Part shown: in pieces, positions 1-64,000 of the stretch
How positions within the stretch are numbered: position 1 is the first letter of the stretch
Layout of the letters: each line of letters begins with the position of its first letter
Assembly: GCA_038503065.1 (NCBI GenBank)
Contig: JBCAMK010000001.1
Span: 2,790,001-2,854,000, forward strand
Length of the DNA: 64,000 nt
DNA from: Paragyromitra xinjiangensis
Lineage: Eukaryota > Ascomycota > Pezizomycetes > Pezizales > Discinaceae
Direction of reading: 5' to 3'
Made by a program: the position numbers and the translations under genes
Notes under the pieces: model-generated
What the model was told of the DNA's origin: nothing
Seen by the model: only the letters and a program-made list of their open reading frames with translations
Databases searched by the model: none

Positions 1-1866
1 GCCTGGCTGTTGCGGCGGCTGCGGAGGTTGCTGCTGCTCTCGGGCTTCCACTTGCTGCAGCATATTCCTTCCCGTACTTCTCTCCCATGGCTCAACCACC
101 TCTCCTCCGGACCCTTCTCCTCCCCAGTGAATCCTCCCGCCTACAGCCCTGTGCACTAATCCAGCGCGTTCTTTGGCCATCAAAGCAGGGCATTGATTCT
201 TCAAATGCGCAGGATCTGCACAGAAGATGCAACGTCTTGCCGGAGCGTACTGAAGATTTGACGCATACTGAGGATTCGGAGCGTACTGCTGAGCAGGCTG
301 CGAATTCCGAAGCGGAATTGCATTTGCTCCCGAAGCAGGTCCTGGCGCGTTATAGGCTTGCGGCGGAGGTGCTCTGGCGCCGACGTTGGCTCTGCTAAAA
401 CTCTCCATAAATTGCGCCTGTTGGCGTAAAACCATGGCTTCCATACGCTTCGAAATGTCGTCGATTGCGCTCGTGACATCTATATTGTGGGCCTGGCGTT
501 GAATTGGCTGCACAACTTGCGCAGTCGGCTGCGGCTGCGGCTGCGGCTGCGGCTGCGAACCTCCGAAACTGGCTGATACTGAAGGCTTCGGCTTCGTTTC
601 CTGCGCTAAAAGCTGATCAAAAAGTGCTTCTGAAGAAAACTCACCTTTCTTCATCAATTCTTCTGTGCGAAGTGTGCCTAAGCAGTAATCCTGAGCTTCT
701 TTCTTAATTAGGGCATATTTGCCTTGGAAGGAGCTGGGCAAGTTGACGTCCAATTTGAACTTGATTATCAGCTTCCTGGCGAGGTCTAATTGCAGCCCTC
801 CCAGAAACAGCTGAATCTCTTGATACTCCGAAAGCATGCCTGTGGCCTTTAGGCTGGTGGAAACTGCCGTAAAGGTGCGCACAAAAGGGCGTATATCACC
901 TGTTTTCTTCTTCTGCGCATTAGTCAGCTCTTCCAGAAACCTTACCGTATACATCTGCTGCTTCGTATCCTGCGCTCTATACTCCTCCAAAATCTCCCTG
1001 CGCAACGCCTGCCAGTCTCCATCTGCATATCCTTGCAAATAACGAATCGTGGCGCCAATAGAGCTGACACAATAGAGAGGGAGCTTCTTCACAGCCGCCT
1101 TCTCCGACTCTCCGAATTCTTCATATAGAAGCTCATAATGCTCTAGGAAATCCGTGGCATCGTTTCCATCGAAATGCGGGGCGCCGTGGGTTCCAGGAAA
1201 GGGCATATGCGTCAACTGCTTCCGAAGACCTTCGATAAGCAAATCTGCAGAGCCGGCAGTAAGTGGCGTGCCTGCTGTTGGCGTGGAATTGACTGTGGAC
1301 CGTGGAGTCGACATGCTTATTGCGATTGATAGGGCGAATACGGTTAATACTGTGAGTGCTGCGAATTCTGCTGTGAATCGTACGAAGTCTGATTCTTTCT
1401 GCTCTTTTCGCGGGGCATTGGGGGGGTATACGTCTCCCGTGGCGTCTGCTGACTTCTTGCAAATTCGGCAGCTGAATCTCCGAGATCCCGTATTAAATGT
1501 ACAGCCTAGCCCTTCCTCAGAAGACTTCCCTGCCACAAATTTTTCTTTGCGCAGTCCGTCGCTCTTAGCAAGCCAACCTCTGCCGCAATAGGCACAGTCT
1601 AATCCGCTGCGGAATTTCTCTGCCGCCTCAATTGCTCTATATCCCGTAACTTCGCAGCCTATTCCGCACAGGGAATTCTCTGCCGAAGAAAACTCTTCTA
1701 GTGTCCTATAGCGTCTCCACAGTCTATTCCGCCGTGGGAATTCTCTGCCGAATAGCCTCTCTAAATCCCGTGCCTTCCGCGTGTGCGTGTTTGTGCGATT
1801 CGCTGCGTGACTGCTTTTCTTCGTGCCTAGGCCTAGCGTATCAATCTCTCTGGTCGAAGGGACCAT
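1..1866 (-). CDS. LTR retrotransposon Gag polyprotein, partial
   Basis: An open frame of 622 codons on the minus strand runs off the left edge with no stop, so the gene is partial. The chosen ATG (1866-1864, context ACAATGG) lies 20 bp past a candidate primer-binding site. An in-frame ATG at 1314 opens the classical Gag core and could be the real start. The core (about residues 225-470) shows the fungal Ty3/Gypsy Gag pattern (PHFDGNDATDFLEHYE, later EELTNAQKKKTGDI). A CX2CX4HX4C zinc knuckle follows at residues 546-559, after a Gln/Pro tract. Gag coats retroelement RNA in cytoplasmic particles. The pre-core 180 residues carry two extra CX2C pairs I cannot assign. Pol would lie left of the window. 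The family call is firm; the start is uncertain. Confidence 0.85.
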   Translation of the reverse strand, partial: MVPSTREIDTLGLGTKKSSHAANRTNTHTRKARDLERLFGREFPRRNRLWRRYRTLEEFSSAENSLCGIGCEVTGYRAIEAAEKFRSGLDCAYCGRGWLAKSDGLRKEKFVAGKSSEEGLGCTFNTGSRRFSCRICKKSADATGDVYPPNAPRKEQKESDFVRFTAEFAALTVLTVFALSIAISMSTPRSTVNSTPTAGTPLTAGSADLLIEGLRKQLTHMPFPGTHGAPHFDGNDATDFLEHYELLYEEFGESEKAAVKKLPLYCVSSIGATIRYLQGYADGDWQALRREILEEYRAQDTKQQMYTVRFLEELTNAQKKKTGDIRPFVRTFTAVSTSLKATGMLSEYQEIQLFLGGLQLDLARKLIIKFKLDVNLPSSFQGKYALIKKEAQDYCLGTLRTEELMKKGEFSSEALFDQLLAQETKPKPSVSASFGGSQPQPQPQPQPTAQVVQPIQRQAHNIDVTSAIDDISKRMEAMVLRQQAQFMESFSRANVGARAPPPQAYNAPGPASGANAIPLRNSQPAQQYAPNPQYASNLQYAPARRCIFCADPAHLKNQCPALMAKERAGLVHRAVGGRIHWGGEGSGGEVVEPWERSTGRNMLQQVEAREQQQPPQPPQQPG

Positions 1867-1885
1867 TGTGGGCGAGTGCGTAGGA

Positions 1886-1895
1886 GACTCTGCCA
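1886..1895 (-). other. Candidate primer-binding site of the LTR element
   Basis: The minus strand reads TGGCAGAGTC three bases after the proposed LTR end. It starts with TGG, as expected for pairing with a tRNA CCA 3' end. The tRNA was not identified. Spacing and position support it; nothing else does. Confidence 0.4.
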
Positions 1896-1898
1896 GTT

Positions 1899-2266
1899 TG
1901 ACGCAGAGATCTGATATTCGCTGCCTTCGCGCTGTGAAGAAGAGGCTGCGTCGACGCGGACTTCGATGTCCTATAGCGAGGCACATATATGCGGATTATT
2001 AGGCATGGAATCGAGCGAATAGGAAGGATATATTCGATACGAATTAGGCAAGGCAAGAGCCCGCCGCAAAGGAATACGATACAAAAATAGATAGGTAGGT
2101 AGATAGATAGATAGGAAAGAATTGAGTAGTGAATAGGAATAGAATCGACAGGAAATGTTGAACAGTAATAGAAATCCTCCGCTGTCAATACCCCTAACCC
2201 TTATACACGTGACCGCGCACGTGACTTATCCATCGCTTCCTTCCACCTCCCGCGCGCCCCACCACA
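1899..2266 (-). repeat. Probable 5' LTR (about 368 bp)
   Basis: Read on the minus strand it starts TGTGGT exactly where homology to the integrase gene stops, and ends GTCA just before the candidate primer-binding site. It contains a TATAAGG box and a CTAT-rich microsatellite. The second LTR is outside the window, so the ends rest on TG...CA and context only. Confidence 0.45.
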
Positions 2267-3169
2267 GCGTCTCTACCACCTCTAAAAACTGACTCATAAC
2301 ACTAACACCTGTTTTCGCTGAAACTCCACAATAAAACCATGTAATATATCGAGAGTATGCATCAATCGCTGCATATATCTCTATTCCAAATGTTTGTAGC
2401 TTCAAATGGCCATCAATTGACCAGCACCAGTTGGGTCCGGGACATACAAAGTTGACATGGTGGCGATTGACATCGTTTCGTCGATTCTCAACTCCTATTG
2501 GGTCCACCACCTTTAATGCTTGGCTGATTCGAGCACTTGATACAATTCAAGTTTGTTAGAATAATTTACACATAGTACTAGTATACTAGTTTTTGATAAA
2601 AGTTATGACTTACTTGGAAGCGAGTATTCCCATATTTCACAAATGGATCCAAACAGTACGTCGACCACTTAACGCAATAGTACCTTTTTCCAATTCTTGT
2701 TCGATAACTTGTTGTAACTTGAGATCAGCTTGTATTGATAGTTGTTCTTTCGGGAGTCGTCGTAGCATTCCCATAGACTTTCGAATTAAGACTAATCTTC
2801 TATTCTCAATCTGATACCCATCAATTTTAAGTGCCTGTAATTATTGTTAGCTATTGGCACCTCAATCATGTACAAATACTTTATAAAATAAAAGAAACTT
2901 GAATAACTCACTCGCAATATTTGTTTATCATTTAAACATTTAATCCAAAAAAGATAAGCCAATTGAACCCGCAGAGATGGTGTATCTTCAAATTTAGAAT
3001 TTTTTGTAAAGCCCCACATTTTTAATCGAGTTACTAAGGTTGGACGTGAGCATTTAACGCCCAACTGACCTAATGCATGGAGTGTTTCTTGTAGTGTTTT
3101 GTTCTCCTCAACGTAGAGATTATAAATGAAATACTTGTGTGGCTCTAAAGGAATTTGTGTAGGAGCCAT
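2267..3169 (-). pseudogene. Clr5-like/integrase-core protein, truncated by LTR element
   Basis: Three exons are visible: 3169-2912, 2834-2614 and 2535-2267, with introns carrying GTGAGT and GTAAGT donors and CTAAC branch points. Exon 1 resembles the fungal Clr5 N-terminal domain (residues 1-60). Exon 3 holds an rve-type integrase core with WSIDGHLKL and IDAYSRY, giving the first two acidic residues of a DDE triad; the third is absent. The frame is continuous across both introns except for one TGA at 2637-2639. The core stops at 2267, where the LTR starts, so its 3' half should lie left of the window. Such proteins are transposase-like genes of fungi. It is inactive as seen. Confidence 0.7.
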
Positions 3170-3803
3170 AGTAATGTAGATGAAAACAAGTGATAGTTGG
3201 TGAAGTATAGGCAATATGAGTTGAAATCTGACGATGCTGTGTGAGTAGTAATGTGGAATGAGTATATACTAAGAAATTAGAGATAAGAAATAAATGTATA
3301 TGGTATGGAATGTATTGTGTGTTATTGAAGGGTATTGTCGGACCATATATGCTGCATATAACCATAAATACGACAGTAAGCGAGAATAACCTTTAATGTG
3401 CCACGTTGTACTAGATAACCAAGTCCTGCATTAGCTTCTTCGTAATTTTATACTAGCTAATACAACAACTCTCATAGTCGCCGATAAGAACACATTTTTA
3501 TTTAACTTCATACAGCTTGCTGACGGCTTTAACTTCTATTTCCAGTTTTTCCTCGCTAATATTGGCCAGATGAAATGTACTTCGGATGCAACTACTTGTT
3601 ACAACATAGTATTATTTAAGCTTTGAGTTTTAACGTAACAACAATTATTTTCCTTAATGCCACGAGTCTTTTCCTCTCTCCATGTCCTTATATTCTACCA
3701 GGAATACATACCCACTTGTATTTTTCCTAATATTCAATTTCTTCGATACTAGCATCACCAACAATCACTAACAATCATTGTTTCTTTTTATTTATTTTTT
3801 ATC
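3170..3803. other. AT-rich intergenic stretch between divergent genes
   Basis: No gene is supported here. It separates the minus-strand integrase gene from the plus-strand gene at 3804 and could hold both promoters. Confidence 0.4.
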
Positions 3804-5308
3804 ATGCCTTCATCATCTCACACTTTGTCTACGGAATATTGTGGCACCAAAGAAAAGACCCTTCATTATCCTACAACAGACAAAGTTTTTCGATGTTGTG
3901 GAGAGAAAGTTCCATCGCATCTTCAGCAAACTGTCACTTCTGAAATAGTTTCTAGCACCTCCATTTGTGCAGGCAAATCAAAGAAACAAAAAAGGAGTTT
4001 ACGAGAACAGGGTAAATTGGTAGAAGCTGGCCTTGAGATTGTTTCGCTTCTTTCTAGTTCTCCTCCTGTGTCTTTGAATAACAAAAAGATAGGTCAGTTA
4101 TTTTCCCGAAGAAAAATTGTAGAGCTGGCACGTCAGACTTCCATTAAACGCAGTCAAGCAGATACAAAAGTAAAAAATGAAATATCAAGATACGGGCTGG
4201 GAGATCCACCTGCTTTACTTGTTCCTGCCAGTACTCGTATAGCAACAACAGCTTTTAAAAAAACAGCTCCACGAGATAGTTGAAAGTTGGTTATCTACGT
4301 TGGCTCTACTGTGGATAAATGGTCTGCGTTTAAATGCTTAGGTATAAGATGTCATGTTGTATCGTGTGAGAGATAGGATTAAGCTAAAAAGTATATATAG
4401 GAATATCCTCCAAAACCTTCAGTGATTTAAACGAACAAATTGATGATTTACCGAACTATATTCAATCTGTCTTGCTTGAAACGTCTCCTAACTGGATAGA
4501 GGCAGAAGCTTCTAATGTTGACTACATGGATGTGAAACAAGTTATTTTAGCGACTCAATTCAATGCAAAAGATGGACCACATAGGCTTGAGGTTCGGACA
4601 GGTCCTATTATTATTCATGACTTTTTGCAAGATTTTCCTGGTGGATCTACCACCAAAATCTTTCTTGTTGTTAGATACCATGATCCCGAGGAGAAAAAAG
4701 AGGAAATTAAAAGAGAAAAAGAAGAGTCGGAGAAGTTTTTGGCAAGTCTTGAGGGGTATAAAGTGAAATGAGAGCTATCAATTCTTGCAGTTGGAAATTC
4801 GGTATGTATTTCTATCCTAGTTTGGCTAAATATTTACTGATTATGGTAGAAACCTGGTTCAGTATCTACTCTTAGTTCACTAGCCGGTCCTAGTAAACGA
4901 ACAATTTCTATGCGTCAACAATGGGAAACTTCATCATCTTCGTCACCTATTACTAAGCGTGGTCGTCAACAATCATCAGATACATCTTCTATAGATCTCC
5001 CTGAACTTCCTCCACTATCACCACCTTGTGCTCCAGATGGTACGGAACCAGAAAATCTAGTTTTTTCTTTACCTTTATGACCTCCTATTACCTCGTCACC
5101 TCCAGTAATGCGTCAGTTATGGAGCGGTGGTGAGTTTGCGGAAGCAAAACAAATGTCAATTGATGAGGAGGTGGAAGAAGACTGGCAAGATGATGTGGTA
5201 GGAGATTTAAATACAATAGAGACTGAAAGTAAACAGGATAAAAAACGTGGAGCTGGTAGAGGCAGAAGGGGTAGAGGCAAAGGGAGGGGAGGGCAAAGAA
5301 AAGTATAA
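3804..5308 (+). pseudogene. Degenerate multi-exon gene of unknown function
   Basis: I do not recognise the family. The first exon (3804 to about 4310) encodes a Lys/Ser-rich protein. A likely one-base slip in the A7 run near 4257 would extend it through LHEIVESWLSTLALLW. A second block (about 4391-4801) gives a compact domain ending in a Glu/Lys coiled coil. A 48-bp intron (4802-4849) leads to a Ser/Pro-rich segment and a basic tail (GAGRGRRGRGKGRGG) ending at 5308. In-frame TGA codons at 4769-4771 and after position 5070 break the later part. AT-richness matches the neighbouring integrase gene, so both may belong to one old element; that is inference. Confidence 0.4.
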
Positions 5309-5472
5309 GTGATGGATCATTGATTTAGAATTGCAGAATGTATACGAAATTTATAATGCATATAAGGTATGTTTGTTATTATCCAGCGAAATAAATATAT
5401 CACTAAAATATGTGTAAAGCAGAAATTATTACAAAAATGGTCCGGTTTACTATATATAGTACTAGTCCTGTT

Positions 5473-5916
5473 CTACCACAATCCAGTTCTTTCCCTCACT
5501 TCCATCAAGACTTTTGAAAACAAAATTTTTCGTGCATCAGGGTCTCTAATTCCAGGTGTAATTGTTGCCCACTCAATTTGAGACTGAAGGTTGCGGATAA
5601 GGTGCCCAAAATTACCATCACCTTCATTATCGGCAGGGTCAAAAAGTGCGGTAGTGTCCCAATTAAGCTGCCAGTACTTAGTAAATGTCTTGAGATAGTC
5701 ACTAGTATTAATACAAGTGTAGTAAATTCTTACTGCTTCATCAGATAACGCAATCCAGAAACTTTGACTCCAACTCTCGTGGGTATATGCTGTAGCACGA
5801 GCAATAGTACGGCGCATAGAGGAGAACCCGGGCCCTTGTAATTCAAAAATACGTCGCTGGCGCTTTACAGATTTCATACGGCGAATATATCTCTTCACGT
5901 CACGAGTACGGGCCAT
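5473..5916 (-). CDS. Hypothetical basic protein, 147 aa
   Basis: A single open frame begins MARTRDVKRYIRRMKSVKR, using the ATG at 5916 rather than one 45 bp upstream because the basic start looks like a true N-terminus. The first 30 residues are strongly basic; the rest is aromatic-rich (WNWDT- and WQLNWD-like segments) with no domain I recognise. No signal peptide or membrane segment is visible. It converges on the degenerate gene ending at 5308 and shares its AT-rich composition. It may be cargo of the same old transposon as the integrase at 2.3-3.2 kb, or an isolated remnant. Confidence 0.4.
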   Translation of the reverse strand: MARTRDVKRYIRRMKSVKRQRRIFELQGPGFSSMRRTIARATAYTHESWSQSFWIALSDEAVRIYYTCINTSDYLKTFTKYWQLNWDTTALFDPADNEGDGNFGHLIRNLQSQIEWATITPGIRDPDARKILFSKVLMEVRERTGLW

Positions 5917-6159
5917 ATTGTTGATAGGTAGGTAGGATCGTGAAGACAAAATACAGAACACAGAATTACTTTATATATTTCTATTGTAACTAAGTACTAT
6001 AGCTCAAGGCCGTCCCCCCCTTGTCTTTCCGGCCCAGACGAGGAAGTCCGGCAGCTCGTGAAAGTCCACAAGCGTTGTGAACTGGGGAAAGAAGCCCTTT
6101 CTTTATACCCGTGTCAACAATCCTCCCGCATCAGCAATCCTTTCGCATCAACTACGCAC

Positions 6160-6330
6160 ATCAGTCCTTCCGCTCCCCTAACCCACTACCTGCGACAACA
6201 CTACCACCCGCGATAGCACTACCACCCGTGATAGCACTACCACCTGCAATAGCACCACCTTTCTGCAACAGCCTGAGCACTACTACCTGCAATAGTACTT
6301 CCTACCTGCGACAGCACTACCACCCGTGAG
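6160..6330. repeat. Short imperfect tandem repeat (about 18 bp)
   Basis: Units resembling CTACCACCYGYGATAGCA recur about nine times. The 6331-6912 stretch that follows holds no gene I can support; it is the left flank of element O. Confidence 0.6.
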
Positions 6331-7250
6331 CACTGGCAGCGTGTGTAGGTTCTTGCATGGGCGCTGGGTGGTTTTGCTAAGCGAGGTTGCTTGAGGTTGC
6401 TACCCACGAAATTCGATTTTATCATTTGGTAGATACGAGCCGCCGTAGACAACTCATATGTAAGAATTAGACGTCAGGTTAAAGGGCGTGAAACAATATT
6501 AAATACAAGGAAATAGATGCTACAACAAGTGGTGAAGATGGTGATGAGACCCGATAAAGATGGATTTGGGAGTGTTTTAGTTCCGGTAGTTGCTGTTGAT
6601 ATTGGGCATGTGATAGCTTGAGCTTAGTGCATGTAGCTCACCAGTATCCCAAGAACATGAAGCTGTAAACTGAGCATGACCAAGTCAACTTCGTAGATGT
6701 AAGACAATTCTCGAGTGATGAAGTAAAATCAAGGATTGTAATGTATTCAGCTTATAGATATCTCAGGACGTAGATAGTCGTATCCGCGTTGAGTCTGCGA
6801 AAAAGGCCCCAAATATTCCTCCTCACACAAATGAGTCCTTGTTAATCTCTCATCCTTTAGAAATGCCATCGTCTTCTAGCCTTCAATGTCCCAGAATCAG
6901 TCGATCTTTTAACATCAGCAAAAAAAAATATGCCTCCGGGAGTTTGGCTGGCGCTCACCAGGAGACGTTTTCCTCCCTGACCTCCCTGACCTCCCAAGCC
7001 TCCTGGAGCAATCAGCGCCCAAAGATCTTCTCCTGGAGGATTTGGCTAATCCTCGCGTCTACTGACTACTCCTGGAGGAGATTGCTGCTCTTCGTGGCAT
7101 GTGTTTTCTCCTAGAGCACCTAACTCTCCCGCATATCTCCAGGAGGATATTTCTCATCATCACGGGTAAGGTGGAGGTTATTCTGCTTACTAAGCGCAGG
7201 TTTTAGGCAGTAGAAAGATTTTTATTGGCTCTAGTATATATTTGCCACGT

Positions 7251-7600
7251 AGGATATCGACCATCCTACGCCTCCTCTTTCTCTCTCTCCGCATTTTCTA
7301 TAGCATACCTACATTCTCTATAAATTGCCCGCTCCCAAGCTCTCACGTTCGAGGATGGCCTGTATCCTTAATCCACCAGTCCATAAATCTCTAATACGGT
7401 AGTCCTGCGTCAGATATTGACCATCCTACACTAGGATATTGACCATCCTATACCTTCTCTTTGCCTCCCCGCGTTTTCTATAGCATAGCCTACATTCTCC
7501 ATAAATTGCCTGCTCCCAAGCCCTCAGGCTTCGGAGATGCCCTATATCCTTAATCCACCGGTCCATAAACCTCCGATATGGTAGCACCCACCCTTCCCAC
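7251..7600. repeat. Two diverged tandem copies (about 184 bp) in O subterminal region
   Basis: Two copies share GGATATYGACCATCCTA, TTTTCTATAGCATA, ATAAATTGCC and ATCCTTAATCCACC in the same order, offset by about 184 bp. They lie between the transposase stop and the element end, where CACTA-like elements place transposase-binding repeats. Confidence 0.7.
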
Positions 7601-7622
7601 CCCTCGAGGATCCCCAGTATCC

Positions 7623-9076
7623 TCACTCCAAGGTATAGATTTCGTTAAAGGTTGCGAGATCAATTCGGTTGTTGACGAGCCATCTAGTGTTCTTCTCTAG
7701 GAGCTCTGGCTGCTCTGGGATGAGATGCGCAATCCCCATGATATTACCCATCCCCACAACGAACAGATCATCCGCTTGCCTGGTAGAAACTCGCACCATC
7801 CCATGGGCCTCTGGGATCCGACCACCTCCTGGATAGGCTCGCAGCATCCTCACAAGGATAAGCCGATGCGTATAGAGGGTATGAGGATCTCGAATCTTGA
7901 ATAGGCAAAGCACTTTGGCTGGAAGGCGACCTCGGAGAGCACCAAACTGACTCTCATCTCCTACCTGGACCCACACCCAATCGTTCCGTGGAGCTTGGGC
8001 CCTAAAGGCTCGCCCTCCTGTACATCTCACTCGATGAAGCTCAAACTCCTCAGGATGCTGAAACTTAGGCACAGGGACTCTAAGTTGCGAGAATAGCTCA
8101 GCTGGAGTGCGTAAGAAGAGCCTCTGTATCCTCCCGGAGCCGGCATTCGTCGTTTAGATTCTGACTGCTATAGTACAGTATTCGCTCCGGCAGGTCCGGC
8201 ACGTTGATTTGGCGGATGATATCACAGAGAGTCCAGATCCTTGGTTGTCGGCCACACAATCGCCGAAGAGATGCTCTCTCTCCTGTATGTTGGACCTCAG
8301 ACCGCCTGGGCCTGAGAATATCCAACAGCTCGTAATTGGGAAGCTCAGCATCCCTACTCAGAGCCCGAAGGTTCAATATACGCATACTCAATGCATGTCA
8401 ACGTCCATAATGGCGCAGGATTTGCTCGGTGGAGTTATTCTTATTGGATGCCCGATATCCTTCTTTGATTTGCTGTCGATGTGCCGTCTCTCCAACCTCC
8501 GTGGAGAACATGGGAATCCCCCCATACTGCTCAATGTGCTCGTGGAAGTGCGCCAAGAGGTGCATTTTAGGAAAGTTGAAGTGGCTTTCTCCCTGTCGTA
8601 TTTCGACGAGCACCTCCCTCCTCTCCAGCTTATCCTCCGCTTGGAGCCGTCGCTTCTTTCCTCCTGTCATAGGAGTCCGGGCATCCTTCAAGCTCTTCTC
8701 CTGATCCTGCTTCAAACGCTTGATTGTCGCTCGCGCTTTTGCGCCTGCCTTCTTTGAGGCCCTGAATTCGAGGAAAATAGACTTCTGCCTATGGAAATCG
8801 ACGAGATATTGGTCCATAAAACCCAACGTTTCGGGAGTATGGCTCCGATACTGCGCCATAAGGTGGAAATCAATAATGCTCCGGACACAGAGGATCGCTC
8901 GCCGGAAAGGATATGCCTCATCCTTCGATGGGTTGAGGAGAGCAACAGCAAACGCTCCTAGCAGGATACGGCCGAGATTGCGCATCTCCTTGCCCTGCCA
9001 CTGGGAAACCTCTCGATAGGCCTTTGTTGGCCTGGTCAGGCCTGGGAAGGGGGGTATCGACATCCAAACTTCGTCA
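7623..9076 (-). pseudogene. Plavaka transposase, C-terminal half (element O)
   Basis: The frame starts at the edge of E1 with DEVWMSIPPFPG and runs through REVSQWQGKEMRNL, FNFPKMHLLAHFHEHI and STEVGETAHRQQIKEGYR. These line up in order with G's transposase (SDVSQWQGKEIR, FSFPKMHLPSHICENI). The end, WLVNNRIDLATFNEIY, matches WLVNNHIDLETYYYVY of G. An in-frame TGA at 8398-8400 (probably from CGA) and a frame change near 8100-8150 break it, so the product is dead. The N-terminal half is at 37091-40629 on the other strand; deleting one E element joins the halves in frame. Plavaka transposases are CACTA-superfamily DDE enzymes of fungi. Confidence 0.85.
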
Positions 9077-10773
9077 CATCAGCAAAAAACGGAAATGCCG
9101 TAAAGTCCCTCTGGACGCCAAAATGCCATGGCGGAAACATACCCTTCTGGACGCAGCGTGGTCCAACTACATGTCGCCCAGAAGACATGGGGTAGGAGCT
9201 CTGGTCATTTGGAAGGCAGCGTTGCAGGCTCTGATCGTCTGGACGAGCTGTGGTCGTCTGGACAAAGCCTGTCGACCTCTGTACGTCCGGGGGAACCTCT
9301 TGCGGGGCCAGCACATTTTGATAGGTTTGGAATTGCACGCTTTTCTAGTATGGCTCGTATGGCTTCAATTCGTTCTGATTTATCTACTACTATTCTCTGG
9401 ATCTATCTATATATATGTACAAACATTTACTACCCGCAGCGAATTGACCAATCAGCGCAGGTGGCGGAAGCTGCGGCAGCGAATAGACCATATCGCGGAG
9501 GCAGCGGAGGCAGCTGCAGCAAATCGACCATATGGCAGAGGCAGCGGAAGCTCAGGCAGCGGATCGACCATGTGGCGGAGGCGGAGGAAGCTCAGGAAGC
9601 GAATCGACCATATGGCGCAGGCTCAGGAAGCTCAGGCAGCGAATCGACCTATTGGCGCAGGCGCAGGAAGCTCAGGCAGCGAATCGACCATATGGCGCAG
9701 GCAGCGGAAGCTGCAGCGAATCGACCATATGGCGGAAGCGGAGGAAGCGGAGGAAGCGGAGGAAGCGCAGGCAGCGAATTGACCATATGGCGGAAGCAGC
9801 GGAAGCTTAGGCAGCGAATCGACCTATTGGCGCAGGCAGTGGAAGCTGCAGCAGCGAATCGACCATATGGCGCAGGCAGCGGAAGCTGCAGCAGCAAATC
9901 GACCTATTGGCGCAGGCAGCGGAAGCTCAGGCAGCGAATTGACCATATGGCGGAAGCGGAGGAAGCGGCGGAAGCGCAGGCAGCGAATTGACCATATGGC
10001 GCAGGCAGCGGAAGCAGCAGCAGCGAATCGACCATATGGCGCAGGCAGCGGAAGCTGCAGCAGCAAATCGACCTATTGGCGCAGGCAGCAGAAGCTCAGG
10101 CAGCGAATTGACCATATGGCGGAAGCGGAGGAAGCGGCGGAAGCGCAGGCAGCGAATCGACCATATGGCGCAGGCGCAGGCAGCGAATTTAGCTGCCTCC
10201 TGAGCTCGCTTAGGCGGAAGCAGCGAGGCAGGCAGGCAGGCAGGCAGGCAGGGTGAATCGAACCGAGTCTGGGAGGCATATCAGCGGGAGTCAAATAAAC
10301 GGAAGCAAGACGTTACCTAGGTGGTTCTTTGCAAGCAGAGCTCGTTACTTCGAACCTAAATGTCACGATGTCAGCGGTACAGCGAGGTTGAGGATGGGTA
10401 GGGGGGAATAGGGGGAAGCATGTGGGAAGGAATAGGGGTAGGCGTCTTAGTAGGCGTTGCTTAGGCGACACCGAAGCGAAGCTTGAAGATTTTGAAAATC
10501 GCTAAGTGCCTAGGGTCAGGGTTTTGACTTAGCGAAATAAAAAAAAAGTTCCGGCAGCTGCACGCATCAGGAGGGTGTCGGACGCGCACAGGTCGGTCTG
10601 GAGAGGCGCTTGGGCGTTGGCTGGCGGTAAGAGTTGGTCAAAGCATGTCTAGATGCAGCACGGGCGCAGGCAGGCCGTCAGGAGGGGTTCGAGAGGCAAT
10701 CACTGTCTTCAAGAGGGTCAAAATGCCATTATACAATGTTACCCTTCAGGACGCCTTTTTTTTTTTACTGATG
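9077..10773. mobile_element. Non-autonomous element E1
   Basis: The left end is CATCAGCAAAAAACGG and the right end, reverse-complemented, CATCAGTAAAAAAAAAAAGG. No transposase is inside; the middle is a 40-bp tandem array. The flanking dinucleotides disagree (CA left, TG right), unlike E2 and E4, because E1 has recombined with the inverted copy E3. Shared termini suggest mobilisation by the Plavaka transposases here. Confidence 0.85.
9436..10190. repeat. 40-bp tandem repeat array in E1 (about 18 units)
   Basis: Each unit carries GCGAATCGACCATATGGCG followed by a GGAAGC-rich segment. The period of 40 is not a multiple of three and the unit lacks stops in most frames, so long spurious reading frames appear on both strands. 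Confidence 0.9.
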
Positions 10774-11144
10774 TGAATCAATTGATTCATACCCACTTTT
10801 TACTTGTGTGGGCAATGAATCAAAAGGCTCACCCACCTCACCTTGTAGAGATAATGCATCAGCAAATGCATCTTAGCAATACATTATCAAGACACATCCC
10901 TTAGTTATGAATCAAATGATTCATTTGTTTCACCTTGTAGAGCACCCAATGGTAGTATAGTGTACAAAACAAGACAAAATCCATCCACCATCGTAACAAG
11001 TAAGGCCTACCGCCTAAACCTTTTCCAAAATAAACACGGCGTAAACTTCTTGCTCATTGCATAGCACAAAGAAACTTCGATTCAAACGTTCCTATCTTAC
11101 GAAAGCACAGGCCCGAATTTATAGACGGAACCTGTATACTAGTA
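10774..11144. other. Gene-free stretch between E1 and the mariner-like MITE
   Basis: No gene seen. It contains small palindromes around GAATCAATTGATTC and ATGAATCAAATGATTCAT. After undoing the inversion it would be joined to 42404. Confidence 0.5.
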
Positions 11145-11299
11145 CAGACGTGTGCAAAAAGTCGTGAGACACTAGCCGAAATACACTAAAATCGGGCAAC
11201 TGTGAGCCAATGTTTTCACTGCTAAATGAACTAAAACCAATAAGATAACTTCAGGTATGAAGTAACTAGGTCTGAATTTTATGCCAATGGTGTTTCTTT

Positions 11300-13317
11300 C
11301 ATCAGCAAAAAACGGAAATGCCGTAAAGTCCCTCTGGACGCCAAAATGCCATGGCGGAAACCTACCCTTCTGGACGCAGTGTGGTCCAACTACCCGTCGT
11401 CCAGAAGACATGGGGTAGGAGCTCTGGCCGTCTGAAAGGCAGCGCTGTAGGCTCTGATCGTCTGGATGAGCTCTGGTCGCCTGGGCGGGCTCTGGTCGTC
11501 TGGATGAAGCCTGTCGACCTCTGTACGTCCGGGGGAACCTCTTGCGGGGCCAGCACATTTTGGTAGGTTTGGAATTGCACGCTTTGCCTGTATGGCTCGT
11601 ATGGCTCGTATGGCTCGAATTCGTTCTATTGATTTATTTACTAATCTATGGATCTATCTATATATATGTGTACAAACATTTACTACCCGCAGCGAATCGA
11701 CCTATTGGCGCAGGCGGCGGAAGCTGCAGCAGCGAATTGACCATATGGCGGAGGCAGCGGAGGCTGCAGCAGCAAATCGACCATATGGCAGAGGCGGCGG
11801 AAGCTCAGGCAGCGGATCGACCATGTGGCGGAGGCGGAGGAAGCGCAGGCAGCGAATCGACCATATGGCGCAGGCGCAGGAAGCGCAGGCAGCGAATCGA
11901 CCTATTGGCGCAGGCAGCGGAAGCTGCAGCAGCGAATCGACCATATGGCGCAGGCTGCAGAAGCGCAGGCAGCGAATCGACCATATGGCGGAGGCAGAGG
12001 AAGCTCAGGCAGCGGATCGACCATATGGCGCAGGCAGCGAATCGACCTATTGGCGCAGGCAGCGGAAGCTGCTGCAGCGAATTGACCATATGGCGGAGGC
12101 AGCGGAGGCAGCGGAGGCTGCAGCAGCAAATCGACCATATGGCAGAGGCGGCGGAAGCTCAGGCAGCGAATCGACCATATGGCGCAGGCAGCGGAAGCTG
12201 CAGCAGCGAATCGACCATATGGCGCAGGCTGCAGAAGCGCAGGCAGCGAATTGACCATATGGCGGAAGCGGCGGAAGCGGCGGAAGCTGCTGCAGCGAAT
12301 CGACCATATGGCGGAGGCGGAGGAAGCGCAGGCAGCGAATCGACCATATGGCGGAGGCGCAGGAAGCGCAGGCAGCGAATCGACCATATGGCGGAGGCGG
12401 AGGAAGCTCAGGCAGCGAATCGACCATATGGCGCAGGCGCAGGAAGCGCAGGCAGCGAATCGACCATATGGCAGAGGCGGCGGAAGCGGAGGCAGCGAAT
12501 CGACCTATTGGCGCAGGCAGCGGAAGCTGCTGCAGCGAATTGACCATATGGCGGAGGCGGAGGAAGCTCAGGCAGCGGATCGACCATATGGCGCAGGCGC
12601 AGGAAGCGCAGGCAGCGAATCGACCTATTGGCGCAGGCAGCGGAAGCTGCAGCAGCAAATCGACCATATGGCGGAGGCGCAGGCAGCGAATCGACGACCT
12701 GCCAGAGGCTGGCAGCGAATTTAGCTGCCTCCTGAGCTCGCTTAGGCGGAAGCAGCGAGGCAGGCAGTGTGAATCGAACCGAGTCTAGGAGGCATATCAG
12801 CGGGAGTCAAATAAACGGAAGCAAGACGTTACCTAGGAGGCTCTTGGGAAGCAGAGCTTATTGCATGAGGCCTAAATCTCACGATGTTAGTAGTGTTGCG
12901 AGGTAGAGAATGGGTGGGAGAGAATAGGGGGAAGCAGATGGGAAGGAATAGGGGGAGGTGTCTTAGTAGGCGTTGCTTAGGCGTTGCTTAGGCGACACCT
13001 AAGCGAAGTTTGAAGATTTTGAAAATCGCTAAGTGCCTAGGGTCAGGGTTTTGACTTAGCGAAATAAAAAAAAGTTCCGGCAGCTACACGCATCGGGAGG
13101 GTGTCGGACGCACACAGGTCGGTCGGTGAAAGCACGGGCTTCTAGAAGGGCGCTCGGGTGTTGGCTGGTGGTAAGAGTTAGTCAGAGCGCGTCTAGATGC
13201 AGCACAGGCGCAGGCAGGCCGTCAGGAGGGGTTTGAGAGGCAATGCCCGTCTTCTAGAGGGTCAAAATGCCATTATACAATGTTACCCTTCTGGATGCCT
13301 TTTTTTTTTTACTGATG
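11300..13317. mobile_element. Non-autonomous element E2
   Basis: It begins CATCAGCAAAAAACGG, ends in T10 ACTGATG, and has a clean TT duplication on each side (11298-11299, 13318-13319). Layout and unique parts match E1 and E3. It shows the undisturbed state of this family. Confidence 0.9.
11689..12720. repeat. 40-bp tandem repeat array in E2 (about 25 units)
   Basis: Same unit as in E1, more copies. The upstream unique part (YTACCCGCAGCGAAT junction) is shared with E1 and E3. Confidence 0.9.
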
Positions 13318-13627
13318 TTGTCTGCTGGATTTTTGGGGGTCAAGATATATGTAGTTGAACCCATGAGGTTTGGTTAAATGCTAGAATTTGGTGAGGGAAA
13401 GCACAATGCAACGAAAATCTCAGGACTCTGTCAACATATGCAACCATGTCTTGCACTAGAATTAACTGGATGACTTGAGATTTAATAAGGTGAAAATTCA
13501 TGGGTATTGAAATTTTATGTGAGCTTCCCAGATTTTATTGTGGTGTTGGCATGGAAACTTGTAGTTGTGAACTAGCTTGATTTTGGTGTATTTTGGCTAG
13601 TGTCTCACGACTTTTTGCATGCGTCTG

Positions 13628-14858
13628 TACATGGAAAATTCTTCACCTTCAGGATTCCCGGTTGTTGGGATTGCTTCTTAATATGGGTGACCTCTTGGGC
13701 GTGACTTCGAGGTCAAAAATTATTGAGAGACAGGCACCCGAGAGAGCTATTTAGATAGGGGTCGTACTGCCCACTTCTAGCAAGCAAGCAATCAAGTGTT
13801 TTATCCTTCCATACGTGCCCAACACCAAAACACCGGTGCCCTCTCTACTAGAGCCTTCTATCGATACCAAATTAGAAAGCCTATTTCAATCCCACCGTGA
13901 GATGCTCAGAGTGACGCGTTGTGGTGCACATTGACGAGGCTTGACAACTACTACAACCCAACAAACGGCAAAAGTTAGGCTTGCTCCCATCCCCTACTGC
14001 CTAAGGTTGCTGCGTAGTATGGGCTAGGCATAAGGTTAGGCAAAGGTTACAGCAAACTATATTTCCGCGCAGTCCTTACGCCTCCACGACCACCTACATC
14101 AATCTCTGAATCGGTTGGGGCACAAATCCAGATCCTTCCAAAACGTTACACTTTGTACCACTAGTTCTCCAGAGGTTAGCCGAACTAGAGACTCATCAAT
14201 TCCATCCGGGCCCAGAGGAGAAAAAGACCCATTGGCGCTAGTAGCTCTAGCGTAGCCTAGGTGGAAGCTACATTTTCGACGCTCAGAGTGTGCCTTGGAA
14301 TTTAAGTGGACGGAATGAATCGCAAAACGGGTGAGGGTACACAGTAACAAAGTTAGTAGACCAGGTTACTAAAGCAGTCAACCAAGTACTCATAGTGCAG
14401 ATAATTGCAGTTACTGCTTTGCAAAAAGAGGGCGACACGCGCTGGGTGTGTAGTATGACATGTATTTAGGCTGATTTTTGATCGTCGGTTTACCCTCTCT
14501 ATCTTCTGTCACGCCCCGTACTTATGCCTTTGTTTCTATATCGTATTATGAGCTGCATCGCTGAGTACAGGTGTTGTCGGTCTAAGTTCGATTATCTTCT
14601 AGTAGTTCCTATGATTTTGTTCTCCTTGGAGCCATTTTTATCGTAGCTTCCAGCATAGATCTAGTTTCCGCTTTCCAATAATTAACCTCACCAAGAGTTT
14701 TATGTATATTGCATTCTTATTACTATCTACTTCATCATGGCTTATAGAGATGTTACTGCGGTACTTCCAAAGGAGGGGTATTAGTATCTGTTTAAGGAGC
14801 GGATGTCATGCTGATGTCTGAGTCGGTGTTCTATTAGAAGCAACCCTACGCCTCCCTT
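13628..14858. other. Gene-free flank of element O
   Basis: I see no gene, RNA or repeat I can support in this 1.2 kb. It ends with TT directly before O's terminus at 14859. Confidence 0.5.
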
Positions 14859-14879
14859 CATCAGCAAAAACAATTATCT

Positions 14880-15767
14880 CCTCCCAGAGCTCCGGGAGCC
14901 TCGGGAGACCCAGGGAAATGTTGTGCCTTCAGGGATGTGCTGGTTGTGAGCCACCTCCTCCAGGAGTCTCCTGGAGGAGTACGCGCCTGCTCCCTGGGTC
15001 TCCATGGAGATACTACAGCTCCTCCAGGTGCCTCCATAATCGGCTTGTATTTAGTCATACTCCTGGGGGAGAGCCGACGAATAGCCTTTTCCTCCATGGA
15101 GTCTGTGATATCACGCTTCCTCCCAGGGAGGTAGGAAATATCACTTCTTCCTCTGTGGAGTACCCGATATCGAGCTTCCTCCTGGGGAGAATAGAAGCAC
15201 GACTTCTTCCTCCATGGCGTACGTGATATTAAGCTTCCTCTCGGGGCGGATAGATGCATGACTTATTCTCCTGTGGCGTACGGGATATGTAGCTTCCTCC
15301 CAGGGAGACAACACCTCTTACCCCTCTTCTCCATAATCCCTTAGGCGATGCACAAAATCCCCCAGGAGCTCTACGCTTCGGGGCTTAAAGCCATTCACAT
15401 GATATCACTCGGACCGACGGAATAGGGTACAATTGAACCAAAATTACTATTATGACTATAACGCACACTAACAAAAGGAAAGATGTTGTATATCCTCCAC
15501 GACTCCCATATCGAACCAACTAAGAGACCAAAACAAATGAGAGCAAAGATGCAGTATATCCTCCACGGGCCCCATATCCTACCAATAAACAGACTCAAAA
15601 CAAACGAAAGCAAAGATGCCGCACATCCTCCACGGCTCCCAAATCAGACCAACAAAGAAACCAAAACAAACGAAATTAAAGATGCGGTATATCCTCCATG
15701 GCTCCCATATCCAATCAAAACAGACCAAAAACGAACGAACGAGTAGATGCTCCATATCCTCAAAGTC
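14880..15767. repeat. O subterminal repeats, including about four 60-66-bp tandem units
   Basis: 14880-15350 is rich in CTCCTGGAG/CTTCCTCCYAGGG motifs. At 15480-15745, units with TATCCTCCACGGCTCCCATAT followed by ACCAAAACAAACGA-like sequence repeat about four times. No gene is present. Confidence 0.7.
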
Positions 15768-16976
15768 TTATTCCCGTGCCTCTCTTTCCTGCTCAAAGCT
15801 TTCGACAGCGCCGGCGAGGTCTACCTGCATGTCATCAGTGGTCGGAGGGGCGTTAAATGCAGTAGTCGGAGCGTGGGCATCATCTGCGGAAGCAGGAGGG
15901 GTATCAACCTCAGTCTCGCTCCCACTTTCTACCTCTAAGAAAAGGGTCGGGATGTTGACAGGTGCCTTCTGCTGCTCCAGATCCTCAGGATGAGGAGAAT
16001 CTGAACCCGTTCGTCTGCTCTTGCTTCGGGGATGCTGGTAGCCTCCCCTTTCGAGCTCTCGCACGCGCTTGCGAGACCGCAACTCCTTCATAGGATCCTC
16101 CTCCTCGTTATCACTCCAAGGAGTTGTGGGCTCGTCCACAGGCTTCTTAGTCGCTCTGAAGACCTTCAGCTCCACCTCGCGGCGAATCGCCTTTAAAATC
16201 TCCACCTCCCAGCCTGGAGCTCTCATTGCTATGCTCTCCCACGTGTTGCAGTGCCTGAGCCAAATCGCTATTAAGGATGTCAGTCTTCCTGCTAAAGGAG
16301 GCAAGGAGCGCTAGGGGAATACCAAAGCAAGTCTCGCGTGTGAAGTCAACAGGATCCTCATATATACCAGTCGTCCAAGCCTTCAACGAGTAATAGAGTG
16401 CTGCCGTGATAAGGCATACAAACTCCTTATTGATGGAGGATATAAAGGACGAATCAACGCGTCCCCTCATCCTCCTCCCCTTATAGTACTTGAGGAATAT
16501 CAGCTCCGCAATGGCATCATTCAAGAAGCGATTGCCACAATCCTATCACGATGATTAGCCTCCCGCAGTATTACCACTTGATGTGACGTACCTCCATGCT
16601 AGCTTCCATGCACATAAATCTATCCTTAGCTAATAGATAGTCAACTTTATTCCTCACGTTCTGAGGATTCTGGTCATCCAGCTCATACAGCCGGACGATA
16701 TTTGCCTTCGCCGCACAGACAACATGAGAGCGCACCCGGGAGTGATGTTGGCTGATCTATAGCTCGTGTAAGGATATACAGCATCAGGAGGATATACAAT
16801 ATCCTTCAGGGGAAAGGGATAATTACCTGAGTTTGATTTTCACCTGTCAGCTCTAAGCTCTCTAGGGCAACTAGTGTTGCAAAATGATGGATAGACTTCT
16901 CTGGGTGGGAAATGATTACCTGACGGGTACAGGAAACCTCTAGAGGAGCCTGTCGCTCTATATCCTGCGAAGCTTT
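15768..16976 (-). pseudogene. DUF6532-like gene of element O, 3' part (split by G)
   Basis: Exons 16976-16827, 16756-16592, 16542-16323 and 16267-15768 read in frame, the splice sites leaving matching phases. Together with 33762-34538 they make 1812 bp (603 aa), divisible by three when the TT duplication is counted once. The region from NIVRLYELDDQNP to LKAWTTGIYEDPV follows the layout of the fungal DUF6532 domain: a helical block, then FLNDAIAELIF and ITAALYYSLKAW. The acidic tail (to 15768) carries a basic cluster (RSRKRVRELERG). Function unknown. The gene is interrupted only by element G, so loss of function is recent. The domain name is from memory of the family pattern. Confidence 0.65.
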
Positions 16977-16998
16977 CATCAGCAAAACCGATTCTCGG

Positions 16999-17854
16999 CT
17001 CCCGGGCGCTCCTGGACCCTCATGGACAGCGCGGACCGGATGGAGGCAAGTGCCAGTCCATGGAACAGGCATATCCCGTGGATCGTGGCACACGGACCCA
17101 GTACTTCACCGCACAGACCCCGGACCCCTGTGGACCACTTCATGGTCCTCCTGGACCGTCGTGGACCTTCACCCCTTCTTCTTGGACCACCGTGGTGCTC
17201 CTGTAGCATCTGTTGCTCTTCCTAGATCACGAACCATTCTTTGGGGACCGCTCTGGACAAGTGACTCCTTCTCCCTGGGATACCGTACCCCAATCGATAA
17301 CTTCCGGACCGTAGGGTCTGTCTCTTTGATCCCTGGGACCGCATCCCATCGTTCCTCAATCCCTTCGAGTTCCTGGTTTTCTGCTCGTTTTTCCTGGATC
17401 GATGATCTCCAGCTCCAAGGACTCCTGATAAAGCTTCGCATCTTCCCGGATCGATGATCTCCAGCTCCAAGGACTCCTGATAAAGCTTCGCATCTTCCCG
17501 GATCGATGATCTCCAGCTCCAAGGACTCCTCATAAAGCTATGCATCTTCCCGGATCGCCTTGTACTTTACGTGTATCTTCGCGGACCCCTCTCCTAGATT
17601 TCCGGACCATCCGCGAAACCACGCACAATGACGGACCCTTCTGGTTTTGACCCCGAGGTTCTGGCTTGGTTTGACTTTTGGACCGTACGTTTCTATTAAA
17701 ATACTCCGCCTATAATACAAAATGACCCTAATACGCGCATATTCCGACACCGTTGCCTCCGTCTATTATTATTCGCTTACAAGATATATCACTCAGGCCC
17801 CTCCACTACCCATTATTGCCTACCCTATCAGTACACTAATTCGTACATGGACCC
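16999..17854. repeat. Left subterminal region of G with three 52-bp tandem units
   Basis: GGACC/GGTCC-type motifs recur throughout. From 17396 to 17555 the unit GGATCGATGATCTCCAGCTC... repeats with an exact 52-bp period (17396, 17448, 17500, partial at 17552). No gene is supported. Confidence 0.75.
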
Positions 17855-19666
17855 CTATTCCCCGTCGCTATCTCTCAGGTCCTCGATATCGCTACCTAGT
17901 TCATCCTCGTACCCCGTGGTCTGCACAACGTTATCCTGCAGCCGGAAACGTTTCTTGATGCCTTCTTCGATCTTCCTGAGAACGGCATCTTGTCTTGTCT
18001 TCGACATCTAGGTTCATTAGTTATTGCTCTAGAGAGATTGCAGATTACTCACCTTCAACATAGTATTCTTATAGCGCTCATAGTGATCTATGGTACGGTC
18101 AGCCAAAGAAAATGTGACGAATGAGCATTTTTACCTATCATCCGCTCACGTTCGAACCCGATAACAGGGCTCGCCTTGACTCCTGTCAACTCATAGTCCG
18201 TCAATGCACACCGCAGCGCGGTACAGACCACTAATACTGTCGGCCAACGAATCGGCAGAAACTGATCAGCGGTGACATCCATTCGACCTAGGGTCCTTTC
18301 AGACCCAAAGAAGTGGTCCTCGATGAGGTGCCTGATAGCCGGATGCATGAACCAAGCTTTTTTCGCAGGTCCGTCGCCCTTGCTTTGTTAGTCGTTCACA
18401 TGGACTGCTTTGGGCTTCGGTACTTACGGATTGTATCTCCTTAAACATAAATCTATCGCCCTCCAGCAACTCTCTGACAGTTGAACGACAGGCCTCGGGA
18501 TTGTGTACTCGTAATCCATACAAAACAATAATCGAATCACGTGCGTTGCCAACCAGGTACAATCGGTACGCTGCAATCCTTTTCTTCAACTAAGGTTCGT
18601 CAGTACAAGTTATCGAGAATGATAGAGAGAACTCACCGCCTTACAAGATACAGGGTCCGGCTGCCTATCTGGTTGTATGGTCTCCGGACCTCCTGGCCTC
18701 ATCACATGATCGTCGAGAATGGCTGTTTCGTAAAACGATAGGGCCGAGCTCCACGCTTTTACGATCAATGCCTCCTGGCCAGATGGGCCCGGCCAAGGCT
18801 GGAACGAAAGTACGTCTGCGTGGAGGAAACTCTTAGCATACTTGTAGACAAACCTATTTCGCTGAGGCATCGCGATCGAATCAAGGTTCTCATCCCCCTC
18901 CTCACTACTTCGACGCTGCGGCGGTGGGGTAGAATTAGTACTACTTTGCCCCGAGAATTGAGACGATCCGTCCCCCAGACCCTGCCTTCTGCCGTACCCT
19001 CCGCTTTCGTTTCTTGGAGTACGCCTGCCATCGGACTCTAGTTCAGGGGTAGAGGTACCAGCTCTGAGACTGGAGGGCAGTGAAGATGTCCTCGCCATTG
19101 GAACCTCCTGAGAGGCTGCAAGACGAGATGGTCCACGGTGCGTAACAGGACTCCAACCAGAGTCCGTTTGGCTGACTATTAGCCGTTTCGAAAAATTAGC
19201 ATGCCCAAATAACAGGGGGGCATATTTACATACGTGTTGGGCTCCGCGGTTCTTCGCTTTCTCGTTCGTCGTCCTGTCTTTCTTGTTCTTGTTCTTCTCG
19301 TTCTTGCCCCCGCTGTTGCTCCGGCTGCTGTTGCTGCTGTTGCTGCTGTTGCTGCTGTTGCCCCTGCTCTTGCTGCTGTTGCCCCTGCTCTTGCTCTTGT
19401 TCCTCCAACTGTTCTTGATTAGGTCTTTGGGAATCTAGGTCATCCTCGACGCGTCGAGCGGAGATCCGTCTCCTAGTCCGCGGCTCTTCTTCGTCTAACA
19501 CATATCAGCGAAGTTAACGAACTCATCCCTCTAGGTGCTTCCACTCACCTCGATCAAGGCCTCGTTTTCGTTGGACCGGCTGTTTGGCTACTCGAGCGGC
19601 TACGGCCCCATTTGCCCGGGTCTGGCGGCTCGTTTGGCTGTTACCTGTTAATTGAGTCTCGCTCAT
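17855..19666 (-). CDS. DUF6532-like protein of element G, 503 aa
   Basis: Seven exons: 19666-19549, 19494-19234, 19175-18637, 18589-18428, 18378-18135, 18087-18053 and 18007-17855. Phases agree at every junction and the sum is 1512 bp. The N-terminus is basic (QPVQRKRG), followed by a long Gln/Glu tract from a CAG-type microsatellite (19310-19400). The C-terminal half (residues 240-450) holds the DUF6532-like core: ARDSIIVLYGL, then MHPAIRHLIEDHFFG and PTVLVVCTALRCALTDYE, ending in a basic helix. No frame break is visible, so it may be functional. Function unknown; Gln-rich and basic parts suggest a nuclear role, which is inference. Its paralog in O occupies the same position in the cassette. 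Confidence 0.75.
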
Positions 19667-20167
19667 GGTGCTATCAGTTGCAATATCGTTATGGTGGTAA
19701 AGGATGTGGAGTGCTCTGCTCTGCTGTGCTGTGGTATGGTGGTTCAGGCTCCTGAAAAGGGGGCAGAAAACGTGTTTTTGTTGGCCTACGCTTACGTAAA
19801 GCAGACCTGATGTCTCAGTTCGACTGGAGCTTTTGAGTAATGGAATCCCTCAGCAAGCAGGCGAGTGCGGTATCTGTGGACCCTGCAATTGGTATTTCGA
19901 CAGCCTCCCCACTGAGTTTCGGACAGAAAAACAGTTACCAGGTGCACTGGATGCGGGGTATGACAATCAACGCGAATACGAGCACAAAGGTAGCAGTCAA
20001 AGTAGATGAGACCCAAGAAACACATGCTTTAACTAAGAAAGGCCGTCAAACAGCTTCAGGGAAAGAGTAATCCGTGGTGGAGCTTAGGAGCGATGGGCTG
20101 TTCTCCAGGGGGGGAGGTTAATCTATTTGGATATAATTGAAGTGACAACACACGCTGTGGTTGACTT
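19667..20167. other. Intergenic stretch in G
   Basis: No gene supported. It would contain the promoter of the DUF6532-like gene and the 3' end of the Rpt6-derived ORF. Confidence 0.4.
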
Positions 20168-21307
20168 CTAAACTCTTCCGACAACGCGGACTGCAGCGGT
20201 AAGCAGCATATTCGGAAAAAGGCGACTCACGATCAGGCGAGAATCACGATCGTGTTTGTTTAGAACCTTGGCCGTTGCAGGGTCTGTTGTAAGTTCCGTT
20301 AGCATACCAAGAATAAGAAAAAGGTTTGCAGCCGTATTCAAATCTTCCTGCGTTACGTGGATTCGTCGCTCTCGGAGAGCGTACATCCCTGCCTCGGTGT
20401 ACACACCCTTCAGCTCAGCGCCGTAGCATCCGTTCATTTTCTCTGCGATCTTCTTGAGATCACGAGTTAGGACACCGAGAATAGGACAAGGACGAAGGTT
20501 TGCAGCCGTATTCAAATCCTCCTGCGTCACGTGGATTCGTCGCTCTCGGAGAGCGTACATTCCTGCCTCGGTGTACACACCCTTCAGCTCAGCGCCGTAG
20601 CATCCGTTCATTTTCTCTGCGATCTTCTTGAGATCACGGGTTAGGGCACCGAGAATAGGACAAGGACGAAGGTTTGCAGCCGTATTCAAATCTTCCTGCG
20701 TCACGTGGATTCGTCGCTCTCGGAGAACGTACATTCCTGCCTCGGTGTACACACCCTTCAGCTCAGCGCCGTAGCATCCGTTCATTTTCTCTGCGATCTT
20801 CTTGAGATCACGGGTTAGGGCACCGAGAATAGGACAAGGACGAAGGTTTGTGGCCGTACCCAACTCTTCCTGTGTTACGTGGATTCGTCGCTCTCGGAGA
20901 GCGTACATCCCTGCCTCGGTGTACACACCCTTCAGCTCAGCGCCGTAGCATCCGTTCATTTTCTCTGCGATCTTCTTGAGATCACGGGTTAGGGCACCGA
21001 GAATTGGGCAAGGACGAAGGTTCGTAACCGTACCCAACTCTTCCTGTGTTACATGGATTCGTCGCTCTCGGAGAGCGTACATTCCTGCCTCGGTGTACAC
21101 ACCCTTCAGCTCCGTACCGTGGTATCCATTCGTTTTCTCTGTAATCTTGAGATCGACCATGCTGGAACGGCCTCTCGTGGAACGGAGAGCATTACCCGTA
21201 TTGTGGGTTCGCATTTTTGGATTCACGAATGATAGGTGCCTAGAAGGATCGAGTGACCGTCTATGATTGGTTAGATCAGCAATTTTGCTACATTCGGCTG
21301 CGACCAT
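20168..21307 (-). CDS. ORF of five tandem proteasome Rpt6 C-terminal fragments
   Basis: A 379-codon uninterrupted frame contains five copies of a 58-residue unit. Each holds [18 protein letters not shown] followed by [19 protein letters not shown]. This is the small C-terminal helical part of the 26S proteasome ATPase Rpt6 (Sug1), where yeast and human keep a nearly identical sequence. The AAA ATPase core is absent, so no ATPase activity is expected. A linker ([14 protein letters not shown]) not from Rpt6 joins the units. The first unit is most diverged. It looks like a captured host-gene piece amplified in frame inside transposon G. Expression is unknown; if made, it could mimic an Rpt6 surface, which is speculation. 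Confidence 0.8.
20327..21170 (-). repeat. 174-bp tandem repeat, five copies
   Basis: Equivalent points at 20327, 20501, 20675, 20849 and 21023 are each 174 bp apart. The period is a multiple of three, preserving the frame. Inner copies are nearly identical and the outermost (21023-21170) is diverged, as in amplification from one end. Confidence 0.92.
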
Positions 21308-21424
21308 ACTACATTCGGCCTAGACCGCGCCTTGTCGTTTCATCCCACCAATGCGACTAATTCAATTTGAGCTATTAAAAATATGAATATAATTTATTAA
21401 ACTAAAAGAAATGACTCGATTGAC

Positions 21425-24400
21425 TTAATCAGATGTAATGCCGGACCCTACATCGCGTGCGGTCCGCCTGGATTTCTCGATCAGTGCGTTCCGGGTCTGG
21501 ATGAGTTTGACATAGGATACTTTAGATCCAATGAGGCTATGAATGACGCGGGCTTCGAATCTGGCGTGTAATTTCTGCAACTCTTGCGCGCGGTCGTCTA
21601 CCCCTCCAACACAGTGGAGAATCCATGCTTGCGTGTCTCGAAATTGGCAGAGGCGGCGGACGCGTGCAATTGCGTGGCATTCCTCATTGTGACTCCAGAA
21701 CTTTTGGAGAATAATAACGTGGTTCGCGGCTTCCAGGTTCGCACCGATCCCGCCAAGAGCTGGTGTAAGTACTAGTATACTTGGTTTTGCTGCGTCTGCA
21801 AATTCGCCAACCAAAGTTCCCCGCTCTGCTGCGCCGAGATTTTTGCTGAGATGAAAAGCTTCCACGTTCGGATGAAAGTTGCTAAACCACCACATGAGAA
21901 GGTGTGCTTGCCCAGGCAGTGCGGTGAAAATGACAGCTTTATTTGGGGGTCCGTTTTCGACAGGCGTTTCCAGCATCGGCAGAAATGTGGCGGCTAACCA
22001 GCGGAAGATAGGTCCGCCTTTGAAGGTCGGACCATTCCAAACGGTCCGGTATTGGGTCCGGTCGGCGGCACCCTCGTCATAGGTGTCACCACCTTGTGCA
22101 AGGTCGCTCGAGAAACATGCCAAACGCCAGCTGTGGATGACTGACAAAAATTTATCCCCCTGAACCCTCTTCATTTTGCGTACCCAGTCCTCCAACCACT
22201 TAGCTTCACCTGGTGTGTATGTCAGACGTGGTCTGTGAATGGTGTGAAGAGGCATCTGTATTAACAGTTTGCCATCCGCATCCTTAGTTTCCGTACAGCG
22301 CCGCATCACCCAAGGCCAAACACACTTCTTTAGCTCTGCGTATATATCTTCCTTAGGGGCTCCAAGCTTGCCGTTGGTGATAATCTCTTGCAATCGCTTG
22401 GGTCCGTGGTCCGAAAGCCTGGCCGAGCTGCACTGGCAGAAAAGCCAAGAGGTTTGGACGGCCCAGTCGCCAATGGAGTGGTGCATTGGCGTACCTGTTA
22501 GTTGAATCCTATACGGTGCATCGAGGTTAACTAGTGACTTATAAGTTTCAGTACCGATATTTTTGGCCCAGTGCGATTCGTCGAAGATGGCCATTCCAAA
22601 CTGGCATCCTTTGAGAGAGTTCATGTATTTGCTCATCCAAGTGAGATATGACACTAGGTAAATGACGTTTCCGCGGTCACTGGCCTCTTCGCTGATGTTT
22701 ATATCATCAGCGGTCAGTGAGGACTTGTTGTTGATTCTTTGTAATTTGAGGTTGGTGCTAGTGGTCATTTGCTGGATAGCTTCCCCCCAATCGCTCATAA
22801 GGCTCGAGGGAACGACGACTAGAGTTGGCCTGCTGATGATTGGCCCGTCTTTTTCTAGTAGGGGACACCACGTCTCCAATTTACTCAAATTCGTTCCGTA
22901 ATATGGGATATGCCCATCCTTTTGAGAGAGATGCAAGAGGTGTTTTATATGCAGTACCGCCCCCAGTGCAGTGAAGGTTTTTCCCAGACCCACTTCGTCT
23001 GCAATTAATGCACCCGTAAGTCCGAGCCTATCCTCTTGCATGAAGCGCTTAAGCACCCAACTAATACCCGAAACTTGGTGCGGCAGGAAACCTACGGTCG
23101 GGATACCCGGAACACTGAAGACCTTGTCACTGATATCCTCCTCTGTGGGTGTTAAGGGTTTGGATCCTACCCTTTCAAGTGCTTCCTCAAAATTCTCGTG
23201 TTCAAAGTCTTTATTCATATGGCTTTGGCATAGCTCATAAAGGTCTGCTTCTTCTTGGTATTTCAGGCTTGGGGTATCTGACCCAGTTGCGCCAGGGAAC
23301 GATCTGAGTTCAGCGGAGTAGCGCGGATCTGAAAGATCATCCTTCCGGAGCATCAGCCTATAAGCCATTTCCTCGACACTATCTCTCGTGATATTTCCTA
23401 TTACTGTTTAGTAAATGATGTATATTGGGGTATTGTACATGTGCTAACTAACCAGGTCCGTCACCACCTGCTCCGCCATCACTCCCTCCACTACTACCCG
23501 CTCCATCACTTCCTTCATCCTCTTCACGGGCCCTCGCAAGTTGAAGCTTTAATAAGCTCGTTTTGGCTTTCACCCTCATCCGCTTGGGTGTGGTGGGGTC
23601 CCCGAGTACCTTCTCCAGTTCTGCCATCCTTGCGTCCTCATCCTTCCGCTTCTGGATGGCGGCGAGCCTGGCTTCCTCTTCCTTTTCCTTTTCAATGCGT
23701 AGCCTCTCCGCCTCCACTGCTTCCTCTCGACGGGCTGCTTCCAGACGGGCTACTGTTTCAGGATCCACGGATTCTTCGATCGCCCATTTGGCTGGTTCTG
23801 TGGATACGTAGGGTCGCCCGGTGAGCAAGACAAACCTAGCTTTTTTCGTACCCTCCATATTTTCTTGATAGTTACTCTGAACCTCAATGATTGCCGTGTT
23901 CCATGAGGTCTGGCTGTAAATGGGTGCTTCGGTGTTCGAGCCAAAATCGATATTCATGAGCTGAGAATAAACTCTGGAGAGGACTGGAATCTCAACTGTT
24001 ATAGTCAACTGTCCGGTGAGGTTCGTTTGCTCACGCACCCATTTGACTAATTCTGTGAAACTGCGAATAGCTTGATACTCCACGCGCCAGCGCTCGTCCG
24101 TGGTTCCGTTCTGAAGTACACACACTAACATTGGGTAATCGAGTGTAGGATACTCTATCCTACGGACCTTAGAGTCCCTACTGTCTTCTGAAGTGTCTGC
24201 GGGGCGCTTGCCATTGGTATTGGTACCATCTTCGCCGGTAATGTTTTCAGCAAGGGTCCTCTCGGCGGCAGCTTTTTCGGCGGCAGCCTTTTCGGCGACA
24301 ATTTTTGCTGCGAGTATTTCGGCAGCCCTTTCTACGGCAGTTTCAGGTGGTTCGGCTGACGCCGAATCCCTTGCAAGGGCTCGAGTCTTTTTAGTCTGGG

Positions 24401-24725
24401 CAATGAGGAAAGCGTGACCGTGACCGGCCCGCAAGGTCGCATACTCGGCACGAGCTTCCTGATCGTCGTCGGATCTACTGTCATGTGCTGGCTTCCAATT
24501 GAGAACGTTCCATTGCGTCGGGTATGTATCATACATCTCCTGAATGCTATCATACCAAATCTTCTGCTTCCCGGCTCTCGTGAGTGTGGTGTAGGCGAGG
24601 CCTGGCCTACTTAGAATGAAATCTTTCTTAAATGAAGAAACCCATTTTTTATATTCAGGGTCTTTTTCGTCTTGAAAGCCCATCTTTTTGATATATTCAA
24701 TCGCCGGGAAGGTTTTAGGAGGCAT
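21425..24725 (-). CDS. NTD-SNF2 ATPase A of element G, 1081 aa
   Basis: Two exons (24725-23453 and 23397-21425) join across a 55-bp intron (GTTAGT...TTTACTAAACAGTAATAG) in matching phase. Residues 1-110 form a helical N-terminal region ending EYATLRAGHGHAFLIAQTKK-like; residues about 190-310 a second conserved block; 320-420 a coiled coil with a Gly/Ser tail. The SNF2 motor follows: motif I ADEVGLGKT (about 557-565), motif II DESH (697-700), motif III TGTPMHH, then the C-terminal helicase lobe. Motif VI reads ARVRRLCQ where active motors have RxGQ, so activity may be reduced. SNF2 proteins move DNA or nucleosomes using ATP in the nucleus. Tandem paralog of gene B. Confidence 0.88.
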
Positions 24726-24776
24726 AGGTGTGATGTGGTGTGATGTAGGCGGGTACGGCTGTGGTCTGAGTATGGG

Positions 24777-24960
24777 TACGACTTGGGTACGGATATGGTG
24801 TGTACGGTCCGGTTTCGAGGAGTGTAATGGGTATGGATACGACTTGTGTACGGATATTGTGGGTACGGTCCGGTTTCGAGGAGTGTAATGGGTATGGATA
24901 CGACTTGTGTACGGGTATTGTGGGTACGGTCCGGTTTCGAGGAGTGTAATGGGTATGGAT
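24777..24960. repeat. Three 61-bp tandem repeats upstream of SNF2-A
   Basis: Exact 61-bp spacing (24777, 24838, 24899) of a unit with GTACGGTCCGGTTTCGAGG. They start 52 bp upstream of the SNF2-A start codon, so could act in its promoter or leader. GGTCCG also recurs in G's subterminal regions. Confidence 0.8.
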
Positions 24961-25524
24961 ATGGGTGGTAGGTATGGTAAGGTTTTTGGGGAGTGGATGA
25001 TTATCAGTAATGATTATGAGTACGGGTAGAGTAATTGATAGTAGTAATGTGCAAGTGCGAAAGTTGTATCTGATCTGATTTTGTGATCTAAGAGTGACAA
25101 GTGCTTTATATACTACAGCGGGCAAATTCAAGATGACAGCGGAATAGAAGTTTCGTTTCGCAAACAAGTTGATTGAGGTTTTGGGCGGTTTATTTTTAAC
25201 TTGAGACTGGACTTCTTTGACGTTAGTGGGTTGGGTTGGTGTGTCACGTGATAAAGGAGCCCCTGCCAGGGCCCAAGGCGTGTGCTTGGCCATCTCTAAT
25301 TCAACGTCTATCTACCAGATCTACCGTTACCAGATTTTACACAAAGAAAAGCTCTATTAATAAAGACCAACTCCGAACTCCCCGCTTCCCCTAGGATACA
25401 ATTATATTCACGGTAGCGGTGCAAACAGCCCGCACCGAAATTCCACTAGGTATGTTAGCGCTCGACGATAAAACACCGCACCTAATGCCTAAGCAGCCTC
25501 ACCTGGTTCCCAGACCCCCAAGCT

Positions 25525-27905
25525 TCAGTCGATAGTAATGGCGTCCGCCTTTCCGTCATTCGCTGCAGCATCCTTCTCATTTACCCCCTTGATTTCCTTG
25601 ACCCTGGCGGCTCGAGTATCCACCAGCTCCGCGTACGTGTAGTCTGTTCCCATGAGCCCATGCATGATACGCGCCTCAAACCTCCCACGAATTTCTTGCA
25701 GCTCTTGCGCCCGGTCGTCAACCCCATTCGCACAATGCAAGGTCCACGAAGTTGGTTTGCGGGTCTGGCCGAGGCGATGGATACGCGCTACCGCCTGGCG
25801 CTGCTCATTCAGATTCCAGAATTTTTGAATGATTACTACGTGGTTTGCAGCCACAAGGTTCAGTCCGGTCCCGCCGAGAGCAGGAGTGAGAAGGAGTATG
25901 CTCGGGGTCTTTGCAAGGGCGAAGCGTTCTAGCAAATCGGTACGTTCGCCCGACTTGAGCGCTGAGTGGTAGTGGAAAGGTATCACTCCTGGATGGAAGG
26001 TGGCTATCCACCACGTGAGCATGTGCGTTTGCCCAGGTAGTGGGGCAAAAGCGACCGCTTTGTTTGGCTGTCCACCTTTCACAGACCTGCGTAATATTGG
26101 TAGGAATTCGGACTCCAGCCAACGAAAGACAGGCCCTCCGGTAAACGTCTCTGGGTCCCATTCGGTACGAAAGATAGTCGAAGGACCTTCAACCGTATCG
26201 CCGACGGTAACAAGGTCCGCTGATAAACACGCCAAACGCCAATCGTGAACCGTCGCGTGAAACATATCTCGCTGCTTTTCTTTCGTTAACCGGACCCACT
26301 CCTGGAGCCATTTCTTCTCACTCGCTGTGTACTCTAGGCGGACCTCCACGCTTTTGAGTTCGGGGACCCTCACGAGATCCGTACCGTCAGCACTTTTTGT
26401 TTCTCCCCACCGGCGTATGGTCCAGGGCCAGACACATTTCTTGATAGCTCGGTATGTCTCTTCTTTAGACACATTTTTGTGCTTCGCATCATGGACTGCC
26501 TCCTCTAGCCTAGACGGCCCGTGTATAACAAGACTGTCCGCGTCGCACTGGCAAAACAACCATCGAGTTTGGACCACCCAGTCCGCAACAGTATGATGCA
26601 TCGGCGTCCCCGTCAATTGGATCCTGTAAGGCGCGTCAAGCTCCATCAGCGAGGCAAACCCCATACTCCTTACATTTTTGACCCAATGTGATTCATCGAA
26701 GATAGCAATACCGAATGCAGCACGTTTCAAGTCCGTCTTGTATCTGGACCGGAAGGTGTTATAGGATACCAGGTATATAATATTCCCGCGGCCCGGATGA
26801 TCTTCATCCAAGTTGATCTCGGAAGCTTTGGGCTTATAATTCGGGCCGATATGCTTTAATTCCAGCCCGGTGCCTGGCAAGACCCGGCTGATTGCTGACT
26901 TCCAGGTCTCGATGAGGGATGGCGGCACGACGATTAGCATCGGCCGGCCAATTATATCCGCATCCACTTCCAGCAGCGGACATTCGGAGTCTAGTTCTTC
27001 CAACTTTTTACCTCCATAGAACGGAATTGGTTTTCCATCTTTAGCGCGTTGGAGAAGCCATTTTATGTGAATGACCGCACCTAGCGCCGTGTAGGTTTTT
27101 CCCAAACCCATGTCGTCGGCAATCAATACTGCGTTAAGGTCAAGGCCGTCTTCCTGCATGAAGCGTTTGAGGATAAACCCCACACCCCACACCTGGTGTG
27201 GTAGGAACTTGGCGTTAGGGATCCCGAGTATTTCGAGCATAACGTCACCGATATCTTCCGGAGCTGAAGCCAATGCACGCGCTCCGAGCTGTTTCACTGC
27301 TTCATCGAAACACTGGTGCTCAAAATCATTGTTCAGGTGATCTGCGCAAAGGCCTTGGAGGTCCGACATCAGCCGGTACTTGGTTTCGACGCTATCTTCG
27401 GCGATATCCTCGATATCAGCGCCCCCTTGGTTCTCGTGCCGGTAGCGTACGGCAGAGTGGTCCTGCTTGGGTTCGAGAATCGCATTCAGGGCATCATTCA
27501 AGGGTTTTCCTTGGTCTGCATTTAGGTGAGCTGCGTCAGAACATTTAATTCCTATTTAACATGGCTAACCGTATGAAATAATATCACTAACCGCTTACGC
27601 CACCCCGTTTTTCTTGTTCCTCCGCCCCACCATCCCCCGTACCCTCCTTATCCTTACCCTCCATACCCTTATCCTCCGTACCCTTGCCCTTCGTACCCTC
27701 TTTATCCTTACCCTCCGTACCCTTATCCTCCGTGCCCTTGCCCTTCGTGCCCTTCGTGCCCTCCGTACCCTTACCCTCCGTACCCTTACCCTCCGTACCC
27801 TTACCCTTCGTACCCTCACCATCGGTACCTTCATCACTGGTACCTTCATCACCGTTACCCTTCGCACCCCCTCTATCCTTGCCCTTTTCCACCCTGCTTT
27901 CCTGA

Positions 27906-27942
<37 letters not shown>

Positions 27943-29326
27943 TGTCGCCATGCTGGTGGTGGCGGTAGTCGTCGTCGTCGTCGTCGTCGACGTCGTCGTC
28001 ATCGTCATCTTCATCATCCTCCTCGTCGCCGTCATCCATATTGGCCCGACGACTTTCCTTCATTTCCTCCCTAGCGTACTCCAAATCCTCCTTCTCCATG
28101 ACCGTCAGCAGCTCCGTCACCCTGCTAGTAGCTCGTGCCGCCGCCGCTTTCCTGGTCTTCGGATCCAAGACGATCGCCCTCGCTTTTCGGAGCTCTTCCA
28201 AATCGATAGCCCTCTTATCAGCACGCTTCTTTTTCTTCGCGGCCTTTGCAGCCTTGGCGGCTTTTTCTGCTTCTTCGCGCCTCTTTGCCGCTTCAACCTC
28301 TGCCAACTCGGTTTCCCTCTTTTCCTTCTCCGCAGCTGCCTTCGCATCTAACTCGGATCGCGACTTTGCGGCCTCCTCTTGCTCCCCATCACCTCGGATC
28401 AACCTAGATGCGCGATCTGTGGCCTCTGGAAGTATAATTGCTAGGGCTAGAAACTTGAAGCTGTCCTCACCGGGGCCGAGGTTCATCTGGGCATTGAGTA
28501 CTGCAGTGTTCCACGCTTCCTGGGAGGAAATGTAGTGAGAGTTGACCGGTGCCGGGATTGCATCCAAATTGACCCCTAACATTTCTGCGAGGCTGCGATC
28601 ACGGATCACTACGTTTACTCGCGCCATGATGTCACAATTCAATCCGGTCTCGTAGCGTATCCACGTCACTAGGTCTATGAAGTCGGCAACATCTTGGTAT
28701 GCACGCAGACACCGAAAGCTCTCATACATGAGGACAACAACGAAATGGGGGAACTTAAGCGTAGGGTGTATTTTTCGCATTTTCGGCAAGGGGGCTGCAT
28801 CGTATCCGCCATCGTCGCTGTGAGGGCGTTTGGTGCCAGCACCGGACCTGTTAGCACCGGACCTGTTGCCAGCACCGGACCTGGAACCGGACCCTTTGCC
28901 GGACATAGGCCCAATACTACCGCCAGCACCAGCATCGTCAGCATTAGGCCTGGACCTGGCACCAGATTTAGTCCCGGCACTAGACTTGGGCCGGGAAATT
29001 GACTTAGAGCTAGCACCGGCTGCCTTTTTCGAGTTCCGCATCTTTTTCGTCTGGGCCGTCAAAAACGCATGCGCATACTCGGTCCTGGTTTTTCGGTTCG
29101 GGAATTTGTTAAGGTTCCAGACATCCGGATAGCGCTTGAAAATATCCTTAATACACTGATCCCATTCTGTCTTATCCGGTCCGAAGTGTTGACTACCCTT
29201 CTGGATTTCCTTCCGAGGCCCAAGAAATTCTTTTTTGAATGGACCAACGAATTGTTTCCACTCCGGGGAATTTTCTGACTTAAAGCCGAGCATATCGACA
29301 ATCTGTTGGCCGGTTATTTGTACCAT
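25525..29326 (-). CDS. NTD-SNF2 ATPase B of element G, 1246 aa
   Basis: Exons 29326-27592 and 27530-25525 join across a 61-bp intron (branch CTGAC) at the same place and phase as in paralog A. The N-terminal region (residues 1-110, MLGFKSENSPEWKQFV, ending EYAHAFLTAQTKK) and second block (about 190-320) match A. The linker is longer: Lys/Arg/Glu coiled coil, an Asp run encoded by about 27900-28040, and Lys-Gly-Thr-Glu repeats (27640-27840). The SNF2 motor looks complete: IADDMGLGKT (about 715-724), DESH (857-860), TGTPMHH and RIHRLGQ. This is the better candidate for an active remodeler. Whether it acts in transposition or in silencing escape is unknown. Confidence 0.9.
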
Positions 29327-29887
29327 GTTGGCTCTCTTGGGGTCTATCGCTCGCTATTTTACACTGGGTACTAGGGGCAATCGTAGGAGATAGATCTGAT
29401 TTGGCACGAAGTCGGCTTAGGGTCCCTTGTATGAAAATGGAACACGGTGAACTCACCAAAAGTGTGAGGGTTATTGCGGCTGTGAGGTCGAAGGGGGAGC
29501 GAAGAGACTCTTATAGTATGCTATCGCGGAAGCTTCCCAGGACCAGCTCTCAAACATGATGCCGAAAGGACCGCAAAGAGATCTGTGCTCTTCCCGAAAG
29601 CATGACGTTGATGCTGCAAAAGGCTCTGTGCTCTCAGAAACATCATGACGCTGTATACGAGTGAAAGTGGGGAGCAAACAGCCCAAAACGACCGTGAATC
29701 AGCTTCGGGAAGATGCTTCGAGCGATGTTCCTAGGTTAAAGCCTGCCGTTATTGTGTTGGAGGTTGAGGGGTAAGGCAAACCGCAGGGTTAGGGCTGCAA
29801 TATCTTGGCACATGATGATCGCGCGATTGGCGCGAGGCTTACCACCTCATCCAAACAAGGTCCGCCGCGGACAAACCAACAAACAGG
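29327..29887. promoter_or_regulatory. Divergent intergenic region between SNF2-B and transposase
   Basis: 560 bp separate the two start codons, on opposite strands. The same divergent layout occurs in element O (36507-37090). Probably a shared promoter; no motif is identified. Confidence 0.4.
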
Positions 29888-32800
29888 ATGGCTCGTACAA
29901 ACTGCTTATATTGCGACAAAAAATGCAAGTCTATTCGAGGTCTAGGCATCCACCTGCGGCATTGTACCGGGATTCGTCAACAAACTGACGCGGCTTCTGC
30001 CGCAGACCTCCGCGATCAGCCACCAGGTTTGATAACCAGCAAACCATACAAATCAATTGGCGATCTGACGGGAACGTAACATCTAGAGTTTGCTACCGAC
30101 ATGGGTGACTGGAACATCGATGGCGATGATGGTTGGATGGATAGTATGGTCTCCCATATGCTTACATTTATGAAGGCGTTCATACTAACTCGTGTTATAG
30201 TGGATGACGATCCTAGAGGAGGACAGCAGTCGACGGATAATGGTCAAAGGCCGCCTGTCGAAGACACACCTGCAGACCCACCCGAACCCGAGCAACCGGA
30301 CCTGACATGTACACCAGACCAGACCAAGACCTTCTGGTACACAACATCTGAAGGACCCGAGAGTGCGGGTAGGTCATATGGCTCAGCTAAAGGGACCTAC
30401 AAAAAGCACCTGGAAGACGACTGGAATCCGTGGCACCCCTTTTCTAACAGCAAAGACTTTGAGCTTGCAAACTGGATGACACAACATGGACTTTCAAAAT
30501 CAGCTATCAACTCATACCTAGACCGAGGTCTTGACGGGGATCAGTGCAAGTCTTTTCAAACTGCGGATGAGCTCTGGATAAAGTTACAAAACCTAGATTT
30601 TGGCCTAGGCCACGCTGGCTGGTCCCGAAAAGAATTAAGTACAGGTACGCTCTACACTAGGAACCTCCCGGAATGCATCAAATTTCTCCTTGGCCATCTT
30701 CCTTTCGCGGACCACATGGTGTACGAACCTGTACGTCTCCATGACACTCAAAATCGGCGGATCTATAATGAAATGTACTCGGGTGACTGGTGGTGGGAGG
30801 CCCAAGGCCATATTGCTGAAGGGGGAACTCTTGTACCCCTCATATGCGCGTCTGATAAGACGTGTTTGACAAACTTCTCTGGAGACAAGTCTGTATGGCC
30901 GCTTTATATCACTCTCGGAAATATCAGCAAAGAGATTCGGCGCGAGAAGTCAAAACTTGCATGGGTCTTACTCGCTTTACTCCCCGTACCCCCCAAGGAC
31001 CCCGAAAGTGGCTTCATACACACCTCTTGGCACGAAGCCATCGACAAAACTTTTGAACCCATTAAAGACCTTGATCTGGAGGGTCCGGGGTTTGAATGGG
31101 ATTGTGCGGATGGTCAGGTTCGTCGGTGTTTCCCGGTGATAGCTGCGTGGGTTGCGGATTACCAGGAGCATGTGATTATCGCGCGCCTGAAAAACGGTGC
31201 GTGTCCATCTTGCGAGATTCCAGTGGCTGATATGGGGCATGAAGACGGACCAATGTGTGGACCAGAACGAGATCCTAATGAGTATAAGGAGCTACTTGAA
31301 AAGTCTGAGACCGCATCTGGGGAGGTGCGAGATGATTCCCTCCAGGATCTTGCGGACCGCCTCGTTCTGCCCATGGCGAACCCTCTCTAGACTATCCACT
31401 GTGCAACGATACAAACTATGGATGGTTGATATTCTCCATCAGTTTTACTTGGGCCTCGTTAAGAAATTGATGGAATGGCTAATCCCTTTCTTGAAATCAA
31501 GAAAATTATACCAACGATTCAACAAGCGATTCAAGTCAATGCCGCCATATCCTGGATTTCAGCGTTTCACTAAGGGCTATAGTGACGTGAGCCAATGGCA
31601 AGGGAAAGAAATTCGGACTATGACGCTCTTTCTGCTCGTGGTTACTGGTCCGTTGCTAGCACCAAAATCGCGGACCCTGAGGGTGAAAGGTCAAGAGGAG
31701 TTGGAGGCCCTGAAATGCGTTAGGTCTTTATGCGAATTTGTCTTGGTCCTCCGGCAGCGAAGTCAATCTGACTACTCTCTTTCATTGTTGCAGCAGGGGT
31801 TGGTTACTTTTTATAAAACAAAGGCTGTGTTTCGAGGGACCCGAGCAACAGCAGCGCGAACTAAGGCCTTCAACAAGCAATGGGAGGAATTACTGGCAGA
31901 AAAGGGTGCCAAATGGTCGGAGAGGAAAATTGAAGTGGAAAAAAAGAAACTCGAAACCGAGCTTTACCATTTCTCATTCCCCAAGATGCATTTACCGAGT
32001 CATATATGCGAGAACATCCGCCGGATGGGCGCGCCAGATAACTATTCCACAGATATATCGGAACTACTCCATGTGGAACATGTTAAAGATGCCTATCGGT
32101 CTTCCAATCGTGTCGACTACGTGGAACAGATGCTGCGTTTTAACGATCGTCGGTCAGGTCTAGCATACATGGTCCAGATGTTAGAATACCTTGCCCTACG
32201 AGGGTACTATCTACCAGAGTCCGCAAAACTACTACGATTACAAGACTTAACTGCTCGGCGAGCGACTACACGGTTTAGACGACAGCGGGAGAAACTGCAG
32301 AGTGGGGCTGCTATTGTACCATCTGAGATTCCGACACCACGAGAGAACGGACGGGTAAACCAAATACCCGCACCCCGTCTAGCTGGGAAGGTAGTGGGTT
32401 CTATGACCTTAGGCGAAGCCGAGACTCGATACTCAATACCGGACCTAGCACTTTGCTTTCAAGATTGGTTGGTAATGAAGTGGGGAAAGGACTTGGTACA
32501 CAGAATATTCGGGCCCAGATGCCGTGATACGGCTAAAATCACAATTTATAACTCGGTATCTTGCTGGTATCAGCCGTTTCAGTATCCTGGGGGTACTGCA
32601 AAGCAGATGCTTCGATGTCCCAAAATAGGAAAAAAGAAAGAGAGTGGGAAAAACGCGGACCACACGATTTGGGTACGACAATACGACGAAACCGAGTTGG
32701 ACAGCTTCCAAGGACGAAAAGCATGTTTCCCATTACTCTACTTCGGTTTCCGACCACCAAACTGGGTACTAGAGGACCCTTCGGCAACTCCAGACAAGGT

Positions 32801-33089
32801 TCCAACAGTCGAAAAGGTCCGCCTGATTGGTACGCGGAAAATACGAGTAAAGACCCCTCGAGAACTAGGGTTTGCAATGGTGCACGGTACCAAATTCGTT
32901 AACCCAAGCAGCAAGCCGGACCCTGCCCACGGGTGTGTTGAAGTTGAGATAGACCCAAAGGATCGGTACGTAGCACCGGTAGAGAGCATTGAAGGCCCGG
33001 TCCAGCTTGTGGAAGAAAACGAGGAAACAAAGAAAACTTGGCTGGTGAATAATCACATCGATCTCGAAACATACTATTATGTCTATTAG
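29888..33089 (+). pseudogene. Plavaka transposase of element G, broken
   Basis: The N-terminus has a CX2CX12HX3C zinc-finger-like motif. A TAA at 30077-30079 (CAA in the other frame-consistent reading) stops it; the same frame continues at once. A 57-bp intron (GTATGG...ACTAACTCGTGTTATAG, about 30145-30201) follows. The body carries VPLICASDKTCLTNFSGDK, GACPSCE and, after a frame change at about 31380-31395, WMVDILHQFYLGLVKKLMEW, SDVSQWQGKE and WLVNNHIDLE at the end. These are hallmarks of the Plavaka transposase family. The stop and frameshift predict no full-length product. Paralogous with O's transposase but clearly diverged. Confidence 0.9.
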
Positions 33090-33737
33090 AAATGTAATTA
33101 GAGGCCACCTCAGTACGTGAGGAAAGTACAATGTCAAATGTATCCTAAGGTTCGCACAACTTGAAAGACGGTCCGGTGCGCTCTGAACAACGGACCTGAA
33201 GCATTCAGCAGGGTCCGGAACACAGCAACAGGCGCATGGGTACGCCTGGAGTCTGCCGCAATGGTCCATGGTCTGCGCTGCGAAGAACCAAAACAATCCA
33301 GTGATGTCCAAGAACTGACTCCCAAGGTAAGGGATACACAAGGACTAGAAGGCAAGGGTCCATGGTCCGCATGAATGCGGACCTGGGGGGGTCTGGATTA
33401 TTAAGGAGCGACAGTATCAACAAATGGAGACCCATGGAGCTAAGAGCGAAGGTCCATGGTCCGTGAATCAAGGCTCGTGGGCGGTCCATGGGACTCCACG
33501 AGAGTATGCGAGTGGTCCAGCAGGCTCCAGGAGAGTCCGCGAGGACGGGTGAATAATCCAGAGAGCGCCATGGACCATATATGACCAGTCCGAAAAGCAC
33601 CAGAGACATGATGGCACGGTCCTGTAGTGATCGCGAGGCCCCATGCGCTGCGTTGCATAACACAGGACGCTAATTTCCGGTCCGCGGAGCATCAAGCAGG
33701 TCCGGGAGAACCCGAAACCTCGCTTGCGGACGCCACG
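33090..33737. repeat. Right subterminal region of G
   Basis: TGGTCCG/CCATGGTCC motifs recur about every 40-60 bp up to the terminus, mirroring the left subterminal region. No gene is supported. Confidence 0.65.
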
Positions 33738-33759
33738 ACCAGAATCGGTTTTGCTGATG

Positions 33760-34538
33760 TTGGCCCAGGCAGCACGTATCCATGAGAGCAAGGTCTTAGG
33801 AGCGGGCAAAGGCTCGCAAAATAAGGTCTTATAGAAGATGTATTCTTGGGATGCGTGGACCAGTACCCGAATTGGGCTCTCCAGCGCATAGATGCTCCTA
33901 CCACGTCTTCTATTGAGGTTATCTCCAGGGAGATGCTCGCTATCCTCTGTTGGGGGATCTGACCCTTCGTCTGATGTATTGTTTGGAGAGTTGGCAGGTG
34001 TTGCTGCTACTGGAGGGCGTCCTGCCTTTTTTCGCCGAGCTGGCGTCCGCTCTAGAGGTTCGGGGACACGCTGCCTCACATCATTAGAGGCGATTCTCAA
34101 TATCCAAGGATTCACGATACCGTAGGGGGCACTTACTAAACGGGCTTGCCCTCGATAGACTGCATTACGAGCCATTTGAGTCGCAGCAGCCTGTATCTTA
34201 GTCTGGGACTGGGACCTCCTAGCTGGGTTCTGGCTCGGAGGGGGAGGCAGCTCATCCTCATAAAAGTCCTCATCCGCTGAATCTTCTTCATCTCGTTGCT
34301 CCTCTTGCTCCTCCTCATCCTCCTCCTCCTCCTCCTCTTCCTCTGCCATTTCCCCGCCCAATTCCTCTTCCTCTCGTCCCCCTACCCCCCTTTCTCTACT
34401 ACGCCTTGCACTTAAATTGGGAAGCTCAACATCCTGACTCGCAGCAGCACGCTTCCTTCTTCCAGCATTGGGACCAGGAGGGGGGCGAGGGGGTGGTGGC
34501 ATCCGTTTGCCTGCTTCGACGCTTCTTTTGGTCGTCAT
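33760..34538 (-). pseudogene. DUF6532-like gene of element O, 5' part (split by G)
   Basis: The ATG at 34538 opens a frame with a Pro/Arg-rich start, a long Glu run (residues about 65-90), and a Pro/Ser-rich linker. The folded part begins with IRVLVHASQEYIFYKTLF and LLSWIRAAWA. The frame enters G's terminal repeat at 33759, where similarity to the paralog ends; it resumes at 16976 as KASQDIERQAPLEV. It is the first exon of the 603-aa product described at 15768-16976. The paralog in G keeps the equivalent helix (ALIVKAWSSAL), so G cut the gene just before the conserved core. Confidence 0.7.
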
Positions 34539-34999
34539 ACTGATATTTGGAAATTAGAACGAAGTAGGAGTCACGGAATCGTTTGGAGTAGGAGGGTGCT
34601 GTGGAGTAGGAGGGTGCTGTGGAGAAGGGGAGTGCTATGGAGAAGCGAGACCCTCTAGAGGACTGGCTGAAGGGGGCGATTATAAGAAGAGAGGTCTGAA
34701 CTAAGACATACGATTGAATTAACCCTAACCCTGCCATAATTTGACTGACACAACGCTTCGACCTCTAAAAAAATAAATAAATAATACACAGACAACAAGT
34801 CTCAAAGGAAGCCCAATATCCTCCATATGCGCCAAAAATAAACGAATAGTACACGGATAGGAAATTTCCAGGATGCCAAGCATCCTGACGGTATCCTCCA
34901 TAAGCCCCCAAACGCCAATTCCCTTACCAAAGTAAAATCCTGCCAAATATTAGTAAATGTTAACTGAATTGTGGTGTCTAGATGGGATTATACCAATCC
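34539..34999. other. Intergenic stretch in O
   Basis: Contains short GGAGTAGGAGGGTGCTGT repeats at 34580-34650 and otherwise nothing recognisable. Confidence 0.4.
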
Positions 35000-36506
35000 T
35001 TATTTGCTCGAGGAGCCACCAGCATTATCTTCCTGCCGCATCAATTCCCTAGCCCTAGCTTCCGCATCCTCATCCTCATCCTCATCCATCAAATCCCTAG
35101 CGTCGGCGTCGGCATCCGCATCCGCACCCGCATCCTCCGCATCCTCTCCCTCCACCAAGCCCAAGCCCTGCTGAATCCCTTGCTCGGCAACTAGACGAGT
35201 CAGAACTTTGAGTAGCAATTCCGCGGTAAGATACGGACCCTCCATTTCATTTGGTGGCGTGTCCGTGTCCTCGCCAGGCGGCCGACGAAGGATGACTAGC
35301 ATCCTCAAGGCAGCTAGGCTCCGTGTTTGACCCAGCCAGCCAGCAACATCCTCATCATCAGCCAAAATAACGCTAGCCGGATCCGCTGTACTAGATTTAT
35401 CCGTGGCATCCTCAAGGGCTCCAAGGATCCTCCGGGGGATGCGGGTCTTAGGCAAACGCTTGCTTATCAGTCGCAAGCACTCGCCAAAAGTAGGAGTCCC
35501 GATGACTCCAACCCAATGGGTTACTACGCTTAGATTGCCTTCCCATTCATAGGCAGGATCGATCTTGGGGTCTCTATGCCAGTTGTCAGGATCACATATG
35601 ATCACTCGAACTGCTCTCTCCTCAAATGTGGCCGCAGCTCCTAGTAAACGATAGTAAGCATCCTTCAATCAATCAATCAAACGAATAGGAAACAGGAATC
35701 AAAGCTTACTTTTTGCCGCTGCTGTCAATGCTTTTGCCTTTGGGATCATTCCCATTTCTAGAAGCTCCTTTTTGAGCCTGGTCTCGCCTTGCTGCACTTG
35801 ATGCACGCAATCCCTGAGGATACTGCTAATCGCTCGCTCTAGCTGTGCTTCATCCTCCGAAAGGCAGTATGTAGCGAATAGGGTAAAGGAATCATGCCTT
35901 TTAGCCCACCTAACCAAACGAGCCCATGCTTCAGCGCTAGGATTAGCAGTGCCTCGGATACAATACATCCTCATATAGGACACAATATCACTCCTAAAAA
36001 CGGTGTAATGATGTGGGTTATCGTCTCCAAAGCCAAGCAATTGCTTATATTGCCCCGGGTTTAGATAAAGGTTCTTCTTCGGAGTTTCTGGACCTTTACC
36101 CTTATCAGGAGCCGCCATATCGGTAGTTGGAGTAGGAGCCTGGGTATCCCTGGGAGGTATAAGCACGTGGGAGAGAAAAAGACGCTTGCCTGAGGTTTGA
36201 TGGAAGTCTAGCCTCCGAGTAGGGGTTTCTGGTAAAACAGGAGTGGGGGTATCGGTAGTTGGGGCTGTTGAATCGGGAGCAAGCTTTCTGCGCTTTGGTT
36301 CTTTCGGTGGATTCTCTGTATCTTTTGTAGGATCTGGAATAGCACTTGGTTCTGGTTCTGGATTTGATTTAAGGGAGGTATTGACCGCCTATTTATATTA
36401 GTATCGAAGTATCAAGATACCCCGCTCCAGGCTCAAGTTTGCTTACCATCCACCGCGGAGCCGGAAGCTCTTCCGACTCGACTGCCATTCTGAGGATATT
36501 GGGCAT
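35000..36506 (-). CDS. Stand-alone NTD protein of element O, 459 aa
   Basis: Exons 36506-36447, 36388-35710 and 35640-35000 keep frame at both introns (total 1380 bp). After a Pro/Thr-rich start, residues about 140-240 (QYKQLLGFGDDNPHHYTVF..., then LVRWAKRHDSF) resemble the N-terminal region of the SNF2 proteins of G. Residues about 250-370 (VVTHWVGVIG ... SLAALRMLVILRRP) resemble their second block. The C-terminus is Asp/Glu/Ala-rich. It ends at a normal stop with no SNF2 motor after it. So the same module exists fused in G and free in O. Function unknown. No frame break is visible. Confidence 0.65.
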
Positions 36507-37090
36507 CTTGAAACAGTAGTATCAAGTTGGTAGGATATATGGTATCGTGGGCGCAGGCAAGCAAGGAGAGAAGGTTGAAGAGGTTGAAGGAGAGCGAGGA
36601 GGGAGCTGAAGCTGAAGCGGAGGAGAAGCAGGATTTGCTTGCCCTGGCAGTGCCTATGAGGTCATATGTGAGATATCGATAGGCTCTGTGCGCAGGCCAA
36701 CCCTAACCCAGTGCCGAGTCGCCAAGCCTGCTCTCGCTTATGGATACACATACTCCTTTAGGTTTAGCCTACCTATAATTTCAACCTCATGTCAACAAAC
36801 TACCCCCTAAACCCTCCTCGGAACGAGCACCAGCAGCCAGTAAGCAATAGCATCCTACCTCAGCGAGCAGCAGCATCCTACTTCCTCCCAACGAGTATCA
36901 TCATCACGCTTTCCCACAGTGAGTATGGGTATCCTACGTTCTCATGGCGAGTATCAGTAGCTAACAGCCTGCGAGAGTGATTTCCAGCGATTGCGGGAAA
37001 TAGATCAAGCAGACCATTCTGCCTCGAGCATCCTACTCCAGCCCTACCACCTTACTCCTCAACCGATATACACAATCCTTTCTAGTCAAA
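36507..37090. promoter_or_regulatory. Divergent intergenic region between NTD gene and O transposase
   Basis: Lies between opposite start codons, as in G. GCAGYATCCTAC-like short repeats occur at 36840-36960. No specific promoter motif is recognised. Confidence 0.4.
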
Positions 37091-38029
37091 ATGGAGATTA
37101 TAAGAACACGCTGCTCTCTGTGTCGTCGCACCTACAAATCAGTGGTTTCGTTGCAGAAGCACATAATGGATATGCATTCCAAGCAAGCCTCCCAAAAGGT
37201 TAGCCATGGAGGCTCTGAATCCGAAGAGGATGGTGATTCACTGGCATGGCGCAGAAATAATCCGGATAGCGACTGGGAAGATGTCAGCTCTGGAGGAAGT
37301 GAGTCCTCCGGTGGAAGCACTGAGAGCGGTAGTGAGGACGATGACCAGCATCCTCCGCCATCCGATACAGAGGATACAGACACAGCTGCAGAGCCTCCAC
37401 AGAAGTCTGGTGCTAGGTCCATTCAATTTACTGGTGCAGCATGCTCTTTGGGGGATGTGGAGGGTCGTTAGGAGGTCGTTGAATTCCTTCTTTTGAACCC
37501 CTATATCCCGTTTGAGACTGCCTTTGACTTCAAGCTCGCCCGATGGATGATAGAGAGCGGGATAGCGAAGACCCGTATTAATGAGTATTTCAACGAAGAG
37601 CTCTGCACTCCTGCGGCAGGCACTCCTACGCCAGGATTTGGATCTGCCTACACGATGCACAAGCTCCTCGACAGGATAGATCCAGATCTAGGTCAGGCGC
37701 AATGGCAGCGGGGGAGCTGTGAAGTCATGGAAGGGACTAGGAAAAGGACGGCACGGTATTACTTTGGGCCCGTGCTTGCTTGTATCCAATATTTGCTTAA
37801 ACAGCCCGCATACGCAGAGGATATGGTCTATCGTCCCATTCGAGAATACAACGATAATGGCGAGAGAATGTACTCGGAGATGCATACAGCAGACTGGTGG
37901 TGGGATGTACAGGTTAGCTAACTCCCCCTTCTATCAGCGGAGTCTCAAACTCCTCAATAGCCTCTATAGCTCCCCTGGAGGCTAAGGAGGCTAAGGAGGA
38001 AGTTTCAAGTCTTCGCTGCTGGATATCTA

Positions 38030-39881
38030 CATCAGCAAAAAAACGGATTGTCGCCCGGTCCGCCCAATGCATCAGGCGCCCCAGGCGGTCTGGGCGGAAT
38101 ATAGCCCTCCCTCAGGCTGTAAATTTTGCCCTTCACGTCTGGGCGACAGCTTACCAGAGGTCGGCATGGGGGCGCCCTAGGATCAGGAGGCTATTCTCTG
38201 GGCGACCACGGAGGGTTGACGAGCGTCTGGAGGACAGCGGGAGGGGAGCAGTGCGCCCACAGAATCACATTTTCAGCAGGTCACCCTGTGGTCTAGTTTG
38301 AATGCTTTCACCCATATTCTTGTTTACAATCGTTCTATTATTTCTCTATAGCTCTATATGTACATGTATCTGTTCTTCGTATCCTAGGGGTAGGGGGGAG
38401 CGGAGGCTTCTGCAGCGGAAGCTGCAGCAGCGAATTGACCATATGGCGCAGGCAGCGGAAGCTGCAGCAGCAAATCGATCAATTGACTGAGGCGGCGGAA
38501 GCTCAGGCAGCGAATCGACCATATGGCGCAGGCAGCGGAGGCTGCAGCAGCGAATTGACCAATTGGCAGAGGCGGAGGAAGCTCAGGCAGCGAATCGACC
38601 ATATGGCGGAGGCGGAGGAAGCTCAGGCAGCGAATTGACGACCTCCAGGAGGCGGCGGAAGCTCAGGCAGCGAATTGACCATATGGCGCAGGCAGCGGAA
38701 GCTGCTGCAGCTGTGGTGGAGGTGGCGGAGGCGGCGGAAGCTCAGACAGCAGATCGACCATATGGCGCAGGCAGCGGAGGCTGCTGCAGCGAATCGATCA
38801 ATTGACTGAGGCGGCGGAAGCTCAGTCAGCGAATCGACCATATGGCGCAGGCTGCGGAGGCTGCTGCAGCGAATTGACCATATGGCGGAGGCTGCGGAGG
38901 CTGCTGCAGCGAATCGACCATATGGCGGAGGCAGCGAATTGACCATATGGCGGAGGCGGAGGAAGCTCAGGCAGCGGATCGACCTCCAGGAGGCGGCGGA
39001 AGCTCAGGCAGCGAATTGACCATGTGGCGAAGGCAGCGGAGGCTGCAGCAGCAAATCGATCAATTGACTGAGGCGGCGGAAGCTCAGGCAGCGAATTGAC
39101 CATATGGCGCAGTCAGCGGAAGCTCAGGAAGCGAATCGACCATATAGCGGAGGCGGAGGAAGCTCAGGCAGCAGATCGACGACCTCCAGGAGGCAGCGGA
39201 AGCCCAGGCAGCGGAAGCTCAGGAAGCGAATCGACCATATGGCGGAAGCGGAGGAAGCTCAAGCAGCGGATCAAAGCGAGTCTAGGAGGCATATCAGCGG
39301 GAGTCATATAAGCGGAAGCAAGACGTTACCTAGGAGTTTCTTTGCAAACAGAGCTTAGTACTTCGAGCCTAAAAGTCACGATGTTAGCAAAGTCCTATGG
39401 TACAGCGAGGTTGAGAATGGGTGGGAGGGAATAGGGGATGGGCGGAGGAATAGGGGATGGGTGGGAGAGAATAGGGGGAAGCAATAGTAGGAAGGACGGG
39501 AGAGGTGGAGATTGGTGTCTTATTAGGCGTTGCTTTGGCGACGGCATGGCGACTACTAAGCGATGACTAAGCGACCTGGAGATTTTTGAAAATCGCTAAG
39601 TGCCTGGGGGGAGGCGACGTGAATTTTGCTAAGTCCCGAGTTTCCAGGGACTTAGAAAAATTCGATGGGTGGAGCCCGCTGGATTTCGCTAAGTGCCACA
39701 TCCGGGCGCGGGTGGTCGCAGCCGAGCGCCAGGAGGCCGGAGCGTTGCGCAGCTGCGCCTGCACAGGCCAGCGCTCGAGCCAGGTCGCCTGGGTTGTAGG
39801 GAAGGCCACTAACGCAGCGGGCGGAATATGGCCTTCCGGAAGACAAGAAAGTGTCGGGGCGATATTTTTTTTTTGCTGATG
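38030..39881. mobile_element. Non-autonomous element E4 in transposase intron
   Basis: Starts CATCAGCAAAAAAACGG, ends T10 GCTGATG, with TA duplicated at 38028-38029 and 39882-39883. The flanking unique sequences differ from E1-E3 but the 40-bp array is shared, so it is an older subtype. Its intron site would make it tolerable to the host element. Confidence 0.9.
38401..39272. repeat. 40-bp tandem repeat array in E4 (about 21 units)
   Basis: Same unit as in E1-E3, with more variation (CCATATGG partly replaced by CGATCAATTGACTGAGG or CGACCTCCAGGAGG), consistent with greater age. Confidence 0.85.
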
Positions 39882-40629
39882 TATTATCCTGCTAATTCTC
39901 ACTGTCAGGAGAGCTTACCTGATGGGGCTACAGTAGTCCCAGTAATCTGCGCGTCGGATGGTACACATCTCACCAATTTTTCAGGCGATAAGAAAGCTTG
40001 GCCAGTCTACCTGACGATAGGGAATATCCCCTCTAAGATTCGAAACAAGCCAACGAATATGGCTATGATGCTCGTGGCGCTACTCCCTATCCCCCCCAAA
40101 TTTGCTGGGCGCAGTGGAGAGGATAGGCTCCACCGGGAGGCTAATAGAGAGGTCTTGTACGAGGTGATGAGTATCCTATTCCAGGATATGAGGAAGGCAG
40201 GGCATACAGGAGTCATGTTGGTATGTGGGGATGCTCAGTATCGGATGTGCTATCCAATCCTTTGTGCTTGGATAGCTGACCACGCTGAGCACATCCAACT
40301 TCACAACCTACAGCAAAACGCTTGCCCAAAGTGCGAAGTCAGGCCAGACCAACTTGGTGAGCTAGTCAGCAGCCCAAAGCGAGACGATAAGGAGTATCAG
40401 AAAGTGGCTCAATCCTTTGCCGATTCTGGAGATCCTCAGGAATTGGAGTATCTCGTTGAACGAGGGCTGAAAGCGCCATTCAACGTCTTTTGGGGGATGC
40501 CACACCTCCCTCACGCTGGAGACCTTCATAAACCAGACCTTCTACATAATATATATCTCGGTATATTGAAGCATTTGATGGAGTGGATAGAGAGCTTCCT
40601 CGAGAAGCACAAGAGGCAGCAAGCATTTG

Positions 40630-42401
40630 CATCAGTAAAAAAAAAAAGGCGTCCTGAAGGGTAACATTGTATAATGGCATTTTGACCCTCTTGAAGACAG
40701 TGATTGCCTCTCGAACCCCTCCTGACGGCCTGCCTGCGCCCGTGCTGCATCTAGACATGCTTTGACCAACTCTTACCGCCAGCCAACGCCCAAGCGCCTC
40801 TCCAGACCGACCTGTGCGCGTCCGACACCCTCCTGATGCGTGCAGCTGCCGGAACTTTTTTTTTATTTCGCTAAGTCAAAACCCTGACCCTAGGCACTTA
40901 GCGATTTTCAAAATCTTCAAGCTTCGCTTCGGTGTCGCCTAAGCAACGCCTACTAAGACGCCTACCCCTATTCCTTCCCACATGCTTCCCCCTATTCCCC
41001 CCTACCCATCCTCAACCTCGCTGTACCGCTGACATCGTGACATTTAGGTTCGAAGTAACCAGCACTGCTTGCCACGAACCACCTAGGTAACGTCTTGCTT
41101 CCGTTTATTTGACTCCCGCTGATATGCCTCCCAGACTCGGTTCGATTCACCCTGCCTGCCTGCCTGCCTGCCTCGCTGCTTCCGCCTAAGCCGAGCTCAG
41201 GAGGCAGCCACCCGCTGCCTGCGCCTGCGCCATATGGTCGATTCGCTGCCTGCGCTTCCGCCGCTTCCTCCGCTTCCGCCATATGGTCAATTCGCTGCCT
41301 GAGCTTCTGCTGCCTGCGCCAATAGGTCGATTTGCTGCTGCAGCTTCCGCTGCCTGCGCCATATGGTCGATTCGCTGCTGCTGCTTCCGCTGCCTGCGCC
41401 ATATGGTCAATTCGCTGCCTGCGCTTCCGCCGCTTCCTCCGCTTCCGCCATATGGTCAATTCGCTGCCTGAGCTTCCGCTGCCTGCGCCAATAGGTCGAT
41501 TTGCTGCTGCAGCTTCCGCTGCCTGCGCCATATGGTCGATTCGCTGCTGCAGCTTCCACTGCCTGCGCCAATAGGTCGATTCGCTGCCTAAGCTTCCGCT
41601 GCTTCCGCCATATGGTCAATTCGCTGCCTGCGCTTCCTCCGCTTCCTCCGCTTCCTCCGCTTCCGCCATATGGTCGATTCGCTGCAGCTTCCGCTGCCTG
41701 CGCCATATGGTCGATTCGCTGCCTGAGCTTCCTGCGCCTGCGCCATATGGTCGATTCGCTGCCTGAGCTTCCTGCGCCTGCGCCATATGGTCGATTCGCT
41801 GCCTGAGCTTCCTGCGCCTGCGCCAATAGGTCGATTCGCTGCCTGAGCTTCCTGAGCCTGCGCCATATGGTCGATTCGCTTCCTGAGCTTCCTCCGCCTC
41901 CGCCACATGGTCGATCCGCTGCCTGAGCTTCCGCTGCCTCTGCCATATGGTCGATTTGCTGCAGCTGCCTCCGCTGCCTCCGCGATATGGTCTATTCGCT
42001 GCCGCAGCTTCCGCCACCTGCGCTGATTGGTCAATTCGCTGCGGGTAGTAAATGTTTGTACATATATATAGATAGATCCAGAGAATAGTAGTAGATAAAT
42101 CAGAACGAATTGAAGCCATACGAGCCATACTAGAAAAGCGTGCAATTCCAAACCTATCAAAATGTGCTGGCCCCGCAAGAGGTTCCCCCGGACGTACAGA
42201 GGTCGACAGGCTTCGTCCAGACGACCACAGCTCGTCCAGACGATCAGAGCCTGCAACGCTGCCTTCCAGATGACCAGAGCTCCTACCCCATGTCTTCTGG
42301 GCGACATGTAGTTGGACCACGCTGCGTCCAGAAGGGTATGTTTCCGCCATGGCATTTTGGCGTCCAGAGGGACTTTACGGCATTTCCGTTTTTTGCTGAT
42401 G
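40630..42401. mobile_element. Non-autonomous element E3, inverted near-copy of E1
   Basis: Starts CATCAGTAAAAAAAAAAAGG and ends TTTTTTGCTGATG. Aligned with E1 in reverse complement it differs by scattered substitutions and about two extra repeat units (1772 against 1697 bp). Flanking dinucleotides disagree (TG left, CA right) but each matches one flank of E1. Confidence 0.88.
41213..42042. repeat. 40-bp tandem repeat array in E3 (about 20 units)
   Basis: Reverse-complement orientation of the E1 array. Three identical consecutive units near 41720-41830 explain most of the length difference from E1. Confidence 0.88.
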
Positions 42402-43622
42402 CATAAGCAGAGGGCGTCTCCTGTAAATGAATCCTTATACGCATCGACTGATGCATTTTCTAGTGGTAATTTTGGGGAAGGGATAGGGAAAGGTGTGGAG
42501 AAAAGCATCAAGAAACGTGACAGGAAAGGCGTCAGGAAATGTGTCAGGAAATGTGTATTTTGCGGATTTTGCGGCTATTATAACCTAGAAGTGTGGTCGT
42601 AGCAGATCAAAAGATAGTCTGGTGGATAGCACCCTTAATTAGATATCTACCAAACAATACAGATTCTATTCCCACCCTTGACTTCTTTTTAGAAGTATTT
42701 TTTTCCGCCCTAGTACTTGGGAAAGGTATCATTTTGCACTCTTTTGATTCGTTTATCGATTCATTCCTTGGTTCATTTACACATAGTAACTTGATTCATT
42801 TATCCATTAGCTCTGATACATTTACTGCTACACATTTACTGATTCGTTTACTAATCCGCTCCTCCATACAAGTTTTTAGCTGATAAAGTGATGCACTTCC
42901 TGATGCATTCTCCATACAAATTATTAGCCCTGGAATATGATGCCACTCCTGACACATTTCCCCCCGCTGTAGAGGCGCGTTTTTTGAGAATTAGTATCCT
43001 TTTCAACGGCATTATTATCGAGGAAACCCTATCACTTTCACTCTTTTCAATAGTGAAGTTAAAGTTAGTTATCTTCAGTGATCACGACGTTAGTAGTGGG
43101 ACACCCTTGATGCATTCACCGTGGATTTTGTAGGCTGCACGAAACGACCCGCATGGTATCCGGGGATCCCTTCCGCCGCCCGTCGAGTATCGGTATTTCG
43201 AACGATCGACTATGTTCTTAGCTAATAAATATAAGTGAAAAGACTAACTATAAGCTTGGTTTTACTGTGATCAACCATTTCGGGCTAGTGGTACATACAT
43301 GTCGTTACTTCTGTTATGAGATGAGGATGCTAAGATCGGTGGTAATGTGTTTTTTTTCCGGGTCCGAAGAGTACATGTAATCACTGGAACCCTATTTGAC
43401 ACATCTCTGAGTGGCTCCGATACGGGAATATATTCGGAAAGGTTGATTACCGACATAAAGAATTTATCTTCTGCTAATTCAAAGCATCTTTGGACTGTCT
43501 ATTTCCATAGGTCGACAGCGGGCTATAAATACAATGATCTAGAGATACTGCCACTATCCTAGAAAAGTCTATCATTCCTCACAAAATGTCCCCGGTATAC
43601 CCGCACTCCATCAATCCAAGCG
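42402..43622. other. Gene-free stretch right of E3
   Basis: No gene supported. At 42745-42860 GATTCATTTAC-like words recur. It marks the change from the transposon zone to host genes. Confidence 0.5.
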
Positions 43623-44799
43623 TTATCCGAAGAAAAACGCATTCCCACCTTGGTCCCTCCTCACCATATTACGGTAATCCGTATTTGGGTCAAACTCAGT
43701 CCAAACGCTAGCCGGGAAAATGTGTTTATTTCTCTCATACCACCTCCGGTCAACAACCTTCGTCATCGTGGGATCCTCTTTTCCGCCCTGTGTCGTGGCT
43801 TCGCTGTTCGGGTTTGGAGGGTCTAGGGGCGATGGATAGTCAAACAAAAGACCGTTGGGGCCTTGAGTTCGATTGACGATGAAGTAATAAAATTCGTAGT
43901 GCTAGGATGTAGGGTTAGGGGTACTGTTACCTATATCGAAGGCGAGGGTTGAACATACATGTGGGATGATGACTTCACCCCGAACAAGCAACAAATCGTC
44001 GACAGAAACTCGTAGCCATTCTCGGCGCCCACTCATTCTCCGGGCGCGTTCAAGGAAGAGCCATACGGCCTCACCTTTTTTAACTTGCACACCCTCGCCA
44101 TTCGGTGGCGCAACATTTGTTCCTGAATACCCCATCTTTAGCGAGTAGTCAGGAAAGAATAAAGCAGTGGGGGATTGGTTTACCGTCATAAAATACAAAA
44201 GGTATGCTAATTTCTTCGTTTTTGATCTTCTCCTGTAGTACCAAAAATTCCCTTCTCAGAGTCTCTCGCTCTTGTGCCTCGCGTAATAGTGTATTCTTTG
44301 TCAAGACTTTTGGCGGAGGTGCTCTTAGTTTTGGGTTGACCTTCCTTTTCTTTGCTGCCTCCGACTCCATCGCCGCCTCAGCTTCACTCGCGCCCCCAGC
44401 ACCTCCGCTATCCTCCCCACTTGCTACTTTATCATCTATGACCGGTGTCGCCGACTTGCTTCTCGTGTTTATACTATCTTCATCCTCATCCTCAGCTCCC
44501 CCAAATGACAATTTCCCCTTCGCGACAGCTTTCCGCTTCTTCTTCTTAGCAGGTGGTTGCTCGCTTCCTTCCCGTGATGATGTGCCTGCGCGGCTAGTAT
44601 GCGCTGCTTGTAGCTTCTCAGCTGCCTCACGCTCTCGTTGCTCGGCAAGCTCAACACGTCGTTTCTTGAATTCGGAGAGGTGTACGAGACCAACGGTTTG
44701 GGTTTTAAGGACGTCTTCGAGGGTTTCGGTGTTGGATATGAAGCGGGAATTGGATGGAGTTGAGGCCCCTGAAGGAGGATTAGACGGGGGGTTTGACAT
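43623..44799 (-). CDS. XAP5/FAM50 family nuclear protein, 352 aa
   Basis: Exons 44799-44184, 44122-43959 and 43901-43623 sum to 1059 bp with matching phases. The N-terminus carries VGLVHLSEFKKRRVELAE, the family's conserved start; a Lys-rich basic stretch (PPAKKKKRKAV) is a likely nuclear localisation signal. The C-terminal XAP5 domain reads FVFYDGTNVAPP, KKGEAVWLFLERARR, WLRVSVDDLLLVRGEVIIPH and FYYFIVNRTQGPNGLLFDY. Members are nuclear and linked to chromatin and splicing. The ATG at 44799 is preferred over an upstream in-frame one because the family starts close to this point. A complete, normal gene. Confidence 0.92.
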
Positions 44800-45938
44800 T
44801 AGCGAAGAAGGTGAAGCGACTAGGTCGTGGTAGTGGAGGCTAGCTTTGCGATGTTCTTGATGTTGGCCGGCCTTGGTGCTCGCGTGGTTGGGATAGAGAT
44901 ACGACGTTCGGATAGCGCCAAGAGTCACATGACTCGGCGCAGCTTGGCGATGCAATAGGCAAGAGGAACGGTTGCTCAGGTACTTGCTTCGGAAGTCATT
45001 GACCATCGATAGATACTAATTCGCATAAGGGTAGCTGTTGGCTCCAAGACAGACGGACTTTAAGTCCCTTTGCCATTACGATTAAAGAGCAAGCATAATC
45101 TAGGACTGTGCTAGCTGGTATACTATTGTATATAGCTCCCCATTTAAATAAGTAACCTCGAACCAAGTCGTCTACAGTAATCCTGCCCTAGCCCTAAAGC
45201 ATACAAACGGCATAGCATGCAACAATATTCAGCGGAGCGGCGGGTCGCAATACTAAAACATCTCACAAGGTATTTCCGGTTCAGTTCTGTGACTTTTGCA
45301 ATCGAATATACTTTGGCTCATTGTTTTCACTTCTTTCAGCCATCTTGAACTTTAGTCCGTTTTATTTAGCGTAACGAGCGAAGCGAGTGAAGTGAGAAGT
45401 GAGAAGTGAGGAATATTTTGCTTCTCAACCGAATGGACTCTTAACTGGCTTGGTGTGCCAAATAGATGAGAGAGAGTTACCATGAGTTAATATACCTTTG
45501 CTGTCAAATCTACATGTACCCTCCTACTACTATCCCCTACGAACGCCCATATGGTAGCACATGGGCAGCCCCTAGTGATAGTATAAAATAGGTAATCGTG
45601 GTGTACATGCATAATGGTGAAATAAGTACTGAAGACTTGAGATGGAAAACTACATGTATGAATGTGGATTTAGTTGACAGTATCAGTTCTGTACAAGCTA
45701 CCTGCATACAAGAAAAAGGTACAGCACGCAGAAGATAGGCGATAATATTGATATGTTTAGAAACCTAAAAATAGGCTTGATGCGAAAAGGTTGCCTAACT
45801 AAGCGAACTTCAGTTTGGCATAATGGCCGCAGCCCAAATTAGAAAGAACTTGTATCTACTTTCCATCATCCTTTGGTGCTAATACCTAGGCAGCCCACAC
45901 TGAAGGCGCTAGATTGAGACTAAGAGTACACGTAACAA
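44800..45938. other. Intergenic region with a dispersed repeat
   Basis: No gene. 45370-45545 contains CGAAGCGAGTGAAGTGAG and GCTTCTCAACC and is an inverted diverged copy of about 60640-60835. Confidence 0.6.
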
Positions 45939-46427
45939 CTAACTGCTGACTTCAATACTACCCCAACCAGAATAGAAAACCTTCCCACCGGTCCTTGATC
46001 TCTCGTCTTTCCCATCTTTTCCCTTCGCAACTACGCCTGAACATTCTTCGACTATTCTCCGAACATCGTCACCAATGCACCAAGCCTCCCACTTAACATG
46101 ATTCCCCCCATGGCCACAAATATCAACCTTTCCTGTATAGGGTTTCTCTGCTCTTTGGATCGTCGTGCAGTGGCTTCCAACGCCGTTATTGTTGGCTAAA
46201 GATATACGCTGCCTAAATTTCAAATCTCGTGTGAGGCGCAGGACATCCTCCGTAAACGGCGATCCCTGCGAAAGATCGCAAATGACGCCTCCGAGGTTTT
46301 CGCCAATTTCAAAGCATTGAAGTCCTTCAGGCTGAGGGGCGAACATGAAATCTGGCCATGAAAGCTCGCAGTTGACAACGACGCCTGTAAGGAGCAAAGA
46401 CACTAGCCATAAAATTATATTCTTCAT
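45939..46427 (-). CDS. Small secreted cysteine-containing protein, 162 aa
   Basis: One uninterrupted frame. The N-terminus MKNIILWLVSLLLTGVVVNC is a good signal peptide, cleaved near residue 20. The mature part has six cysteines, GSHCTTIQ and DICGHGGNHVKWEAWCIGDD motifs, and a Lys/Gly/Asp-rich C-terminal loop. No catalytic motif is visible. I do not recognise the family. Fungi encode many such small secreted proteins, some acting on plants or competitors; here only secretion is supported. It stands alone between gene-free stretches. Confidence 0.75.
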   Translation of the reverse strand: MKNIILWLVSLLLTGVVVNCELSWPDFMFAPQPEGLQCFEIGENLGGVICDLSQGSPFTEDVLRLTRDLKFRQRISLANNNGVGSHCTTIQRAEKPYTGKVDICGHGGNHVKWEAWCIGDDVRRIVEECSGVVAKGKDGKDERSRTGGKVFYSGWGSIEVSS

Positions 46428-46821
46428 AATTGCTGGCGTGAAATGTAGTGGAGTGAAGTTTTGGCTTTTAGCGATGAGTTGTGGATGTAGAATTAAAAAT
46501 ATCTTAGTAGATTTAACGATGGTGTTCGTAGCTGATTGAGAGCGGCTTTATGGAGATCGAATAACCGAGATCGCCTAGAATTTCACATCATTTTGTTTCA
46601 CCGAATAGAAGTAGGGAAACAGGGCAGATTGAATGTGCTTAAATCGCTCAGAAAATACAATGTTCATGAGGCTTAGTTAGAATTCTCGCGGACCCATGAA
46701 ACCTGAACAGACCGTGACTAGATCTTAATGTATATTTACACCATAGCATGGCTAATCTAAACTAACTCACTATCAAATAAGATAATCCTGTCATTCGTTT
46801 CTTAGATTATACCTCTCCACT

Positions 46822-46914
46822 ATTTGCTACGAGAATAAATTTCCGGAGAACTCCGCTACATTAATGTGGCGTTGTGATTCTAGCGCGGGAATTTATTCTC
46901 GTAGCAAGTAGGCA
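46822..46914. repeat. Small MITE-like inverted repeat (about 90 bp)
   Basis: Arms TTGCTACGAGAATAAATTTC and its inverse GGAATTTATTCTCGTAGCAA lie about 45 bp apart. Confidence 0.75.
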
Positions 46915-47133
46915 CTAGGATGAAGATAATTAGCTCCAATTGTAAGTTTCCATACTCACAAACTAAGGTTTATTTGATCCTGCCCTACTGCTCATTAGGA
47001 TCTAGCTGTGGGGCATATTAGTTTCGGGTTTCGAAGGGGAATGTGGGTTTAAGGACTCCAGAGAATTCCATAAAGTTGATGATGCTAGAGAGGACCATTC
47101 TATAGTCGAGGTTAAGTAGTTCATCCTGTTCCG

Positions 47134-47354
47134 GAAGCCGATAGCTCTGTGTATTTCAATAATCTGGCTACAAAGGTCTTATTGAAACCAGGGAATGGAA
47201 AAAAACATCGGGTACCTGTATGAGACCTGAATACGTCTGGTGAAGGAGGCTTTAGCTCCAGGGCAATGAGTTGGTAATATGCAGCGTACCGAGAATTTTT
47301 GAGTGAATGAAAAGGTTTGTATTGTTGTGGCCCCCCCTCTCCCGGGTTTGGCAT
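47134..47354 (-). CDS. Possible small gene end, low support
   Basis: A reading frame with YKPFHSLKNSRYAAYYQLIA and KPPSPDVFRSHT continues over a possible 47-bp intron (47169-47215) to LLKYTELSASGTG and a stop near 47134. The upstream exon is not resolved and no family is recognised. It could be a mitochondrial or ribosomal-type small protein or noise. Confidence 0.25.
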
Positions 47355-47618
47355 TTGTCGTCCAGGGCTGCCTTACGGAAAATGGGATAATCGCTTTGGA
47401 ACAATACAACATGTCGTTTGTCATTTGTCGCCTAATGTGTTTAGGGATGAAATGCCGCCACCCTGGATGTCTCGTGTCACCTGGTCTGCTGGCGTTCAAC
47501 GTGAAAAAAACGGACATACACCTGCCTTGACTCGCTAGCGACATAGTTATTGCTGTTGATCGAATTTCTCTCACTTTTCCAACTCTTCTAAGATTTTATG
47601 AAAGCTCTATCAAGTTAG

Positions 47619-49126
47619 ATGGATGGGTTCACACTTCGCTGCAATAATCTTCGCTGTCGTGCCCAACTTGAACATAGGGCAGCTGTCACGACCTGCAGGC
47701 AAGCAATCTTCAAAGATGCATTCCCGTTAGTATCTACTTACTAATGATCCTAATGTAGTCATATATTCTGCATCTCCTGTGCCTCTTCTCTGCAACTGAC
47801 GGATGTAGCGCACAATGGCCAGCGAGTTTGCCCAGCATGCGATACTACACTCTCCGCTCCTGACGATGCGGTCATCACTCTACTGAATCCTAGCGATGAT
47901 TACAAGACAAGTGTGCTAAGCGGCCTTAGCCCGACTGTAATTATGGAGATTTGCTCGAAAGGGTTAGGGTTTTGGACTTATCAAGTAACTCAAGAAGTGT
48001 GAGGCTCGGAAATATTGGATTTCTGGTCAGGTGGGTTTATACTAGCCATTCTAACTAAAAATTGAGTATAGTGTCTACCAAGAATATCTCGCAAAGTCTT
48101 TAACAGAACGTACTAGCTCTCTCAGTGGACAGTTGGATAAAGTTATTCGGGATGCCAACTCAGAAATTGGGAATCTTCGAGATAAAATAGCAGCAATGTC
48201 CCTTGCAGAAGAAGAACTACGCAGGAAGAACCACGAATTAATGGAAGGGTGGCGCGAGAAAGGACGAAAGCTGGCTCAAACTCAAGTTCTTCTCCTCCCC
48301 ACTTCACAAAACCTCCACTAGCATTGCGCCATCTAATATAAACCACAGGAGCTCTATGATAAATTGAAACGCCGGACACTTATCTCGCAGGTTCGAAATG
48401 CTGCATCAGAGAATGTCGAACACACACTCCTCATGTCAGCTCAACAAAATTCCTCCTCTCATCATCCTTCACACCCCCAGAATCCAGTAGTCACCCAGCA
48501 AAGTCGAGGATATGGGCTTTTGCAGGACCGCAGGCAGCATCGAGACGTTGAACCTGACTTCATCATGACCGGCGCCAGGATTGGAAACATCAACGGCAGC
48601 GGAACTAGGAGCAATGATGGAAGCAGTGGCAGAAGCAGTCCCTTTACTGCCGGTAATGGTGGCCCAGGTATTCTTGGGATGCCCCCGGCACTACAGCAAA
48701 CGCAGCGATATAAAACGGCGGCTCACAATAACGGAAGCTTCCTTAACGGTTCCCTCACTCCGGAGTTGTTATTAATTTCCAGAAGGGGCTGCTGCTGACG
48801 ATTGATTGTTAGTGCAAACCAGATCAAGATCCTTTTTCTAGTACACCTACGAGAAGCCAAGAGCACCGCCAGCGGCTGCTCCCAACACCTATGAACACGG
48901 CTCAGAGAACCGGTCGATACCCAGGAGGAAACTTCACGGCCGGAGTTCCTACCCAAAAGCATAACCCATTAGACGAGATAAGTGTAAATGTTGGTTCTAG
49001 GAGGATAAGGCGAGAAGGCGGCGAGGGCTTTGCTAGAAAGGGTAAGTTCTAGCATGGACCATACTGCTCTACGTATTCCAACTTACTTACTTCTTAGCTG
49101 GTCTCCGAGTGCGAGATGAATATTGA
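47619..49126 (+). CDS. HEI10/CCNB1IP1-like meiotic RING E3 ligase, 393 aa
   Basis: Six exons: 47619-47698, 47759-47998, 48072-48285, 48349-48767, 48842-49041 and 49098-49126; total 1182 bp with all phases agreeing. The RING finger (residues 8-55) reads CNNLRCR, TTCSHIFCISC and CPACDTTL; next comes SGLSPTVIMEICSKGLGFWTYQ, the signature after the RING in HEI10. A coiled coil (about 105-180) and a Ser/Asn-rich tail follow. HEI10-family SUMO/ubiquitin ligases mark crossover sites on meiotic chromosomes. Intron 1 begins GCAAGC, a rare GC-AG intron, and splicing there is needed to complete the RING. Intact by sequence. Confidence 0.9.
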
Positions 49127-49493
49127 CGCTTTATCTAACCCGGCTTAAACAAAACGGTGAAAAACGATCCGTCGCCGCTCCGGAGATTATTTTTGCGTCA
49201 TTGATATTATCGAGGGCTATAAATAACCTTCATGATTCCTCTTAAACCAGATATGTTAGCTCAAATTTCTTCGGGTGTGTAATTCAAAGTACATTCTTTC
49301 GTTGCTATAATAAACTCACTTCTATAGAATTTGAAACCCTGAAGTAGGTGATTATCTAGTCTCGGTTCCAGACATTTTAGAGAAATCGCTATTTTTTAGT
49401 AGTTGGCGCGATTAGGGAGAATCAAGGTTTTGAATGTCAAATATCGAAAAAATCTGGATGACCGAAATGTAGGGCACGAGACTATCCCGGGAC

Positions 49494-49940
49494 ATATTGC
49501 CCATGATCATAATTCTGCATGTTTTTCAGAATGGAGCTCCAAATTGAAAGTCTACTAGTTCTACAGGGGAAAATCGAAAAAATACTAAAAAATACCTCTC
49601 AGCTTGTTAGTCTAAATTCACACTTGCAAGTGCAATTAACCTTTCCTAGAGTCATAGAAGGCTATGAGAATACCTTGGAGAGACTTGCACAGACCCCGAG
49701 AGCCAGAGCTCAGTTACAACCATGCACGCCACAAGAATCTGAACTTTAAACCACACATTCCTTCCATCTGTGCAATCTGGGAAGGGCTTTAAGTAGTCTC
49801 AGGAGTGTGTTAGAATTAATAAAATGTGGAGATTTTTTTGCTATCTTTTTCAATTTTTTTCATCCAGAATTGGTGGGCCTTCAATTTGGGGTTCTGTCCA
49901 TTTGGTTGCTAACTGAGAAACACGCAGAATTGTGATCATG
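49494..49940. mobile_element. MITE, old copy
   Basis: Inverted ends near CCATGATCAYAATTCTGC; internal sequence about 75% similar by eye to 54907-55370. Non-coding. Confidence 0.65.
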
Positions 49941-50087
49941 GACGATATCTAATTACTAAGTGCACTATGCTGTATCTTTGGTGGAACTTGTCATGCTGTT
50001 TGATCTATCAGCGCGGCTCATAGACAACACAAATATCTCGCTCAAACTGTGCCGATGTCAGAGCTTAGTGAGTAAAGACAAAAGGCT

Positions 50088-50310
50088 ATTATTTTCTCGT
50101 AAATAACGAATACAATTGGATTGAGACTGCACGATAGAACGATAATATCACTGGACGAGGCGACAGGATCTTTACTACCTGCATCAAATCTGAAGATTAC
50201 TTTGGTTCTCAAATGGGTGTAATTGAGCCTCAATGCCTACTCAGCCAATCCAACAGCAACTCTTGCCCTGCGGTCTTGATCCGGTTGTATTTGTTATTTA
50301 CGAGAAAATA
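50088..50310. repeat. Inverted-repeat element
   Basis: TATTTTCTCGTAAATAACGA and its inverse TTATTTACGAGAAAATA bracket about 220 bp of non-coding sequence. Confidence 0.6.
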
Positions 50311-50536
50311 CGATACTTTGAGATACTCTGAGAGGATAATTGTAAACTCATCGATACAACCCGGGCGCGCCTTGCTGACATATCTACGATGTTTCAAACA
50401 GTACTGATCAGATGACCAACATACCACCAGACACATCACAACGCCACACCAATGTGGCGGGAGTCCTCGCCGCGAGTACGTCCTCGATACAATTACGCCC
50501 CTCGAGCTCTATCATCCCACCCTATCCTGCTGTCTT

Positions 50537-51599
50537 ATGACGAGCTCCTCAGACACTTCGGAGTCAAATCTCCCTTCACTGATCGCGAGTGAGGCATATA
50601 CTTTGCCAGAAAAAATTAGTGGGCACCGACTTGGCCTACGCCATGACGAATTTGTCATGAGAGTAATTATACTCTCAAAACGCTTAGAAAATCATTATAG
50701 ATCGAAAGAGGTGCTGAGCGAGCCCGAACTTCGCATCACAATTGATACGGCGACCATATTTCTCTTAAGATGGATACCTGATTGTTGGGTTGTCGCTGTT
50801 GAACTTGGGCTGAAGTGCCAACAGGTTTTCAGGAGGTTGCTTTCAAGTGCATTCTACATGAGGAGAATGTTTCGCTATTTCCGGAGGTAACGTTTTCTAC
50901 ATTCTCCGCGATGTTGATGTTAGGTCATGATCGATACTAGAAAAGTAAATTATCTGTAGCACAATTGCAAGCATGGACACAACACACAAATTAAGAATCT
51001 CATATGCATCTGGCAAATTACATCAAAGCATAGAATACAACACTCGGACGGCATTTTATCCAATTGGTTGGACATTACAAGCGGTCTGGGAGAGAATGAT
51101 GCGTGATATTGGGGAAAACATTGCATCAGATGCCGTATTTTTTGAATATTGCAAGCTTTTTGACCAAGCACGGCGGGTACTGCCGGCGAAGGTTTGGAAT
51201 CACTTTTTTGCAAAGAGTAACAACCGGAAAGACAGTTCAACCCCACTCGTTATGGAAGGAGAAACCCTCGAGCCTATCCGTCCATGCACCACTGCAGGAG
51301 AGGCGGCAGAAGCGGCAAGCAGCTCACCAGAAATTCCGGAGGTGCCCGGCTCTACCATTGCTGAAGGTGATACTGCGACACTAAAGAGTCGTCAAACAAG
51401 GCTCCTAGAATCACCTGATGCTCAAGATGAGGTGACACCCTTGAAATATCCACCAGAGAATGGTTTTGATGTCCCGCTTTTTAATGGGTCTTTACTAAGC
51501 CCCACAACCCTCACTTCTGAACGCGAGTCGATGTTCCCAACAAATGGGCCTTTATTTCCAAATTCCAGAGGACACTTGTACGATGATTTATATTTGTAG
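50537..51599 (+). CDS. Hypothetical protein, 329 aa
   Basis: Two exons (50537-50886, 50960-51599) joined by a 73-bp intron (GTAACG...CTGTAG) with matching phase, total 990 bp. The N-terminal half has a hydrophobic stretch (ATIFLLRWIPDCWVVAVELG) that may be a helix of a fold rather than a membrane segment. The middle includes RISYASGKLHQSIEYNTRTA and YCKLFDQARRVLPAKVW; the last 120 residues are Ser/Thr/Pro/Glu-rich and look disordered. I do not recognise the family. The complete frame and clean intron argue it is real. Confidence 0.55.
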
Positions 51600-54500
51600 T
51601 ATTACTGATTTGGGATTTGGTCCTTCAAGCATAGAGCGATACTCAATGCTTGTAAGAAATTGACTGATGGAGTCTACCAACTCATACACTACTAGTGCAA
51701 ACACAACAACAACCGCACAGAATTTTATGATATGGTACGCAGTGGCTCTAAGGTCTCGGTCACCTGCATAACTATCATTTAATGATACGCAAAGTTGGCG
51801 CACGATTCAATGAGATGAAAAAGTGACACGTATTGCATCTAAATGCAAAACAATGGTAGATCCTAAGAACAATAAATGATATCGATGAGAATAATCCAAT
51901 ACCCTATGGCCAACGTGTCGGGCCTAATGAGGAACACCCTTGCGATTTGATACGCGCGAGGTCTTGGGAACATTAGACCTCTTAGCGTCAAAGAAACTTG
52001 CGTCAGAATCCCGTAGAGTTGGTCATTATACTAACTCATCTGCACACCCCGATTCTTAGTTATCCTGCAAAAGGAGATCAGTGGAAACAATATGCCTAGT
52101 TTTTAGCAATATTGTGTGCCAGCTCCCCTATTATGTACTACAGAGCTTGTCCTTCGTGTAAGATGGCCCAGAAGTGACTTTCACTATTCATCTATCCCAA
52201 CCAAAGTAGCCTATCAGATACAACTATACACTGTCGCTAATTGCAAACCCACGCTAGCACCACACACTCACTACGCGGCCAACCCTAAATAGCGATGGCT
52301 GGTATCTATTCCTCTTCACACAAAGAGAAAAAAGAGGCCATTGCATAACCGTTTTTGATCAACCACCCAGGCCCTGTGACTAGCGTGAACCTCAGTGCCA
52401 AGATCTGGATATTCCTATTAGCGCAGGAGCTTGACGTTTTAAGGTTAGCGATTGGCATTACTCTACTGGTGCTTACAACGATTGTGGCGAGCTCACCGCA
52501 CCCCGTTCTAGGTTAATGAATGCGGACTAGATCTAAATCGCGTATCACATCTGTACAGGTTGCCACTGACACTAATGGGCCATATAGCTATTCTACTTTA
52601 GGAATGCGGTGTAGGGCAAAGTAACTGTACTGTCACAGCAACTAGGTACATGTGAAATTTTTTGACATAGACCAGACCACTAGGGAACATGGCTTGGGGA
52701 ATACAGAGTGGCTACAACAGTTTCTAATTGTTGCCCCTACCCGTGCCCCCACCCGGTATCGCAGCTGGATGTCTTCGGTGTTAATTCCCCCCGCTAGTTA
52801 GCTTCTCCTGGTATCCTAAAATTTAATCTAATTTCCTGACCCTGTTTGATGATCAATGTGTCGCTAGAGAAGTATATATATGCGAGTGATCCACTATGAC
52901 TTTCAGTTTGTAGACGCTTGAGCCCTAACTGCGAGAAAACAAAAGACCGTTAATAGTTCTTTGAAGATCCTACGGTTCTGGTAATTCAAGGAATTAGCTA
53001 TACTGCGGACAGAGTAAGAATATGCAGTCGAACAAGTGGAGTATTTGACTGAGTATTAGATAGAACCCACTTATAGAGGGCTACAGACGCATTGGAAAAT
53101 AGATCGAGAGACCTTACCAATCGGACTCTCATCCGACATACTGCTACTCTTGGGCAGGTAATGAAGCTGGGGCTCCTGCAAAGCGGGCCGTGAAGAGCTG
53201 TGGATAAATCACACCTCTATGGCGACAAACCGTTCTTCGCCTAGGAGCAATTCTAACTTTTTATTGTGTATTAACTAGCGTTGAACTCCGCCCATGGCAC
53301 GATGCCATCAAGTAATTGTAAGAGCAAACGTTTGTATGCAAATTCTTGCTGTCCTAAACGCCGCCATTGGTGTCATAATATCGATAGAGGTGCTTTTGCT
53401 CAATTGAAGCTACTATCTTAGGATGGATTATACCCGAGTTAAGCGGCACCCCATCCTAACTTAGATTAAGTTAATACCCACAGGAGAACTAAGCGTGCAG
53501 CATGGTGTGTTTCTCATCATATTTGAGATTCCCGCCATTCACGCCGCAATGGCGCATATACGAGATCAAACGGACAAAGCGATTACTTGATGACATCAAT
53601 ATCTGGCACAGTCCCTCACCGATCACCTAAATAGGTATCTGTCTTTTTTAGACTACGAGTAGAGATTTTACAGGTGCGTAGCATCTCGGAGAGCGATGGC
53701 TCAGAAGTTGGGTAGATTATCATTGCATGATACTGCCCTACACACACAGGAGTAACTATATCCCCCTAGCCGCCATCACTAACTAAGGACTTAAAAGGGC
53801 CCCATTCTCCCATCGATAGCATACCAAAGCACTTCAGCCACCGATGACCGGACTTAAATGAGAGGAATAGGAAGAGCTGCATCCCTTATAGAAGCTTGCA
53901 TGTTTTCTATAACGAGAAAACCCCTACTAACCCTTGGGAGCGCATAAAGAGGTTCTAGGAAATGTTTGTCACACCCAATTCATTCCAGAGCCCAAGACTC
54001 AGTTCATCTTGTGGCGTCGCTAGTGAATACTTCGGGTTTTTTAACCTAGTTTAGCCTATGCGCGTGTAGGAAATTAGTCATCAAGCTCCGTATTTTTTGT
54101 GCGGAGCCTGATAACTAATTTTTCATACGCTCACTGGCCTAAATTTGGCTAGATATTTTTCCTTTCAATGACAAATATTTTCTAGAATCTCTTGGTGTGT
54201 TCCCATGGGTCAGCGGGGCTTTTGTCGCGATTGTAAATCTGTGAGCAGGGGCTTCGCCTTTTATTCTTTCATTTAAGTCCTGTCATCGCTGTTTTTAGTA
54301 TTTTTTCTTTTTGTTAACTCATAGTTTCATTGTTTCTAGGCCTAGGGTACAAGGATGTCGCATGCAACCGAAGTTATGGCGTTAATAAAACCCAACCTGT
54401 TTTTAGTACTTTACTATATACATAAATACATATATAGCTATAGTTATAGAAGGAAATCATGTATGGTCTAGTAGTTTAATAAACTGGTACGGGACTGAGC

Positions 54501-54626
54501 TACTTCAAAGAGCCTTTCTGCCACGCGCATATTTTAACTTCATCAATACCGCTTTGAAATTGCCTCAGCTTAGTGCACTAATTCTGGTGTTCTTATATAA
54601 CCCGTAATACATGCGAGAATACTGTT
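51600..54626. other. 3-kb gene-free region
   Basis: Stops are frequent in all frames and no RNA gene is recognisable. One hairpin at 54070-54127 (TTAGTCATCAAGCTCCG against CGGAGCCTGATAACTAA) is the only structure seen. Confidence 0.5.
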
Positions 54627-54882
54627 GTATTTTGCGGTTAAGCCTCGAGGCGTAATGCAGAATGGAGAGAGAAAAGCCTGCAGGAAAGTTGTCTCGGGTG
54701 TCTCCGCTACGCTTTTGACTGGTGAAAACAGGTTGCACTTATACCATAGAGTAGGTGACGGTCCCTAACCCTACAGTAAATTGGCTCCCTCCATTGGCTA
54801 AAAATCGGAATCTAAGACCTTTCCTGCAGGCTTTTCTCTCTCTATTCTGCATTACGCCTCGAGGCTTAACCGCGAAATACAG
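54625..54882. mobile_element. MITE with 63-bp terminal inverted repeats
   Basis: Arms start TGTATTTYGCGGTTAAGCC and run to GCCTGCAGGAAAG, with about two mismatches. Non-coding centre. Confidence 0.85.
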
Positions 54883-54908
54883 CGGTAGACCCTATGGAAT
54901 CTCAGTTA

Positions 54909-55370
54909 TTGTCCATGATCAAAAGTCTGCGCGTTTTTGAGCTAGCAATCAAATGGAACCCCAAATTGAAAGTCCACCAACTCTAGAGAGAAAAAATCGC
55001 AAAAAATACTAAAAAATACTCCCTAGCCTATCAATCCAAACTCATATCTTCTAAATGCGATCAGCCTTTCCTAGAGCCATAAAAGGCTGTGGGAAGACCT
55101 TGGGGAGGCCTGCACACAGACTGCAAGAGCCAGAGCTCAGTCGCAACCATACACATCACCTAAATCTAAACTTTTAACTACATATTCCTCCTATCTGTGC
55201 CATCTGAGAAGGGCTTTTAGTAATTTCAAGAGGGCGACTGGAATCAAGAAAGCATGGGGATTTTTTTTGCTATTTTTTTCTATTTTTTCCATCTGGAATT
55301 GGTGAACTTTGAATTTAGAGGTCCATTCAGTTGCTAACTCAAAAACGCGCAGACTTTTGATTATGGACAG
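54909..55370. mobile_element. MITE, 39-bp inverted repeats
   Basis: Ends TGTCCATRATCAAAAGTCTG and CGCGTTTTTGAGYTAGCAA are inverted. Same family as 49494-49940. Confidence 0.8.
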
Positions 55371-55372
55371 TT

Positions 55373-55645
55373 GTGTCCAACAAGTTCTTGCGGTTTTTGA
55401 GGTACCACGATGCAATGAAGTGCTATGAGCCCCACAGCACAACACCCCCAAATCCACCATCCCTCCCACAACTGAACCTGAATTGCGCCGGCACAATAAG
55501 GGACATACTGTTATTAATTTAAGCAAACATGATGCTTTCTTTTTTGTTGAGTAGTAAATATTTTCGTAGTTCATTGTTGAATGGTTCATGGCACCTTGTT
55601 GCATCAGATACCTCAAAAACCGCAAGAACTTGTTGGACGCAACTG
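55373..55645. mobile_element. MITE adjacent to the previous one
   Basis: Inverted ends GTGTCCAACAAGTTCTTGC / GCAAGAACTTGTTGGACGC continue into GGTTTTTGAGGTA. About 270 bp. Confidence 0.8.
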
Positions 55646-56104
55646 GACAATACTTTAGTGTGAGGTTGCGGCAACCCCAACGGGAGAATTTGTTCTCGGA
55701 GTAGGTAAGCTGGAGCCTAAAGTCCGCTTCGCGCTCAAAATAGAGTCATAGATTCTCCTAAATGTGTCTTCCTGGTGAAGACGTAAATGCATAAAGAGTA
55801 CCATAATCTAGGTGGTTAGATTTCCTTAAGAATTATCTATCTATCTATACGAGTCCAAGGAATGACGTGAGTTACAGATCTTAGGGTATGCATGGGTTAG
55901 GGATTTTAGTGGTTGAAGCCAAGCTCACAGTATACTTGAAGCACCATGACTAAAGCACAAATACTAGAAAATATTTTCCGTTCATTCGATAGAAGCCACT
56001 TTATTCAATCAAATCCCCTCCAACACTGAATCCCTGTTACAACAGATCGATACAAAACTGGGCGAGACGATCTTGCTTGAGAAAGGTTTCGCACGAGAGA
56101 GGCT

Positions 56105-59100
56105 CTAAACAGTCATAGATATCTTTAACTTTTTGTTCATACTAATATAGAATAAAAATTGTTAGTAAATTATAAGTATAGAATACGAGGGGCGCTTACA
56201 AGTCAAAGAATGCAAACTGGCTGGGGTTACATCCATACTCGTAAATAAACCTACTAGCCAAGAAGCTTCCAAATGTAGATCTAAGGTAGCTAATCGGAAC
56301 GCGTTTCAAGATTTCTTCAAACCCGATAGCCTCTACCAAACACTCGGGCAAAGCTTCTTTCAACACACTAGCCCGAAGCTGGATGTTTGTCCACAACTCG
56401 GTTTTCTGAAGCTCTTCATCGAGCTTGGTGATGGCAAGAGAGAGTTCATCTGAGAGTACGGAGATAGGCTTGCCAGTTTCCTTGTGTTCGCGCCAGAGAG
56501 CTTCGAACTCTAACCTGGCGTTGCGCTGGATGGTTTTCTGAACCGCTCTAACATAGGTCCCATAAAACTCTGGTATATTACCATCAATGACACACATATG
56601 CTTTCTGAAGCCATGATCATCAAATGCAAGGGAGGCAAGCACCTGGGACGAAGCGAGCCAATTGGTTAAATTAGAGATTCAAAAAAGATATTTGACGAAC
56701 ATACCTCCATTGAAGAGCTTGTAACGCCACCTTTGTTTGCGCTAGCATCCTTGAACAGAATAGCTCCCGCATTTTCCAACCTGAGTTTTGCGTCTTGCGA
56801 GATGAACAGGTTGGCACCCTCAACTATGAAAGGAAAAACACACTTCCCATCTTTAATAAGCTTGTTTACGTTAGATAAGTCAATTGACTCAGGCCTTCCA
56901 CCACAAGGAACGAAAATGTCGTATGGAATGTTAGTGCGTAAATGAAAAGTATTCCTAAACATAGTACCATTATTAACAACCTCGCTATCCGGAAGAGTCA
57001 CATTCACATCGTCAAGAAGTACACGATAGCCGCTCGATGAGAGTTTAGAGATATCAAACTCCGAGATCATACGACGTTTGGTAGCCAGTAGAATCAATTC
57101 ATCATGGTTGATACCTTCGGGATCGGCAAGGACACCAGAGCCATCAACTATAAAGGTTGCCATTAGCAAGGCGATTCAAGTGTGGTTGACATATTTTGAG
57201 AAGCATACTAACCAATAGCAACGTATTTTTCGTTGCTGAGCAAGATCTCGTTTGAGCCAAGATCTCCGTCAGGCCCGCCAGTCTGCAGCTTCATTATCTC
57301 GGAAGGGTTGACATTCATCTTTTCATAAATTCCAAGGATAAACTCGCGAACCCCCAAAGAAGTCATTCCATAGGTATCATGCGGCATTCCACCCAAGCTA
57401 GGGCTCTTTCCGGTAAAGAAAGACTTCCAGAAGGGCGCAGCTCTTGATTTTGCATGCGTGGTAGCCCAATCAACAAGATGAGCAGTGTTTTCGTCAGGCC
57501 CCATGAACAAGATCTCGGGTTTCTTGTAAAAATCGACGATAGGATCTTTGATACCTGGGCTCCTAGGCTCAAGTAAAAGGTCAAGTATAGCATCGATGTA
57601 TTTCCTAAAAGCGCCAACCTCTTTGTCCTGGTGTTTTGTGTCGAGCAAGATAACACCCTTTGCGCCACTTTCAGGAATATCTTTGTTTTTTCGGTGCTGT
57701 GTGTTTGCAAGGTTGTAATTCTCATCAAAGACGGAACGGGCATTGGCTAAGTAAACCTCTTGACTTCTACTTTTGACGATTCGAATACCCCCACGGGCAA
57801 TATCACGGAACCTCTATCGACGAAGTTAGTCATGACAAAAGCTAACTCACTAGCAGATGATGACAAACCAAATGGAAACCCCTAAACTCTGACCCGACAA
57901 TGAAGAACATGCCATACAACGGCTGAGGGTATTCCGTAGTTGGCAAAAACTTTGGGCACATACGGAAGCTTAGGGCCACTTTTGTAGGAGTATAGAAATT
58001 CGTTTTCCTATTATTAAACCTATTAGCCTTCATAAAAATACAAGGGTAGATACCATATCCAGAGACTAGAAACTTACAAAACATGCTTATTAAAAGTGAT
58101 GAAACAATTCATCACTCTCTCTTGATGCTCATTTCTCACAGATCTTGAGATTTTAGTCATCAGCTCTTCGTCATTCAAGACCTGTTCCCCTTGTAGGCGT
58201 TGATAACTAAGTGATTGAAGATGATCAGAGCCGTGAGTCTGCACATGGTACTTATTGGCAAATGCTAAATAGAGGGAACGAATCAAATCCGGATAGCTGT
58301 TAATGGCTTCAAAGATATAATCGGGAGTAAAAGTTTCCTGGCGAAATCTACGCTTGAGGTTATTGAGAATCTCAGCATGAGCAGTGTTATTTAGGTCCAA
58401 GAACTGGGATAATGTGGCGTATTCAGATCCTATCTACTATTTAGCTCGTTCCAAATGAGAAGAAGGTTTAAAATGCACTAGGGCCGGAGAGTTTATTTAC
58501 CAAGCCTATTCACAAAATGTCCCACGAAGTGACACACAGAATGCGCATAGATTGTTTCCTGCAAACTGAGTTTTCCACTAATGAAATGTGACTGAAACAT
58601 GTTTTGAGGAATGCAATAAAGTAAGCTGACTTCCTTCATGATCTGTAGAATAGAGATCTCAATGGGAGGATTAGTTTGACCAATCGTCGTGCCAGGCATC
58701 GGACACAAATATATAGACATTACAGTAACGCCGTTCGAGAATTGCTCTATAGACTCATCAGTAAAACAATAATGCAACTAGTAGAGCTTTAAATTTTTCA
58801 TACCAACATACTTCCTCGTGGAGGTGCAGCCATAGTAGTGATAAAGATCACTCAACGCTGAAAATAATCCCGTAGCTGTTCCTTGTTTAAAACCAATCAC
58901 AAGACGCTTTTCTTTCGTCCCCTCGATCTCAACCATCTGGATCACTGGGCCAGTCCTTTGCGTGACTGTATTGACGATACTTTGGTAGATGAGCTTAGTG
59001 TTATGGGTAGCCTTCTCCAGGAAAGATTTGTCAGATATGACCATGAGATCCGTCTCATTTTGCTCAGGATTAGGGTTGACAAAATCGCATCTGTAAACAA

Positions 59101-59841
59101 AATAGCAACGGAGTTTTGCATTTTTTGAGCGAAACGACTCCAATCTAAAGGCTTTGGTTGGAGTTGAGGGGTTAAGGTATTTCTCGTCGATGCGCTGCTC
59201 ATATAGCGGGCCAGACAGTACAGAGACTCCAGGAGCAGTTGTATCAATGAACATCGCATGATCTGAAAGCTTGGATTCAGGGTAAGTACTACATTTCTAC
59301 AACAGAAGCAAGATCTGACCTTCAGCTTCTCTATCGAGGCGGATCTCGAGATGTTTGTCATTTCTTGAAAACGCATTCACCTTTCCAGCATAAAGCGCGA
59401 GAATGTTATTCGCAATGTTTTCCTGCACGTCGTACCATTAGTCAGCCCCAGCTGTTCAACCACAAATCAATACTTATCAAAAGGTGAGGTCATAACTTAC
59501 GACCGACTCAGACCTGAAGTACATATCTATGAACACGTTAGTGCTAAAACTCAATAGGGATTTATCTGTTCCTCTTTGAGTACCATCAATCCCGAGCGAA
59601 TTATAGAAGGATTTGGTCTCGCCAATGACGAAGTCCTCAGGGATAAATCCATTTTCATGAAGTAGCTCGACGACTATGTCAAGAATCAGCGACCCAGTGT
59701 GCCTAAGAGGGAGTTCTATGACCGCTGACCACACTGCATTTGCTTATGTTTTCCATCGAAGACAGCAGAGATGTATCCCAGCGTATTGTCTTTCGAAATT
59801 CCCTGGGAACTAACGCCCGAAATAGCTACGGGGACAGTCAT
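56105..59841 (-). CDS. NAD-specific glutamate dehydrogenase (large, GDH2 type)
   Basis: Oxidatively deaminates glutamate to 2-oxoglutarate and ammonium with NAD+ (EC 1.4.1.2), for growth on amino acids. Twelve exons are traceable; the first boundary (near 59725) is ambiguous, the last intron is 56142-56199, and the last codons read FMNKKLKISMTV. Landmarks: GYISAVFDGK start, GIDDMYF across intron 2, MFIDTTAPGVSVLSGP, VEQFSNGVTVMS, then the catalytic part with FRDIARGGIRIV, GPDENTAHLVDWATTHAK, TGGPDGDLGSNEIL, FIVEGANLFI and ASANKGGVTSSSMEVLASLA. Expected size is about 1,030 aa, as in other fungi. No break is seen. The start ATG (59841) gives the usual short N-terminus. Confidence 0.96.
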
Positions 59842-60639
59842 TTTACTACTGTAGTCTGAAGCTCCTTGCTTGCGGTTATCCTATCGAGTTGCAGCTAAAA
59901 GTCGAGAAGCCTTGTCAGTTTGAAATGTTATCTGATGAGCAGTAAATAACGACACATAATGAAGATAGAAATGAAGAAACCAGAAAAGTTGTTGGTGGTG
60001 AATCACCAGTAGATGATGAAATGAATGGATTAACCTCCCGGGATAAAAAAAAAACCAAAAACCGCGATATCCCCCGCTTTCAGGAGAAAGGTGCAAAACA
60101 AGGGAATACCACCGAGCACTTACAAAATCCAATTGGTTTTAAGAGTTTCTATAGATAAATGCAGTATATTTCTGAGGGAACGGCTGAGGCAAGGAAGGTT
60201 CTGTGGTGGATGGTTGAAGAAGAGAAAGGAAGCAGCAAGGACGGTTAAGAAGCAGCTCCCTATTACGGATCGGCTGACCTTTCTTTCGTCTCAATACAAC
60301 CTCCTTACGACTTTGTTCATCAAGAGCGACCACAAATACTGCCCAGGCCCCGATATAGAACCAGTTTAGTAGCTATATCAGATAATTTTCTTCTTTTCGC
60401 ATTAATTACTTTCTTTGACTGGGCATTGTATACATGTAGTTCTGATTCCTTCAGCTAACACTCAACCTAGGGCTGAACCGCAGTAAATGCCTTTACATCT
60501 TTCCTCTAAAGAAACACGTTCATGGGCTACATGTAAGCATAATTACTTCGTGAAAATTGACCCGATCGAATCGGGCCCTATCGACACTGACCTTAAAAGT
60601 CAATGTAGATATATACATATATTATATGCTACTAGGGGC

Positions 60640-60835
60640 GTTGGGAGAGGGAAGCAGTAGGAGGGTTGATTTGACAGCAAAGGTATATCAATTCATGGTG
60701 ACTCTTTCTCTCCGGCACACCAAGTCAGCTAAGAGCCCACCCGGTTGAGAAGAAAAATATCCCCCACTCCCCACTTCACTCGCTTCGTTCGTTACGTTCA
60801 AAGCTCGTCATATTTTGGCTTCTCAACCTCGTCCC
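60640..60835. repeat. Dispersed repeat, inverted copy of 45370-45545
   Basis: Shares GACAGCAAAGGTATA, GGTTGAGAAG and CACTTCACTCGCTTCG with the copy at 45.4 kb in reverse orientation. Confidence 0.65.
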
Positions 60836-60954
60836 GTGATATACATGCATTACTCAAAATCAATTACATGTATGAGCGTAGTTTTTAGCAGGGTAACCCC
60901 AAGCTTCTGCTCTTTTCTTTATTTTATATGTTCCGACCCGTATTCTATCTTCGC

Positions 60955-61075
60955 CCATTCACAAACAGGTCAACCGGTAGGTAAACAGGCCAGCATATTT
61001 ACCAACGGGACCGCTTTGAGTATTGGCTAACCCATCTACAAATTGAGACTAAAAGATGGCTGATCTTCAATGAAA
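60955..61075. mobile_element. MITE copy 1 of a small family
   Basis: Shares GGTAAACAGGCCARCMTATT and ACCCATCTACAA with the two copies below. Confidence 0.55.
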
Positions 61076-61337
61076 ATCTTTCACTACCCAGTCACCATTG
61101 CACCTAACCATCACAACACCATCCTGCAGCATTTTAGACACACCCCAATTTTCGACACCAGGACTTCTATTCTCCAATGTACTGTATTATACAACTTTAG
61201 GGGAATCAAATACATATATTTATAGCTAAAAGCCTGAGAAGAGTTTTTTATCATCGTCAGGTTGTAGTAGCTTTTGCAAAGCACTGCGGCAGTAATCATC
61301 ATGCCTGTGTGACTACAAGTATGGTTGCTTAGGGGCT

Positions 61338-61503
61338 AGGATTCTTTGAATATTGGCCACCTTTTGTAGGTGGGTCAGCCAGTACTCAAAGTGGTCCCAT
61401 TGATAAACAGGCCAACCTATTTACCAACAGGACCACTTGAGCCTGAGTATCGACTAGCCCATCTACAAGTTAACACTAAAAGATGACCCATATTCAAAGA
61501 ATT
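61338..61503. mobile_element. MITE copy 2 (about 165 bp)
   Basis: Inverted ends ATTCTTTGAATATTGG / CATATTCAAAGAAT; internal GTAGGTGGGTCAGCC. The clearest copy. Confidence 0.75.
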
Positions 61504-61814
61504 CTATATCTCTAAGCGAGGTTGTAGCTATAGCCACACAGGCAAAATGATTACCATCACAGTGGTCTGCAAAAGTTACTACAACCCAACAATGATGATA
61601 ATGAACTCTAGATCTCCTTTTAACTACAAATGTATATCTGATTCCCCCAAAAGGTATACAATGCAGTGCATTAGAGAATGAAAATCCAAGTAATGAAAGC
61701 TGGGGGCATCTAAAATTTTGTGGCCCGAGGATAAATGAAACTGATGGTTAGATGCACGTATAGTGGTGGTTAAGTGGCGAAGGGGCTGAACTATAGTATT
61801 TGAAGGTTGGCCGT

Positions 61815-61960
61815 CTCCTAGTACCAAATGGTAGCTGGGTCAGCCGATAGGCAAAGTGGGACTGTTAGTAAATACATGTAGGTTAGCCTCTTTACCTACT
61901 GGCTGACCTATTTACAAATAGGCTCTAATAGAAGATGGGTCGGAACATATATAGATATAT
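61815..61960. mobile_element. MITE copy 3
   Basis: Contains GCTGGGTCAGCCGATAGG and an inverse ACCTACTGGCTGACCTATTT. Confidence 0.55.
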
Positions 61961-63414
61961 ATACATGTAAATGTAGTTCTTTGCTTCTCTCATATGTGCC
62001 TATATGAACACACCGTTTGGCTCTTCATCAGCTACATGCAGACCCTTTATATAATTTCTCGTAGATCAGCCTCCAGGGGGACCAACAAAATATACGGCAT
62101 AAAGATTCCGGCGTATACTCTATGTACTACTCCAGACCAAACGGCTCGTTCCAAGCTTGATATAAACAGCTTTTTAGTCACCTAGGCCATGGACCGTGAA
62201 AGGACTAATTGCTTCATAACCTTTCTCTCTTCCTGGCCGTTCATTGGGGCTTGGACAGTTACCAGAGCACTCTCGTGGCACATGCGCATTAAGACCACAG
62301 CGGATATGAGAAAAAATCGCTACATATATTAGTGAACTATCCCACTACGCGAATACACCTTATGGAGCAAACACGCTTAGTCATAACTTATCACTCGCCT
62401 TCAACTGAATAAATCTGTTGGAAATATTAGGCACGTTGAGAGGAGAGAAAGGCTCAATAGCTTGTATCTCTAGAGGCTGTCAGAGCCCTCAGGCCTATAT
62501 ACTCGTGTAGTAGCCCTCTCGGGCACCCGTGTGCTCAATTCAAAGGCCTGGACTATACTTAACGGAACAAGAAAGAAGGCCGCACTGCCCTATTATCCTC
62601 ACGACTTCACTTGGTCACATCCTATGAATTGTTTGTTGATATAGATATATTTTAATTATTTGGATATCTATTTACAGGATAATCCCCATAATTAATGTAT
62701 AAGGAAGGACACGACTCCCAACTTCTGAAGCGGAACGGTGGGAAACTAGCTTTTTGTTATCGATTGAGTAACTGTCGCCCTACCGTATACCTGTCCACAC
62801 AATATATTCACCACCTCCACAGGTAGGCGTTATATTATGCATAATAGTCGAATTCTAAGAACCTAAATGTGATGTCCGCGAGGCAAGCTAGTCAGATTAT
62901 GATTAAGTGTAACTGCAAAACTACAGAGCAACGCACACGTAGATTCCTTTTTAAATACCACATCGCCCCCAACAAGACTCATAATAGCACCTGCAAATCC
63001 GAGGATGGTCATGTGCCAACACGAAAGAAAAAAAGGAATTTATAGGCTTGACTCGGAGAAATATTTAACCCGCTAATGGCTGATATCTTACGTTGACATA
63101 ATTCATGTCCACGTAAGAATTTCCCCGCTTTTATAATTCGCAGAATCCAGGTTAGGAGAATGTCGTAGCGTATCGTTAATCGTGATATCTAAGGTTACAA
63201 CTTTGGCGATATATAAAGCTTCAGAATTTATAGAGTCCGAAACCTAAAGCAGTAAAGGTATCTTGGAGCCAGGAGGCACTCGAGGCTTTCAATATTATCT
63301 CAATGCACAACACTCGCAAGATATCTAAAGCAATGCCCTAGCAAACTCTCGCCTCGCAGAGTAAAAGCAAATTCGAAAACAGAAAAGAACGTAAATTTAA
63401 TGTGGTCTTGAATT
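61961..63414. other. Gene-free region before the TTC1-like gene
   Basis: No gene, RNA or clear repeat supported in this 1.45 kb. Confidence 0.5.
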
Positions 63415-64000
63415 TCACCCCTTGTTGAAAGATAAGCTATATCCACCCGACTGTTCATCCTTCACCATACCAAAGTTTTCAGTACTCAGTCCGAACGGCT
63501 TTAATATTCCATTACCGAGCTAAATTCCTGATCAGCCACTTCTGTCCGAAGAAGATGGTAGTATAAAACTTACATCCTTTAACTTCCCCATAACCTCTTG
63601 CGTCTCCCTCTCCCTTGCTTCCTCAATCCTCCTCGGCATCCACCTACACTTCTCCCTAAGATCCTCCTTCTCTTTGTCTGTCAACCCCTCGCCTCCCTTT
63701 CCCAACAACACTAAATAATCGTCATATGCGCCTTGTAAACTCGACCACCCGCCAACGCCCTCTCTTCCTTTCGCGCGTCGATACAGTGCTTTAGACCATC
63801 CTGGCCGTCCCTCGAGCGCTTTCGAGGCGGATTTGACGGCCTCGGGGTAGTTGTGAAGCTTGAGGTGGGCTGCAGAGATATTATTATGAATGGTGGCGGC
63901 TTCGGTGGTCAGGTAGATGGGGCAGTGAGAAAGTGCAAGGTTGTATGCGTCGAGGGCAGCGAGGAACAGGGCGTTGCCGAAGAGACGGTTGCCGGAGAGA
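63415..64000 (-). CDS. TTC1-like tetratricopeptide repeat protein, C-terminal part
   Basis: Exon 64000-63574 is open to the window edge; a 54-bp intron (GTAAGT...GAATTTAG, 63573-63520) leads to the last exon 63519-63415. TPR-type helices are visible (ATIHNNISAAHLKLHNYPEA, then ALEGRPGWSKALYRRA). The end matches the TTC1/Tpr1 family: QEVMGKLKD, LGNGILKPFGLSTENFGMV and GGYSLSFNKG before TGA; the human protein ends with the same pattern. TTC1 proteins act as co-chaperone adaptors for Hsp70/Hsp90. The N-terminal part lies right of the window. Confidence 0.87.

Follow-up and report, generated by a model that had tools for sequence, protein, structure and literature searches.

Organization and boundaries of the element

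The window analysed here is the whole 64-kb stretch C1:2790001-2854000 of the Paragyromitra xinjiangensis genome (48.2 Mb in 22 contigs). Positions 16977-33759 of the window form a single insertion of 16.8 kb (family A hereafter), holding a Plavaka transposase, a DUF6532 gene and two putative genes with SNF2 motors. The features are, in window coordinates:

16975-16976, no strand: left target site duplication, TT
16977-16995, plus strand: left terminal inverted repeat CATCAGCAAAACCGATTCT, perfect, 19 bp
16977-17136, plus strand: left subterminal region, with matches of 81-92% at 36 other places
17391-17557, plus strand: tandem repeat close to the left end, 52-bp unit in 3.2 copies
18175-19434, minus strand: DUF6532 (PF20149) gene of several exons; domain match 18175-18369, upstream open frame 18610-19434
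20321-21148, minus strand: minisatellite, 174 bp x 4.8, derived from the AAA-lid region of the proteasome subunit Rpt6, with an open frame at 20168-21319
21425-23403, minus strand: SNF2b motor exon (PF00176 and PF00271), motifs V and VI altered
23404-23452, minus strand: candidate intron of gene b, 49 bp, phase 1, GTTAGT..AAACAG
23453-24725, minus strand: N-terminal exon of gene b (ORFx-b), putative PB1-like domain 23781-24167
25525-27515, minus strand: SNF2a motor exon (PF00176 and PF00271), SNF2 motifs kept
27516-27591, minus strand: candidate intron of gene a, 76 bp, phase 1, GTTAGT..CTGAC..TGCAG; nearer same-phase AGs are possible acceptors too
27592-29326, minus strand: N-terminal exon of gene a (ORFx-a), putative PB1-like domain 28400-28780, tail acidic and G/E/K-rich
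30080-33089, plus strand: Plavaka transposase (PF18759), two overlapping frames 30080-31390 and 31191-33089, divergent from gene a
33741-33759, minus strand: right terminal inverted repeat, reverse complement of CATCAGCAAAACCGATTCT, perfect, 19 bp
33760-33761, no strand: right target site duplication, TT
33762-34553, minus strand: DUF6532 gene of a resident Plavaka copy, 5' portion, interrupted by the element; the remainder is on the left side (PF20149 match 16330-16545)

The earlier note had claimed that perfect 19-bp repeats and TT duplications fix the ends exactly, and this is borne out by the sequence and by all three empty sites tested. With the element removed, the joined flanks align to loci on C14 (99.07%), C7 (99.53%) and C2 (98.90%), the alignments running through the junction over about 3,000 bp; these empty sites lie within copies of a repeat. 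Chance repeats are ruled out as an explanation of the ends, since the 19-mer, allowing one mismatch, has 80 occurrences in the genome (37 forward, 43 reverse), against none for its reversed control. The empty sites and a second full copy (see below) likewise rule out an assembly chimera or mere neighbours.

The minus-strand frame of the joined flanks is open for 320 aa across the junction, so that the claimed in-frame restoration of an ORF stands, but the ORF is not a host gene. Matches to PF18759 lie about 4 kb from all three empty sites, which also hold PF20149 matches, and together with the DUF6532 piece in the left flank of the window they identify the interrupted frame as the DUF6532 accessory gene of another Plavaka copy, i.e., one Plavaka nested in another.

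Copies and fragments in the genome

Searching with the left end gave 41 matches, four of them long and at least 98% identical (the element itself among them), 36 shorter ones at 81-92% and one internal repeat, while the right end gave 15, comprising three long ones (including itself), two pieces on C17 and ten restricted to the flank. The most informative is C11:1526418-1543631, a second near-complete unit of 17.2 kb with TA on both sides and 0.8% substitutions, which aligns over nearly the whole window element and has the same genes between the same ends. This is the kind of further copy that the earlier note had proposed to look for, and a divergent family carries the gene too (see below). 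There is also the right-hand part of a family A element with nested insertions (C7:1578879-1595550), and left-end pieces are found at C7:1552727 and C19:990336.

Torn inner fragments are present on C10 and at C17:1013 kb, equivalent to window positions 24416-27767 and 24737-25791, respectively. SNF2 genes lying outside the terminal repeats had been named as evidence against a unit, and both fragments do carry SNF2a with no ends found around them (on C10 with a frame open for 676 aa), but both are pieces torn from this same element. The element moves as a whole unit, SNF2 genes included, and the C11 copy and the empty sites support the proposal that these genes and the Plavaka ends belong together.

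The fragment on C10 bears also on the idea, to which we attach very little probability, that the motor serves the fungus itself, in repair or regulation. The open SNF2a frame retained there outside identified ends would suit such a benefit, as would a large element with several non-transposase genes; however, the piece is a torn fragment including parts of neighbouring genes, and beyond this SNF2 group no close host gene was seen in the genome, the next matches being pieces of 24-38% identity.

The 80 ends include 32 pairs of neighbours that point toward each other at a distance of up to 20 kb; in 28 of these the distance is less than 6 kb (median 2.27 kb). By their ends and spacing, these 28 short pairs are probably non-autonomous relatives. 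The same ends also enclose, at C5:1267820-1283006 (15.2 kb), a transposase and a DUF6532 match.

Transposase and classification

Iyer et al. reportedly gave Plavaka its name in 2014. The transposase recognized by the earlier note is confirmed by a PF18759 match of 8.6e-60 in the window copy, where the frame is broken near 31.39 kb, and of 4.8e-67 in the C11 copy, where it is open for 1003 aa. PlavakaB elements, in the passages describing them in Kojima (2025; PMC12730594), have a Plavaka transposase, CATCA..TGATG termini, target site duplications of 2 bp (2 or 3 bp as a criterion) and CxxC and HxxxH patterns, given as C(2)C, H(3-4)H before the last catalytic E. Here, CATCA..TGATG is present at the element ends and the duplications are of 2 bp (TT in the window, TA in C11 and AA in family B, see below), while CPSC and HLPSH, as candidates for the two patterns, were read by eye in the transposase translations. 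Family A fits a PlavakaB-type element, an assignment made on the ends, the 2-bp duplications and the PF18759 transposase. A Starship giant cargo element was also considered and rejected, as nine ORFs compared with Pfam (E<=0.01) gave no tyrosine-recombinase captain gene and a Plavaka transposase with terminal inverted repeats is present instead.

Two putative PB1-like/SNF2 genes

The profile scan of the proteins, which had been proposed as a check, gave SNF2-rel_dom and Helicase_C in two ORFs. The two motors read in the earlier note are thus real, although its four non-transposase ORFs are probably two spliced genes, to which the DUF6532 gene has to be added. Specifically, the ORF pairs 27587-29353 with 25525-27555 and 23448-25013 with 21425-23407 are most likely two paralogous genes with one intron each. 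The candidate introns share both their phase and their donor sequence, and the SNF2a exon lacks an in-frame ATG ahead of the conserved RYRHEN segment, all of which argues against four separate cargo ORFs. The shared phase, together with the read-through in family B (see below) and the fused gene models of Tuber, makes one gene per pair the most likely arrangement. In gene a, the donor is unchanged in three of four copies (window, C11 and C7) and altered in the C10 fragment, with the acceptor unchanged in all four; both signals of gene b are identical in two of two copies (window and C11).

ORFx-a and ORFx-b are about 30% identical. No credible Pfam name was obtained for ORFx even at E<=10, nor did a protein search with ORFx-a give any relative at E<=0.001 among 7992 candidates scored. 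A first structure prediction was too poor (pLDDT 46), its PB1 matches having E>=0.15, and it is with modest confidence that the middle part of ORFx is predicted to fold as a PB1-like domain. Each product would then most likely begin with a helical domain at the N-terminus, followed by a PB1-like domain, a charged linker and an SNF2-type ATPase motor. A profile built solely from window and family B sequences matches the N-termini of two Tuber SNF2 models, P0024 in the middle domain (7.4e-8) and P0022 in the first domain (5.9e-6), and gives no match to the single control, P0020 (0.23). By these matches, two truffle SNF2 gene models share the fused architecture of N-terminal part and motor.

Naming these proteins remodelers, as had been done before, is not supported as written; the domains and motifs are those of an SNF2 motor, and motifs V and VI are altered in copy b. 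Motifs I-IV are kept in copy b, as are the two arginines of motif VI, whereas GGTGLNL has become GGIGANL and the QAVARIHRLGQ stretch is changed. This paralogue probably has a regulatory or partner role.

Divergent pairing of DUF6532 and transposase genes

The DUF6532 match of the window element is an 85-aa exon (1.1e-10). We have searched the genome with profiles, scoring 123 of 168 transposase candidates and all 119 DUF6532 candidates, and the merged matches amount to 96 transposase and 83 DUF6532 loci. At 50 of the 96 transposase loci, the closest DUF6532 within 8 kb is found on the other strand, 5' of the transposase; in 300 shifted sets the number of such loci averaged 0.67 and never exceeded 4. 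This control ignores contig ends and the regional clustering of transposons, and its null is somewhat low. Another arrangement is seen at seven loci, and 39 have no DUF6532 within 8 kb. The two genes are further apart in the window element (12.3 kb) and in C11 (12.8 kb), because the SNF2 genes sit between them. Such frequent divergent pairing with the Plavaka transposase gives DUF6532, a domain of unknown function, a likely role.

A divergent element with the same kind of gene

The same gene order of transposase, ORFx-SNF2 and DUF6532 recurs in family B (C7:210359-227301), whose transposase pieces are 41-56% and SNF2 pieces 34-54% identical to those of family A. Its ends, with the AA duplication, come from a sequence scan; 210359 is the exact starting point of copies on C10 and C22, whereas at the other side the C13 and C14 copies stop exactly at 227301 and one on C3 three bases further. 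The upstream (ORFx) frame continues into the SNF2 N-terminus, and the C13 copy also has an SNF2 remnant and a DUF6532 match. Between the ends, the DUF6532 gene is that at C7:226078, another (C7:200194) having been taken as the nearest in the pairing count. Overall, a member of this SNF2 group lies at most 12 kb from 7 of the 96 transposase loci and at most 20 kb from 9, in some cases as the neighbour of another element. With the same kind of gene present in so distantly related a family, the SNF2 motors look like a kept transposon tool and not a stray passenger.

Relatives and selection

The SNF2 protein search scored 7995 candidates (those sharing most words) and gave 507 matches, and among the best 120 of these 25 relatives stand apart (E from 6.9e-260 to 3.6e-57, the next at 1.6e-24). 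Five of the 25 have a species name among the matches listed, and all five are Tuber; the Tuber SNF2 records include P0002, P0005, P0022 and P0024. With Morchella as well as Tuber among the nearest named relatives overall, the host is probably a Pezizomycete; a search for HET gave 4 matches and one for DUF6533 gave 0, the control of the latter being silent as well. In a tree of 25 rows, leaving out P0022, P0024 and other short relatives, the transposon SNF2 group splits from four generic SNF2 rows with 100/100 support; SNF2b joins SNF2a and P0001 at 94/96, and P0001 groups with SNF2a at 92/85. If this tree is right, the duplication into a and b would have come before at least one environmental relative branched off. 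By sequence, the best of the solved structures is an archaeal snf2/rad54-family helicase, with Rad5 and a Rad54-like protein within the first five. A close viral relative was rejected after a scan of viral_contigs, sensitive to close relatives only, gave no match.

Long-term constraint is seen in the SNF2 genes, with pN of 0.32-0.42 and pS saturated. Between the window and C11 copies, SNF2a has a pN/pS of 0.30 and SNF2b one of 0.58; when the CpG-biased spectrum (see below) is considered, 18 of 30 SNF2 changes are nonsynonymous (expected 0.643, P 0.38), i.e., no departure from neutrality, and for all genes together the figure is 38 of 72 (P 0.025). Near-neutral change between recent full copies is as expected of copies no longer acting. 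It would also be expected if the SNF2 genes had been acquired once and carried without use, a passenger origin that the altered motifs V and VI of copy b would fit, and host DNA has been captured before, as the Rpt6 fragment amplified as a minisatellite attests. We nevertheless regard this as improbable, given that the same kind of gene holds the same position in two families with such different transposases and that the motor domain and its motifs are still recognisable in spite of saturated synonymous sites.

CpG-type differences between copies

Comparing the window element with C11 over alignments of 400 bases or more with an identity of 97% or more, 129 of 16,740 bases differ. Of these differences 113 are transitions, and 84 fall in CpG (44 C/T before G and 40 G/A after C). 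Only 4 are C/T before A as opposed to the 44 before G, and RIP (CpA-type) was rejected as the main source of the differences. The CpG-transition excess is the pattern of methylated DNA and suggests that the elements are methylated.

Possible function of the SNF2 motors

The reading we favour, whose chances we put near the halfway mark, is that the long-kept cargo of the PlavakaB-type family A consists of paralogous PB1-like/SNF2 motors acting against the silencing of the element's own chromatin. The PB1-like part would link the SNF2 proteins with one another, with the transposase or with the DUF6532 protein, and would in this way bring the motor to the chromatin of the element. There, ATP-driven displacement of nucleosomes or silencing factors could allow the transposase to be expressed and to reach the ends, and the element would escape methylation-based silencing. 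A more specific version, which we advance only tentatively, is a two-part remodeler in which an active PB1-SNF2a and a motor-altered PB1-SNF2b pair via their PB1-like domains and, brought by the transposase or the DUF6532 protein, strip silencing from methylated copies.

It is also conceivable, though in our view unlikely, that the motor aids transposition itself or the repair that follows (through strand displacement, transposase removal or donor-gap refilling) and does not act on silencing. The solved relatives named above would be in keeping with this, as would the divergent orientation of the SNF2 gene and the transposase and the similar divergence of both between families A and B. However, for 89 of the 96 transposase loci no member of this SNF2 group lies closer than 12 kb, and for 87 none lies closer than 20 kb; the reaction itself therefore seems not to need SNF2, and the CpG-type differences, in suggesting methylated elements, also speak against it. 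Returning to the anti-silencing reading, an element-encoded motor makes the opening of the element's own chromatin directly testable.

Comparison with known systems

Cargo of another kind is already on record for these transposons. According to the passages on accessory genes in PMC12730594, some Plavaka and other fungal transposon families carry a TET/JBP gene interpreted as counter-silencing, the accessory gene there being a dioxygenase, whereas here it is two PB1-like/SNF2 genes. The Plavaka-linked giant repeats of the protist Amoebidium are cargo-rich too, but their cargo, as described in parts of PMC11244446, is of tandem clusters of intron-poor genes with many tyrosine recombinases and differs from the SNF2 cargo here; in the main text of that paper the terms "SNF2," "helicase," and "chromatin remodel" are absent, and exact ends were not seen in the passages on the repeats. 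A literature search of open-access texts found, among the papers listed, no account of SNF2 in Plavaka, the word being absent from the main texts of PMC12730594, PMC11244446, PMC8955403, PMC8290104, PMC9674265, PMC7473861, PMC11075540, PMC12633428, and PMC6396904.

With the SNF2 family motors (Rad54-type, Fft3, Rad5, DDM1, SWR1) the transposon proteins have PF00176, PF00271 and the SNF2 motifs in common, but they form a separate group (100/100 against the four generic rows) with a different N-terminal architecture. VANC anti-silencing proteins are not known to carry an SNF2 motor. They are encoded by the Arabidopsis VANDAL transposon as its own anti-silencing factor and, in the passages of PMC10398659 that deal with them, are sequence-specific binding proteins; the likeness to the SNF2 motor lies in a self-encoded factor, with a counter-silencing function that is presumed here. 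Should that function be right, the SNF2 motor retained between the transposase and DUF6532 genes of two divergent families would give Plavaka a second weapon against silencing, different in mechanism from TET/JBP.

DUF6532 genes and related loci

Across the whole genome, 50 of the 96 Plavaka transposase loci have a divergent DUF6532 gene, far above the shift control (300 shifted sets of loci), which suggests that DUF6532 is the second core Plavaka protein in this genome. The window contains the following features:

16330-16545 and 18175-18369: DUF6532 matches
39813-40661: further Plavaka transposase piece (PF18759, 7.9e-60), right flank of the window element
9436-10175, 11689-12688, 38412-39213 and 41223-42042, both strands: arrays of a ~40-bp repeat (GCAGCGAATCGACCATATGGCG...)

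The PF18759 piece probably belongs to the resident element, the Plavaka copy into which the window element inserted. Sequence similar to the ~40-bp repeat was also seen at ~213.7-214.7 kb of contig C7, and other Plavaka-like ends lie close to such sequence.

A 15.2-kb inward-facing pair of the window element's ends (C5:1267820-1283006) encloses one transposase match and one DUF6532 match, ~7.5 kb apart, and no SNF2 match in the genome search for SNF2; it may be a carrier of other cargo. On contig C10, a torn piece of the window element, 3.3 kb long (C10:1039256-1042537, L019), holds an open SNF2a frame (97%), and is adjoined, in the same orientation, by a transposase of the divergent family B.

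Rpt6-derived minisatellite

Inside the window element lies an AAA lid fragment of the proteasome gene Rpt6 (20168-21319). From it has grown an in-frame minisatellite of 4.8 copies of a 174-bp unit, and the second near-complete unit, on contig C11, also has this minisatellite. The Rpt6 piece was captured by the transposon and then amplified.
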